DNA of 64,000 bases from Schistocephalus solidus. Taxonomy: Eukaryota; Platyhelminthes; Cestoda; Diphyllobothriidea; Diphyllobothriidae. The notes beneath the pieces are model-generated. The model made no database searches. It saw nothing but the letters and a program-made list of their open reading frames with translations, and was not told the origin of the DNA. Below are positions 1 through 64,000 of the stretch, one piece after another. Position numbers and translations under genes: made by a program. The first letter of the stretch is position 1. Each line of letters begins with the position of its first letter. The stretch is taken from NCBI GenBank assembly GCA_017591395.1, contig WEDG01002559.1, positions 62,001 to 126,000 on the forward strand, given 5' to 3'.

Positions 1-195
1 TGTGAGAGCAGACTTTTAATGCATCTACCTCACCCTCTGTTCCACTCCCCTACCTGAGCTCGATGTCAAGACAGGCTGAATAAGACTGGAGTTGGGAGAT
101 AGCCGGCTCAGAGTGGCTCGGAAACGGTCCACGCAGCTTGTGACACATGTACACTGGGGCGTAGTCTCATCAGGTAGCTTACCAAGGGACGAGGA
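1..195 (-). repeat. 3'-terminal LINE module, truncated
   Basis: Read on the minus strand this matches the 3'-most module of the zinc-finger LINE seen at 9.15-9.33, 22.81-22.99, 39.64-39.80 and 47.27-47.45 kb, including the shared cttgac...tgacatcgagctcaggt segment and the following GA-rich stretch. It is closest to the 22.8-kb copy, with which it shares the aaaagtct segment. The window edge cuts its 3' end. The LINE body is absent, so it is a severely 5'-truncated insertion or a separately mobile module. Confidence 0.6.
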
Positions 196-207
196 AAGGG
201 CTAGCAC

Positions 208-1165
208 ATTATCTCCACTAGATGCCTAATTTCAAATTTGTTTCTAAGCTTTCTCTAATAAAATTTACATTTTGAAAAATTAATTATCAATCAACTGCGA
301 ATTACCGCTACCTTACAAGACACTGTTCATATGAACTTATATTCAAATCGGCGACAATTCTTTCCTCCTCCCTTACGTATAGAGCTTTCCTTCCGCCTTC
401 CAGTTAGTCATGGTTATTTGCTGTAATATTAATTACAGTGTAGTTATTGTTGTCAACACACAAACATTCGAGACTCATTGCAAGATAAAGAAAAAGGTTA
501 AAGATTTGAGATAAGAGCTCCATATATGTACTCACATTGTACTGCTGAAATTTAAGTCGTACATAGTAGCTCTGGCATACAGAGGAAATTAAAAAATCAC
601 AGTCGAAATGGGGGATATTTACTAAAAAGGGTTCCTATTGAGAATTATACGATGCAAATGTGTTCTGAGTGCATATACCCGACAGACAGATGGCTCGCTC
701 GAAAGTTCTATGCGTAATTACACAATGTGATTGAGCATAAAACAGTTGGAATACGTCTGGTACCTTTTTATTCAAAAAATTCTTGACATATTTTCATTTT
801 CGGTAAAACGACAGGTGTTTATACACTACCACCAGTCTGAACTATGAGACACGATGACAGCACGGAGTTCCACGTTTAATTCAGTGTTTTAAATATCATT
901 CATTATTACGGGTTCAGTCAATTTGAATTTGAATTTCACTGCATTACGAATGATCGGTCATCTCCGCAGTCGATCAACCACAGACTCCCATGCAAAGATA
1001 AACCCGTTTGAACAGGCCTGTGTCCCCAAGTGCACGGCCAGATATGGGCTCGAAAGGAACTTTCACTACGCCTACCTAGTCTTCAGGTTTCGACCTTGGC
1101 GTCATCGTCCACGAGGGCCGTGGGGTTCAGCCCAGAAGACACTCCGTTTCACTCCCCAAGGTGGC
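208..1165. other. No gene seen
   Basis: AT-rich DNA with only short, uninformative open frames. I see no recognisable protein motif, RNA fold or repeat here. Confidence 0.6.
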
Positions 1166-1169
1166 GCAG

Positions 1170-1199
1170 CACACACACACACACACACAAACACACACA
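1170..1199. repeat. (CA)n microsatellite
   Basis: An interrupted run of CA dinucleotides. The small frames that cross it on both strands are products of the repeat and are not supported as genes. Confidence 0.9.
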
Positions 1200-3226
1200 A
1201 ATCATCTCCGTCGCTGAGAATAGATGGTGCGGCTGATCGAGAATGTTCCTGGTCGACTACGCAGTCGTGCGAGTGGAGAGACAGATTTAACATCGACAAA
1301 ATACTCCCGGCTGTTTTCGGAACGCTTGGATCAGTTAACACATAGTAACTGGAAGCCTGTCTGGTCAAATACTTTCTAGACTCGCCGGTTGCTATTCTAC
1401 CTGATCAAACTCGGAATCCAGAAGTTCTGACAATAAAAACAGATGATGACGGCGCCTACCTGTTTGACCCGATCGTCTTCGTCATCCTTCGACCGACGAT
1501 CCCTTACGTCCCTTTTGCCAGTTAATTCGACCGAAGATAACTTACGTTTTTGAGTTCTCACTCAATCTCAAATCGCTTCCAGTCAGCAGCTGTGCACCGA
1601 AGGGGTAATTCAGCGAGAAGAAGGTCCGTGCGTGCGATTGTTTCCGGATTATGAAAAATACTGAAAAACGTTGGTACTCATCCCACCACACGAAATTTTG
1701 TCGGTCCGACTTGGGGTTCCGACCTCCTGCTCAAGCCGCAGTGGGCTAGTAGCAACTCAGACTAACTAAACACCAGAAGATCTCCTGAGTTCACAAGCAG
1801 TCGATAGAAAACTAGAGTCGAGAGCGTAATTGGAGAGGTGGACAGCTCCGGGCATTGGTTCCGATTGTACTGATGGTAGATGGAGCCCAAAATTGAATGA
1901 CGAAACCCTTCCCGAGCGGAAAATTGTCAAACCCATTTGTAATCGATGCATTAGAGGGGACAGCTCTCTTCTTCTTCTTCCTCTTCCTGTTTTGCATGTG
2001 ACCAATTTCCCTTCTCATTAGTTTCCTATAATTCTTTGTGTTTTTATTTGGTGCCCTAGGCCTCCCGAGTTAACTTGACCTATATATGATACCACAGCAC
2101 TGCCTGTTTGATTGTTTTTTATTAAAATATTCCCCCAAGTGCGTGGGATCGTAAAATTGAGTGATTCAACGACAAACTGGTATCGTAAACATTTGAGTTA
2201 TTGAGACTAAAAATATTCCCTTCAGTTAGTCTCCATGGTCTGGCATTCAACTAAAGTTTGTTTTTGCTCCTATGTATTGGCTGCCTAAAGTAACGTTTAT
2301 ATGTGTAAGTCTCTGGGCGAACAGAGTTCTGTGTGCTCTCGTCACAGCAGGCTCACGCGCCCTTGCAAAATGCTAAATAGCCACACTAAGGCCGTGTCTG
2401 GAGAACATGAATCACTCAGATGGTTGTCATACGAACACAATTCTTTGCATATTTTTTTGAGGAACATTAAAATTCTGAAGGACAACTAGGTACTTGCGTA
2501 CAACTGCATATTGCTAGCTTTAACTTTTTTATTAATATATTTTGGCCCAAGTTTATGTACAATTTTTGCTTTACAACACCAACACTGATCAGCACACCTC
2601 TTTCTTATTTCATCGGGTAGGAGGTGGACAAACGTATATACCAGTTCACATCAACTGACACTTTGAAACTATACAGAATAATCAGTATCTCACAAAGGTT
2701 AAGAAGAAGTGCAGTTCGTGAATGTTTTTTTAAAGCCTGGGAAAGGGTAACTTAAACAACACGATAAAAAAGGGAAAAGGGACCTGCTACCATAAAAAAG
2801 AGTGTTTAACTCAAAGGGCTGGTGATTCTCGGGTCGAGCTGCGGTTAACCCCGTGGTTTAGTCACCTGTAAAGGTTTTTTTATTTTTCTCTCCATATGCA
2901 GAAAACATCCAAGTAACACAGTACCCGAGGCGATCGTGCAATATAAAGGACTTGGAAGGCTGTTTTGGATCTAGGGAATGCCCAAAATCAAGGAGGTGTT
3001 TAATTACAGAAAAGCAGAGATTTACAGTTCTGACGTTCGAAGCAATTTAGCAAGTACTCAACTAACCTGACTGCCGGTTGCTTTTACGTGTGCCAAAATA
3101 TTCACGTCATCAGCCTTCCGAGTACTTGGACGATTAGGACCACGTACTCGGACAAGGTGCTACTGGAAAGCAGCTTATATCTGAAGGAACAAACAACTAA
3201 ACTCTATGGTAAATCTAAACTAGCCC
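1200..3226. other. No gene seen
   Basis: No frame above about 80 codons and no recognisable motif. A short pyrimidine tract (CTT repeats) lies near 1969-1986. Otherwise apparently unique sequence. Confidence 0.55.

Positions 3227-3269
<43 letters not shown>
3227..3269. repeat. (TAA)n microsatellite
   Basis: About fourteen uninterrupted TAA/ATA trinucleotides. The isoleucine run in the frame that crosses it is an artefact of the repeat. Confidence 0.95.
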
Positions 3270-5161
<1,892 letters not shown>

Positions 5162-5915
5162 ATGTCGTTACGAGGGTTTTATACTGACGTGGTGCACATT
5201 AAAGAAGCGGTGTTACGATATCTCCTTCGACGTGGTCGCGTACTAGGGGGGAAATATTGCTGCAAGTGCGATTCGGCGGTGATGTTCAAAAATGCAAGGT
5301 CCGTGGAGAGAAGTTGCAGGTATCAAGGTGCAGAAGAAAGAGTTGCTAGTCTGTTCGATCAGTAAAACAGGTAACGAAGTCTTCCATTATGGCGATTTGA
5401 AAGGAAGACTCCATTGTAAATAAAAATCCTGGGAAATTTTTGAGCTTGGTTATATCTGCAGCGAGAGAATGTCACTGGAAGAAGTGCAAAAGCTTACTGT
5501 TATGTCCCAACATACTGTGGTTGACTAGTTAAATTACTAATAGGAAGTCTGCTCCGAAATGGTATCTGTCGCTAAGAGAGGGAAGCTGAATATAACACTG
5601 GAAACTCTAATACCAATCGAGGCCAATCGTGGCCATCGTACAATCGTGGCCATCGTACAATCATGGCCATTTTAAAGGTGGAGATTCACTTGTCGAAAGA
5701 AAACTTGGCGATCCAATACAGAATTATGAGAATCACGATTCATGCATTGATGGCTCATGATATTTTGTGAAAATATCGCGGAGTTCCACAGCATTTACTT
5801 CAGGGGCAGTTGGGTGAACACTGCTGACGTGTTTTGAAAAGAAAAGAAGACCGCTTTGTAGCAATCGAACATGATATTGAAGAGATATTTTTTGCTAAAA
5901 TGTTGGTATTTAATT
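5162..5915 (+). pseudogene. Merlin-type (ISXO2-like) DNA transposase relic
   Basis: The frame opening at 5162 reads MSLRGFYTDVV then a zinc-ribbon-like CCKC segment, which resembles the N-terminal region of ISXO2/Merlin transposases. After a frame change the text continues at about 5442-5583 with SERMSLEEVQKLTVMSQHTV then VD, a stop, LNY, two stops, EVCSEMV. This is the family's helix-turn-helix plus 'VVDW.NY.REVC' block with three in-frame stops. A GTGGAGATT near 5684 fits the start of the VEID catalytic segment, but the aspartate is lost by a small deletion. The part beyond about 5700 is only tentatively assigned. At least two frameshifts and several stops make it inactive. Terminal inverted repeats were not identified. 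Confidence 0.65.
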
Positions 5916-5929
5916 CGGATTTAATTTTT

Positions 5930-6400
5930 CCATTGTAGACGACACAGTTTAAATACGATTATTATTTTTTAATAGTACCAATTAGGGCAGGAATCATGCT
6001 ATAATATAACACAGATGGTAGAAAGCACGCTATAGTTGCACCAATATCTCCCTGTTGGATATAAAACCATACATTTTATCACAAAATCACTGTTTTTGAA
6101 GGCGCCAAAATCAGTGCGTTGACTCTGGGTTAACCTACGTTGTGACCTACATTAGCAAAAGAAAAGGTAAAACGTTCCGATTGGCAAATCGAACGTCATG
6201 GCAACTGAGTGAACCAAAAGCGAAACCGAAAATCACATCAACCAGGTGCGTTCGACCTTCTTTAAATTTATTTGAAACTCCTTAAATGCACTTGAGACCG
6301 GTCACATGATTTGGCTGTTACTAAATGGAGCTTTCTTTAACCAAATTATTTTAAAAGAAACTGAGTCATAAAATGTGCCTTCATCAGACTGTACTGATGA
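5930..6400. other. No gene seen
   Basis: AT-rich sequence between the Merlin relic and the SINE. No motif recognised. Confidence 0.5.
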
Positions 6401-6404
6401 GTCT

Positions 6405-6580
6405 ATGGTCCAATCGTAGAATGCTGGACTTGCTAACGCTTGATGACCAAAGAACTAGGGCTCAATTTCCAGGTCCTGCAAACCTTGGATTGGGTATGGC
6501 TGGCTGATGATGGCATATAAGTCAGAAATAGCCATCCCGGTCTCCTTTCTGTTTGCCGACACCAAACGGCTTATGTGAAC
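6405..6580 (+). repeat. tRNA-derived SINE, old copy with hammerhead-like segment
   Basis: A decayed tRNA-like head (6410-6475) is followed by the family body: ttggattgggtatggctgg, the hammerhead-like segment, and ccggtctcctttctgtttgc. It is homologous to the units of the 48.7-51.4 kb array and to the SINEs at 17.3, 23.9 and 56.7 kb, but considerably diverged. Confidence 0.65.
6498..6542 (+). ncRNA. Hammerhead-ribozyme-like fold in dispersed SINE
   Basis: Stem I GGCTGG/CCGGTC pairs over six positions with two wobbles. The core CTGATGA is intact, stem II is GGC/GTC, GAAA is intact, and the cleavage triplet would be ATC. Stem III is two pairs (A-U, U-A) closed by AGCC. The segment is 45 nt, exactly as in the array units, although the surrounding sequence has diverged. 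Confidence 0.5.
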
Positions 6581-6584
6581 TCAT

Positions 6585-8100
6585 TTAAATGAGCACGTCC
6601 AAGATCGCTTGCCACACAAAGCTCGAGAATTAAAACCAATTTCTGCTTGGTCAAGTGACCTCAACAATAACTTTGAAACAATTTTCACCAACAATGATTA
6701 AAGAGTTTGCTGAAGGCATGCATAAACGAAAAGTGATAAAGTGTGGTAATATCAGATGGAACATAGAGGCGTAGGCTGATGGACGGAGCACTGCATGCAA
6801 ATAAACATCGAACCAACTTATTCAGTATAAAAGAACAGAACTTATTGGCCTAGTGCTGGCATCTGACAGTTCGAGCGTCACCAGTGCGACATCTAGGCAT
6901 GTGGATGCAGTACCGGAGATTTGCATGTGAACCAGTTTACTGTGATCTGGAGCTGTGCGGCATCTACTGCCCGCTCTTGTCTATCATTCAATTTACTCCA
7001 ATGGTAAAAAAGTCAGGACGACCGGAAGCGGGCTGGGACGCAGTGGCTGAAAAGGCTAAAAAAACCGTATAAACTTGCCACCCATGGCCTGGGTCCCCAG
7101 AATGCACCAGACTTTCACAGAATGTGGCTCCGACCTCAAATGCATGAGAGTGTCATAATGGTCACATTAAGAAGAAGCCATTGAGCCTAACTCATTCATC
7201 CGGTCAATCACGACTCACGCACAGATCTACCCACAAAGGCCACGTTAGTCTGTCAGTTGGCAATCTTTCAAGCCATGGATTTGATGCGTCGTGGTAAATT
7301 CAGGCTCGTCAGATTTTTTAGAGTGGAAAATGCGCTGAGATGCCATGGGGATGATTGTTTAATGCCAATCTTACACTTTTTCCTCGCCTATGCAATATTT
7401 GACGGTCCGAGTTTGTTAGAACCGGTGCGGAAATTGAGCGCCATGGTTGACAGAAATCGACAACCCGTCTACGCGTGTCATAAATAATCTGCTCACCGTG
7501 TTCTGTACTGAGATATACCAAACACATTTTTCAAATTAACGCGTGAGATGCATGGTCGGATATAAGTCATTGCATCTTTTATGCCGACGATGGTAGAAAG
7601 GGTCACGTACTTGCTACCGAAAAGAGCTAGAATGTTACGGAAGGCGAAGCGTAGTATGGATTAAGTTTGTATATGGTTTAGGGGTTTCTGGGTCGCTTGA
7701 GCTAGGTGTGGTGATGTAGTTGAACGCATTATTTTATCCGAGACTTTCATGCAGATGAATATAGAATGAGCCAATGGCAAACGACAAACCAAAACTGGTC
7801 ATTCCGGCGAGAAAATAAAAACGGAATGTGGCCTTTCTGTGACCAAATAACTATTAAACTCGATGCAGTCGGAAGTACTGGTGACTGAAATCCACGGCAT
7901 CTTTTTTGCCTAGGCATTGGTGAGCATTCTAGGTTAAAATGTATGCTCTCTATCACAAGGTATAACTTTACCGAATAATAATAATAATAATAATAGATTG
8001 ACAAACGTACACTTGAGCTTATTCATCCTCTCGCCTGCAAAGTAATCGAAGTGAGAGTAGAATTGCAAAAGATAAAACAGATGTTGGGTATAACCTCGTA
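6585..8100. other. No gene seen; (ATA)n at 7974-7995
   Basis: Short frames only (for example 7257-7487 plus, 7318-7527 minus) with no recognisable domain. A short ATA microsatellite lies at 7974-7995. Confidence 0.5.
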
Positions 8101-8102
8101 GG

Positions 8103-9333
8103 CAGTCGGTGCGGCACGCAGATCACAAAATACGTGTTCGTATAACTCCAACAAACAACAATACCCCCGTCCCCATCCCCCGCGCTATACTCTCCAGGCT
8201 GCTCGAGTTAGTCCGCTCACACCGGAGAACCAGCACCAGAAACACCAACATACACCCACCGCACCCGAATCAACTGTCCGCACTGCCCACGCATATTCAC
8301 ACACCGCATGGGCCTATTAGGTCGCATGCGTCTCCATGAAAACCTGCGGCAGAACACCGCCGGCTATACCACAACAATACATCTCTCCTCATCAGCTTCG
8401 GCACCTCACGTGATCACACGCAACATGACACGAAACATGTACTCAGTCTGCATAACTGATTGAGAGGCAAAAATGATCCTCGGCTGCTTGTCCGTGTGTC
8501 TCCTCTGTTGCATGTGTGATCTGAGATTGATAATATCATGGGGCGATAAGCACCGTGGGCTGGAAGGTTGCCAACTGAGAATTACATGTAGACCTCGCAG
8601 TCAGTCCAATTTGTGTTGTGTGGAGTGGCTGACTGGTGGTCTGCGAGCCAGGCTGCGATGGCTCCTTCTTAATGCGACCTCTGTCTATCTCACCCAAGTG
8701 AGATTTAAGCCGTTCTACCTCTGTTGTGTGAAATTCTGCTGCCTGTGTTTGAAGGGCTATGTCGTTTACGTAGTACGCGTAGGCGATGTCTCCAGCAGCT
8801 GCGCTCCCAGGCGCATGGGGCAACTGACTGGCTCGAATGGTTATCTGATTGTGGGGGATGGGGAGAGAGTGAGGTAGACGGCTCAGCGCATATTACACCC
8901 TATAAATAATCTGACGCGCTTGAAACTATCACGGTGTGCTAAATGCCGTGGCTTGGAAGGTTGCCAACTGACGGGATAACACGGACCGCGTGTTTTGTGT
9001 GGATTGGCTGACTGGCGGACTGAGAGTCAGGCTGCAATGGCTCTTTCTTAATGTGGCCTCTATGGCACTCCCACTCCGTGGGATCACAGCCAGGTGTGGT
9101 GGCACGCTCAGAGGCGGCTCCGGCCGCGCCAGCCACCTGCGTCTGCTCCCGCCTCCGGTCGTCTTGACTCTGTCATGACACCGGGCTCAGGTGGGGGAGG
9201 AGGAGAGACTGCGGTAGATGCAGCGCAAGTCTACTACCACTTTAAACTAAATCACGTGCAAGTCACCGTACCTGCACCACCTTGCTGTGGAGCGTACGAT
9301 GGACCTCGTCGGACTACGACGATCGAACTGTCA
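8103..9333 (+). mobile_element. Zinc-finger LINE copy D, coding body deleted
   Basis: Positions 8108-8216 match the 5' leader of the near-full-length LINE (42.58-42.69 kb), including the acaaacaacaatacccc stretch and the gctcgagttagtccgctcacac end. The text then jumps directly into the last zinc-finger region: tgtccgcactgcccacgcat matches the CPHC finger near 46.51 kb, followed by the 3' untranslated modules. Endonuclease and reverse transcriptase are entirely missing, a loss of about 3.8 kb relative to copy C. Two related 3' modules follow (about 8545-8900 and 8935-9333), each beginning with ggctggaaggttgccaactg or gcttggaaggttgccaactg. It ends with the family's terminal hairpin at 9318-9332. 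Confidence 0.75.
9318..9332 (+). other. LINE 3'-terminal hairpin
   Basis: GACGATCGAACTGTC, a short stem-loop that also ends copies at 22977-22991, 35973-35987 (inverted) and 47432-47446. A terminal stem-loop is a plausible recognition site for the element's own reverse transcriptase. Confidence 0.45.
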
Positions 9334-9594
9334 TATATGCTTTATGCGAGGGCAAGTTTGGTTTGGCTAAGCGTATGGCCACTACCTTGGCCGTCGCAAG
9401 TACCTATTGGCACAGGAACTCGTAGTGTCTCGTCGGCAATTCAAAGTTGACTTGGAACGATGATTTAACGTCTACTCGGTGGCCGCTTTCAACCGGATGA
9501 GCCATAATTGCGATGGACATGGACTTTTTCGTACCTTGATTTAGCCAGGCGGAATGGTGCTCTCGCATTAGCTTTGTTAGGCGCCTACTAGTTT

Positions 9595-10165
9595 GAAAAA
9601 TATAACTTACTCCACAGGAGCAAATGAACGCGTAGATGCACAGTAAAGAGGTCTAAAATGGCCCGTTATTCTTACCTTCAAATTGAAGAAGTGGAGTGCT
9701 TGAGAGAAGTTGTGGTATCTTAGTGGAACTGAGAGAAAAAACTCGTTCTTTTCAACCCTCCGTATATCCGATTTTTGGGAGCGTTCCTCCATATATTAAC
9801 TGATACATTTTTAGGACATTCATTGTCTCAGAGTTTTTTTATAAGGCGAGTTCGTTCTCCAGCGTATCTGGAATACATAATCTCTCAGTTTGGTCGGTGA
9901 GGCAGCGGACTAATAAATTAGTTTATTGCCCTGTTCACAGTTCCTTACGAAACACACTTCTACAAATTGTTACTATCAGTCGTTCTACTAATTAGGACGT
10001 CCAGAAAGGTGAGGCACCATCCATTATGTGTATTCGCAGGGAAGTTTAGCGCTGAGTGAGCCTGATTTACTTTATCCAGGAGGGTGTCCAAATCAAGCAT
10101 TTAATTTGCTATTACAAAAACATCGTCACCATACCTACCTTTATAACTGGACCAAGCTGTTTTTT
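9595..10165 (-). pseudogene. Penelope-like element relic (RT end plus GIY-YIG region)
   Basis: On the minus strand, 10115-10140 reads RYGDDVFVIAN, the YVDD-type RT motif C with V changed to G. It is followed by LDTLLDKVNQAHSALNF and LTFLDVLISRTTDSN near 9985-10010. These parallel VDELLYTVNQAHPSIKF and LPFLDVLLSRRPDGS of the better preserved element at 18.2-19.9 kb, in the same order and at similar spacing. At 9607-9650 the DNA matches the region coding for the start of the GIY-YIG domain. Several stops and frame changes interrupt it. It belongs to a different Penelope subfamily from the 18-kb copy. Confidence 0.7.
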
Positions 10166-10169
10166 CTTT

Positions 10170-11195
10170 AGTTATCCCATGAGGACATCAATTGTTATCA
10201 AATACAAATACAAACTCGAATAATAATATAACGGTCAGCTCAACTTGCCCTCTGCTTTTGAACTACATCTGTAGCCGCACCTTTGCGACTAATGGATACA
10301 TTTCGTTACATCCACGACGGACCAGCCTCGTTAGCAACTGTCCCAAAAGCAACTCAGAATACCAAGGGCCTTCTAAGAGTGAAATCAGGGTCTCAACTAA
10401 CTTTGCAGTTTTAGCAACCCAGATCTCTCAACTTTGAAAATTGGAGCTTTATGTTATCATTTTTTTAAGATAATAGACCTCTGTGCACCTCGAAGTCATT
10501 CGATGAAACTAGTGGTTCATAAAACTCACGTTTAGAATTTATGTTACAAGTAAAGTATGAATACAAAGATATTTGTTCACAAATGTCAATTTTATAGTCA
10601 TTTCTTTGTTAAAATTGTAAAATGTTACGGCTTTGTTATAAAAGTGCTCTTGGCCTCGCTGGAAAGTTGCTCCACACTCTAGGCCTTTGTAAGCCACAGT
10701 TTCGTAGCTTTGATGCAATAGCGGGTGACTTTGGTTGGTCTTCAATCGTGTCTCTATGAGGTAATTGCTATTATTAGCGCCCGACATGCACGTAGTTTAT
10801 GACTGCTTCTGTCCCTTTGCCTCATTTTGCGTTCTCAGTATGTTTTTAACCTTTTCAAGTTAGGCGTCGGATAATTAGTCCTTTTCTACAGTTTTCTGTC
10901 GACAAAGTCTCCTTACATGCTATGTGACAATTCGTAGATGACCTTATCATTGCCGTATCGTAGGGACAGGAAGTGATCGGGCGATGCTAGAGTCGATTTG
11001 CCAACCTTTGTATGTATCACAATCCCCAAGGACTGAAAACGATGGGGTGCAGCGCAGTAATTTGAATGACTGATGGGACAAAAATATAACTAATTACTAT
11101 ACGACACGGGTGCGTGTCACGTCGCCCATGCTGCCGGCACTAAGCTTGGGCAATGCTGCATGCTCCGACACGAGGCAGTTTTAGCGCGACCTTGA
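10170..11195. other. No gene seen
   Basis: No motif recognised. GC content rises from about 11.1 kb. Confidence 0.5.
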
Positions 11196-11201
11196 GAATG
11201 C

Positions 11202-11250
11202 TGACGTCAACTCTACGGATGAGCCAATAGGCGCGCCAGCTTTATGTATA
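11202..11250 (+). promoter_or_regulatory. CRE, CCAAT and TATA-like cluster
   Basis: A perfect CRE palindrome TGACGTCA (11202-11209), a CCAAT box (11224-11228) and TTTATGTATA (11241-11250) follow each other in promoter-like order inside a locally GC-rich stretch. No downstream gene is recognised, so the arrangement may be chance. Confidence 0.2.
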
Positions 11251-11504
11251 GAGCGCCAAGCGCCGCAGAACGATTTTCTGACCGGCTGAAAAAATCGATT
11301 CGAATGAATGCCTTGTAAAGTCTCCCTCATGCGTTTCTCTTCCCTGGATAATTATAATGAGCGAAACGTTCGAAGGGGTATATTTTTGTATCTGTTCACA
11401 TTCTGAAAATAGTACCCGCTTATCTGTAAAAAGAAAACGTTTTAAGGTTTGATACTTATCTACAGTACGAATTCTGACTGCTACACTGCTTTTTCTTAGC
11501 TACG

Positions 11505-11640
11505 AAATTTTCGGAATAACATTTGCTTTACGTTAGCGAAAATTCCCATTTGAAAGTTTAAAAGACAATTTGGTGAGCATTCGTTTCCTTTCGATAAATT
11601 CTCATCAGAAATTTTTATATTTATATCGTTTTGCGATGTG
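11505..11640 (-). repeat. Penelope 3'-end relic
   Basis: The stretch aattcccattt...aaaagacaatttggtgagcat...tttcgataaattctcatcag is homologous to 17928-18003, which lies directly 3' of the Penelope reading frame at 18.2-19.9 kb. No coding part accompanies it here. Confidence 0.5.
11571..11612 (-). ncRNA. Decayed hammerhead-like fold
   Basis: On the minus strand CTGATGA, GAATTTATC and GAAA line up with the fold at 17961-18003. Stem I no longer pairs and stem III has a mismatch, so this is a fossil of the motif, not a likely ribozyme. Confidence 0.3.
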
Positions 11641-11644
11641 TCAT

Positions 11645-12710
11645 CTAATGAAAATGGCTTGCATATATTCTTTCGAGATTTCAAGGAAGTCCCGAATTGG
11701 TGCGAAGTTGTCATATTACAAACCCCTATTTACTTAATAGATATAGCCTGCTTACAATGTATTTCCTCATTTATGCTATTGATAAAGGGCAGATTAAATA
11801 AGCGAAAGAAAGATAAAACACCCATTACCTTGGGCAGTGTGGTTGTTTTAATGTAGTCCGATAAATGGGCCTGTATTTAATTTCGGTTACTACATTCTCT
11901 GATTTGCCCTCAAAAGCGTGATGATCTTGAGTTAATCGGATGACCGCGTCTGGCATCTTTTGTATGGCCCGTAGCATCAAAATGGTAACTCGGTCAACCA
12001 ACATAGGGTTCAAACACCGCCCTATGATGGGTTTAGAGATCAGCTATTAAATTCAACTGATAGTGTTTAACTTCAAACTGGGCTGGTTCCATTTTGCTCC
12101 AACAATGAGTACGAGGGTGCGAGAGTTAAAATTATAGGAGAAGTAAGGCCGCTGGATTTAGAGTTCGATTTACCTTCTTCCTCTTCGTTATCTTTTTGTG
12201 TAGACGCATAAAGGGCTCAGTCGCTAACCCTCAGATACATCAATACCTATCACAGTTTAAATGCGTTTTTGGGCGACAGTAGGGTTTTGGAACTGTCAAG
12301 GCCAATGACGTCGAGCTGATCAATACTCAGTCCATCAACGGGAAAATAAGCAATGACGATGTCAGCAGACTTAACAAATGTGCCTGATGGTGGGACTGTT
12401 CATATTCCGTCAAGTTGGCATTATTAAAGTGAAATAATTAAATCAAGAATGTAAAGTAGGTCAAAATGAGCTGAATTGCAAGAAAACAAGGCCGTCTTTA
12501 CTCAGTTCTGCTATCGAGCAAGTTAAAAACAAAGCAGGTTGAACGGTTGTTTAACACCAAAGGATAACCTTCAGGTAAAAGGTTTAAAAAATACGTAATA
12601 GGATAAAAAATGAATACAAAGGACTGCTTCGAGCATGTCTTCTATAAAATATAGTTGCATGTATAAAGCATCGAAAAATTATGAGAAAAGTTCACACCAA
12701 GTAATTAATT
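11645..12710. other. No gene seen
   Basis: No motif recognised. Small frames on both strands at 11638-12013 overlap the Penelope 3' relic or lack support. Confidence 0.5.
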
Positions 12711-12732
12711 AATTCGTTTGACCCATTTGTGT

Positions 12733-12827
12733 AAAACTCGGTGGCATCGATGGGATTCAAATCCACACCAGCAAAGGGTAGGCTTTAGTACAGCCAACAC
12801 TCTACCAACCTGAGCTACGAGGCCCCA
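12733..12827 (-). repeat. tRNA-like SINE head, left arm
   Basis: A good A box and B box, but there is an extra insertion in the anticodon region and only a loosely pairing acceptor end (GGTGGGGCC with GCCACC). It resembles a tRNA-derived Pol III promoter, not a working tRNA. Confidence 0.55.
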
Positions 12828-12969
12828 CCAGGAGCCGTGAGTTTAATCACACCTGGGTCAAGTTACCCGCTTGGGCAGTCAGCTTACTGTATCATCATTG
12901 GTGGATTCCATACGTTGTAGTAGGCTGTGAGGGTAACTTGATCCCAGGCAGATTAAACTCACGGCTCCC

Positions 12970-13063
12970 GGTGGGGCCACGAAGATAATTTAGCTAGAGC
13001 GGTGGCTGTACTGAAGCCTTCCCATTGCTAACGTGGGTTCGAATCCAACCGAGGCCACCAAGT
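12970..13063 (+). repeat. tRNA-like SINE head, right arm
   Basis: The B box GGGTTCGAATCC is strong; the A-box region (aatttagctagagc) is decayed. It ends GGCCACC, which can pair with the start of the head. Confidence 0.55.
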
Positions 13064-13089
13064 TTTTCACAAGTAGGTCAAACGAATTC

Positions 13090-14079
13090 TTCAAATCTGC
13101 AAAAATCTTCTACTATTTAATTAAATACTGTTATTCCGTTTGGTTTTGCGGGCGGAAGAAAAGAAGCCGATTCAGATGGCACCATCCTTTCGTAACTGAA
13201 ATATTTCGGGATTATTTTGTACGATAATCAATAGTACAACCCTCAATTATATATTTCTTAATAAAAGAAACCGTATTTCATAAGTTTGTTTAACATTTCA
13301 TGAGAGAAACCAGCTACTGTAGCTATATGTCATGCGTGTAAACATTCTAATTTAAATATTTGTCGACCGTAAGTTTCCAGTGGGCACATATCGATGATAT
13401 TTCGAAGAAGGATATTCATGATGTTTCCCATGTAGCCGGTTATGAAGTAGAGTAAAGATTTATTTTCTCTTTAATTATTAAAAGAAAATGGGTTTCTTCG
13501 TTTACCTATTGAACTATTTATACGCTTCCCTTTTTTATGAAGCATAATAAATTCGTACTCAACCGCCTACAGGATATACCGTACTATTTTAAAAAAGAAA
13601 AGCTCCTCTTCATTTCTCTATTTCTCATCACGTTGCTTTCAGGGGGGTACAAACACCATGCTATCTTCACAACCGCTTTGCAGGAAGAAGCCAGTACGAA
13701 AAGCAAGTGTGACAGCAGAAAATGTCTTGATTTTTTCCTTGATATGGAATGCACGTCCTCCTGTTAAATATAACATTTGTTTTCTTCTAGTTTTTGAGTT
13801 TACGGAATTAATTGTGCTCTTTCTCAAATACCGTTTTTCTTCCCCTCTTTGTTTTTAAATAACAATAATAGAACTCGCAGACGGTCAGTGGAATATAACC
13901 TTAAAATGACTCTGTTTCTCAGAGCTTTAGCTTTCCAGAATTTTAAAAAATTCAAGAAATTCCTTTTTCGATTACTTTTTTTCCTGTAACATTATCCGTT
14001 CTGGTTTCCTTACCTTAAAATTTTGTATTTATTTCGAAAAGAATAGTCACACACAGAAATATGGACCCCTCCACCTACT
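13090..14079. other. No gene seen
   Basis: AT-rich sequence with small frames and no recognisable motif. Confidence 0.5.
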
Positions 14080-14265
14080 ACAGGCGGCCTCTGGATAAAG
14101 TCCGGGGAATACCCGGCTCGCTTGTCCCAACCTGACCCCTAGCCCACACCTGCCTCACCTTAGTATTAGAATTAGGGCTAGAATGCGCGATCATTTACCC
14201 TTGCTGGAACTTCGCGCATGGCCACCGGGGTGCGTTCATATTCCAGTGTCCTGCCCGGGAAGGGG
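14080..14265. repeat. Inverted-repeat element with telomere-like core, short copy
   Basis: The left end ggcctctggataaagtccgg continuing into ggaataccc and the right end ttcatattccagtgtcctg resemble, in opposite orientation, the termini of the 25.66-26.03 kb element. Between them lie degenerate CCTAAC/TTAGGG-like words (acctgacccctagcccacacc, ttagaattagggctag). Confidence 0.4.
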
Positions 14266-14269
14266 AAGG

Positions 14270-15395
14270 ATATATAAGCACTTGCGACCGTTGATTGTAT
14301 GGCCGCCTGCAATTTGATGGGGGGTAAATATTCTCGGGCTCTACCAAGACAATACTTAGGATACATTTCTTTATGCGCTCAACCACGAAGTGACTGCAAT
14401 TATTATGACGTTACGTACTTATTTTGCATGAAGTATGCCGATTTGAAGCGCCTTCATAAAGGAAAACGTATTCGTAAACTCAAGTTTCTACAGTTTGTAC
14501 TGAAGATGCCTTCAACCGAACCCTCGTTTGGATCTCAACTAACTCCCCTCGTAGACAGAGGCAATACCGATAAAACTGCAGGACATTTCTGACTTACTGG
14601 TGGTCATTCTTTATCCATACCGAAATCTAGGTTTGAGTAGTCTGCGATCGCCCACGAGGGTTTGAGATTAAGTTCCAAAGCGCTGCGGAACAGCATGGTC
14701 CGTTCTGTGCTCACCTCGGTGAGCTCCACTCGCACACTAAATGTGGCCATAACTCGGCCGGTCTCACACTATTTTTCTACCACCTAAGGAAATAGGCGTA
14801 ACTAAGAGGCATTTATTATTTACCTGAGGAATAATGCCCAGAATACAGCACCTCTTTGCTTGAGAATGTTCTCGATATTGCTATTGACGTCATTTCCAAA
14901 CTGCACCCTTTAAGTTCAAACTGAACAGCGCTTGTTAGAAACTGTATACGCGCTCAAGCCCAATAAAATCTGCTCTGTAAGTCTTGTCTGTCTGACTCTG
15001 GATTATATACCATGGCGCTTTAGAGAGCAGTGATCACTTGAACCTCGTGCAGATTCACCGGGCTAAAATATATATGCCGGTAGCGCTGATGTCTAGCGAC
15101 TGAAAACGACTACAGTTTCATTGGCTCCAGAGCTCTGGACCAGCGACCTTGCAGAGGATGTGAGAGAAGAATGACCATTTCTGGCTTATTCGTTATCGTT
15201 AGTTAGCCACACTATATTCAACCCGAGTATTCTGAACTGCAAGTATCTATCAAGTTTGTCAATAGATCAAATGCTTTACCGCTCGATTCATCGAATCATG
15301 AAGGTCCATTTTCCAGTCTGCAACCAGACTAGATCTATGGTCTTCGTTTGCGCGTGACGTTGACTTTTCCAATGACAACCGAAAAGGTGTGACGC
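14270..15395. other. No gene seen
   Basis: Contains a CRE palindrome TGACGTCA at 14885-14892 and an AATAAA near 14961, but no associated frame that I recognise. Confidence 0.45.
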
Positions 15396-15399
15396 GTAA

Positions 15400-15560
15400 C
15401 CCAGCTGGTAGAGCTTGGCTCAAATACCTGTAGAACCCAGGTTGAAATAGTAGGCCTTCCCTAACTGGAGCTTGAGCACTACTGGCTGGTGACTAAATAA
15501 GCCAGAAACATCTATTCTAGCCCGTAGTTTGTTGGCGAAGGCTGGTCAAAATCGTGAAGG
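15400..15560 (+). repeat. Decayed tRNA-SINE
   Basis: The head reads gtaacccagctggtagagcttggctcaaatacctg, followed by ctggctggtgactaaataagccagaaac. This aligns with the hammerhead segment of the family but with CTGATGA changed to CTGGTGA and stem I lost. Confidence 0.5.
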
Positions 15561-16465
15561 TCTCCCAAATCAGAAGTGAGGGAAGACTGATCAGGTTGGA
15601 ACAACTCTTACTGAGCGAAAGAGCGTAGAAGAGGCTCTAGAAGCAGTTGCCGCAGACGGTCTCTTCAGGCAATTCTTGTCGCCGGCCATGTCAACCGTTT
15701 TTATTGTTTGTCCAAGCGCGAACTGTGGAGAGCTGCAACCAACGAAGGAAAAGAGAAATATCGGTCGGCGTCACGGCATCACAAGCCTGAGATCGATTCA
15801 CGCGCGTGGGTGGAGATTCCATCACGCACGCGTATGGAAACCTTGGCAGGCGAAGGCAACATGAGTAAGCTGTGGCGGCGACGCTGATCGCGGAAGCGGA
15901 GTGCCACAAGTCCTCGTTCATCCCCTACCGACGGCTGGTGCAAAAAGAGATCACACGACCGAGAAAGACGACCTAATGACTTAGGTAAGTGTTCAACGAT
16001 TCAAGGTTCACTCGCTCTGCTAGTAAACCAACTTCCTGAGTGAATCCTTATCCATCCGGCCAGAACTATGCATTTATATGCCAGCGCTTTAAAAACGTTT
16101 GCCAAACTAAAATCTAGTTTGGGTGACAAGGGTCGTAGATCGCTGAAGCACTAACCGACCGTAAGATTTTTCAAACTCTTTTTACCACCTTCAGATAATA
16201 CCAGTTTTTATTTCGATGTAGGGTAGTTTAGAGCGACTAATAAAGTTCTAGTTAACCCCTACTTCGCTCGACCATTCTGATATTCACTTCGAACGCGCAC
16301 GCGGTAAAAAAATAACAAGCTCACTTTAACGACGATCCGCAGCTAAAGGCCAAGCCTAGAATTCGCACCCTGGCGCTTCGGTCGATGTAACAAGTGTTCT
16401 ATCAGTTCAACTGCAGGCTCCCCCGCTATCAAGTGCATGCGGAGACGTTCGACATCTTCAGATAG
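15560..16465. other. No gene seen
   Basis: No motif recognised. Opposite-strand frames at 15676-15921 are shadows of one another and lack support. Confidence 0.45.
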
Positions 16466-16469
16466 TTGT

Positions 16470-16692
16470 TCTTACCATTGCATTCGTTGATGAACGCTCA
16501 CCGATCGCTAACAGAATTCACTCGTCCCGTCCTGCTTTGAGGCTCACTCTCGAGTACTGCCAGCAGCCGCACAGCGGCTAGTAGTAGAAAGCAGATGAAT
16601 ATTGCTGGCAAACACAAGAGAGACTGCAATGGTCATTTCTGGCTTTGTGGCCGTCGTCAGTCAGTCATACCCAACCCCAGGTGGTGCACCAC
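16470..16692 (-). repeat. Hammerhead SINE, minus copy lacking its head
   Basis: On the minus strand: ccacctggggttgggtatga, hammerhead-like segment, then the 3' part with gcggctgctggcagtactcgagagtgagcctcaaagcaggacgggacgag split over 16505-16580, ending in the gatcggtgagcgttcatcaacgaatgca tail that recurs at 17197-17225. The tRNA head is missing, and a plus-oriented copy begins immediately at 16693. Confidence 0.6.
16622..16666 (-). ncRNA. Hammerhead-like fold
   Basis: Stem I GACTGA/GCAGTC pairs over five positions, a different set from the array's GACTGG/CCGGTC. The core is CTGACGA, stem II is GGC/GCC, and GAAA is intact. Stem III is two pairs with a GACC loop, and the triplet is ATT. Confidence 0.45.
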
Positions 16693-16830
16693 CCGAGGAT
16701 GGCTGAATGGTTAGAACGTTGGACTTCTGATCAATGGGTCGCGGAGTCGATCTACTCCTACCAACCGCTGAGGTGGTTGCTGGCGGGGCTCGAGAGTGAG
16801 CCTCAAGGCAGAACGGGACGAGTTAATGTA
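16693..16830 (+). repeat. tRNA-SINE copy without its hammerhead body
   Basis: A tRNA-like head (ggatggctgaatggttagaa as A box region, B-box remnant gagtcgatc) is joined directly to the 3' segment ttgctggcggggctcgagag. The body with the hammerhead segment is deleted. A fragment of the same family's tail lies at 17190-17235. Confidence 0.5.
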
Positions 16831-17267
16831 GTGACCCGACGCCTGCCCATGTTACACGCTGAACCTCTCACGTCTACATGCACGTGCAGACCAGTGGCTG
16901 TCTGGCTCGCGACAATTCTGGCTGTCCACACCGGCCAATCATCTTCAACGCTGACTCGCACCTAACCTCGCTGGAGGCCTCACATGAACTTGGGGCCTCG
17001 CAGACGCGGCGGCTAGACGTGCATCGTTCGGCAGCCGACTTCCTCCAACCGCTTCTGCGATAGTTCTGTACAGAATACACTATCCTTCCAACTGGCGTCC
17101 CACTTCTTATCTCCTTCTACAGAACCGGGTCAGAATGTCGTAGCGGCCATGGCCTCCCCTATCAACTTTGCCTGCTGCGATATGAGTTCCGTTAGCGATC
17201 GGTGGGCGTTCATCAACGAATGCAGTTAATATTCCCGATTTAAAACCGGCGAGACAACGAACCCGTG

Positions 17268-17430
17268 ACTCAATGGTTAGAGTGTTTTATTTCCGAACAA
17301 GGCTCGCGGGTTCGCTCCTCGGGTGGTGCACCACCTGGGGTTGGGTATGACTGACTGACGACGGCTAGTAAGCCAGAAATGACCATTGCAGTCTCTCTTA
17401 TCTTTGCCGGCAATATTCGTCTGTTCTCAC
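17268..17430 (+). repeat. Hammerhead SINE, plus copy
   Basis: The head gaacccgtgactcaatggtt with B box gcgggttcgctcc is followed by ggtggtgcaccacctggggt, the hammerhead-like segment and ctctcttatctttgccggca. This is the most complete dispersed copy apart from the one at 56.7 kb. Confidence 0.65.
17349..17393 (+). ncRNA. Hammerhead-like fold
   Basis: Stem I GACTGA/GCAGTC, core CTGACGA, stem II GGCT-AGTA-AGCC, GAAA, minimal stem III with GACC loop, triplet ATT. The same stem I variant occurs in the oppositely oriented neighbour at 16622-16666. Confidence 0.5.
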
Positions 17431-17960
17431 CATGGTGTATTTATAGCAGGATGGTGAGCACACGTTGCGTCAGTCGACTGGAGAAACTGCCTTTAGGTGC
17501 CCGTCCAGACTCCGAGGTCTAGTGGTGCGTCACTTCACGACAAGCCTCTGCAGTGATCGAGAATACCTTTAAAATAGTCAGACATGCGCTTATCTTAATC
17601 TAGGTATTTGTGCCTTCTGTCCAGGGAAATGCGGCATGCAGCCAAGCTTTCTATTTTGGCGATCCGATCCTCCAGACCGACCCGGAGATGAAAATGTATT
17701 ACAAACGAAAGCGTGTGTGTGTGCTCAGACACTAGTGCAGTGGAATATTATTCCATCAATCGAAACACACCACAAGCCTCTCGTGGGCGTCCAGTTCCAA
17801 TGTTAAACTGAGCTTGCCGTCCAGAAAACTATGGCCAAACGGTAAATCTTACTCAATCCTCAACAGTGTCTGTATCCCTGTCAAATGGAATAGTGTCAGG
17901 TATGAAGACAGTTAAATATAAAGTTGCAAAAATTCCCATTAAATGATTCAAAAGACAACT

Positions 17961-18003
17961 TGGCGAGCATACGCGCTGCTTTCGATAACTTCTCTTCAGG
18001 CCA
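17961..18003 (-). ncRNA. Hammerhead-ribozyme-like fold of Penelope 3' region
   Basis: On the minus strand: TGGC, CTGAAGA, GAAGTTATC, GAAA, GC, a nine-base loop, GC, T, C, GCCA. Stem I TGGC/GCCA is perfect. The core CUGANGA and GAAA are intact, and 10.1-11.1 is the canonical G-C. Stem III has three pairs (A-U, G-C, C-G), and the cleavage triplet would be CTC. Stem II is weak (two pairs). Penelope-like elements of other animals are known to carry hammerheads in their terminal repeats, and the position about 200 bp after the stop codon fits. Activity is not shown. Confidence 0.5.
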
Positions 18004-18203
18004 GTACAGTTATAGAGAAACGTTGGAACGCAGTAGAAATTTAAAACATGAAATCGATAATGTTCGTCAATTTGTGTGGGTTATCTGAGGAACGTGCATA
18101 TGGGAAGGGTGATAAGAGACAATTTGATAGGCGGCAGTAAGTGTTTGGTAGAGCCGTTCTAGGAGAAGGGGGAGGACAGAGATGGCGCGGGGGATACATG
18201 CAG

Positions 18204-19935
18204 TTAAGCGGCCGTTGGCTGGCTTAAGCGCGGAGCTTGTACGAGGTTCTTTTGTGCGCACAAGACCGGCTTCTTCAACCTAATGGCAGTCGCTTCTGCT
18301 GCTGCTAGTAGACGTTGACCCAGTGGCTTGGGGTAGTTTGGTGGGACCTTATAAATTACACGGAAAGCTTCGCTGGGGTCCACACTATGCCCGGTGTCAA
18401 CAAGATGTGCAAGGATGGCGCTTTTTATGCTCTTGACTTCCCCTTTGCTCAGCCATGCTGGGATGTGTTCTTTTATTCTTTTAGATAAGCGCCAACTCGT
18501 GCGACCAATATAACCTGCTCCACAGGAGCAAGTAAATGAGTAAATGCACATGGAGGTGGTCTGAGTCGGCAACCTATCCTTGCCTTCGCCTCGTAAAAGA
18601 GGGTTGGTTGAGAACACTATCTGAAGTTTCGCTGCTGGGAACGTTTGTTTAATGGCTTGGTTAAGGCGTCTTTTCAGTAGTTCACTAGCCGAATCCCCTT
18701 GAAAGGGCACTTTGAGGAATAGAGTTTTCTTTTCCACAGTATCCTTGGCAGGTTTCACTGGTCTAGCGACAAGATGCTTTGTAATAAACCGATCTGGGTA
18801 TCCATTCTCTCGAAGTAGGTTCTGGATCTTCCCAAGCTCCTCCTCGATACTATCTGCCGTGCAAATTTTTCTGGCCCTTTGCGCTAAGCAACGGACTAGA
18901 TTACGTTTCTGTTGGAGAGGTATGAAACTGCTAAAGTTCATATATTGCCCAGACCAGGTTTTCTTTTCGATAAACGCTCCTTCGGATGCTGCCGTCAGGT
19001 CTTCTGCTTAGAAGGACGTCTAAGAAAGGGAGTGAACCTGCTCTTTTTTCCATCTCCACCGTGAATTTGATCGACGGATGTGCTTGGTTTACAGTGTATA
19101 AGAGCTCGTCTACATTTGTTTCTTCTGTGACAATTGCAAAGATGTCGTCGACGTATCGACCGTAGTATCTTAGCTTATTGATCTGTCCGCTTAACTGAAA
19201 TTTCTCCAACTTGCCCATAAATACATCGGCTAGGAGAGGTCCAAGTGGCGAATCCATAGCAACACCGTCTATTTGTCTGTATAGTTGGTTATCAAAAAGG
19301 AACTGCACATTTAACGTGCATCTTAGTAATATTTCTTTCAGTGTATTTGTCGGTATTCCTGTTTCTTGCTCACTGGTCAAAAGGAATTCACAGAGGTAAT
19401 CGACTGTCTCAGTGACAGGGACGTTTGTAAAAAGTGATGAGACATCCAAAGATAGCATCTTCGTGCCGTTTAAGTTAAGGTCTTTGACGTCTTCAATAAA
19501 TTCGAAGGTATCTCGGTAGCTACGTGGCGCTAGTTGACGTTGTACAGGCTTTAGTTTTTCTGCTAACCACTTTGCTATGGCATGATAAGGAGAGTTTCGC
19601 ATGTCTTAAATCGGACGAAGTGGCAAGCCTTCTTTGTGGATCTTCGGTAGACCATAGAGTCGAGGGATGTGTGTACCTACTGGTCTGAGGCGTTCGAGGT
19701 CACGGTCGCTTAGAAAACCCCTTGCATGGAGTCTTTTTAAGCAGTCAGTCAATTGTGCCTCTACTTCATCAGTGCAATCCTTTTCTTTATGCGCTTCTCG
19801 GAATTTATTTTGGTCGGAGAGTATGGAGTGCATCTTCGTTACATAGTCTGATCTGTTCATTATAACGATGCCTGTTCCTTTATCCGGTCTTGTTATCAGG
19901 ATGTCTTGGTTCGCTTGAAGCCGGCACTGCGCAAT
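18204..19935 (-). pseudogene. Penelope-like reverse transcriptase with GIY-YIG endonuclease
   Basis: In order on the minus strand: ITRPDKGTGIVIM (about 19858-19897), the family hallmark YGLPKIHK (about 19640), RT motif A LSLDVSSLFTNVPV, motif B DGVAMDSPLGPLLADVF, motif C YGRYVDDIFAIV (about 19145-19165), LPFLDVLLSRRPDGS, then MCIYSFTCSCGAGYIGRT with SKRIKEH, a GIY-YIG nuclease signature (about 18480-18560). The frame is broken by an in-frame TAA at 19606-19608 and by one frameshift near 18945-18960, where the WSGQYMNFSSF segment changes frame. Catalytic residues of both domains are otherwise present, so this is a fairly young dead copy. The N-terminal part before RPDKG is missing. Such proteins copy their RNA into chromosomal sites opened by the GIY-YIG domain. 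Confidence 0.9.
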
Positions 19936-19939
19936 TCAG

Positions 19940-20380
19940 AAAAACTCTAGCTCCACCTTTCGAGGGAACAAGCAGCAGGCATAAGATAAGACACTTTAAG
20001 AAGGACAGTGTTAGTATAACCAGCGATTGAATTATAGATACTAAAAAGTCGACTATATCATCGCTTCAGCTTGTCTTGTAGCTTCTCAGCCGCAAATAAT
20101 TCTGAATATTCCCATAAACAACACGAAATGGCGATGAACTCACATTAAAATCCATCTTTAAACTTTAGTTATCCTACCCAGACGTATTCCAGTTACACCA
20201 AATACATTTATTCCCTTTTGCAACCCATTGGCAAGAACGTAATTTGTGACCCAACTCAGGGAACAAAGGATATATCAGTGAGTAATACGAAAGCGGTGGA
20301 GCTAGAACCTTCATGGATGGGGCTAAATGAAGAAAATGAGAGCGCCAACCTATCCCTAACCCTATTGATTGTTTTTGTTA
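19940..20380. other. No gene seen
   Basis: Apparently unique flank of the Penelope element. No motif recognised. Confidence 0.45.
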
Positions 20381-20382
20381 GG

Positions 20383-20702
20383 ATTATCATTCGTTGCCGG
20401 GTTAGTAGGGTTGCACAATGGTTTGGTGCCCTGACAAGTGTGCGAATTGCGAGATCCGGAGGCTCTACCTCACGCCGATCAATATGGCGCGGTATCATTC
20501 CTAGCTGACCTGACCCAATTTTATTCGGATCCTTGACGGGAATAAGAATGAGGCCCGCTCTGCGCGATCTCTCATTATCAAAGTAAAATGGGTGGTTCTT
20601 ATAGTTGCCGTTTGAAAATTCGTTATTTGACCCGATACTTCGACCCTCCTACCACCAACGAAAGATTGTGCGACCCTACTAACCCGGCAACTAATTCTAA
20701 TC
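20383..20702. repeat. Inverted-repeat element with tRNA-like segment
   Basis: The ends taggattatcattcgttgcc... and (reverse complement) taggattagaattagttgcc... share about 45 bp, including gccgggttagtagggt and gcacaat. The left end runs on into a tRNA-like segment (ttgcacaatggtttggtgcc as A box; ggaggctctacctc as B-box-like). It is a candidate third SINE family or a small foldback element. No coding sequence. Confidence 0.5.
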
Positions 20703-20704
20703 CT

Positions 20705-22805
20705 ACCGAGCACAGTGAATAGAGGTAGGATTACGTTGGCATGTAGTAAGGTTACGTATTACACGCTGACCTATCCTTTGTTCCCTAAGTTTGGTCGCAT
20801 ATTACCTTCTTGCCCCCGTCTTCCAAGCTCCGTTCTACGCGGTTTGCCATTAATCCTCATCCAATTGGATTTGCAAGGCAGGCGTATACAATCATAGGAT
20901 TTATTCAAAAAACACGGTCAACACAAATGTCCAACAGTGATGTACGGGCCTTTTAGATATTTTGGAAGACTATCAGTCATTTTTAATAACTTAAGTAGGG
21001 TCCCGTGGAGAAAAACATCGCTTGTGCGTGATAGTCATCTGGGCGCATGGAATACCTTCAAAGACCTTCAGACGGCTTAACCTATTAATGTACCAAAGGG
21101 CATTCATCTTACTTGCTCGAAATCCTACATCATGTAAAATGACGTCACGCGGTGGCTTTCAAAAAGGTCCAATCTTGTGAAGTGTGTTATTGTTTATTTC
21201 CATCACAAGCCTTATTCTCCGAGTCGCACCTTACATGAGAAAATTTGCTCGTACTACGCCCGGCCACAGCGCACCGCAAAGTGACACCCTTGACAGGGAC
21301 GGAGAGTGGAGATGTGTAAATCAGAGTTGAAAATCTCGAGCTTTGGAACGAGTTTTCGTTGAACTGGTTATCATACGAAAAACGCTGGTTCCCTTTTACC
21401 GTAGAGCCTCCTTCGGGATACCGATAGACAGTCACATAGATAAGATGAAGACAGAATGAATTCAAAAAATAACCGTTCGGGGGCAACTGGAGTGAGCATT
21501 GTTGGCTTTCTAGCCTCCCTGGACTGCAACTTCGGATAGCACGTTAAACCTTCTGTTAAAACAATGCGTCAATTCAAACTTCAGAAGAAAAGATAATGTT
21601 TTTGAAAATGTTTGTAGAATATTTCATGCCTCTACTTTAAGCTATAGTCACACTCTTCGTCAACCTTCTCTTTCTCCTCCTTGCCTTACTTTTCCATAAC
21701 TCCCCCGACACACGGAACCTCTTGTATGCCACACTATCTAGGAACCAGTGACCTAAAAGTAGCCGCTAACGGGCTTCTTTACTTAAATAATCATTTCAGT
21801 TCACTAGCCTACGTAGGCAACTGCCCGTTTACGTAACTAAGGATAGATTTGTGTTCGCCAAATGCGAGGAGGAGGAGGAGGAGGAAGAGAAGGAATAACC
21901 GAATTCACTTGACTACCAAAGAGGACCACCACGGAACGCTCGCTTGAGCTTTTATTTTATTGCTCGAAGTCACTAGAAGGTGAAATCTCAAAAGGTTTCG
22001 ACGTTTTTTTCCAACTCCTGTGGGTTCTCCTATTCGATCGTTTTTTTGTTTATGCAGCTGCCAACAATCTTTGGAGTAGCTTCATTCACCTGTCTCCCAA
22101 TGGACCACAAACTGCGAGGAAAAACCGGCAAGAATTAACCAAATGTCCACTTTGGCAGGCGAGCATATTCGCATCTGCTAATCCCCGACGGCTTGTTCGG
22201 CGGCAACACGCCGAATGCTACGTTTGTCTTAAATGCTAAATGGGACGCAAGTAACATCGAGGATGGGGCGACGTATGCTGTTCTACGATTTTTGATTCAG
22301 TACAGTTTCCAATAAAATATTACTAAGAGTAGAACAGTCACTTCAGTCTTTTACCTTTCCCAACCTAAAGGATATGCTTTTTCAGCTATACATGACACAA
22401 GTAACCTTTTCAGTTTATATACGTTACCTTACGTGGCTCTCCGTCTCTCGAAGGGTCTGTATGGCAAGTTCAATTCTAACTGTGCACTACTCCACTCCAC
22501 CTATCTGGTCACCTAGTTGCGACGTCTCCCAATCAGATTGATCTTGTCTAATGCCACCTCAAGCATGCGGTTTTTTTAGGGACCCATTGTGAAGGCCAAA
22601 AATAGCGATCTGTGGTGGATTAGCAGGGTTTCTAAACTATATTTTCCCACCCGAGAGCACCAGTGAGTGCTTGAACCCTTAAGTTGCCTGTTTTGCTTTT
22701 GTGCTGTTGCTGTCTAAGTGGGACAGGCCTGAGATTATTGTTTTTACCTTGTCTGTTCTTTGTAAATTCAACGTGTCGAGCGGGATGGGTTACTTTGAGG
22801 GTATT
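20705..22805. other. No gene seen; (GGA)n at 21866-21885
   Basis: No frame longer than 100 codons with recognisable content. A CRE palindrome TGACGTCA lies at 21139-21146 and a short GGA run at 21866-21885. Confidence 0.5.
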
Positions 22806-22806
22806 G

Positions 22807-22995
22807 TATGCCACCCTCTCCCATTTCCGGTCTTCTTGACTCTATCTTGACATAAAGCCCAGATGGGGATTGGAAGAGAGAGTGAGATAGACGCATTAAA
22901 AGTCTACTCTGACTATAATCCAGCGCAAGTCACCGTCCCTGCATCTCCCTGCTGGGCGGCATACGTAGTTGAAAGCGACGGTCAAACCGTCAGCT
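22807..22995 (+). repeat. 3'-terminal LINE module, solitary
   Basis: From ctctcccatttccggtcttc through cagcgcaagtcaccgtccct to the terminal hairpin GACGGTCAAACCGTC (22977-22991), matching the 3' end of LINE copies C and D. No LINE body precedes it. Confidence 0.65.
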
Positions 22996-22999
22996 ATGT

Positions 23000-23890
23000 T
23001 ATGCCCTCAGTTCTCCGAGGCATTTCACTGGGTAGAAAACAAGATTGACACTGTATCTTTTACAGTGTTGGTGGGGGGAAATTTTCTGACTCAGCTGCTA
23101 AACAACTCTGATAACAGCCGGTGCATTTCAATGTCACAAATCAACTATTTAGATGTCGAAAATTGATGTAAACTAGAAGTTTCATGCTGAATCCTCAATT
23201 TCTTTGTCTATTGAATGAAACGTGACTTTGAATAAATCGTTTTATTGCTGTTGATCATTCTTCTCTTCGCAAGGTTGTAGGAGAATTTATGGAACATCTC
23301 TTTAGTTTCGCGAGAGATTATGACGAAGCCCTTGGGGTGTCGCTGTGCAGGTTTTCTTTTCCCTTATTTCTAGTTCATTTTAGAGTAGCCTGGTTCTGAG
23401 TTTCAAGGCTTTCGAAGAGAGAACGTATCACGGCGACGCACAGTGTGTTGGCAAGTTTGCAGCCCACACCCGCTCCACGACATAGAGCCTGCCAAATGGG
23501 TGGACTCCGCTCCCACCCCAAACCGTCTAAGGACGTCGCAATGGCCGCGCCGTGCACTCGCTAGAATAAACAAAGCGGACCTTTAGTATAAATCAAGTTC
23601 ATATTCCTTGCGCTGGCAAGCTGGTGCATTGCTTCCCACCAAGAATGCCGACCAGTAGAATAATCTAGAAGGTACACCCTCCGCTTACGTCATCCAATGA
23701 ACGGGCCGCCCTGCTAGTGCCTCAAAATTGCGCTTGCATTTTCATCTCCCGCGTTATATTTGCACGGCCGACTGATAAACGTACCGGCCCTCCCTATATC
23801 ATTGATCGATAAATTATTCTTACTTTACATAATTCAAACTGCAGAAATACTTTCTTTGGGTGAACGAACATACATGTGCATATATGTGCA
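23000..23890. other. No gene seen
   Basis: No motif recognised. Confidence 0.45.
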
Positions 23891-23894
23891 GGAT

Positions 23895-24195
23895 AAAAGT
23901 AATGGCGAAGACTAGGGAGACCAGAATGGCCATTTCTGGCTTAATAGCCGTCATCAGCCGGCCATACCTAACCCCAGGTGTTGCAACCCTTGAGGTTCGG
24001 ACTCGTGACTTGTTGCTTAGACGTCCACGAACAAACCATTGGGCTGCGGGCTCGCTGTCCTGTTGGTTGTGATCGGGTATGTTAACAGTGGTGGTCGAGT
24101 GCTAACCAGTCGCGTTACGGGGCCCTCTCCTCCTGTTCTGCCTTGGGGTTCGCTCTTGAATCCCGCTAGCAGCCGCAGCAGAGCTAGCAGTATAT
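23895..24195 (-). repeat. Hammerhead SINE, minus copy preceded by a second unit's tail
   Basis: Read on the minus strand: a 3' segment of one unit (gctgctagcgggattcaaga ... aaccccaaggcagaacagg), then cccgatcacaacc and the head gcgagcccgcagcccaatgg with a decayed B box, the hammerhead-like segment, and ctccctagtcttcgcc. This is the same head-to-tail order as in the 48.7-kb array, so it looks like a remnant of a tandem dimer. Confidence 0.6.
23919..23963 (-). ncRNA. Hammerhead-like fold
   Basis: Stem I GGCCGG/CTGGTC (six pairs, two wobbles), CTGATGA, stem II GGCT-ATTA-AGCC, GAAA, ATGGCCAT stem III, triplet ATT. Both strands of stem I differ from the array consensus but still pair. Confidence 0.5.
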
Positions 24196-24199
24196 AAAC

Positions 24200-25650
24200 A
24201 GAATAACATTACGGTAATTCTTTTGGCTTTTCGAAAAAAAGAACTGATTGCAATATGCTAAGCTTCCCCTTTAGTATAAAAATTTCCCAAACCTACGGTT
24301 TCCTACTAGGGAAATGTGAGTAGGGCAAAAATTGCAGCTTACCCAATGTTATGCGTCGGCAGCAGATATACATTATAAACAAATGGTCTTCTCGTCTTTA
24401 TCTGTCTTAAATGGCAGGCACAATGAGGGGTGGGCCCGAAAACTGGTCACCTTGTCGATGCTTTGAAGGTGAAAAACTTTGTTGAATACGCCGATATTTT
24501 AACTTGGAGGTTAAAGTCACATACGAGAACTTTGCCCGTCACCGGAGGTTTCAGTTGAGTCTGCAGTATCCCGAGCTGGCGCTTAACCGATTTTTACCAT
24601 GGAGGATTAGGGCTATCTTTTAAATACGGAATCTGAAAGCATCTTGAACTTTACTACAGCATAGCTCTTTGTCGGAGAGCGAAGTAAACCCATGCAATCA
24701 TCGACAGAAACAAGTTAACTAAAACTTGCATTGGTAGTAGGCTAGATCTCCTTCATAATTGATATTGTACGCATAACATCTGCTTGTCCCCAGTCGATTT
24801 TTCAATTTTTTTTCTACATCACTGTGCTATTGATCTTTGTTCTTAAAACACTTTTAATTGGTCACGAGGGATGATATGACGATCAAATTAAAACCAAAAG
24901 AATAAAAGGCTGCGTTTAATGAAGCGCCAGTGGTTATGATGTAAGTGCACTACTAAGACATTAACTCCTTTTCTAAAACTCTAGAGGAATCCTGAACCAA
25001 ATGTTGCCTACCGTCGCACGGCAGAAGCATTCATTAGCCCGGTTTGATTCCACGGTCCAACGCAAGCCTTTCTTTGCGTTTCGAGTTTCCTGTCTGGAGT
25101 CCTCGCATGTAGTCACATAGTTGCGACCCCATCGGTTGTAGATAAATTGAACCGTAAAGGACAACGGGAATTTAAATGACCCTTTTTGACCTATGCTTCG
25201 CCATTCGCAGTCGTACCTTAGCCCCGAGTCTAAACCATAATCAGGGGTAAAACTTCGGGTTTTTCGATCGCGATCGCTAACATTCACCAATCCCCGGTAA
25301 TAACGACAAGCAAGTCGCAAATATCATGTGGTGTCTCGCCTGCCTTTAGATAAAACGGGTAGATTACTGTGCTTCACGTTAAAAAGGTATAACGGAAGTA
25401 CCCCTGCTCATCCTACAACCAGGGTAGGTGAGTGAACGTACATACATTGTGAAACAAACTTTACCTTAAAGCAAACATCTTTCTATTAATTAAAGTGTCA
25501 AACCCAATGTCCTGTCAAGTCTCTTAAAACCAAGCATATGGGGTGTTACGAGTAAAGATCGCAGTTCAGGTGTCATCTAAATCATCCAAGTTTTCAACGT
25601 AAGAGTCCCTTCACAGATAAAACTCAGGAAGGGTAACAAGAACGAGAATT
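24200..25650. other. No gene seen
   Basis: A 115-codon minus frame at 24973-25320 has no recognised motif. Otherwise no signal. Confidence 0.4.
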
Positions 25651-25658
25651 GATAAACG

Positions 25659-26033
25659 ATGGCCGCCTTAACAGGAAAGGGGAATAAGAACCGCCCAAGA
25701 TATATGCGGTTGTGCGCTAAATTCTGAAGAAATTATGTTTAGAATTAAGATGAGGATTAGAGTTAAGTTTAGGGTTAGGTTTAAGTTTGAGGCTAAGAGC
25801 AGAGTTAGAGTTAGTTTCCTGGTAAGTCTAAGGGTTACGGTTATTATCAGGTTAACTGTAGACTTAGGTTTAGGGTAAGGCTACGATTAAGATTAAAGGG
25901 ACAATTTAGTTTTATATTAGGGCAGTGTTAGCGTTAAGACGGGTATATTTGCCCTTCCTGAAATTTACCATAAGGACACCTATTTTAAGCGGGCGGAGCG
26001 GTTCCTATTCCCGTGTCCTGTTTAGGTGGCCAT
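25659..26033. repeat. Inverted-repeat element enclosing telomere-like DNA
   Basis: The termini ATGGCCGCCTTAACAGGA... and (opposite strand) ATGGCCACCTAAACAGGA... match at 32 of the first 38 positions, including GGGAATA and GAACCGC. Between them, about 25740-25940 is a degenerate run of (T)TTAGGG / GGTTAG / GGTTAAG words. No coding sequence. It fits a MITE or foldback element that has captured or evolved a telomere-like core. Confidence 0.6.
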
Positions 26034-26039
26034 ATAAGG

Positions 26040-27625
26040 CATACCTACGCGAGGATCTAGAATTAACCTCAAAATAATGCAGCCTGAATCACACCAGCAT
26101 TTAAAAGTTTACACTCTGCGTTCCATGCATTGATGTCTTATTGATTTTCGGCAGGGTGCGATAGGGGTGAACCGGACGAACGTCTGCCTTGTTACCATGG
26201 CCACAATCCACTGCGGATGACCCGGGTCAGATCGGTAAAGAGCGGAGTGCTGTCTCTTTGCGTCGATGATCTCGGTACGGTTGTTCGGGCCTGATACGCA
26301 CATTTTTGCTGCATACAGTAAATAAGAAACATCAGGGGATGCGGTCAGAGGTGAACATCGATCGCATTTGCAAGAACAGTAGTATTATGAAAAGCTTTAG
26401 AAGTATTGAAAATTTTCGAAAAAGCCATTAAAGTTAAACAATAGCGAATCGGGTGCTTTTGGCCGTCCTCGTACTTTACGGACTGACTCTATTCATTTCA
26501 GTCGACGACTTAACAAGCAATGTGCATAGGTATATGTCTTGAACGATAGGTAGCCCAAGGAATAAATGATGAAATTAAGGAATTTATCTGGAAAAGGTAA
26601 GAAACTGCCGTTTTTAAAGTTTCGACGCCGGTTTGACAGGCTGTCGTCAGACATCGAGTAAATTCGAAAAAATTGTTAATTTTTTAAGCGCCTTAATATA
26701 AAAACCTTTCTTATTTGTGTTACTAAACGGTCACCATATGGTGTCATTCTGTTAGAATAGTCTGCCGTTTCTTCCATTTCTCCTTGATATTTTGTATGTG
26801 GTAGAGAAATAAATATGCCAATTAATATATTACTCGTAAAGCTTTAAAGCCTCTGAGCACGATCTGTTCTTCTTGAATGAGAAGACACCAACAATGTGTG
26901 GTTTGTCCCATGCTTATCTATGAACATCTAGAGACCCATTCTCCAGTACTAGCACAGTCTACTGCGTTACAGACATCACATCAAATTATGTAGACGACAT
27001 CCTTCTTAACCACCCATTCAACCCTTTCTCAAGAGTACACAAAATGAGTACGTAATGAAGTGGTCGGTTTGCTTGAAACTCGTAGTTGATGCTTCCACGA
27101 GTGCCATTTGAAGAACGCGCACGTGTTCTTAAGGTAAGGAAAGGTTCGCTTGATATCTGGTTTGGGTGTTTGGTTGGAACCATCTAGTTACCTTTACTTT
27201 GGCGCATGCTTTCTTATTCATTGACATACAAGTTGGGTCGGATACCCATTTTGAGAAAATCATTTGAACAAGTAATTTACTTCTAGTTAATAGCTTTCAC
27301 ATTCAGAACATTGCATTTCCGTTCGATTAAGTAGGCGGTTGGCAGCACGCTGTTTGTGCGAAACAGGATGGTCGCTCTCAGGACGAAGCGATTTTCACCC
27401 ATGCTTCTTTGCGGTAACTTGAAGCGCGCAACGCGTTCTCGCTGTTATCAGTCCTCTTGAAACTGCAGATTTTACCGAATTTCCTTTTCGAGTGGCAGTG
27501 GAATTGCTAAAAATGTCTAGTTAAAAATTTTGTAGAACGTTTGAAGTTGATCATTTTAATGCCAACAAATATACCATCTTGATAATGTGACAACAACTTA
27601 GAGCTTACCAACGGAAGAGTCCTAC
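26040..27625. other. No gene seen; Penelope-like hairpin word near 26.6 kb
   Basis: At 26618-26655 (minus) gtctgacgacagcc ... ggcgtcgaaac forms a hairpin of the type found near the ends of Penelope-like elements, but no coding remnant accompanies it. Otherwise nothing recognised. Confidence 0.3.
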
Positions 27626-27629
27626 ATTC

Positions 27630-28400
27630 TCATTTCTGTACTGCGATCTCGAAGTGCATTTCTGAGGTAGGTGACCACACAGAGGTTCCCTTGAGTTGTT
27701 GGTAATATGCCCGGTCGGATGAGGAGAAATAATTTTCCAGACGTAGGGTTAAGAGCTCGCGTAAATCAGTTTCCAAGACATCCGTGTGGTGGAAATGGAG
27801 GAGTTCTTCTGTGCATTGCTTTATGAAATCAAAAAACATGGTCGAGAAAGTTGCTTTATCTAAGGATACTTTTGGCTTTTCAACTTCAATTCTGATTTCC
27901 ATATTTTTTTAGAATCTCTACATAGTTACCAACTGAAGTTTCACTGTTTTATTTAAGTCGACGGAGTTCGTAGAATAGTCATTTTGAAATTTTGAAACTA
28001 AGATCGCCGAGTAAAGATGCTATTGGTAACAATGGGCCATCAGTTGTTTGGAGTTTGAGGAGTATGAGAAACTTTGCAATGGCTGGCTCCGATTGTTTCA
28101 GGGATACGCCAGTGTCCCCGGATAATCGGTTTATCGCTATAAGACGATTCATGACTGTATCAGACGGGAGGGTGTGGGATGAGCAATTTTTACATTGATT
28201 AATCTCCTAACAACACCCTTTTTAGTGTGACCAATTCTGTTCGGTGTATAAAAGCTTGGGCAAGGGGTCGTCCACGGACCACCTTAGGCAACATTCACAT
28301 CTGTTGTGCGTTTTCGTTCAATCAAATCATAAAATACCTTATGGCTTTCATATGCATAGTCAATAAGTTTAAGATGATTGTGAACCAAGAAAGTATAGCA
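27630..28400 (-). pseudogene. Unidentified coding-like relic
   Basis: Several consecutive minus-strand segments read like real protein but in different frames. About 28395-28290 gives NHLKLIDYAYESHKVFYDLI; about 28160-27985 gives MNRLIAINRLSGDTGVSLKQ followed by a leucine-rich stretch; about 27950-27905 gives SVGNYVEILKKYG; and 27902-27630 is an open 90-codon frame (MEIRIEVEKPKVSLDKATFS...). I do not recognise the family. Order and orientation are consistent with one disrupted gene, a processed pseudogene or a transposon protein; separate exons of a host gene are also possible, though splice signals at the segment borders are not convincing. Confidence 0.35.
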
Positions 28401-28424
28401 GTTGGTTTCAAAAGCCACCAAGAT

Positions 28425-28565
28425 GGCCGTTCTGGGGTGTTTAATGTCTTCCTTTTCTATGTTGGCATTTTTTATCTGCCCTTACTGCTACTAGCCTCTT
28501 TGTGGCTGTTGGCGGGGCTCCAAAGTGAGACCCAAGGCAGACCGAGACAAGCGAGTGGCGTTATT
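28425..28565 (+). repeat. Hammerhead SINE, 3' part only
   Basis: gatggccgttctgg followed by ctactagcctctttgtggct and ggcggggctccaaagtgaga matches the 3' half of the SINE copies at 16.5 and 56.8 kb. The head and the ribozyme core are absent. Confidence 0.5.
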
Positions 28566-28739
28566 GGTCGGTTATTATTCATCAACAAATGTCTACGTTT
28601 TCTTGAACTGCTCTTTCTCGTTCCATTCTCTAATGTTTTAAATGAAAATAACCTGCAGTTTCCTTGGTTGAACTTGGTCCTGTGCCCTCCCACTTCCTCT
28701 CCCTTTCGGCAGGGAGTAGGGAGGCTTAGCCGTAACAGA

Positions 28740-28905
28740 AGGGGCCTTGCGTTAACCCCAACACTAACTCTAAGTTCAAACTAAACTCGAACCCTAACCT
28801 TACCCCTATCTGGAACTCTAAACTACCCTGGAATTTAGCTCAAAGGTACCTGCATTGCGGGACTTTCCCATGTCTTTGTCCTGTCTGGGGCCACATCACA
28901 TAGGC
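28740..28905. repeat. Telomere-like core with right terminus
   Basis: Degenerate CTAACCC words (28741-28812) are followed by cctggaatttagctcaaagg and a terminus (tgtcctgtctggggccac) like the right end of the 25.66-26.03 kb element. A left terminus is not evident. Confidence 0.4.
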
Positions 28906-28909
28906 TGCA

Positions 28910-29600
28910 TAAATGAAGGATGCTAACTAAGGAACCGTATTTTTTCGGTTGAAGGCATCTCAAGTGGCCGGAACTAAGTCCTCTTCGTTCCTTTTGCTAA
29001 ATCTTATTCCTCGATTTATTTGATTTCAAAATAGTACAGGGGCTGTCATCATGGGCTCGTGAAAATTTACGAAACCTGGAAACTTGGAAAGAATTAATAA
29101 AACCTCTGTAATAGTTTATAAAAGCCGAAAGTTGGTACCTTCCATGCGGAGGTTATATAACAAACTTAATTCCGAAAGACTGGTTGCAGATTTATCAAGC
29201 AGTATTCAAGATGTGTGCCCTGAAAACCTTGGAGCAAGTTTTGTGCTTAACGTTTACTGTGCTTTATTCGGAAAGACGGTTAACTGTTCGGTGTCGCATG
29301 ATCGCATCTCAACCCCAAAATTTGCTGGCTAATGCTAAGGCAGCGACAAACATGCTGAAAATTCCAGTCCCCCCCGCGCGCAAGAAGCATGTTTTAGAAG
29401 TACCATTTTCATAAGCAAGAACAAACCCAGCTGATGCCGGAAAATGCCAGTGGCTACAATTATTATCTGCTGCGCACTACCGGCAGTTTTTTTCGTCACT
29501 CTTGGTGAGGGATCACCTCGGTGGTGAAACCCTTCTTGCACGTGAGGTCGATCGGAATGAGAAGGAACCGTTCAACATCGCCGTCCCAGGTAGAAAAAAA
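28910..29600. other. No gene seen
   Basis: An 82-codon plus frame at 29084-29332 has no recognised motif. Confidence 0.35.
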
Positions 29601-29606
29601 GAACTA

Positions 29607-29816
29607 TCAACCTGGTCGGGTACAGCGCCTGGCAGCGCATTTTTCCCCGGTCTGCAGCACGAACCGAAGAGGTGTTATCGACTCGCCTTCCGCTCGTAGG
29701 ACTGATCGCGCCCTGACTTTTTTTACGTGTCGCTGCGTTGGCTGAAACACACAGGCTACCAACGTTTGGTTTGGCCCGTCGGTCCAAGCGATCTCCAGGG
29801 TGTAGTCGATACGCAT
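29607..29816 (-). CDS. Small hypothetical frame in GC-rich patch
   Basis: The 69-codon frame begins MRIDYTLEIAWTDGPNQ in a patch (29.5-29.83 kb) that is more GC-rich than its surroundings. No domain is recognised and an in-frame stop lies just upstream. A chance frame is as likely as a gene or exon. Confidence 0.15.
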   Translation of the reverse strand: MRIDYTLEIAWTDGPNQTLVACVFQPTQRHVKKVRARSVLRAEGESITPLRFVLQTGEKCAARRCTRPG

Positions 29817-29834
29817 GCTGCAGTTTCACAGTGC

Positions 29835-31130
29835 CACAGTGGAAAACTACACGTTAAGTCCAAGTGGCATACGAAATCGTCTGCAGATAAATAGTGAGAG
29901 GCACTCTAAATATAGCAGTGGTAGGGTGCCTCTTTCCCCTCCATCCCTGACCCACGTCCACTTATGCATATGTCTTTTCACTAAAACTCGATTTGTCTGT
30001 TCTCTAGAGCTAGAAATATGAACTCCCTTACTCTTAGCTGGATCAATTCACGTATATGACAGCAAATTACTCGAACTTGTGTTAGTGAACAATGTCCACG
30101 CAAAGTAAAGGATATTTAGCGAACTACCGCGGATGCTTTAAAGGACAACCTGTCGGCCATCGGTAGCTGAAAGTGCACGCAATACAACCAATTCCTCTCT
30201 CTCTCTCTTTCTCTCTCCCTCTCTCTCTTTCATGCCCTCTTAGATGAGGCGAGGTGAAAGAAACTCGAGCAAAATTTACAAAAATAAGGAAGCTACCAAC
30301 AATCGCGTTCGAGACGGGATGATTGGCGACGTTTTTACCCCTCAGTCTACGGTTGCACTGCGTCTATTCACGGGAGGCCATTCACCCATTAGAATTCCTT
30401 TCTGTGGGCTCGAGTACTTGAAAAAATTTACTATGTGGCTTTTTAAAAAAACGTTTTGCTGTGCCCCAAAGATTAGTTTTATGTGTGGCCAGAAGTGTCA
30501 TACACACCGCAGCGGTACAGGAGGACTATAATGTAGCACAAATTGCTGTAGCCATTCCGTCGCATGGCTCGACTGACTGCCTTTCTACGACCATAAATTA
30601 AGCGGAACCTTTAAGTAAAAGAGTGCCAGAACTTGGGCAGCGCAAATGGTAGTTATTTGCAATATTTCCTTTCATTCTTTCATCACTTTCGTAAAATACC
30701 TCAAGTGGCGGAAGGTAAGTAACAAAAGGAGCGTCTATTTGTTTGCGTGGGATGTAAAATACCATTTTATTTTACCTAAGTTAGGGAACTATAACTTTGA
30801 TTTCCACATTCACTTGTTTGTACACTTTAAAGAATTAAAGTACCGTATGTAATTTTAAGGCTGACAACTTCAAGTCCAGCGCATAATACTCTGCCGAAAT
30901 GGGAGATTCTCAGAGACAGCTGTTAATGTCTACATTGTAACCAACGGGTTATCAATATAGACCGAACCCACGCGAACAATTGGCAAAGATCTTTCATGAA
31001 GAAATGGATGCCTAACGGGATACAGGAAAGCGACCATTATGTCATTGTAGACAACAGAATCTGCTCTTTTGTCCGTAAAGGATTCGGAGCCATCCTGTTA
31101 AGACATGGAAATATATATTTTCCGCTCTCC
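29835..31130. other. No gene seen; CT-rich tract 30194-30232
   Basis: An imperfect CT repeat at 30194-30232. No recognisable coding signal. Confidence 0.5.
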
Positions 31131-31149
31131 CCATTAATGCAAGTGGCCT

Positions 31150-31290
31150 TGCACTAAATTTCAAGGTTACCTATTTCCCGTGTCATAACCCTGAGCCTAG
31201 ACCTAACCTTTTTCCTAATACCCCTGGAAGTTAGCGAAAGACAACCTGTATTACGGGGGCTCATATCCCCGTCTCTTACCAAAACTATTG
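31150..31290. repeat. Partial copy of telomere-core element
   Basis: ataaccctgagcctagacct leads into cctggaagttagcgaaagac and a GGGG-rich end, paralleling 28812-28905. It is truncated and diverged. Confidence 0.3.
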
Positions 31291-31299
31291 TCCGCCAAC

Positions 31300-32595
<1,296 letters not shown>

Positions 32596-32599
32596 AAAA

Positions 32600-33680
32600 C
32601 ATTGGCAGAAAATGGCAGCAGTGGAGAGCAGTACTATCTTATATAGGGCGGACACCTTCTCGATAGGCGGTTTAACCTTCATAAAGTCTGTGACTGAACT
32701 TTTTGATCCTCTGTTGTGTTATCGACAGTGCATGTCATTGAAGCGAGTTCACAGCCGGTGTATTGGGTATGGCCATATTATCACAGTTTAGGATACTTTG
32801 TTGAAAAATGTCTTGTCAACTATTTTGCTCAGCAAGTGATTTTTAGATAACAGAGAATGGTATCTAACAGCCTCTGCATGTTGCAGCTATTAAAGGCCTT
32901 TAGGGAAAGATAGCGAATAGCACTAAAACGGCACCTTTTTTAAATCTAGGGCACCTCCCTACGGGGGAAGGGTGGTTTAAATGAATATGACCTACCAATA
33001 AAAGTTGGTTGGGGTCTGGTTTGGATAACCGAACTTTTTGGTTGCGCGTGCTTAACCGCTTCTCAGTGAAGGAACCAGCACGCAGGGAGGAAAATCATCA
33101 GAAACGGTAATAGCGATTGTAACGAGGTGTAATTCTCTCCCACGAGCGGAAAAAATATGTGGTTTTCGGCAAGAGCTGTTTGTAATTAGTTCAGGTCGGC
33201 TGCGGTCAAAATTACTCAGAGCCACTTTGTGCATAAAGGAGTTTGAAAAGGGTCTTCGGAACCAGGGCGGCGAGGTAGCCACGGGAGAAGAAAAACGAAG
33301 ATTCACGTCCCGTTCATGCTCCTAAAACGCCTGGCCTGCTGGTTCAGTAAAGCAGGACATTTTCAAAGGAAACCCACTGCCTAAAACGGCGCAGAGGTTA
33401 GACAAACGTGTGTACTTGATTCTAGCGAAATCCGCTGTTATTCTTCATGGAATAAATTTTAAATTGAGTGATCGCGGACTTAATTTTACACGATTTTTAT
33501 TCCTTTCTGAGCAGCAGATGCTCAGCCGGTAAAATGCAACGGTCCAGGAGAATTTGGTCAAAACCATGAAGGTCGACTACCAAGTTTCGAAATGTCACAT
33601 AACTGGCAAGTTAATAAAAGACTGCACATCCTATAAAGAAAAATGAGTAGACTGCAATTATGGTTGCCGTCTAAAATCAA
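32600..33680. other. No gene seen
   Basis: No motif recognised. Confidence 0.5.
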
Positions 33681-33700
33681 TCAGAACCTACGCTCCCCCA

Positions 33701-35194
33701 ATGACGAGCTCTGATGCGGCGAAGGACAAATTCTACGAGGACCTGCACGCCCAGCTGGCGACTGTGCTGAAGGTGGACAAGTTAATTGTCCTTGGTGAAT
33801 TCAACCCCCGCGTCGGGACGGACAACGCTGCCTGGCAGGGAGTGCTGGGTCCCCACGGTCTCGGTAGATTTAACGATAACAGCTTCCTTCTTCTACAAAC
33901 GCGGGTGGAACACCGTCTCCTGCTGACCAGCACCTTCTTCCGCCTTCCGACGCGGGAGAAGGCCATGTGGATGCACCCTCGGTCGCGGCGCTGGCAGCTG
34001 CTGGACTATGGTCTCGTCCGAAGGCGAGATCGACAGGACGTGCTGGTAACCAAGGCGATCCGCGATGCCGATGGTTGGACAGATCACCGCCTCCTCTTCT
34101 CCCAGATGAGCCTCCGACTGCAACCCCGACGATGGACCCAAGGTAAGCGGCCACTAGGTAAGTTAAATACTCTTTTGTTAAATTTGCCTGCTCACTGTTT
34201 TGATTTCAGAAACCAAATAACCGAGAATTTGGAGAACCTGCATGCTCCAGATAATAACGGGACCTTGAAAAAACGATGGTGCCAACTGCGAAATGTCATC
34301 CAGTCCACCGCCCTCGAAGTCCTCGGACGCGCACGCCGTCAACACCAGGACTTGTTTGACGACAATGACGCCGGAATCAGCAACTTACACGCGGAGAAGA
34401 ATGCACTACACAAAGCCTATATGGACCTTCGGACTGACACCACCAAAGCAGTCTTCTTCAGATGCCGGTGCCTTGTACGGCAACGGCTGCGGGAGATGCA
34501 GGATGCCTGGATGATTCGAAAGGCTGAGGAAATCCAGGGGTATACGGACCGAAATGAAATGAAAAACCTTTTCAAAGCCATCAAGGCCATCTACGACCCG
34601 TGTATCAAGGGGACCGCACCGCTGCTCAGCTCTGACGGCACAACACTGCTGACAGAGAAATCACAAATTCTGAAGCGCAGGGTCCAGCACTTTAGAAGTA
34701 TCCTTACTTGCTCATCAGCCATCTCCGATGCTGCCATTGACCGGCTCCCTCAAGTGGACACGAACAATGACCTGGATTTGCCACCTTCCCTACCAGAAAC
34801 CATCTGGGTCGTGAAGCAGATTTCCAGCGGTGAAGCACCGGGATCCGACGCAATCCCACCGGAAGTCTACAAGCACGGTGGGCCCCGGCTGATGGCAGAA
34901 CTCACAACACTCTTCAAGGAGATATGGTGCCAAGGACAAGTTCCTCAGGATTTCAAAGACACGACCATCGTCCATCTCTACAAACGGAAGGGGAACCGGC
35001 AACTCTGTGATAATCACAGAGGCATCTCCTTGCTCAACATTGCCGGGAAGATCTTCGCCCGGAGCAGGATCGCCGCTGCCAAGGCCAAAAGAGCGGCACA
35101 AAAGTCATCAGCGCCCTGGCGCAACATCGCCAGGAGACAGCCCTTCCAACATGCCCACGCTGTCACCGCACCTTCCGCGGGCGAATCGGCCTAG
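33701..35194 (+). pseudogene. LINE endonuclease / RT remnant, copy A
   Basis: A 497-codon open frame. The endonuclease part has [12 protein letters not shown], where the catalytic aspartate of the usual GDFN is glutamate, and a later [10 protein letters not shown] (SDH-type motif). The thumbless RT part runs from [20 protein letters not shown] to [20 protein letters not shown] and then fuses in frame to [16 protein letters not shown], the segment before the zinc fingers. RT motifs A to C, including the FADD box, are missing. The frame has stayed open across the deletion. Confidence 0.8.
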
Positions 35195-35434
35195 TCAGAC
35201 ATCTTCGAAAGCAATGCACCAACACTCCTACAAACCAAAATTCTACGTCAACTTCTGCCAACCCTCCTTCGGACTCCCCCACCCTCACCCCTGAAATCAA
35301 TTCCATTAGTCTCACCACCATCGAGACCACATCACGATGCTCAGAACGTGTTACCCCCACCGAGAACATCACCACCGGCGCCACCGCCGCCGCCACTATC
35401 ACTACGACCATCAGCGTTGGGGGCTCTATCCTAA

Positions 35435-35935
35435 ACTGTCCTCATTGCGACAACACATTCACCTCACGTGCACGGTCACTTGCGAATCCATCGTACAGAG
35501 ACTGGTGAACCAGTGCCTGGAGCTCCAACACACAGCATAGATCGCCGCCTCCACTGCCCGCACTGTCCTCGCGCCTTCACTCATCCCATGGGCCTATTCG
35601 GTCACATGCGCATCCATGACAGCCGAATTCACCGCAATGCTGACAACACCGGTACCCCATACATACCCTCCGCTCCTGCCATTCTTAGCGCCACCGCCAC
35701 CCCCACTAACATGAATGACACCCCCAGCCTCTTCCGATTTTTCCTGCCCACACTGCGACCGCAAATTCAACTCACGCATCGGCTTGATCGGTCTCCTGAG
35801 AATCAGTCGCAAAGAGGCTGTCGGACCAGCGCCTGGGGCTCCAACATACAGTCGATGTGCCCGCTTCAACTGCCCTCACTGCTCCCTCATATTCACACAC
35901 CGCATGGGCCTATTCGGACACAACCTGCGGTAAAC
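35435..35935 (+). pseudogene. LINE C-terminal zinc-finger region, copy A
   Basis: Finger-like segments are spread over two frames. NCPHCDNTFTSR (35437 on) is broken by a short deletion. CPHCPRAFTHPMGLFGHMRI H (35556 on) is intact. CPHCDRKFNSRIGLIG (35745 on) has lost its last histidine. NCPHCSLIFTHRMGLFGH (35869 on) runs into the stop after NLR. The fingers alternate between an 'RIGLVGHLRIH' and an 'HRMGLFGHMRIH' type. Confidence 0.7.
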
Positions 35936-35972
35936 TACCGGAGGCTAAGACACATCAGCGCACACTACATAC

Positions 35973-36180
35973 GACAGTTCAACCGTCGTAGTCCGACAAT
36001 GTCCACCGTATGCTCCATGGGAAAGTGGAGCAGGGACGGGGACTTGCGCGTGATTTAGTTTAAAGTGATAGTAGACTTGCGCTGCAGCTACCGCTCTCTC
36101 TCCTCCTCCCCACCTGAGCCCGGTGTCAAGACATAGTCAAGAAGATCGGAGGCGGGAGAGGACGAGGTGGCTGGCGCGGC
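35973..36180 (-). repeat. Inverted LINE 3'-terminal module inside copy A
   Basis: Read on the minus strand it gives ccggccgcgccagccacctc, cttgactatgtcttgacacc, gggctcaggtggggagg and ends with the terminal hairpin GACGGTTGAACTGTC (35973-35987). It is therefore a second, oppositely oriented 3' end lying within copy A. Confidence 0.65.
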
Positions 36181-36387
36181 CGGGTCCCCTAAGTCCTAGG
36201 CGCCGCTTAGCGTTCCACCACACCTCCCATGTTCGGCATTTGTTAGCGGAGCGAAACCCCAATAACGCATGCCGTGCCCTGAGGTGGCCTCCGTGTTGGT
36301 CCAACGCATCTACCACGTGGCCCGTTTGGGGGGCCCAACACTACATACACCAATATATAGACAACACCCTTACAATTATCATGTACC

Positions 36388-39300
36388 CGTGAATATCACG
36401 GCCATCTATGGTTCATGTATCAAGGGGAACCGCACCGCTGCTCAGCTCTGACGGCACAACACTGCTGATAGAGAAATCGCAAATTCTGAAGCGCTGGGCC
36501 GAGCACTTCAGCCGTGTCCTTACTTGCTCTTCAGCCATCTCCGATGCTGCCATTGACCGGCTCCCTCAAGTGGACACGAACAATGACCTGGATCTGTCGC
36601 CTTACCTACCAGAAACCATTCGGGCCGTGCAGCAGATTTCCAGCGGTGAAGACCCGGGATCCGACGCAATCCCACCGGAAGTCTACAAGTACGGTGAACC
36701 CCGGCTGATGGCAGAACTCACAACACTCTTCAAGGAGATATGGCGCCAAGGACAAGTTCCTCAGGATTTCAAAGACACGACCATCGTCCATCTCTACAAA
36801 CGGAAGGGGAACCGGCAAATCAGTGATAATCACAGAGGCATCTCCTTGCTCACCATTGCCGGGAAGATCTTTGCCCGTATCCTTCTCAATCCTCTGAACG
36901 GTCACCTAGAGCAGGGCCTGCTCCCGGAAAGCCAATGTGGCTTCCGCAGACACCGCGGAACAACCGACATGGTCTTTGCCGACCGCCAGCTACAATAGAA
37001 GTGCAGGAAATTTGAACTCACCTATACACTACCTTCGTGGATCTTACGAAACCCTTTGACACAGTGTATCGCGACGAACCGTGAAACGTCATGCAGAAAT
37101 TCGGCTGTCCTGAGCGGTTCACGCACATGGTGCGTCAGCTTCATGACGGGATGAAGGCGTGCGTCACTGACAATGGGACGGTATCCGAAGCATTCGCAGT
37201 GACCAACGGAGTGAAGCAGGGTTGCGTTTAGGCTCCCACCCTGTTCAGTCTTATGTTTTCTGCTATGCTGATGGACGCCTATCGTGATGAGCAGCCTGGT
37301 ATCCGCATCGCATACAGAACTGATGGGCACCTTCTCAACAGTCGGCGCATGCAGGCTCCAACGCGCGTGTCTACGACTACAGTCCATGACTTGCTCTTCG
37401 CTGACGACTGCGCCCTTAACACCGGGACGGAGGAAGACATGCAAAGGAGCATGAAGCTCTTTGCTGCCGCCTGTGACAACTTCGCTTATCTAGAGAGCAC
37501 GCTCTCGCGAAACACGAGAATCGATGACGAGGTTGCCCAACGGATCTTCAAAGCTAGTCATGCCTTTCGGCCGACTGCAGGTCTCCGTGTGGAATCGCCA
37601 CGGTATTCCCCTGAACACCAAACTGAAGATGTACGAGGCCGTCGTCTTGATGACCCTCCTTTACGGAGCGGAGACCTAGACCGTCTACTCGAACCAAACC
37701 GGGAAGCTTAATCACTTCCATCTCAGCTGCCTCCGTAGAATACTGAAGCTGAGATGGCAAGATAGGATCCCGGACACGGAAGTCCTGGAGCGGACCGGAA
37801 TCGTCAGCATCCACGTCATACTAAGGCAAGTGCAACTGCGATGGAGCGGTCAGCTGGTAAGAATGGACGATGAGTGACTACCTTAACGACTTTTCTACGG
37901 AGATGTCGCTACGGGTTCTCACCGGCTGGGAGGTCAAAAACGACGCGATAAGTTAACTTTGAATCAATCGCTGAAGCAACTGCAAATCAACCCGGCGACC
38001 TGGGAGGACCTCGCCCAGGATAGACCGGCATGCAGAATATCCGTGAAAACCGGTTCAGCAATCTATGAGGCCAACCGGATCGCCGCCGCAAAGGCCAAAA
38101 GAGCGGTACGAACGTTACAAGCGTCCCGAACCAACACCGCCACTTCCCAGGCCCTGCCAACATGCCTGCGCTGTCAACGCATCTTCCACGCGCGAATCGG
38201 CCTGGTGGGACATCTTCGGACGCAATGTACCAACAATTCGAAAATTCAAACTTCTATGCCAAATTCTGCTAACCCTCCTTCTAACTCCCCCACCCTCACT
38301 CCTGGCATTATTTCCAGTACTCCCACCATCATATAGCCCACACCCTAATACTCATGGCCTGTTACCCCCACCACCGCCTTCACCTTCACTACCATCACCA
38401 CCACCATCAGCGAAGGGGACTCTCTCCTACACCGTCCTCAATGCGACCGCACATTCACCTCACGCATCGGCCTGGTCGGTTACTTGTGAATCCATCGTAC
38501 AGAGACTGGTGAACTAGTGCCTGGAGCACCAACACACAGCAGATATCGCCGCATCCACTGCTCTCTCTGTCCTCGCGCATTCACTCATCGCATGGGCCTA
38601 TTCGGTCACATGCCCATCCATGACAGCCGAATTCACCGCAATGCTGACCACACCGATACCCCATACACACCCTCCGCTCCTGCCATTCTTAGTGCCACCG
38701 CCCACCCCACTACCATGAATGACATCCCCCCAAGCCTCTACCGATTTTTCCTGCCCACACTGTGCCCGCAACATTAACTCGCATATCGGCCTGGTCGTTC
38801 ACCTGCGAATCCATCGCACGGATGGTGAACCAGTGCCTGGGGCTCCAACGTACAGTCGACGCGCCCGCCTCCACTGCCCTCACTGCTCCCTCTCATTTAC
38901 GCACCGCATGGGCCTATTCGGACATATGAGCCTCCACGAAAACCTGCGGTAAGCCACCGGAGGCTAAGCCACATCAGCGCACACTAAATACACCAATACC
39001 TAGACAACACCCTCTTCATTATCATGTAACCATGAATATCACGGTTTCCTAGAAACCGTGGCTGGGAAGGCTGCCAATCTGACGCTTACACCAGACCACG
39101 CCATCGGCCCTGTGTATGTGCTGTGTGTATCGAGTCGCTGACCAGTGCACTTGGAGTCAGGCGGCGATGGCTCCTCCTTATCCCCTGATTAAGTGAATCC
39201 TGATGTGTGCGTTATGGGGCCAGGTCGTGCTGTGGCACGTGAAGTCGGGTATGCCAACCGGTCAGCCAATGCGCCCATTCTCACATCAGACGACTTATCG

Positions 39301-39800
39301 GCTCGGAAGGCCGTTTTTATTCTGAGTGTGGGGGAGAGAGTGAGGTCGACAGCTCAGCGCATTTTCCTCACTATAAACAATCTGACGCGCTTGAAACTAT
39401 CACGGTGCGCTAAAAGCCGTGGCTTGGAAGGTTGCCAACTGACAGGATAACTCGGACCGCATGGTCAGCCCAATGTGTTTTTTTTTGGAGTGACTGACTG
39501 GTGGACTGTGAGTCATTCTGCAATGGCTCCTTCTTAATGTGGCCTTTATGGCATTCCCACTCCGTGAGAACCGAGCCAGGTGTGGTGGTACGTCGAGGGG
39601 TGGCTCCAGCTGCGCCAGCCTCCTGCGCCCTCTGCCATCTCCAGTCTTCTTGACTATGCCATGACACCAGGCTCTGGTGGGGGAGGAGGTGAGAGTGCGG
39701 TAGATGCAGCGCAAGTCAACTATCACTTTAAATTAAATCACGCGCAAGTCACCGTCCCTGCATCCCCCTTTCGTGGAGCATACGGTTAACATCATCAGAC
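36388..39800 (+). mobile_element. Zinc-finger LINE copy B, 5'-truncated
   Basis: Begins in the RT domain (atcacggccatctatggttc, equivalent to 43922 in copy C) and runs through RT, zinc fingers (to about 38950) and the two 3' modules (about 39045-39395 and 39400-39800). About 130 bp downstream of the FADD box are deleted near 37480. It directly abuts copy A, sharing the word atcacgg at the junction. Confidence 0.8.
36408..38952 (+). pseudogene. LINE reverse transcriptase and zinc fingers, copy B
   Basis: The RT starts near [20 protein letters not shown] and reads open to 36998 ([20 protein letters not shown]). A stop (TAG at 36996) and frame changes follow. The FADD catalytic box is preserved ([18 protein letters not shown], 37391 on). 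Further frameshifts occur near 37480 and 37570-37700, and TGA replaces arginine in DDERLP at 37874. Fingers include CLRCQRIFHARIGLVGHL (38166 on), CSLCPRAFTHRMGLFGHM, CPHCARNINSHIGLVVHL and CPHCSLSFTHRMGLFGHM, the last two followed by their histidines, ending LHENLR-stop at 38952. Non-functional. Confidence 0.8.
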
Positions 39801-39809
39801 TACGACGGT

Positions 39810-40580
39810 GACCGCATGATGCGGCGGTCATGCGCATCATCCGGGGTACTCGGGTCGGCCGAGTTTAGAACTGAACAACAGCACATCCTGGGAGGAGTTA
39901 GGGATTCGAAAACGAAGGTATACCCTTTCCCATGTTTAAATTGACTGTCTCTCTATCTTCTCACTACTACCTCCTCTCTATCTGATTAGTTCTCACAGTC
40001 TCTTCTCCATCACTCCCCAGGCAAATTCTTCGTAAGCAACCATTACTTTCCGCACTTGGACGTCTAATTCTGCTTGGCACGTGGGAGATATTGAATGACC
40101 TCCGCTGTGGATGACAGGAAACATAGGAGGGTATTTCAAGATCTAATGTATCTGCTATGTGTTTTGAACTATCGAGTTGTATCAAATTTATGGGGTCCCT
40201 ATTCAGAGGTAGGATTGGGGTATTTAGTATTACCTCCTAAATCTTGCCGATAAACCACTTCAACTCTGGTGAATGAATTGCAACTTGATATTAGTTTCTA
40301 GTTTCCTTGGGAAGGATGTTTGGCGCAAGGAAGTCGAGTGCCTATAATTACTCCATTTTTTCCATCGAGGATCAGAAATCGAAAGTCATTTCCATCGGAA
40401 GGGGTTTCCTATCCTATCGATCCTATCGATCGCCTGACCCCATGATACTGAACCAACCTCCACCACCGGTCTGTGGTAGGGGAGCCGTTCGCATGCTGGA
40501 CAGCGAGACCTGCATCTGTGTTGAACAGTACCATTGGAAAACTCCATGGAGTCTAGTAATACCGGAATAGCGCATGCTTT
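39810..40580. other. No gene seen
   Basis: No motif recognised in this stretch between LINE remnants. Confidence 0.45.
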
Positions 40581-40584
40581 CATC

Positions 40585-40660
40585 CAAATCACGGTAAGCT
40601 GACGCTCATGGTTTGGATGGTCACCAACTGACGGGATAACCCGTTCCCCCGAAACGATAA
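40585..40660 (+). repeat. Isolated fragment of LINE 3' module
   Basis: atcacggtaagctgacgctc, then ggtttggatggtcaccaact, then gacgggataac aligns with the start of the second 3' module of copies B and C (atcacggtgcgctaa ... ggcttggaaggttgccaactgac). No LINE body is attached. Confidence 0.45.
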
Positions 40661-40664
40661 TCAG

Positions 40665-41375
40665 ATTTAAACTGTTCCCTAATGTGACCCACAAGGGAAA
40701 GTTATTCATTAGGACGCAGGGGAAACTGATTTACAGCCTCGTTTGTGTGTCAAAATCATCGCATGTTTGGCCCCCGTAGACGCAGGTCTGCCCATGTCGC
40801 CCAACCATGGCTTTTCGGTCGTTCGTCCTTGTTTTGCCATTTGCACACAGTAATTGTGAGGGGAGGAGGGTGGCATATGCTGAAAATTTCTTCCTCACAC
40901 GTTAGTTAACAGTATTCTATGAGGATGGTGATCATTTTAATCAAACAATGAAACTGCGGTTCATGCACCAACTCCTGGCCTCTCCGACTCATGAACCCAT
41001 CATTACTCGACAGTTAGGTTCATGAAAACAGAAAATAACACACAGGTACTGAACTGTGGCAACAACTACCAAATCACCCACCAATGGAGTTGTATAAGGT
41101 GCTATATCTGCATATTGGCACTCACTACAATCAATCAGAAAATTAGGTTGGTTTAATTACAGTACGGCTAACGCGTGCTGAAAGCGAATGACCTCACACA
41201 GAATTCCGTCAGCGGATGCATACAAATATGAGATGAGAGACCAAACCGCATTGAGGCCAAATTTTAGCAAGTACTCTTTAATATCTAGCCTGTCTTGGAG
41301 GCCGTCAGCCGCCTTCTCATGGAGTTGCGGTTGAACTCGGACTGGAGCAAATCATCAGGCACCAGGAAATTCGAA
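40665..41375. other. No gene seen
   Basis: No motif recognised. Part of this stretch may be the 5' side of the GIY-YIG relic that follows. Confidence 0.4.
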
Positions 41376-41379
41376 CAAA

Positions 41380-41690
41380 ATACCCACTGGCAGTGCAGGA
41401 AAAGTCTGGAGTTGGTTGCCTCATTTTATGCAGCCTAAGGCAAAGCATCTACGTTGGAGAAACTAGGAGGTGGCTCTGAATGTGCATATCAAGACACAGT
41501 GCGGAGGACTGACGCCAAACCTCAAGTCACGGCTGATTCGTCGACACCTGACTACGATTTCAAGTTCGATCAGTCCAAAGTTCTCGTGAGAGATAGCAAA
41601 TGCATCAGTCGTTAGTAGCTTAAATCATGGTTATCTGGCCCGCAGTTTCTCAACAAACGTAACGATTTCCCCTTCGTATTCTGCGCCAAG
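41380..41690 (+). pseudogene. GIY-YIG domain relic, Penelope-like
   Basis: The plus strand reads SGVGCLILCSLRQSIYVGET then RRWL, a GIY-YIG-type 'C...YVGET.R.L' signature. After a frame change and stops it continues DYDFKFDQSKVLVRDSKCIS, two stops, LKSWLSGPQFLNKRND. This pattern (F.FD...VL.R...) follows GIY-YIG in many flatworm Penelope-type proteins. No RT part is seen upstream. It is a different subfamily from the 18-kb element. Confidence 0.55.
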
Positions 41691-41699
41691 AAAAGGCCT

Positions 41700-42080
41700 A
41701 CCTGGGTAGAGTGATTAGTAACATGGGAAGCCAAATTTCTTAGTCGTTATCGCGTCCGCCATCAAAATCGCTACAGTTTTTGACTCGATGCCTTCAATCA
41801 AGCAGTAATCGCCCCAAATATTAACACCCTCGAGGAATGCTGGAGTTGGTAGTTTGGGGACAGTTGGCTACTTCACATTTGTATTGTTGAAATAACGCAC
41901 CCCATGTGCTTCCGCCACCAGTACCTGTTGCTGCCACTGGCGAAGGCTTCGACTGTAAATTTGAAACCACGGTTGATCCTCCTTAAGTACGGCCTCCTGA
42001 AATCCAATTTTCTCTTGCATCGGCAACCTCCAACTATCTCCAGCTACTTGGTTCGTTGAATAGATGAAGGTTGTTGTCAC
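41700..42080. other. No gene seen
   Basis: A 70-codon minus frame (41868-42080) has no recognised motif. Confidence 0.35.
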
Positions 42081-42084
42081 GGGG

Positions 42085-42670
42085 TGAAGGGGTACTAGTT
42101 AGGGGTAGCACCACACAGATAGCATTTGGTCGTTCCATTTGTCTCGTACAGGTGGTGAATGCTCCTGTGGCCGCCTCTAACTGGTACCGAACTCTCCCCT
42201 GTGGCTCCTCGAAGTTGGGTTCTTCCCAGCGGCCACACCCCGGGCAACCGTCACGACCGGCGGGCTAAACCAGGTGAGGGTCTCCGGTGTTGTGTGTACC
42301 TCCACACCTGGTATGTCTGACTCCCGAACTTCCCACCTCCCCCCCTCTCAAAAAGTCCTATCGTGGGGGCGACAGCAACCCCGTAGGTGGCCCAGGCTAA
42401 CTCGGGTCGGTCTCCCACTAAAACAAAACCGTGACCCATAGTGGAGTTCGGCAGCCGTCTGGGATGTCCGAGCAGCCATATTTAGGGATAGCACTGCTTG
42501 CCTCCTCGCGGGGGAAGGGGCTAGAAAAGGTGCCCTAAACAAATGCTGGTTATCACGTCTTCTGCAGCCGGCCGTGGCTCACAGCTCGCAAAATACGCGG
42601 TCGTAAAACTCAAACAAACAACAATATCCCCCGTCCCAATTCCCCTTGCCATACCCTCCAGGCTGCTCGG
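42085..42670 (+). promoter_or_regulatory. LINE 5' leader
   Basis: A GC-rich leader without a convincing frame. Its last part (from gctcgcaaaatacgcggtcg) is repeated in copy D at 8.12 kb, which proves it belongs to the element. LINE internal promoters normally lie here; no specific element was identified. Confidence 0.5.
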
Positions 42671-43078
42671 TTGAGTCCACTCACACTAGCAGCCTGGAAT
42701 GATCGTTCCCTTTTAGACAATCCTAGGAGCGACCAGCCGGAACGGAGGATGGCGCTAGTCCCTCGGGAACTGGCGCGTTACAAGGTGGACATTGCTGCTC
42801 CCAGCGAGACCAGATTCTCTGAGCAGGGTCAGCTGGAGGAGGTGGGTGCCGGCTACACCTTCTTCTGGAGCGGCCAGCCAAAGGCAGAGCGACGCGACGC
42901 TGGTGCTGCCTTTGCCATCCGGAAGGACATCGTGGGACGTCTGCCCTGTCTGCCGCAGGGTATCAATGATCACCTGATTAACCTCCGCCTGCCTCTTCGG
43001 CGACACCAGTTCGCCACCATCATCAGCGCCTACGCTCCCCCAATGACGAGCTCTGATGTGGCGAAGGACAAATTCTAA
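42671..43078 (+). pseudogene. LINE AP-endonuclease, N-terminal part, copy C
   Basis: The frame runs from [16 protein letters not shown] through [18 protein letters not shown] (the E of the ETR motif is a catalytic metal ligand) to [21 protein letters not shown], then meets TAA at 43076-43078 where copy A has TAC. The following frame is in register, so one base change separates the two halves. The domain would nick target DNA to prime reverse transcription. Confidence 0.85.
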
Positions 43079-43084
43079 GAGGAC

Positions 43085-44752
43085 TTGCATGCCCTGCTGG
43101 CGACAGTGTCGAAGGTGGACAAGTTAATTGTCCTTGGTGACTTCAACGCCCGCGTCGGGACGGACCACGCTGCCTGGCAGGGAGTGCTGGGTCCCCACTA
43201 TCTCGGTAGCTGTAACGATAACGGCCTCCTTCTTCTACAAACCTGTGCGGAACACCGTCTCATGCTGACCAACACCTACTTCCGCCTTCCGACGCGGGAG
43301 AAGGCCACGTGGATGCACCCTCGGTCGCGGCGCTGGCAGCTGCTGGACTATGGTCTCGTCCGGAGGCGAGATCGACAGGACGTGCTGGTAACCAAGGTGA
43401 TCCGCGAAGTCGATGGTTGGACAGATCATCGCCTCCTCATCTCCCAGATGAGGCTCCGACTGCAACCCCGACGAAGGCCCCAAAGTAAGAGGCCACCAGG
43501 TAAGTTAAATAATATTTTATTAAATTTGCCTGCTCACTGTTTTGATTTCAGAAACCTAATAACTGAGAAACTAGAGGACCTGCATGCTCCAGCTAATCAT
43601 GCTACCGTGGAGACACGATGGTGTCATCTGCGAAATGTCATCCAGTCCACCGCCCTCGAGGTCCTCGGACGCGCACGCCGTCAACACCAGGACTTGTTTG
43701 ACGACAATGGCGCCGACATCAGTAAATTACTCGCGGAGAAGAATGGACTACACAAAGCCTACATGGACCTTCGGACTGACGCCACCAAAGCAGCCTTTTT
43801 CAGATGCCGGCGCCTTGTACGGCAACGGCTGCGGGAGATGCATGATGCTTGGATGATTCAAAAGTCTGATGAAATCCAGGAGTATGCGGACCGCAATGAA
43901 ATAAAAAACTTCTCCAAAGCCATCACGGCTATCTATGGTCCGTGTATCAAGGGAACCGCACCGCTGCTCAGCTCTGACGGCACAACACTGCTGATAGAGA
44001 AATCTCAAATTCTGAAGCGCTGGGCCGAGCACTTCAGAAGTGTCCTTAATTGCTCATCAGCCATCTCCGATGCTGCCATTGACCGGCTCCCTCAAGTGGA
44101 CACGAACAATGACCTGGATTTGCCGCCTTCCCTACCAGAAACCATCTGGGCCGTGCAGCAGATTTCCAGCGGTGAAGCACTGGGATCCGACGCAATCCCA
44201 CCGGAAGTCTGCAAGCACGGTGGGCCCCGGCTGATGGCAGAACTCACAACACTCTTCCAGGAGATATGGCGCCAAGGACAAGTTCCTCAGGATTTCAAAG
44301 ACACGACCATCGTCCAACTCTACAAACGGAAGGGGAACCGGCAACTCTGTGATAATCACAGAGGCATCTTGTTGCTCAACATCGCCGGGAAGATCTTCGC
44401 CCGTATCCTTCTCAATCCTCTGGACGGTCACCTAGAGCAAGGCCTGCTCCCGGAAAGCCAATGTGGCTTCCGCAGACACCGCGGAACAACCGATTTGATC
44501 TCTGCCGCCCGCCAGCTACAAACGAAAAGCCAGGAAATACGAACTTACCTATACACTACCTTCGTGGATCTAAAGAAAGCCTTTGACACGTTGAATAGCG
44601 GCGGACTGTGGAAAGTCATGCATAAATTCGGCTGTCCTGAGCGGTTCACGCACATGGTGCGTCAGCTTCATGACGGGATGAAGGCGTGCGTCACTGACAA
44701 TGGGACGGTATCCGAAGCATTCGCAGTGACCAACGGAGTGAAGCAGAGGTTG
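43085..44752 (+). pseudogene. LINE endonuclease C-terminal part and RT, copy C
   Basis: Continues the endonuclease with [13 protein letters not shown] (catalytic D intact) and [12 protein letters not shown] (terminal DH motif). It passes [17 protein letters not shown] and reaches the [42 protein letters not shown], and motif [14 protein letters not shown] (44558-44596). Near 44745-44752 one extra base turns the VKQGC motif B into VKQRLRIG and shifts the frame; the true continuation is the frame starting at 44757. Copies A and C share this region closely. Confidence 0.85.
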
Positions 44753-44756
44753 CGTA

Positions 44757-45521
44757 TTGGCTCCCACCCTGTTCAGTCTTATGTTTTCTGCTATGCTGAT
44801 GGACGCCTATCGTGATGAGCAGCCTGGTATCCGCATCGCATACAGAACTGATGGGCACCTTCTCAACAGTCGGCGCATGCAGGCTCCAACGCGCGTGTCT
44901 ACAACTACAGTCCATGACTTGCTCTTCACGGACGACTGCGCGCTTAACACTGGGACGGAGGAGGACATGCAAAGGAGCATGGACCTTTTCGCAGCAGGCT
45001 GCGCCGATTTTGGATTAACAACCTGTACAGCCAAAACGGTTGTCATGCACCAGCCACCACACAGCGCGGAATACAATGCTCCTCAAATCAATGTCAACGG
45101 TGCTCAACTCAAAAACGTGGAAACCTTCGCTTATCTAGGAAGCACGCTGTCACGCAGCACGAGAATCGATGCCGAGGTTGCCCAACGGATCTCCAAAGCT
45201 AGTCAGGCCTTCGGCCGTCTGCAGGCCTCTGTGTGGAATATCCACGGTATTCACCTGAACACCAAACTGAAGATGTACAATGCCGTCGTCTTGACGACCC
45301 TCCTTTACGGAGCGGAAACCTGGACCATCTATTCGAACCAAGCCAGGAAGCTGAATCACTTCCATCTCAGCTGCCTCCGCAGAATTCTGAAGCTGAGATG
45401 GAAAGACAGGATCCCGGACACGGAAGTCCTGGAGTGGACCGGAATCCGCAGCATCCACGCCATGCTGAGACAAGTGCAACTGCGATGGAGCGGCCACTTG
45501 GTAAGACTGGACGACGAGTGA
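44757..45521 (+). pseudogene. LINE RT C-terminal part, copy C
   Basis: Begins [16 protein letters not shown] after the frameshift. The catalytic box is [11 protein letters not shown] (44920-44950), with T where copy B has A. It continues [36 protein letters not shown] and [18 protein letters not shown], and ends at TGA 45519-45521, where the next codons (LPERFFYGDVATG) remain open in the same frame. The stop replaces an arginine codon through CGA to TGA. Confidence 0.85.
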
Positions 45522-46600
45522 CTACCCGAACGTTTTTTCTACGGAGATGTCGCTACGGGTTCTCACCAGCAGGGAGGTCAAAAACGACGCGACAAGGACA
45601 CTTTGAAGAAATCGCTGAAGCAACTGCAAATCAACCCGGCGACCTGGGAGGACCTCGCCCAGGATAGACCGGCACGGAGAATATCCCTGAAGACTGGTGC
45701 AGCAATCTATGAGTCCAACCGTATCGCCGCCGCCAAGGCCAAAAGAGCGGCACGAAAGTCACCAGCGTCCCGGACCAACATCATCGATGCCCAGGCCCTA
45801 ACAACATGCCCGCGCTGTCAACGCATCTTCCGCATGAGAATCGGCCTGGTTGGACATCTTCGGACGCAATGCAGCAGCGATCCGACAATTCCAATTTCTA
45901 CGTCAAATTTTGCCCACCCTCTTTCTGACCCCCCACCCTCACTCCTGGCATTATTTCCAGTACTCCCACCATCATATAGCCCACACCCTAATACTCATCG
46001 CCTGTTACCCCCACCACCGCCTTCACCTTCACTACCATCACCACCACCATCAGCGAAGGGGACTCTCTCCTACACTGTCCTCAATGTGACCGCACATTCA
46101 CCTCACGCATCGTCCTGGTCGGTTACTTGCTAATCCATCGTACAGAGCCTGGTGAACCAGTGCATGGAGCTCCAACAGACAGCATAGATCACCGCCTTCA
46201 CTGCCCGCCCTGACCTCGCGCATTCACTCATCGCATGGGCCTATTCGGTCACATGCGCATCCATGACAGCGGAATTCACCACAATGCCGACAACACCGAT
46301 ACACGATGCACGCCCTCCACTCCTGCCATTCTTAGCGCCACTGCCACCCCCACTACCATGAATGACATCCACCCAGCCTCTTCCGATTTTTCCTGCCCAC
46401 ACTGCGCCCGCAACATTAACTCGCATATCGGCCTGGTCGGTTACCTTCGAATCCATCGCACGGAGGCTGGTGAACCAGTGCCTGGGGCTCCGACATACAG
46501 TCGACGCACCCGCCTGCACTTCCCTCACTGCTCCCTCACATTTCACACCGCAAGGGCCTATTCGGACATATGCGCCTCCACGACAACCTGCGGTAAACCA
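45522..46600 (+). pseudogene. LINE zinc-finger tail, copy C
   Basis: Linker LKQLQINPATWEDLAQ, basic segment [15 protein letters not shown], then five finger positions. 1: CPRCQRIFRMRIGLVGHL ending in C, a C2HC type. 2: 46076 on, CPQCDRTFTSRIVLVGYL in another frame, first histidine changed to tyrosine. 3: 46200 on, second cysteine replaced by a stop, HRMGLFGHMRIH intact. 4: about 46390, CPHCARNINSHIGLVGYL. 5: about 46520, first cysteine changed to phenylalanine and a frameshift. A proline/serine/threonine-rich spacer separates fingers 1 and 2. The fingers may bind nucleic acid during integration. Confidence 0.75.
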
Positions 46601-46604
46601 CCGG

Positions 46605-47446
46605 AGGCTAATCCACATCAGCGCTTTATACCTACAACAATACATAGACAACACCCTCACAATCACCATGTACCTGAGTATATCATGGTGTCCTAGAGAC
46701 CGTGGCTGGGAAGGCTGCCAATCTGACGCTTACACCAGACCACGCCGTCGGCTCAGTGTATTTGCTGTGCGTGTCGAGTCGCTGACCAGTGAACTGGGAG
46801 TCAGACGGCGATGGCTCCTCCATACCCCTTGAGTAAATAAATCCTTGTGTGTGCGTTATGGGGCCAGGTCGTGCTGTGGCGCGCGAAGACGGGTACGCCG
46901 ATCCGTCAGCCAATGCGCCCACTCCCACATCAGGCAACTGACCGGCTCGGACAGTGGTCTTATGGTGGGGGTGGGGGAGAGATTGAGGTCGACAGCTCAG
47001 CGCATTTTCTTCACTATAAACAATCTGACGCGCTTGAAACTATGACGGTGCGCTTAAAGCCGTGGCTTGGAAGGTTGCCAACTGACGGGATAACTTGGAC
47101 CGCATGGTCAGCCCAATGTGTGTTTTGTGTGGAGTGGCTGATTGGCGGACTGTGAGTCAGGCTGCAATGGCTCCTTCTTAATGTGGCACTCCCACTACGC
47201 CCGAGCCAGGTGTGGTAGTACGCCCAGGGGCGACTCCGGCCGCGCCAGCCACCTGCGGCCTCTCCCATCTCCGGTCTTCTTGACTGTGTAATGACACCAG
47301 GCTCAGGTGGGGGAGGAGGAGAGAGTGCGGTAGCTGCAGCATAAGGTTTCTACCACTTAAAACTAATTCACGCGCAATTCACCGTCCCTGTAGCATCTGT
47401 TGTGGAGCATACGGTGGACCTCGTCGAAATCGACGGTCAAACTGTC
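46605..47446 (+). repeat. LINE 3' untranslated modules, copy C
   Basis: Two diverged versions of one module. The first starts at about 46700 (ccgtggctgggaaggctgcc), the second at about 47060 (ccgtggcttggaaggttgcc). Each leads to a '..ggtgggggag..gag' stretch followed by gcagcgc or ctcagcgc. It ends in the hairpin GACGGTCAAACTGTC. Confidence 0.65.
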
Positions 47447-47449
47447 GTG

Positions 47450-48599
47450 TGTTTTATTTACTAAAACGTCAAAGAAAATTAAGTGCACGGTCCATGACCT
47501 TGCAGTTGCTAAGATCCAAACACAAGAGCTACTATCGCATCTGTCAATTTTCGTGGTAAATAATCGATGGCAGTTTGTTCTGGACGAGTAATCTTTACTC
47601 TAAAGCAAAACAGACCGTTCTGTGAATTCATAACGCATTTGACCCCAGATGCACCAAGCGGCTGCCGTTCACCTTGAAATAGCTCGGACCGATTTCCCGT
47701 CAAACAATCGAAATTGGCAGTGGAGAGCCTATTAATCTAGTTAAGAACAGCAATACGTCCCAGTAACAGTGATGAAATCAGTTGGAAGTGGGACGGAGGC
47801 AAGTGTGCCCACATTTCGGCCTTTGTGGCTATGCTAGCCACATCGAAGCCCACATCAAGCTTTCAAACACCAATCGGTGGCGTCTACTTACCGTAGTTAC
47901 TATTCCTCTAACTGCTTCGGTGGTCGTCAACCCGCCTAGAACCCATTTGCCAATCAATGATATGCTTAACTCCTTTTTTCAAAAGAATGTGACCTGAATT
48001 TTCATGCCTTTTCTCTTGTAAGCTCAGAACAAGGGTACAGGTGGAGCAAGAAGTACTTTTCTGTCGACGTTTCCAACGCTCCCGCCGTGCGTGCGCCGCC
48101 CTGCACCGCTCTTTAGAGCGAAATCTGGTTCATTCTCGTCACAGTATTACGTCATCAAGTCAAGCGAATGGCCACCTCGGTTAGACTCTGCATGGCGTTA
48201 GTACCTCAGGCCCGGGGGTGTCGCACTGCGTGCGTCATCAGTCTCTGCCACCACCACCGCCGCCACCGCCGCGCCAACTGACGTGAAACACGCACGCCGC
48301 CGCAGTCGCTATACCATTGATGACACGGCAACCAGCGCTCTGCCCTGGATTTGGCTGCATCGCGTGGGTGTGGAATAACCTTGGCGTGGCGAATCATCTT
48401 GAAATAGGGTCCTGGAGGTGCCTCAAAATAACTACCGTTCACGAAAGGCACTTACAAGGTCGTTTTGTCGGTGGCAGACTGTGGACAATAAAGTTAACAC
48501 GACTGCCGATTTTAATAGCCTTTGCGCAACCGACGACATCCGCTTGACTGGGGCTCTAACGCGAGGATAAATAGAGCTTAGGTGACTATGCCGTCAAGA

Positions 48600-48600
<1 letters not shown>
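47450..48600. other. No gene seen; CpG-rich patch 48060-48310
   Basis: The patch 48060-48310 is markedly richer in CpG than its flanks and includes a CCR-repeat (48247-48272). It could be a promoter-like island, but no gene is recognised beside it. Confidence 0.35.

Positions 48601-48602
<2 letters not shown>

Positions 48603-48669
<67 letters not shown>
48603..48669. repeat. (TA)n tract bounding the SINE array
   Basis: A pure TA run at the left edge of the array. Similar runs interrupt or end the array at 49705, 51070 and 51450. Confidence 0.95.
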
Positions 48670-48672
<3 letters not shown>

Positions 48673-48809
48673 AGTGTGGGGCTCACCGATCTGCTTAAGG
48701 AACATGTATGTTCCGTTGTGCCCTGGAGCTCAGACTAGAGCCCTCGCAGGCGGTCGCATAGCGACGTGTAGCATATGTTGATTAGGTGGAACCGACAAAA
48801 GACAAGGGA

Positions 48810-48854
48810 GACCGGAATGGCCATTTCTGGCTTATTAGCCGTCATCAGCCAGTC
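48810..48854 (-). ncRNA. Hammerhead-ribozyme-like fold, array unit 1
   Basis: Minus strand, 45 nt. Stem I GACTGG with CCGGTC (six pairs, one U-G). Core CTGATGA. Then C, stem II GGCT-AATA-AGCC, A, and GAAA. Stem III lies in ATGGCCAT, either two pairs closed by GGCC or a four-pair duplex between two molecules. The next base is T, giving cleavage triplet ATT, followed directly by the 3' strand of stem I. All invariant core positions (CUGANGA, GAA, A15.1-U16.1, H17) are met. The weak points are a C-A mismatch where natural hammerheads have a pair at 10.1-11.1, and the very short stem III. Confidence 0.6.
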
Positions 48855-48870
48855 ATACCCAATCCCAAGT

Positions 48871-48944
48871 GTGGCACACCTGGGATTCGAACCCGCAACC
48901 TTTGGTATTTGAGTCGAACGCTCTACCATTGAGCCACGGGCTCG
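48871..48944 (-). repeat. tRNA-like head of array unit 1
   Basis: A-box region TGGCTCAATGGTAGAGC with a perfect GCTC/GAGC D stem, and B box GGGTTCGAATCCC. The anticodon region is too long and unpaired, and the acceptor stem does not form. The same head precedes each further ribozyme segment. Confidence 0.7.
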
Positions 48945-49115
48945 TTGTTTTTGTCGGTTGTGATCGGGAATATGATGATAGTGTGGGGCTCACCGATCTG
49001 CTTAGGGAACATGTATGTTCCGTTGTGCCCTGGAGCTCAGACTAGAGCCCTCGCAGGCGGTCGCATAGCGACGTGTAGCATATGTTGATTAGGTGGAACC
49101 GACAAAGACAAGGGA

Positions 49116-49160
49116 GACCGGAATGGCCATTTCTGGCTTATTAGCCGTCATCAGCCAGTC
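49116..49160 (-). ncRNA. Hammerhead-like fold, unit 2
   Basis: Identical to unit 1 over all paired and core positions. Confidence 0.6.
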
Positions 49161-49424
49161 ATACCCAATCCCAAGTGTGGCACACCTGGGATTCGAACCC
49201 GCAACCTTTGGTATTTGAGTCGAACGCTTTCTACCATTGAGCCACGGGCTCGTTGTTTTTGTCGGTTGTGATCGGGAATATGATGATAGTGTGGGGCTCA
49301 CCGATCTCGCTTAGGGAACATGTATGTTCCGTTGTGCCCTGGAGCTCAGACTAGAGCCCTCGCAGGCGGTCGCATAGCGACGTGTAGCATATGTTGATTA
49401 GGTGGAACCGACAAAGACAAGGGA

Positions 49425-49469
49425 GACCGGAATGGCCATTTCTGGCTTATTAGCCGTCATCAGCCAGTC
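49425..49469 (-). ncRNA. Hammerhead-like fold, unit 3
   Basis: Identical to unit 1 over all paired and core positions. The next unit to the right (about 49594-49704) is truncated before its ribozyme and ends in a sequence mirrored at 51144-51180. Confidence 0.6.
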
Positions 49470-49700
49470 ATACCCAATCCCAAGTGTGGCACACCTGGGA
49501 TTCGAACCCGCAACCTTTTGGTATTTGAGTCGAACGCTTTCTACCATTGAGCCACGGGCTCGTTGTTTTTGTCGGTTGTGATCGGGAATATGATGATAGT
49601 GCGTGGCTCACCGATCTGCTTAAGGAACATTTATGTTCCGTTGTGCCCTGGAACTCAGACTAGAGCCCTCACCTATAGTCCCCTGAGATCGCCTTTTTCT

Positions 49701-49704
<4 letters not shown>

Positions 49705-49762
<58 letters not shown>
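49705..49762. repeat. (TA)n tract inside the array
   Basis: It separates truncated unit 4 from unit 5. The flanking words (cgcctttttcttctc on the left, gatagtgtgggggctcacc on the right) recur in reverse around the tract at 51070-51143. Confidence 0.95.
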
Positions 49763-49765
<3 letters not shown>

Positions 49766-49903
49766 AGTGTGGGGGCTCACCGATCTGCTTAAGGAACATG
49801 TATGTTCCGTTGTGCCCCTGGAGCTCAGACTAGAGCCCTCGCAGGCGGTCGCATAGCGACGTGTAGCATATGTTGATTAGGTGGAACCGACAAAGACAAG
49901 GGA

Positions 49904-49948
49904 GACCGGAATGGCCATTTCTGGCTTATTAGCCGTCATCAGCCAGTC
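49904..49948 (-). ncRNA. Hammerhead-like fold, unit 5
   Basis: Identical to unit 1 over all paired and core positions. Confidence 0.6.
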
Positions 49949-50212
49949 ATACCCAATCCCAAGTGTGGCACACCTGGGATTCGAACCCGCAACCTTTGGT
50001 ATTTGAGTCGAACGCTCTACCATTGAGCCACGGGCTCGTTGTTTTTTTGTCGGTTGTGATCGGGAATATGATCATAGTATGCGGCTCACCGATTTTCCTT
50101 AGGAACATGTATGTTCCGTTGTGCCCTGGAGCTCAGACTAGAGCCCTCGCAGGCGGTCGCATAGCGACGTGTAGCATATGTTGATAAGGTGGAACCGACA
50201 AAGACAAGGGGA

Positions 50213-50257
50213 GACCGGAATGGCCATTTCTGGCTTATTAGCCGTCATCAGCCAGTC
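50213..50257 (-). ncRNA. Hammerhead-like fold, unit 6
   Basis: Identical to unit 1 over all paired and core positions. Confidence 0.6.
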
Positions 50258-50517
50258 ATACCCAATCCCAAGTGTGGCACACCTGGGATTCGAACCCGCA
50301 ACCTTTGGTATTTGAGTCGAACGCTCTACCATTGAGCCACGGGCCGTTATTTTTCGTCGGTTGTGATCGGGAATATGATGATAGTGTGGGGCTTACCGAT
50401 CTGCTTAGGAACATGTATGTTCCGTTGTGCCCTGGAGCTCAGACTAGAGCCCTCGCAGGCGGTCGCATAGCGACGTGTAGCATATGTTGATAAGATGGAA
50501 CCGACAAAGACAAAGGA

Positions 50518-50562
50518 GACCGGAATGGCCATTTCTGGCTTATAAGCCGTCATCAGCCAGTC
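50518..50562 (-). ncRNA. Hammerhead-like fold, unit 7
   Basis: Stem II loop is TATA instead of AATA (GGCT-TATA-AGCC); otherwise as unit 1. Confidence 0.6.
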
Positions 50563-50884
50563 ATACCCAATCCCCAAGTGTGGCACACCTGGGATTCGAA
50601 CCCGCAACCTTTGGTATTTGAGTCGAACGCTCTACCATTGAGCCACGGGCTCGTTGTTTTTGTCGGTTGTGATCGGGAATATGATGATAGTGTGGGGCTC
50701 ACCGATCTGCTTAAGGAACATGTATGTTCCGTTGTGCCCTGGAGCTCAGACTAGAGCCCTCGCAGGCGGTCGCATAGCGACGTGTAGCATATGTTGATTA
50801 GGTGGCTCAATGGTAGAGCGTTCGACTCAAATACCAAAGGTTGCGGGTTCGAATCCCAGGTGTGCCACACTTGGGATTGGGTAT

Positions 50885-50929
50885 GACTGGCTGATGACGG
50901 CTAATAAGCCAGAAATGGCCATTCTGGTC
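50885..50929 (+). ncRNA. Hammerhead-like fold, inverted unit 8
   Basis: First plus-strand unit after the inversion. Stem I is GACTGG/CTGGTC, six positions with two U-G pairs; core and other stems as unit 1. Confidence 0.6.
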
Positions 50930-51066
50930 TCCCTTGTCTTTGTCGGTTCCACCTAATCAACATATGCTACACGTCGCTATGCGACCGCCTGCGAGGGCTC
51001 TAGTCTGAGCTCCAGGGCACAACGGAACATACATGTTCCTTAAGCAGATCGGTGAGCCCTCACACT

Positions 51067-51069
<3 letters not shown>

Positions 51070-51143
<74 letters not shown>
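51070..51143. repeat. (TA)n tract in the inverted part
   Basis: Mirror counterpart of the tract at 49705-49762, with the same flanking words in reverse. Confidence 0.95.
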
Positions 51144-51147
<4 letters not shown>

Positions 51148-51373
51148 AGAAAAGGCGATCTCAGGGACTATAGGTGAGGGCTCTAGTCTGAGTTCCAGGG
51201 CACAACGGAACATACATGTTCCTTAAGCAGATCGGTGAGCCCCACACTCTCATCATATTCCCGATCACAACCGACAAAAACAACGAGCCCGTGGCTCAAT
51301 GGTAGAGCGTTCGACCCAAATACCAAAGGTTGTGGGTTCGAATCCCAGGTGCGCCACACTTGGGATTGGGTAT

Positions 51374-51418
51374 GACTGGCTGATGACGGCTAATAAGCCA
51401 GAAATGGCCATTCCGGTC
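51374..51418 (+). ncRNA. Hammerhead-like fold, inverted unit 9
   Basis: Last unit of the array. Stem I GACTGG/CCGGTC and all core positions as in unit 1. The head just upstream (51287-51356) is intact. Confidence 0.6.
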
Positions 51419-51446
51419 TCCCCTTGTCTTTGTCGGTTCCACCTTA

Positions 51447-51449
<3 letters not shown>

Positions 51450-51525
<76 letters not shown>
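51450..51525. repeat. (TA)n tract at the right edge of the array
   Basis: A pure TA run directly following the last unit (ttccaccttaatca). Confidence 0.95.
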
Positions 51526-51528
<3 letters not shown>

Positions 51529-51529
51529 A

Positions 51530-52085
51530 CGACATGCATACCTGAACTCTTTTAATGCGACAGTGCGCATGAATAGCTATAACTGCTGGGATTTTAACTA
51601 CGGATAGGCAGCTGGCACGAAACTCAGTTTGTGGATTTTGAGGCAACTTCTAATGTTCCCTTCTAGACTTCCTCAGAAGAATAAGGAGATCAAGGTGAGA
51701 AAACCTTTTTTCATTGAATGATGACTAAAGCTTACAAAATCTAGTATTTTTCAATCGAAGGCTCTAGAGGCGTTGTTACTGCATTTCTGACTGTGTTCCT
51801 GTATAAATATATTTCGTTGGAGACATTGCACAAAGCTGAACTTATCTACTGGAAAATCAGTCTGAGGTTACACGGAAAGAAGTCCATGGAAACTATGTAG
51901 GACTTGTAATGTTCAGCAAAATTTAATAATTGCAACTGCATCTGAAATGTCGGTGACTCGTAAGGGAATAAACTGAACTCCCCAAAAGCTGTTCTCCAGT
52001 CTGGTATATAAGCAGTCTTCTCGGCAGGCCTAGGGATCAGGAATTCCTCTATTCTAGGGGCCTCGTGTAAAGTTCCAGGGAGATT
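51530..52085. other. No gene seen
   Basis: Minus frame 51846-52130 (94 codons) has no recognised motif and overlaps telomere-like words. Confidence 0.4.
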
Positions 52086-52089
52086 AAGG

Positions 52090-52215
52090 CTAATGTTAAA
52101 GTCCGGTTTGTGGTTAGGGTTAGGGTACACTGAAATTTCGCGCTAATTCATTTTTATTAACGAGGGGCTGTGTGAGGGGGGGAAGGGGTGTTCCTATTCA
52201 CGTGTTTTACAGTCT
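52090..52215. repeat. Telomere-like words with element terminus
   Basis: tttgtggttagggttagggt is followed by actgaaatttcgcgctaatt and gttcctattcacgtgtttta. These parallel the right half of the 25.66-26.03 kb element. Confidence 0.4.
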
Positions 52216-52219
52216 TTCC

Positions 52220-54790
52220 GTTCAAAAAGTACCAATTTGCCGTTGCATTGAGTTACCGGTGCTAGTTCTCAGCCATGTCACTTTACAGTAAACACAGACG
52301 CACTGGACTGACGGCAGGCTTTGATTTACTTTCACCTGACAACAATTATCGAAGTGAGAGTGCAACCTCGATCGGAGTGGAATATGGTCGAGCGCTAATC
52401 CGTGCTTAGCTTTCAGACTTGATTTTGGCTGAGAACATCGTTTTTTAAGCCAGCTTCAAATTACGTAAACACTCCGCTTGAACACCATCAACTGCAGCGT
52501 AAATTTGCATACAAGGGCACAGCATCGGCAAGTAACTTAGAATGAAAGAATTCTGTGTGCATAAAGCCGAGAATTGCTGGTTTCATTGGCATTAAGGAAC
52601 TGCTTTCTACTAAAATGGGTAGTACTCAATCCAAATTTTTGCCTCAATACTATAGTGACGTCTAAATATTCCGGCTCCAATGACCTAACTTCCGTCCGTT
52701 CGCAGTACTTAACTATTTAAAATGATCCACGAAACTCCTGGAAAGCTAGACAACATTTTATTAATATTTTTCAACTTGCAAAAAAACTGATGCTACGAAA
52801 GATTTTCTTAAAATAGGAAATACTTCATGGAGTGCTGTGTACCTTGAGATTGGGTTATTTTTTATCATCACTGCAGCCTCACTGAATTAAACTCTCTTGT
52901 TCTAAAGCATATACAAATAGCTCCGTTAATATTTCATTACTTTTCACATTCACTATAATGTTGGTCATATTCTTTAATACAAATAATTTTATTCCCTGTT
53001 TTCTGCTCAGTGGTAATATTTTGTTATACTGCTCCAGAAAGGATCAATAAACTCTTTTCGTTCGAGTAAGTACATATGAATTACTCGTAATGTATTGGAG
53101 GCGGGAGCACTAAAAAACTTATTAACCTTGGCTTTGATAAGAGAAGCAATGGAAGTGCTACGGTTTTCGAGGATATACCTGACTGCCCATTGAAGTTTCA
53201 GACAATAGCTCCCACAAACGTCATTCTCACAGGAAACTGTCTGATGGAGATGAATAGCCGGATGCTAAGAACTCCTAACAAGGGACCTTTTCTGTTAGAC
53301 TGATAAGTAGTGATTCTCATTTGTCGATAACCAGTGCATAAATTTGTACGGCTTATGATAACGCGGTCCACCTTGCTTGCCAGGATTCTCATGGGCATGC
53401 TACTTTTAATAATTCCCATAATGAGTGTGGTTAATTGAGGATAGCATAGGCGTCTATGTTGGTGATAGATCTTGTTAGACAGGAATAAAGGTACAACTGT
53501 AAAATGCAGTGACTGACGTTTCAGTTAGACGATGCGGCCAGGGCAGTTATTCAGAATACGCTCAAGAGACGATACTACCCCGTGCCCAAAAAACTTCGGT
53601 TGTAAGTGGGTCGCATTCATGAAACGCCTTGTTATAGCATTTCCACAAAGTTCACAATATGCTTTCAGTTACAAATCATGCAGTTTTGACGCATTTTTTC
53701 TATCTAAAAGTCCTCTTTAAAAGTGATCCAGTCGTTCGTTTTCTGTGTAGTACTACTAACAACAAATTCGACCTTTTCAGAAGATAACTAGGAAGAATGC
53801 TTCTACATTCATCACTCAGCCGGCAAGAAACAGACATGCTGTACTCTTATTATAGTGAAACTAGAAACTTTTTCCCTGTTAAAATATTTAATAACTTTAC
53901 GATGGTGGCTGTGAACCTAAAATTCTTCTTTAGCACACATCGTTTATAGTCAAGCCACTATAACCAGCCTCAAAACCGGAAGGACTAGAGAGTTAAAGCC
54001 AAGTCAGTAAGACGAAGTTCACAGCTGTACCATAGACTCAGCATTTACTTACTTTAGGCAGCTTTAGTCTCGATAAAAGTGAAAGTAAAGCGTGCTTAAA
54101 GCCAGCACCAGGTGGGGCCGATGAACGTCAGCGCACCCATTTTCACCACTTCTACCTGCCTCCGGAAGGCTTAAGCATCCGGTCGAGTTGTTGCGAGCAT
54201 ATGTATGATTTTGCCATAAAGAAGCTTAACTGGATCCCAGCCACGGGGTTTCCTGGCTGATTGGCTGACTTTTCACGGGATAAAAATATACCCAGTCACC
54301 ACAGTCTGCCTGTTCTTTGACCACGGATCGCTCATGGTCATGCTAGCGTTTATGGAAGGTCAAACTCGGACAAGAGGATCAAATGGCGCGTGTGCGCGGC
54401 TTCCTTTGCTCAGATTACATCGCATGCCGCGTTCGAATTAAAAAAAACAGCACAATTTTTGTAACAAGTATCTTAACGGGAACCTCATAGCTCTGAGACA
54501 CACTTGGTAATAATGATTAAAGACGTTTTAATGTTAAATTGAGAAGGTCAACAAAACAACAATAACTTAAGACATTCTGTTTTCCAACATCATGTGTGAT
54601 GTGTCCCTACTTTCAAGTAGGCATAAGCGGCCAGTAGAGTATATTTGGCATAAAGTTACAATTAATGGGCCACCCACTAAACTTTGGACGCAGCGCAATG
54701 ATTTGGCTAGATATACTCATTTTCACCCTCTGTAAGTTCTGCCCACCAGTCCTCCATCGTAGGACGAAAAACACCACAAAACCATCACTC
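52220..54790. other. No gene seen
   Basis: AT-rich, with short frames only. No repeat or motif recognised. Confidence 0.5.
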
Positions 54791-54799
54791 TGAGGGCAC

Positions 54800-54985
54800 C
54801 GATTTTACTCTTGTTAACAATCCTAACACATAACCCGCACATTAACCCTAATAATAAGCCTAAACCTCACCCCGAACTTAATCTTAAACCCAACGCTAAC
54901 ACTAGACCTACCTGTAATGCCCAGACTTAAAATATAACCCTGACAATACCTTGAAACCTAACCCAAACCCCGAATAAAATCAGGA
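54800..54985. repeat. Degenerate telomere-like (CCTAAC)n tract
   Basis: Words such as attaaccctaataataagcc, cctaaacctcacccc and cctaacccaaaccc occur over about 180 bp, too degenerate for a former chromosome end and similar to the core at 25.74-25.94 kb. Terminal repeats were not identified. Confidence 0.5.
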
Positions 54986-55092
54986 CAGTTTCTAGGGAGA
55001 GCAAGACGAGTGCAAACACTCTTGAAATTACGAACTTGTTGCGTTCCGGATAACCGTTCTAACTCGAAGGGTTCATAATTCCTTATTGAACG

Positions 55093-55431
55093 TCATTGTA
55101 GGTGGCACGATACTGTATTCAAAGTTACATCCATAAACCAGCATGATAATAAATCAGTAGTATTTTTCTTATCCTTAACCTTACTGGAGCCCAGCAAACA
55201 TAAATTGGACTTGCGGTGCTCTTCGTTCGTATGTCTGAAAGTTCGTAAGTTGAATGCTCTTAAGGAGAGGAGTGCCTCTATATCTAACTGGCTGCGCTTC
55301 TCATCCCTTGCCTTGAAGAGTAAAGCACTATCAATTTCTGCAGTGGGTGATAATGACTTCTCACAAGGGAACAAGAACGTTTCATATATAAATGTGCTCA
55401 TCACGTAAAGGACAGAACGGGGCACGTGCAA
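55093..55431 (-). CDS. Unidentified open frame, possible exon
   Basis: 112 codons without stop. The first ATG in frame gives MSTFIYETFLFPCEKSLSPT, and the rest is hydrophilic and mixed in composition (for example SQLDIEALLSLRAFNLRTFR). The upstream word ttaaatcctcag would fit a splice acceptor. A second frame at 55440-55625 (minus) lies just upstream. No family recognised; may be chance. Confidence 0.2.
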   Translation of the reverse strand: MHVPRSVLYVMSTFIYETFLFPCEKSLSPTAEIDSALLFKARDEKRSQLDIEALLSLRAFNLRTFRHTNEEHRKSNLCLLGSSKVKDKKNTTDLLSCWFMDVTLNTVSCHLQ

Positions 55432-55439
55432 CTGAGGAT

Positions 55440-55625
55440 TTAACTTGGGTGAGCATCTTTTTGTGAGTTGAGATGAGAACTTGGTTTACTGTCTGCGTAC
55501 AAACACGAAAAATTATCGTGAAGTTGCTGATGGACATAGCACAAAAGGCCCTCGGGTTGGTATTGATGTAGGTGTTTCAAATTGTTAACTTCAGTTGTAT
55601 TAATAGATGAAGCGAAATAGGCCAT
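55440..55625 (-). CDS. Unidentified small open frame
   Basis: 61 codons beginning MAYFASSINTTEVNNLKHLH, just upstream of the previous frame on the same strand and in AT-rich surroundings. No recognised motif. Confidence 0.15.
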   Translation of the reverse strand: MAYFASSINTTEVNNLKHLHQYQPEGLLCYVHQQLHDNFSCLYADSKPSSHLNSQKDAHPS

Positions 55626-55629
55626 ATTA

Positions 55630-56680
55630 GTTATTTATTGAATTAAAGACAGTTTGCAAAGTTAAGTAGCTCAAATGAAAGGGAAATCTGTTGAGGTAAA
55701 CCTATGAAGTATCTATAGGTGCACTGTAAGTCTTCATAGTTTTATTTTCCGATTTTTCGTACACAAAAACTGGAAATATTCTGTTCCGCTTTCTGCGTCT
55801 TTTTAAATAAAAAAACCCATTTTTATCGACAACCTTCTTATCAAAGGAAAAAATATCCCTAAAAGCTTTTAGGCTTATAGCCTGTTTTGCAAATGGCTCT
55901 TATGCTTTGCCTAGCAGTCATTCGCTGCTCTGCTTGCTCCAGAACGATAAAAGAGGAGCTGCTTTCCAAAAACAAAAACTTAAAATTATTTTCTGTAAAA
56001 TAAAAAGTAACCAACCGTTTTATGTAACATTGCAGTTGATTCTACTTTGAGTATTTTTTAAACCAAAAATGTAGGTAATACGGTACATAGTCCTAATACA
56101 TGTCTAAGTGCTTTTAGAAGTCTTCCTGCCTATGTTTTACGAGAGACTTTTTTTTCGCGCGGGAACCCCTTTTGACATTAGAAGCTTTTTATACGTGGAG
56201 GTAAGAAGGTGATCTCCTAGGCGATTGTTTCTGGTTACGAAAACGTCTCCAGCACCGCGACGTTCATCCTCCAGACGACCGCTCCAGAAAAAGACCTACC
56301 CTCGTTTTGAGAAACAGGTTTCGCTTTGTGTGCGACAATGCCCACAATGCAACGAGGCGGTTCGCTAATGACCAGAGCGGTCCCCCTCTCTGATCAGGAG
56401 CCCGTCTGAATGTCTAAGCGAGACCGGATATTCTAGGTTATGAGAGTGGGAGAGCCCACCCTGATGAAAGGGTGATTAATGGAGAAGAGGTTTATTTTAT
56501 TTGATATGTCGACTACAAGTTCGGTGTCAGGTATTCACCGTCAGACTGAAGACGCTCCAGTCAGTGTCAAAATACTTCTATGTAACCGACACCTTCCAGA
56601 TGCAATTTACTTTTAGGCCACCATACTTATTGAGACCAGGAGGAGGGAGGATGAGATGGGGGTGGACTTATTCGTGGCTC
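55630..56680. other. No gene seen
   Basis: No motif recognised. Confidence 0.5.
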
Positions 56681-56682
56681 AA

Positions 56683-56905
56683 TGGTTAGAGCGCTGGGCT
56701 TCTGATCAAAAGGTCGCGGGTTTGAGCCTTGGGTGGTGCACAACCTGGGGTTGGGTATGACTAACTGATACCGGCTAATGAGCCAGAAGTGGCCGTTCCA
56801 GTTTCCCTCGTCTTTGTTGGTAATGGTACTCTGCTCATAATACTAGCCTCTGTTTGTTTGCTGGTGGGGCTCAAGAATTAACCCCAAGGCAGAACGGGAC
56901 GAGGG
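56683..56905 (+). repeat. Hammerhead SINE, longest dispersed copy
   Basis: Head gtggctcaatggttagagcg with B box gcgggtttgagcc; body ggtggtgcacaacctggggt through ttccctcgtctttgttgg; 3' part actagcctctgtttgtttgc and ggggctcaagaattaacccc ending ggcagaacgggacgag. It shows the standard order of the dispersed subfamily, whose 3' part differs from that of the array units. Confidence 0.7.
56759..56803 (+). ncRNA. Decayed hammerhead-like segment
   Basis: Aligned with the array segment. Stem II GGCT-AATG-AGCC is intact, but the core is CTGATAC instead of CTGATGA and GAAG instead of GAAA, and stem I has two mismatches. Expected to be inactive. Confidence 0.45.
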
Positions 56906-56909
56906 ATTT

Positions 56910-59795
56910 CCGTTATCTATCGGGGAATGTCCATCAACAAATTATCATCTGTTTGTGTTCCTCCTCATCAGTCGTAAAGCAAGCGTCCGGCAAGACGGGG
57001 CTGACAGCATCCTTCCACCCTAATACTATATTCTCTTCGACGATGAGAAAGGTGCCGAATGTGTCATTGCTACCTGTGGTGTTGGAAGACCAGGGACTCC
57101 AGTCGTTAGAGGACCGCCTTGCCTATGTCTCAACAGTCGGTGAACCCATTGGTTTGCCTTTATGTTCACTGAGAATTCTCTGCAGATGAAGTAACTTTTG
57201 GACGTGGTCATGACAATTCTCGCTGTATTGCATTTGTTTTTCAGTTGTATTTCGACGTTCTTGACTGTCGAATTGTAGGGCTCAGAAGTAAACAGAAACG
57301 GGACATAAAATAGATGCCATAACCTCGTGTGGCAAATAACTTGCCTTTTTTCTTTGCCCGTATAATTTTGTTGACGAGTTTTACTGTGATGTCTGAACGA
57401 GCAGTCATAAAGCTGATTCGCCTAGAGTACAAACTGGTCGACCCGTAAGGGTAGTGCCTTTGAGTGAGTCGACGATCGAACGGGAGTATCTCCTTTTTGC
57501 ACCCAGAAAAGGTCATAGACCTTGACCTCACATGATGCACACGTTGATCGAAAAATATACAGCTGAGGTGTCCACTGTCAACAGCTCTGTGTAACGCGCC
57601 GTTCTTTTGCTTAACTAGACAACCAGGAATAGCCCAACATGCAGTCCCGTCTGTCCTGAACCGTTGACCTGAGCGTATTGCGTGTTGCTCTCCAAACGAA
57701 CTGCGCCACTGTTATGAGGAGCAAAACTGGGATCACATTGGCTCCTGGTTTAACTAATTCGGGTCACATTAGGGCTGTTTTATAGCTTGACTGCTACCAT
57801 AAATGAGTGTAACGCGCCACATTAGCTGCAACACCCAGTTCAACGACTTATTTCCTTGTTACTGGGACATGGGAGTGGGAGGAAGATACTGAGACCAACT
57901 TAATCCGTAGCAGGACGTGCATTTCATGAGTAAAAACAATCGCACACTTAAGAAATTACAATATGCTAATATTTGCAGCTTGGGCATTTTCCCACCGCTA
58001 GGATAACCCGGGTATCCTCTGCCCTGAGGGTCAGGATGCAAGAGCTCTTCCTCAATTTGACTTTTAAAGCAACCCTTCATGGTTATGGATTCAGACCACC
58101 CATCGGAAAGCACGCCCCCTATAGAGTCAGGGTGGAGGTAGCGCGTAGCACTCCTAGACAGGCTATTATTTTTGTTTAACGACTGCACTCATAGCTCATC
58201 ACCAGTATTTCTGAATTTGTCCTGATGGTCGAATACGATGGGAACGGTGTCCGAAAGTGGGAGATTTCGCATTAGTCAATTTCACTTTAAACAGCTTCAC
58301 TCTAGCATAGTTGTGGACCTCATCGTTTGCCAAGGTGAGCTGTAACGTATATACATGCTTCTAAGATCTTCTTAATTATAAAGCTTCTTAAAATAAACAG
58401 CTTAGTTTAACATCCCTAGAAATCGTCAACCTGGAAACGCAAAAACGACAAAACCTCCTTCCGTTTCACTCGAAAGAACCCTTCTAAAAAGTCACTTCCC
58501 CCTTCCTCACGTTTGAGTAATTTAGGCTACGTTATTTAAGAGCTAGCATACTCCACCAAACCAGTCCTTTCGGTAAATACGTCATCGGAAAAATCGTAAG
58601 ACTGTGGGCACTATACATTTTCCTTGCAAACCTACACTTTAACTTCTTCTAATTAATCATGAAGCTGGCTATTCGCACACATAGGCGAACGAAGAAATCA
58701 CTCAAGCCCTGCCAGAATAGCCCTCAACATTTTTGCGAATTTAAGTGGATAAAACCCGGAATTTTCACTGTTCACTCACAAGACAGCAATTAAAGTTGAA
58801 TGTTACAAAAACTGTAACCCGCGCATGTGTTTGTGCACGCTGACATCAGACAAAAACAGACCCTTACCCCGTCCCAAAACCCTGACTGTGACATGCCTCC
58901 AAATGTAGCAGGGAAGGATAGTGGAGAATTCCGCTTATTGCGGTATAATCTCCAATATCCGGGTTTGGTTGGACTTGTGATGTGTTTTTACTAGATATCA
59001 CAGTGAACAGACAGGTCCAGGGTGCGACCTTCGACTGCGTTTCTTTTTAATCCCAATGCACCGGCTAAACAGGAAGAGTCCCTGACCTACAAGAAGCAAT
59101 CCTCAAAAATACAGGTTTGGTTGGCAGGGCCGCTAAATTCCACTGACAAGAAACAGCCAGAAGTCTACTGTGGTTTGTGTTTGAACATTTTTTGATTTCA
59201 ATTAGGCAGCCCATATAAATAGCATGTATAAATCGATACACACCTACCGCACGCAGACTCATGCAGTTATGATGCGGGCTGCAGCTTTATTGTGTTCTTT
59301 ATAATTAAGTGGGAAACGAAAAGTATTTTAACGAAATCGGAAAGGTCATTAGTGCCACAGGCACCTGTCCACTGCCGGTGCCGGAACTAAAAATTCCGGG
59401 CCAATTTATTGCGCCAGCTCATATTCAAGATATCAGCATTAGACGTTTAATGAACCATTACTGTTTATCTAACCCTCTCGAAGTACTCCAACAACTTTAT
59501 TAAGACAGGATACTTTCTACTTAAAACGTCTTCACTGGTTACCAATGTTGAGCAAAATCATATTGCGAACGTTCTTCGGAGTATCCAAGCCGGAAGGGCG
59601 ATGCCCAGTATGATATTTACGAGTAAATAATCGGCTAGAGATATGCTGGAGCGATGGCGAAAAAATACTTTCCATCTCCGCACAAGGTGAGAGGTGCGCT
59701 GTTACAGGAAGGGGAAAATCTCGAATTGTAGCTGCTACCCAGCAAGTTCCGGCTACCGCGACATTACTCGCCGCCGCTCTGTCTCCAGGCGCTAA
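56910..59795. other. No gene seen
   Basis: Frames of about 100 codons (57241-57540 and 57859-58188, minus; 56854-57189, plus, partly SINE) contain no motif I can identify. Confidence 0.4.
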
Positions 59796-59802
59796 CGGAT
59801 CA

Positions 59803-59827
59803 CAACTCTGTCCTGAGGACAGAGTTG
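59803..59827. other. Perfect 11-bp inverted repeat
   Basis: CAACTCTGTCC, TGA, GGACAGAGTTG: an 11-bp perfect stem with a three-base loop at the edge of a GC-rich patch (59.70-60.25 kb). No terminator-like T run follows. Confidence 0.6.
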
Positions 59828-59836
59828 CACTTTTCC

Positions 59837-60373
59837 TCAGCATGACCTTGAGAAAGCAGCCTTGGCCGTCAAGGCCAGGCCCAGTCTGGACACGACTGGT
59901 CGATTTACGTCACTGAGTGAGTCACCACTAACCAGCGTACGGAGACATGCACCGGTTGGACGCGAATGCAGCTGCAGGCGCAGGCGGCTCACGCACGCAG
60001 CGTTCGCATTTATCGCGCACACAGCCATCCAGGTGCTCGCCTTTGGCGAGCTATGCCTGCGCGAGCAGCTGCGCTCGTGTCTGCAAAGTGGAGTGTGTAG
60101 CGCTCTACCTGACACCGAGAGGGGGGAGTGAACTTTTTCAAAATTTTCGCTGTAGGTAGGTTTTCGTGCGTGTGAAAAGGGAGTTGGCTGCCCTGCGTTT
60201 TGGGACTGAACGCAGCAAACAACCCCAGCGGCCTGGAATCTGTGAATTGCAGGCGGGCTAGAGAAGATGCGCAAATTCTTACATTGGTCGTTCAATTCTA
60301 GCAACAGAGTTCTGCATTTCAGTGTTCGAGTCCCGGAATTTGTATTTGGGAATGGTTTCGAATCTTTCCTCAC
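59837..60373 (-). CDS. Hypothetical frame in GC-rich patch, doubtful
   Basis: 178 codons, cysteine- and arginine-rich, with no recognised domain. Two plus-strand frames overlap it. GC-rich DNA lengthens chance frames, so support is weak; the patch could instead be a CpG-rich regulatory region. Confidence 0.12.
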   Translation of the reverse strand: MRKDSKPFPNTNSGTRTLKCRTLLLELNDQCKNLRIFSSPPAIHRFQAAGVVCCVQSQNAGQPTPFSHARKPTYSENFEKVHSPLSVSGRALHTPLCRHERSCSRRHSSPKASTWMAVCAINANAACVSRLRLQLHSRPTGACLRTLVSGDSLSDVNRPVVSRLGLALTAKAAFSRSC

Positions 60374-60814
60374 TTGCTGGCTTAATTGTCCGCTCGGAGG
60401 GCTGATCCTGTAGACTTCAATTCTAAACTATGGACAGGTCATTTTCTGCGATTCAACTAGTTTCTTCAATACGACGGTTTAAAAACCGCAGACGCCTGCT
60501 TTACCGACCTCAAGAGTCAGAATCCGGTCACTAAAAAGCAGTCTAGATTATGTACGCGTTTCCATGGTCGCTGGTGAGAGCGCGGGTAAGCTCTTAGGAG
60601 TTTTACGAACCCAATTCATTTCGTATCCGACACGTACGTTCCTGGGACAATTTCTCACTAGTTGTCCATGAAATCAATCAACAAGAATCATCGTCATTAT
60701 TACTTTACATAAGTTAAGTCCAAATATTTTGTGGGACTAATTAATATTTCAGTAATGCAGCACGGAGGTGGGATGGTGATGTCAATGACCAAAAAGTGTT
60801 ACCCAGAAATTCAA

Positions 60815-60880
60815 GGGGTCCGGAATGGCCAGTTCTGGCTTATCAGCCCTCACCAAAAAGCTGCACTCCAATCCCAGGCT
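60815..60880 (-). repeat. SINE body fragment
   Basis: ccggaatggccagttctggc and ttatcagccctcacc match the hammerhead part of the SINE on the minus strand. Stem II (GGCT-GATA-AGCC) survives; CTGATGA is lost. Confidence 0.5.
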
Positions 60881-60884
60881 AAGA

Positions 60885-61625
60885 TTTTAGAAGTACAATG
60901 GCATGCAAGGCAAGTTTGATAATTGGTACTTTGATGAAAAGACGCAGACTTTGATGACGATAACTTCGGCTTGGATGTTTGCAACTTTCAGAGTACTTAT
61001 CGCAAGCTGAATGACGTAAGATTCAGTTCTTATCAAGTTATGTCCGGTACCTGCTACAATGTCTGTGAGACGCCTTAATGTGGAAGAATTTACGAGAACC
61101 GGGACTCTGAGGCAGAAATCCATTTTTCGTCTACAGAATAACTCAGAGGGGAGGTAGTAGAGAATGGTAATAATTGAAGTCATCCGTCTACAAGGCTGTT
61201 GTGAGAAGTCTGTAAGTCACATAGCGACACCGCAGTGCATATATTAGCCTAAAATCCTTACGGTTGTGTGCCCAGACAGCTCAAGCGAGGTGGAATAACG
61301 TCGATTCATTCCTCTGTCTCCGTAGGAGAATTACAATGTCGGATAGAGATGACCGCAAAAAAATAGGGCAGAAGTTGTAACCCAAGGGAGCAGACCTTAT
61401 ACTTTGGTGGCACCTGGAAACAGTCCAGATTATTTCGACAAGTCATTGGCAGGCCCGCTGCCCTGCGTGACTCCCTTAGGATATCAGTAAGAGCTTCATT
61501 CAAAGAGGAAGAGGCGCACACCGATCTATTAAATTTACGAAGCAAACAAGCTCCGTATGGGTGGCAAAGATCATGAACAGGCAACCGATTACCAGTCCGA
61601 AATCATCCAAGCTAAAATTGCAGAG
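60885..61625. other. No gene seen
   Basis: Small minus frames (60887-61183, 61306-61584) without recognised motifs. Confidence 0.4.
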
Positions 61626-61630
61626 AGGAA

Positions 61631-61765
61631 AGACGACAGAAAATATGGGTGGATTGACGCAGTCTGTTTCCAGACACAGCTAGTATTCAGGGTTATGATT
61701 GGCTGAATGAAGGCAGAATAAGCCCGAAACAGACTGTATCAATATACTTGTATCTTCTGTCGTCT
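61631..61765. repeat. Small inverted-repeat element
   Basis: Arms 61631-61670 and 61726-61765 are reverse complements at 32 of 40 positions, with perfect blocks agacgacagaa and cagtctgtttc. The 55-bp spacer has no coding content. Candidate MITE or foldback remnant. Confidence 0.6.
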
Positions 61766-61800
61766 CTGCTCGCTGCGAGAGCTCCATTGCTAACAAGTCG

Positions 61801-62260
61801 GCCAAGATGCAGAGCTGGAACAAGAAATTTATTGGCTTAATTCTCACTCGAACCCATCATCAGAGACAGTGGCAGATAATGGCGATAGAGGCACAAGTTA
61901 TGCAGTATGTATAGTACGTAGTGACCACGCGCTCACATGAGTACTACAATTACCAGCTCCCACGATCAGCACTGGGGGTCGTAATTGATGCGATGCTGGC
62001 TTGGTCGTCTGCGTCCGAGTCCGTAATCGCCGTGGTTTCATCATCCATGTTGGACAGTAGCGTGATAATGACCCAAACATTTGGATCACTGTCATTGGCG
62101 GAGCTGTTTGTCGGCGCCCCTCCCACCCCCACAAGTGGCTAATTCCGCTGCTCAGCACAGAATATAGGAACGGGAGGACAGTGCGTTTGTTCATGGACTG
62201 TGAGAATGAGAATCCGAAACATCAGGCCAATAAACTTCTAGTTCCAGCGATTGCATCTAC
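61801..62260. repeat. Inverted flanks around a 340-bp segment
   Basis: The reverse complement of 61801-61855 (gagtgagaatt ... ccaataaatttcttgttcca) matches 62205-62258 (aatgagaatccg ... ccaataaacttctagttcca) apart from a gap of about nine bases. The interior has opposing frames but no recognised domain. Confidence 0.45.
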
Positions 62261-62531
62261 TCCTCCTGAATTGCTTCATCGAACTCGCTTGTTCGCTTCT
62301 ATCAGCAACTTAGAGTGCCATCGCAACTGTGAGCATCAATCCAGAATTTTCTCATTGCCCTCGGTAGCGGAGTTTTGACGCTTTAAAGCGCGTGTAGTGT
62401 AATGTGACCTATCACAGTAAGAAACCACTAATGTAATAAAGTGGCGGGGAAGAGACCCTATCAAGCCGAGTTTCGGGCTGGATGTGGATATGCCGACTAG
62501 ATATTAACACTGTAGTGCTATCTGGAATTCC

Positions 62532-63160
62532 ATGATAACCACCTGTGTCGTTGGCTCTGTGGCGGCTTTCGATTCCGTTCATTGTGAGTTTATGTGGCGA
62601 AAAATGATTTTGGGTGGTGTTGACGACCATAATCACTTCAATCTGGGGTTTTCTATCGTTCTGCGATATTTGGATCGCAAAATTCTCCACAGACCGTTCG
62701 ATATTCCTTGTTTTACGATAAGCTTGCCTGCTGCAGCCTTTCCTGTTAAAATACACTATTAAATATAGCCTCAGGAGGAACCTACACGATTTATACTCTG
62801 AATGCATTTGCTGTTGTAGTTATTTCATACATGAAGTGTAGTAGGTCCAGAATATTTTTGAGTTGCACTACTGAACCGGAGAGAGCACATCCTGGGATTA
62901 CTGAGAGTCAGATTAAAGTAGTAGGTCGTTTCAAGTGCTTCGGAGTGAGGCTGCTGTTGGATGGGTAGAGTAATGACGACGTGTCTTCACAATCTATAGT
63001 GCTTGCTGAGTTTTTTTCATTCTTGAAACGCAACTATATACTCGCAGCTATATCTCCATCATTCCAAAAATCCGTGTCTACCTGCTATCCGTCTGCTCAA
63101 TCGGCAGGGGCCTAAAACGTGGCTCCACTTGGTTATTTCATTTTAGCATTACTACTGAAA
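62532..63160 (+). pseudogene. Relic of a second LINE family (RT)
   Basis: The plus strand at 62556-62620 reads VAAFDSVHCEFMWRKMILGG, the RT motif A block (AFDSVH.E.LW..M..DG). RPFDIPCF follows near 62695, where the motif B block (PFDIRSGVRQGC type) is expected. At about 62918-63060, VVGRFKCFGVRLLLDG, stop, SNDDVSSQS matches the 'FKYLG..LL.G.S.DD' segment downstream of the catalytic box. Stops and deletions interrupt it, and the catalytic YADD region is missing. It differs from the zinc-finger LINE. Confidence 0.6.
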
Positions 63161-63164
63161 TTAT

Positions 63165-64000
63165 TTTCAGTAGGCGCGTTGGTATCCATGATCAGTCGAT
63201 TTGGAGTAAAACCCGGCACGACGATTTGGTTGCCGCAATGGCTGTGGGCTAACGTTTGCGTCAAGTCGGGGTCTGGGTTTAGGTCATAGGCTGTTAGCAG
63301 TTCGGTTTTGGATTAACGGTTGGGTTTTGCAGCTAGGATGTTAAGGTTAGCGTTAGATTTATGGTTAGGGTTAACGTTTCAATAAACATTGGTAGAATAT
63401 TCCATAATTCAATAAGTGAATTCATTAATAATTAATTAAATTATTACTAAATTAATCAATGATTTATTATTAATAATAAAAATTTACCATTCATTGCAGT
63501 TTTGGGAAATTGGTCACTTAGTGGTCGCTAGCGCATCGCTAGACTTTTGAAACACAATTGCTACGACAAATTTTTTTTTTAAAATAATGCGCTGTTTCGT
63601 AAATGAAGTAGCGTACTTAAACATCATGTTTCATATTTGAGACTTTCCTTATTTTTACCTCTAAATTTCAGTCGAGTTACAATTTTTCTCTGCCTTAAAA
63701 CCCCTATTTACCATCCTTCCAGTATTACATTGCACCCTGGTTTGAGCTTTGTCGGTGGAGCCGAGTTTCAGGCCTCCACCGCTCAATCATCCTGTATAGC
63801 TGTAAATTTCGTGTTGCGTGCGTGGAAGCCCAGTGAAAACTAAAGACCGGGACCTAAAAACAATCCTTTGCGTGAATTGCAGCAACTTAATTTCGAATAA
63901 GATAGCACGGTATTCGCTGCGACAAATTCGTGAGGAAATCTGAGCCTATTCAAGATGGATGATTGTGGGGGCATAGGTATGTAATTGGGCGTCGGCCCCA
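63165..64000. other. No gene seen; telomere-like words 63260-63380
   Basis: 63260-63380 carries degenerate GGTTAG/GGGTTT words (tgggtttaggtc, ttaaggttagcgttag, atggttagggttaacg), followed by an AT-rich stretch of TTAAT/ATTAA words to about 63485. No frame recognised. Confidence 0.45.

Follow-up and report, generated by a model that had tools for sequence, protein, structure and literature searches.

A conserved hammerhead-like segment in tRNA-headed tandem repeats of the tapeworm Schistocephalus solidus

Does a tandem repeat in the genome of the tapeworm Schistocephalus solidus carry a ribozyme that takes part in its own amplification? The question is raised by a 64-kb window (the whole stretch of DNA analysed, 64,000 nucleotides, positions 62,001 to 126,000 of contig WEDG01002559.1), in which repeat units of about 306 bases stand in tandem in a partly inverted array. 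The original prediction was a tandem array of ~307-nt units with a tRNA-like head and a hammerhead fold in each full unit. This interpretation was partly supported. The unit length held, with a period of 309 in sub-array A and 306 in sub-array B (304-309 over the arrays measured); the simple single run did not, since the array is inverted in part and split by (AT)n tracts.

The array was laid out as follows. At its 3' end the first sub-array reads ...CACTATC followed by (AT)n; the (TA)n tract there spans 48603..48669. Sub-array A (48664..49670, minus strand) contains three full units and part of a fourth. On its 5' side lies a 35-nt stretch (49671..49705, minus), which was found by BLAST to recur as an inverted second copy at 51144..51176 (plus). 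An (AT)n tract (49705..49762) separates it from sub-array B (49757..50797, minus), the left arm of a 5'-5' inverted pair. The right arm (50802..51075, plus) again ends in ...CACTATC and (AT)n, and is followed by an (AT)n tract (51070..51143), the inverted 35-nt copy and a last piece (51176..51453, plus), which uses the other 3' site (...GTCGGTTCCACCTTAATC before the (AT)n) and runs into a further (AT)n tract (51450..51525). Old diverged copies were located elsewhere in the window at 6458..6558 (plus), 16478..16700 (minus), 17178..17423 (plus, core CTGACGA), 23882..24212 (minus) and 56672..56942 (plus, damaged core). The window also contains a LINE frame with 61-75% identity to the 120 proteins listed, all from Spirometra, Sparganum or Schistocephalus.

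The eight 45-nt segments with a hammerhead layout that had been reported in the array are real. A core pattern of 33 bases, with one free base and up to 3 mismatches allowed, matched 10 times in the window (0.00 expected from 100 shuffles). Of these, eight fit the pattern without a mismatch and belong to the array; six of them are minus-strand matches (48816, 49122, 49431, 49910, 50219 and 50524) and two are plus-strand matches (50891 and 51380). The corresponding segments, recovered by core pattern and descriptor scan, occupy 48810..48854, 49116..49160, 49425..49469, 49904..49948, 50213..50257 and 50518..50562 on the minus strand and 50885..50929 and 51374..51418 on the plus strand. All eight carry the hammerhead core C3U4G5A6N7G8A9 ... 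G12A13A14, six paired positions in stem I (its 3' strand reads CCGGTC in seven segments and CTGGTC in the one at 50891), stem II GGCT/AGCC, then GAAA, the self-complementary ATGGCCAT, and ATT immediately 5' of the stem I strand; one loop base varies among them (50524). By sequence, stem I is 6 bp and stem II at least 4 bp long, and an outer GGG/CCC helix extends stem I. Pair A15.1-U16.1 and an NUH triplet, AUU, are present in every segment. AUU is a slow cleavage triplet. Among 140 distinct copies, 100 have the full core together with A15.1, U16.1 and a base 17 other than G. The reading frame crossing the module had no match in a protein look-up.

The layout as first described omitted one feature. 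Pair 10.1-11.1, at the base of stem II, is normally G-C in hammerheads and is a C.A mismatch in the array segments, so that the Watson-Crick pairing of a type I hammerhead fails here. When this first stem II pair was forgiven, the descriptor scan gave 10 matches in the window, all within copies of the repeat (chance mean 0.02 per 64 kb, largest 2, from 100 first-order Markov sequences of that length). When it was required, one match was left (chance 0.03), at 6503 in the old copy at 6458..6558, where the pair is U-A. Among 243 segments the pair was C.A in 200, U-A in 22 and C-G in 6, and among the 100 genome places listed it was C.A in 90, U-A in 7, A.A in 2 and C-G in 1. No G-C was found at this pair genome-wide within the near-intact pattern, the C.A is common to all three subfamily consensus sequences, and no site of the segment is changed more often than 10.1 (28 events). 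According to PMC3088659, 10.1-11.1 is the most conserved hammerhead pair after A15.1-U16.1, and U.U at this place allows more cleavage than any other mismatch. Slow cleavage is expected from the C.A pair, which favours a weak, dimer-assisted ribozyme over a fast one. The element is labelled here as hammerhead-like, not as a proven hammerhead.

A tRNA-like head accompanies each segment, as predicted. Matches to RF00005 were obtained at 48875..48943 (27.2 bits), 49181..49251 (19.8), 49503..49561 (23.4), 49969..50037 (27.2), 50275..50345 (29.4) and 50584..50652 (27.2) on the minus strand and at 50801..50867 (27.3) and 51292..51348 (28.2) on the plus strand, for segments 1 to 8 in this order. Only the 29.4-bit match exceeds the gathering threshold of 29; the others score 19.8-28.2, and no tRNA was called on the heads by ARAGORN. 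In keeping with a tRNA-derived SINE, the head is a putative Pol III promoter. Dispersed copies exist, and the repeat has two alternative 3' ends rather than one tail.

The covariance-model check proposed with the original prediction gave a negative result. No Rfam hammerhead family matched the array at E<=10, even for a 61-nt piece and with filters relaxed (not off), and none was found at gathering or relaxed thresholds on four loci with repeat copies. RF00163 gave weak matches elsewhere in the genome (L039-L042, 21.5-24.4 bits against 34; 73 of 91,055 candidates scored) and none on the repeat; none of these four loci contains a copy of the module. Observed pairing in the stems equalled the expectation under independence, with no excess, and the frequent pair-keeping changes are one-sided G-U forms. 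Single-copy folds favoured hairpins other than the hammerhead, GCCA-GAAA-UGGC in two of three sequences and a form resembling CUGGCU/AGCCAG in the third; the latter hairpin was also preferred by RNAalifold. Five RNAalifold pairs were changed on both sides, one of which (columns 176-247) competes with stem I by linking its 3' strand to the 3' section. For a transcript with two cores, forcing stems I and II cost 5.3, 7.1 and 12.0 kcal/mol. Two co-folded module strands were predicted to form a double hammerhead with stem II within each strand and stems I and III between strands; in the fold as drawn, UAU/U forms an internal loop and AAUA is the loop of stem II.

Conservation was assessed across the 604-Mb genome, which contains 22,437 near-exact copies of the 33-base core pattern (reversed control, 0). 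No other part of the unit is as well conserved among the three subfamilies as the 45-base segment. In every pair of consensus sequences 2 of its 45 sites differ, compared with 19/70, 17/70 and 15/72 sites of the tRNA-like head and 33-46 of 109-117 sites of the 3' section (Fisher p 1.1e-4, 1.8e-5 and 1.3e-3 for segment versus rest of the unit; 0.001, 0.004 and 0.011 for segment versus head). The three differing sites are N7, where hammerheads tolerate any base, and two positions in stem I that have G-U in place of A-U. In 239 of the 243 non-redundant segments, the 11 core positions had taken 67 mutation events versus 107 in a base-matched draw from the segment (p=0.00085) and 84 expected when the draw came from the flanks only (p=0.037). 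Few sites of the segment are changed less often than U4, A9, A13 and A14; C3 (12 events) and G8 (11 events) are not low. A genome-wide tally of single-site changes, covering five positions, gave 249 at A9, 156 at A13 and 119 at A14, versus 473 and 335 at two non-core A sites. Both the conservation and the reduced mutation load point to a hammerhead-like core under constraint.

The ends of the copies bear on how they were made. Of 72 copies, 64 stop at two fixed 3' sites, one of them shortly behind the segment, and 5' ends are spread uniformly round the unit (KS p=0.79). The (AT)n tail occurs mainly in the young subfamily. By analogy with retrozymes, this pattern suggests that circular or multimeric RNA is reverse-transcribed. 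The predicted cleavage site coincides with none of the 72 3' ends; the usual templates are therefore not linear monomers released by cleavage. The arrays are of several kinds. L063 and L071 are homogeneous, with 13 and 8 private columns; L073 (a 10-kb stretch of units throughout), L064, L075 and L077 (minus) are heterogeneous, with 0 private shared columns and variants common to other arrays; and L045 joins units from two subfamilies. An origin of arrays from circles only is weakened by the mixed arrays, which one circle alone is insufficient to explain.

Among known systems, the Sm-alpha element of schistosomes carries A and B boxes and has a G-C pair at 10.1-11.1. The proposed parallel with Sm-alpha and animal retrozymes stands, as do the tRNA-headed repeat with its hammerhead-shaped module and the ~307-nt unit. 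As cited in PMC8490949, Sm-alpha/Sj-alpha (credited there to Ferbeyre 1998 and Laha 2000) are likewise flatworm, SINE-like repeats with a type I hammerhead layout; their unit is ~335 bp versus ~306 here, and the Sm-alpha hammerhead is active, whereas the present repeat, likened to it by description, has C.A and AUU. The W elements of Schistosoma mansoni are also hammerhead-bearing repeats with a very short stem III, and three tested candidates cleaved in vitro; they differ in being schistosome satellite families, also autosomal, and "tRNA" is absent from the main text of that paper (PMC8490949). Animal non-LTR retrozymes, as described in PMC7229834, are tandem units of ~300 bp (dimers to large multimers) with one hammerhead-type motif each, strongly self-paired RNA and, in salamanders, a weak palindromic stem III. 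The tandem units found here (304-309) lie within their range of ~150-450 bp; a canonical type I hammerhead per unit was not found, the module being there with a non-canonical closing pair. Axolotl retrozymes, with a weak stem III and palindromic loop, are more active as dimers, and HHR_Amex2 shares a two-pair stem III with tetraloop and a mismatch at the stem II base, U.U there and C.A here (PMC7229834). The C.A closing pair sets the present repeat apart from this group, and a tRNA-like head such as it has is not mentioned in the PMC7229834 passages on retrozymes. Platyhelminths are named in PMC7229834 among the phyla with retrozyme-type repeats, and "cestode" is absent from its main text. Sequence-fragment and topic searches, in part limited to top-ranked results and with most subscription literature outside their reach, returned no description of a cestode hammerhead repeat.

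The reading tentatively preferred, a little short of probable, is that the conserved module of these ~306-nt tRNA-headed repeats lets multimers cut themselves into units, which then circularise and are reverse-transcribed into tandems. Transcription would start from the tRNA-like promoter, and multimeric transcripts would self-cleave into unit-length RNAs, probably weakly as a single copy and better with two copies paired via the stem III palindrome AUGGCCAU. A cell ligase may join the units into circles, and a LINE reverse transcriptase may copy the RNA from either of two AT-rich sites, the product being new tandem copies. A more specific version appears possible though doubtful. It holds that the element is a tapeworm SINE-retrozyme with more than 22,000 near-intact modules, a natural hammerhead with C.A in place of the reputedly essential G10.1-C11.1 and with AUU as cleavage triplet. 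It would cut as a paired double hammerhead to give ~306-nt circles, and copying would begin at two start sites, in many cases at the two ends of a break simultaneously, which would build the inverted arrays.

Other readings explain part of the same data. The conserved central domain could be an ordinary RNA hairpin, for instance one recognised by a reverse transcriptase or another protein, with a coincidental likeness to a hammerhead. The hairpins favoured by RNAfold and RNAalifold, the pair at columns 176-247 competing with stem I, the 3' end just behind the segment, the absent Rfam match and the C.A in all three consensus sequences fit this account. It is nonetheless somewhat unlikely: were GAAA a GNRA tetraloop, its second base would be free to vary, but this A was changed in 156 copies genome-wide versus 473 and 335 at two non-core A sites; U4, A9, A13 and A14 belong to the least-changed sites; and chance seldom yields a complete set of core bases correctly ordered and spaced. 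That the segment is a hammerhead by descent, with catalysis lost at 10.1-11.1 and the sequence kept for its fold or for circular RNA structure, is unlikely. Loss should have freed A9, A13 and A14, whose change counts lie below those of both non-core A sites tallied, although this account accommodates the C.A closing pair, the lack of G-C in near-intact copies beside otherwise intact core bases, and a U-A that is present in 22 of 243 copies yet is not the master form.

A further possibility concerns the arrays themselves, which might have grown as DNA by unequal exchange among SINEs, without any part played by the ribozyme-like segment. The heterogeneous arrays (L073, L064, L075 and L077 minus) sharing variants with others, and the two subfamilies combined in L045, are what such exchange would give. 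Copies of about one unit that start anywhere and mostly end at two sites are not predicted by it, L063 and L071 are homogeneous with their private columns, and this origin is quite improbable.

If the module cuts, hammerhead-bearing retroelements would extend to tapeworms at very high copy number, the closing-pair rule of the hammerhead core would be broken, and a single genome with thousands of natural variants would amount to a mutational scan of a ribozyme that is already at hand. A module that does not cut would be a caution that a perfect-looking hammerhead core may owe its conservation to something else. In both cases, the pattern of copy ends renders the idea of circular templates for tandem retroelements testable.

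In the array at 48670-51449, the eight hammerhead-shaped segments of the original prediction were confirmed (six on the minus strand, two on the plus strand), with one loop base variable among them. The tRNA-like head claimed for every unit was recovered by covariance-model search, and the measured periods of 306 and 309 agree with the proposed unit length of ~307 nt. A relaxed descriptor (CTGANGA, GAA, A15.1-U16.1, non-G base 17 and paired stems, with the first stem II pair forgiven) gave 10 matches in the window, every one within copies of the repeat, against a mean of 0.02 and a maximum of 2 in 100 Markov-1 sequences of 64 kb. The observation is therefore right and not a product of chance. 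With the first stem II pair required (strict descriptor), the window held a single match, an old copy at 6503 (chance level 0.03). The hammerhead interpretation of the array is partly supported: the segments are real and beyond chance, but pair 10.1-11.1, which closes stem II, is C.A.

Among 243 segments this pair was C.A in 200, U-A in 22 and C-G in 6, and G-C was found in none of the near-intact copies genome-wide. Perreault et al. rank 10.1-11.1 as the most conserved pair after A15.1-U16.1, and describe a natural U.U there as the best tolerated mismatch (PMC3088659). In the sampled copies, the 10.1 C of the mismatch, with 28 events, changed more often than any other position in the 45-nt segment; where another letter stood there, it was T in 25/33, giving a U-A pair. 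A CpG effect may lie behind these changes.

The genome, in which the window falls on contig C2124 (604 Mb, 8,019 contigs), was searched with a 33-base core pattern containing five free positions, yielding 22,437 exact matches (11,479 + 10,958), while the reversed control pattern gave 0 matches in the same genome. One array in a more diverged set, for which 40 of 4,988 first-look candidates were scored, has a period of 304. Together, the window and 77 fetched loci supplied 213 monomers; these were reduced to 143 distinct units, of which 102, 27 and 4 formed three clusters and ten stood alone.

Between the cluster consensus sequences, the third of which represents four units from one locus, each pair differed at 2 sites of the 45-nt module, compared with 19/70, 17/70 and 15/72 sites of the tRNA-like head and 44/117, 46/109 and 33/115 sites of the 3' section; copies were recruited via head and module, which under-samples badly changed modules. 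Fisher tests on the three non-independent pairs gave 1.1e-4, 1.8e-5 and 1.3e-3 for the module versus the whole rest of the unit, and 0.001, 0.004 and 0.011 versus the head alone. Within the module, the clusters vary at three sites: N7 and, in stem I, two positions where pairing is retained via G-U. Mutation events were counted once per contig and letter in 239 of 243 non-redundant segments (four were too distant and were dropped). Within subfamilies, the 11 core sites carried 67 events, whereas base matching to sites within the same segment predicts 107 (p=0.00085) and base matching to flanks only predicts 84 (p=0.037). Low counts were absent at C3 (12 events) and G8 (11 events).

An alternative is that the segment is an ordinary GNRA-loop hairpin and its hammerhead likeness coincidental. 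The RNAfold check went partly against the predicted fold, with a GCCA-GAAA-UGGC hairpin within stem I preferred in 2 of 3 sequences; stem II had pair probabilities of 0.42-0.54, and this rival hairpin 0.30-0.46. RNAalifold on 20 units favoured CUGGCU/AGCCAG, and stem pairing was no better than independence in 140 distinct copies. The alternative, however, expects A13 to vary freely. When copies altered at one A and otherwise matching the pattern were counted genome-wide, A9 (249), A13 (156) and A14 (119) all lay below both comparison sites, the stem II loop A (473) and the AUU triplet A (335), in this set of five sites with non-independent array copies; A13 showed no sign of standing out as free.

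Two-sided changes occurred in 5/48 predicted pairs of the 20-unit alignment, four of them outside the module; the fifth (columns 176-247) competes with stem I by linking its 3' strand to the 3' section. Reading by eye also suggests compensating changes from one subfamily to another, in hairpins of the 3' section and in the leader/3' strand helix. Imposing stems I and II on a transcript with two cores cost 5.3, 7.1 and 12.0 kcal/mol. Two co-folded module strands adopted a double-hammerhead arrangement, in which each strand forms its own stem II and the two strands share stems I and III. In this fold, A14 and U17 are also paired in stem III, which is ten pairs long. One array unit folded at -114.9 kcal/mol versus -87.4 for 100 shuffles (z -5.4), and circular folds of three consensus units were 62-66% paired.

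After exclusion of 13 overlapping loci, the 3' end was visible in 72 of the copies analysed; strongly truncated copies are absent from this sample, and one event was entered twice (L012 and L016, with common flanks). Numbered from C3 of the core, with approximate BLAST ends, 39/72 3' ends lay at unit positions 60-88 and 25/72 at 160-190, and 0/72 at the predicted cut (31-36). In the young subfamily, the majority of ends at both 3' sites lead into (AT)n. The 72 visible 5' ends were consistent with an even distribution around the unit (KS p=0.79). In at least nine loci, two arms meet at their 5' ends and point their 3' ends outward (50797/50802 in the window, and fetched loci L005, L013, L023, L029, L044, L052, L071 and L077). 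These arms and the end pattern look like target-primed reverse transcription begun on either side of a break, a process known from L1 biology as twin priming. The template would lack a fixed 5' end, i.e. be a circle or multimer. Arrays at L063 and L071 are homogeneous with private variants, and other arrays are mixed. A single array at L045:1232-2165 links units of two subfamilies via a short (TA)n tract, for which template switching or nested insertion is proposed. The locus 48603-51525 resembles one large palindrome of two nested inverted pairs with (AT)n tracts between; within it, a 35-nt stretch at 49671 recurs inverted at 51144.

At least two LINE copies were read at 33647-46832 (+). Pfam placed RVT_1 in frame 43079-44812 and no family in frame 33647-35191. 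All of the 120 matches listed for the latter frame, out of 1,830, bear the name Spirometra, Sparganum or Schistocephalus, at 61-75% identity and with no near-identical protein among them; judged from this mobile element, a diphyllobothriidean tapeworm is the likely host. The LINE is a candidate reverse transcriptase source for the repeat; BLAST found no stretch common to the repeat and 33647-46832. At 18204-19605 (-), a fragment of a reverse transcriptase, with RVT_1 in 18931-19602, overlaps another frame that looks like a GIY-YIG nuclease, in which Pfam detected no family; the two together read as a broken Penelope-like element. Minimal hammerheads are usual in elements of this kind (PMC6155905). 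Rfam detected no hammerhead anywhere in the window, this remnant included. Perfect microsatellites occur at 4010-4181 ((GA)n, 172 bases) and 32366-32594 ((CT)n, 229 bases).

The Rfam hammerhead check proposed for the array found nothing there or on a 61-nt piece, and among the genome candidates scored no match fell on the repeat. A stretch without the repeat's module, L039:1501-1574, had a sub-threshold type I match (24.4 bits, cut-off 34). One of the defining hammerhead features that were tested is lacking in the element, which is therefore not filed as a member of the class; it is called here a hammerhead-like variant with predicted cleavage activity. Animal retrozymes consist of ~300-bp units in tandem, carry type I hammerheads and are produced as circular RNA; the paper describing them names platyhelminths, and its axolotl forms have a weak stem III and better activity as dimers, one with U.U at the stem II base (PMC7229834). 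Active hammerheads occur in schistosome Sm-alpha and W elements (PMC8490949), and the portion of the Spirometra genome report available gives 4% SINEs, with families unnamed there (PMC4265353). In our view, the present element would work in a way like retrozymes, Sm-alpha and W elements.
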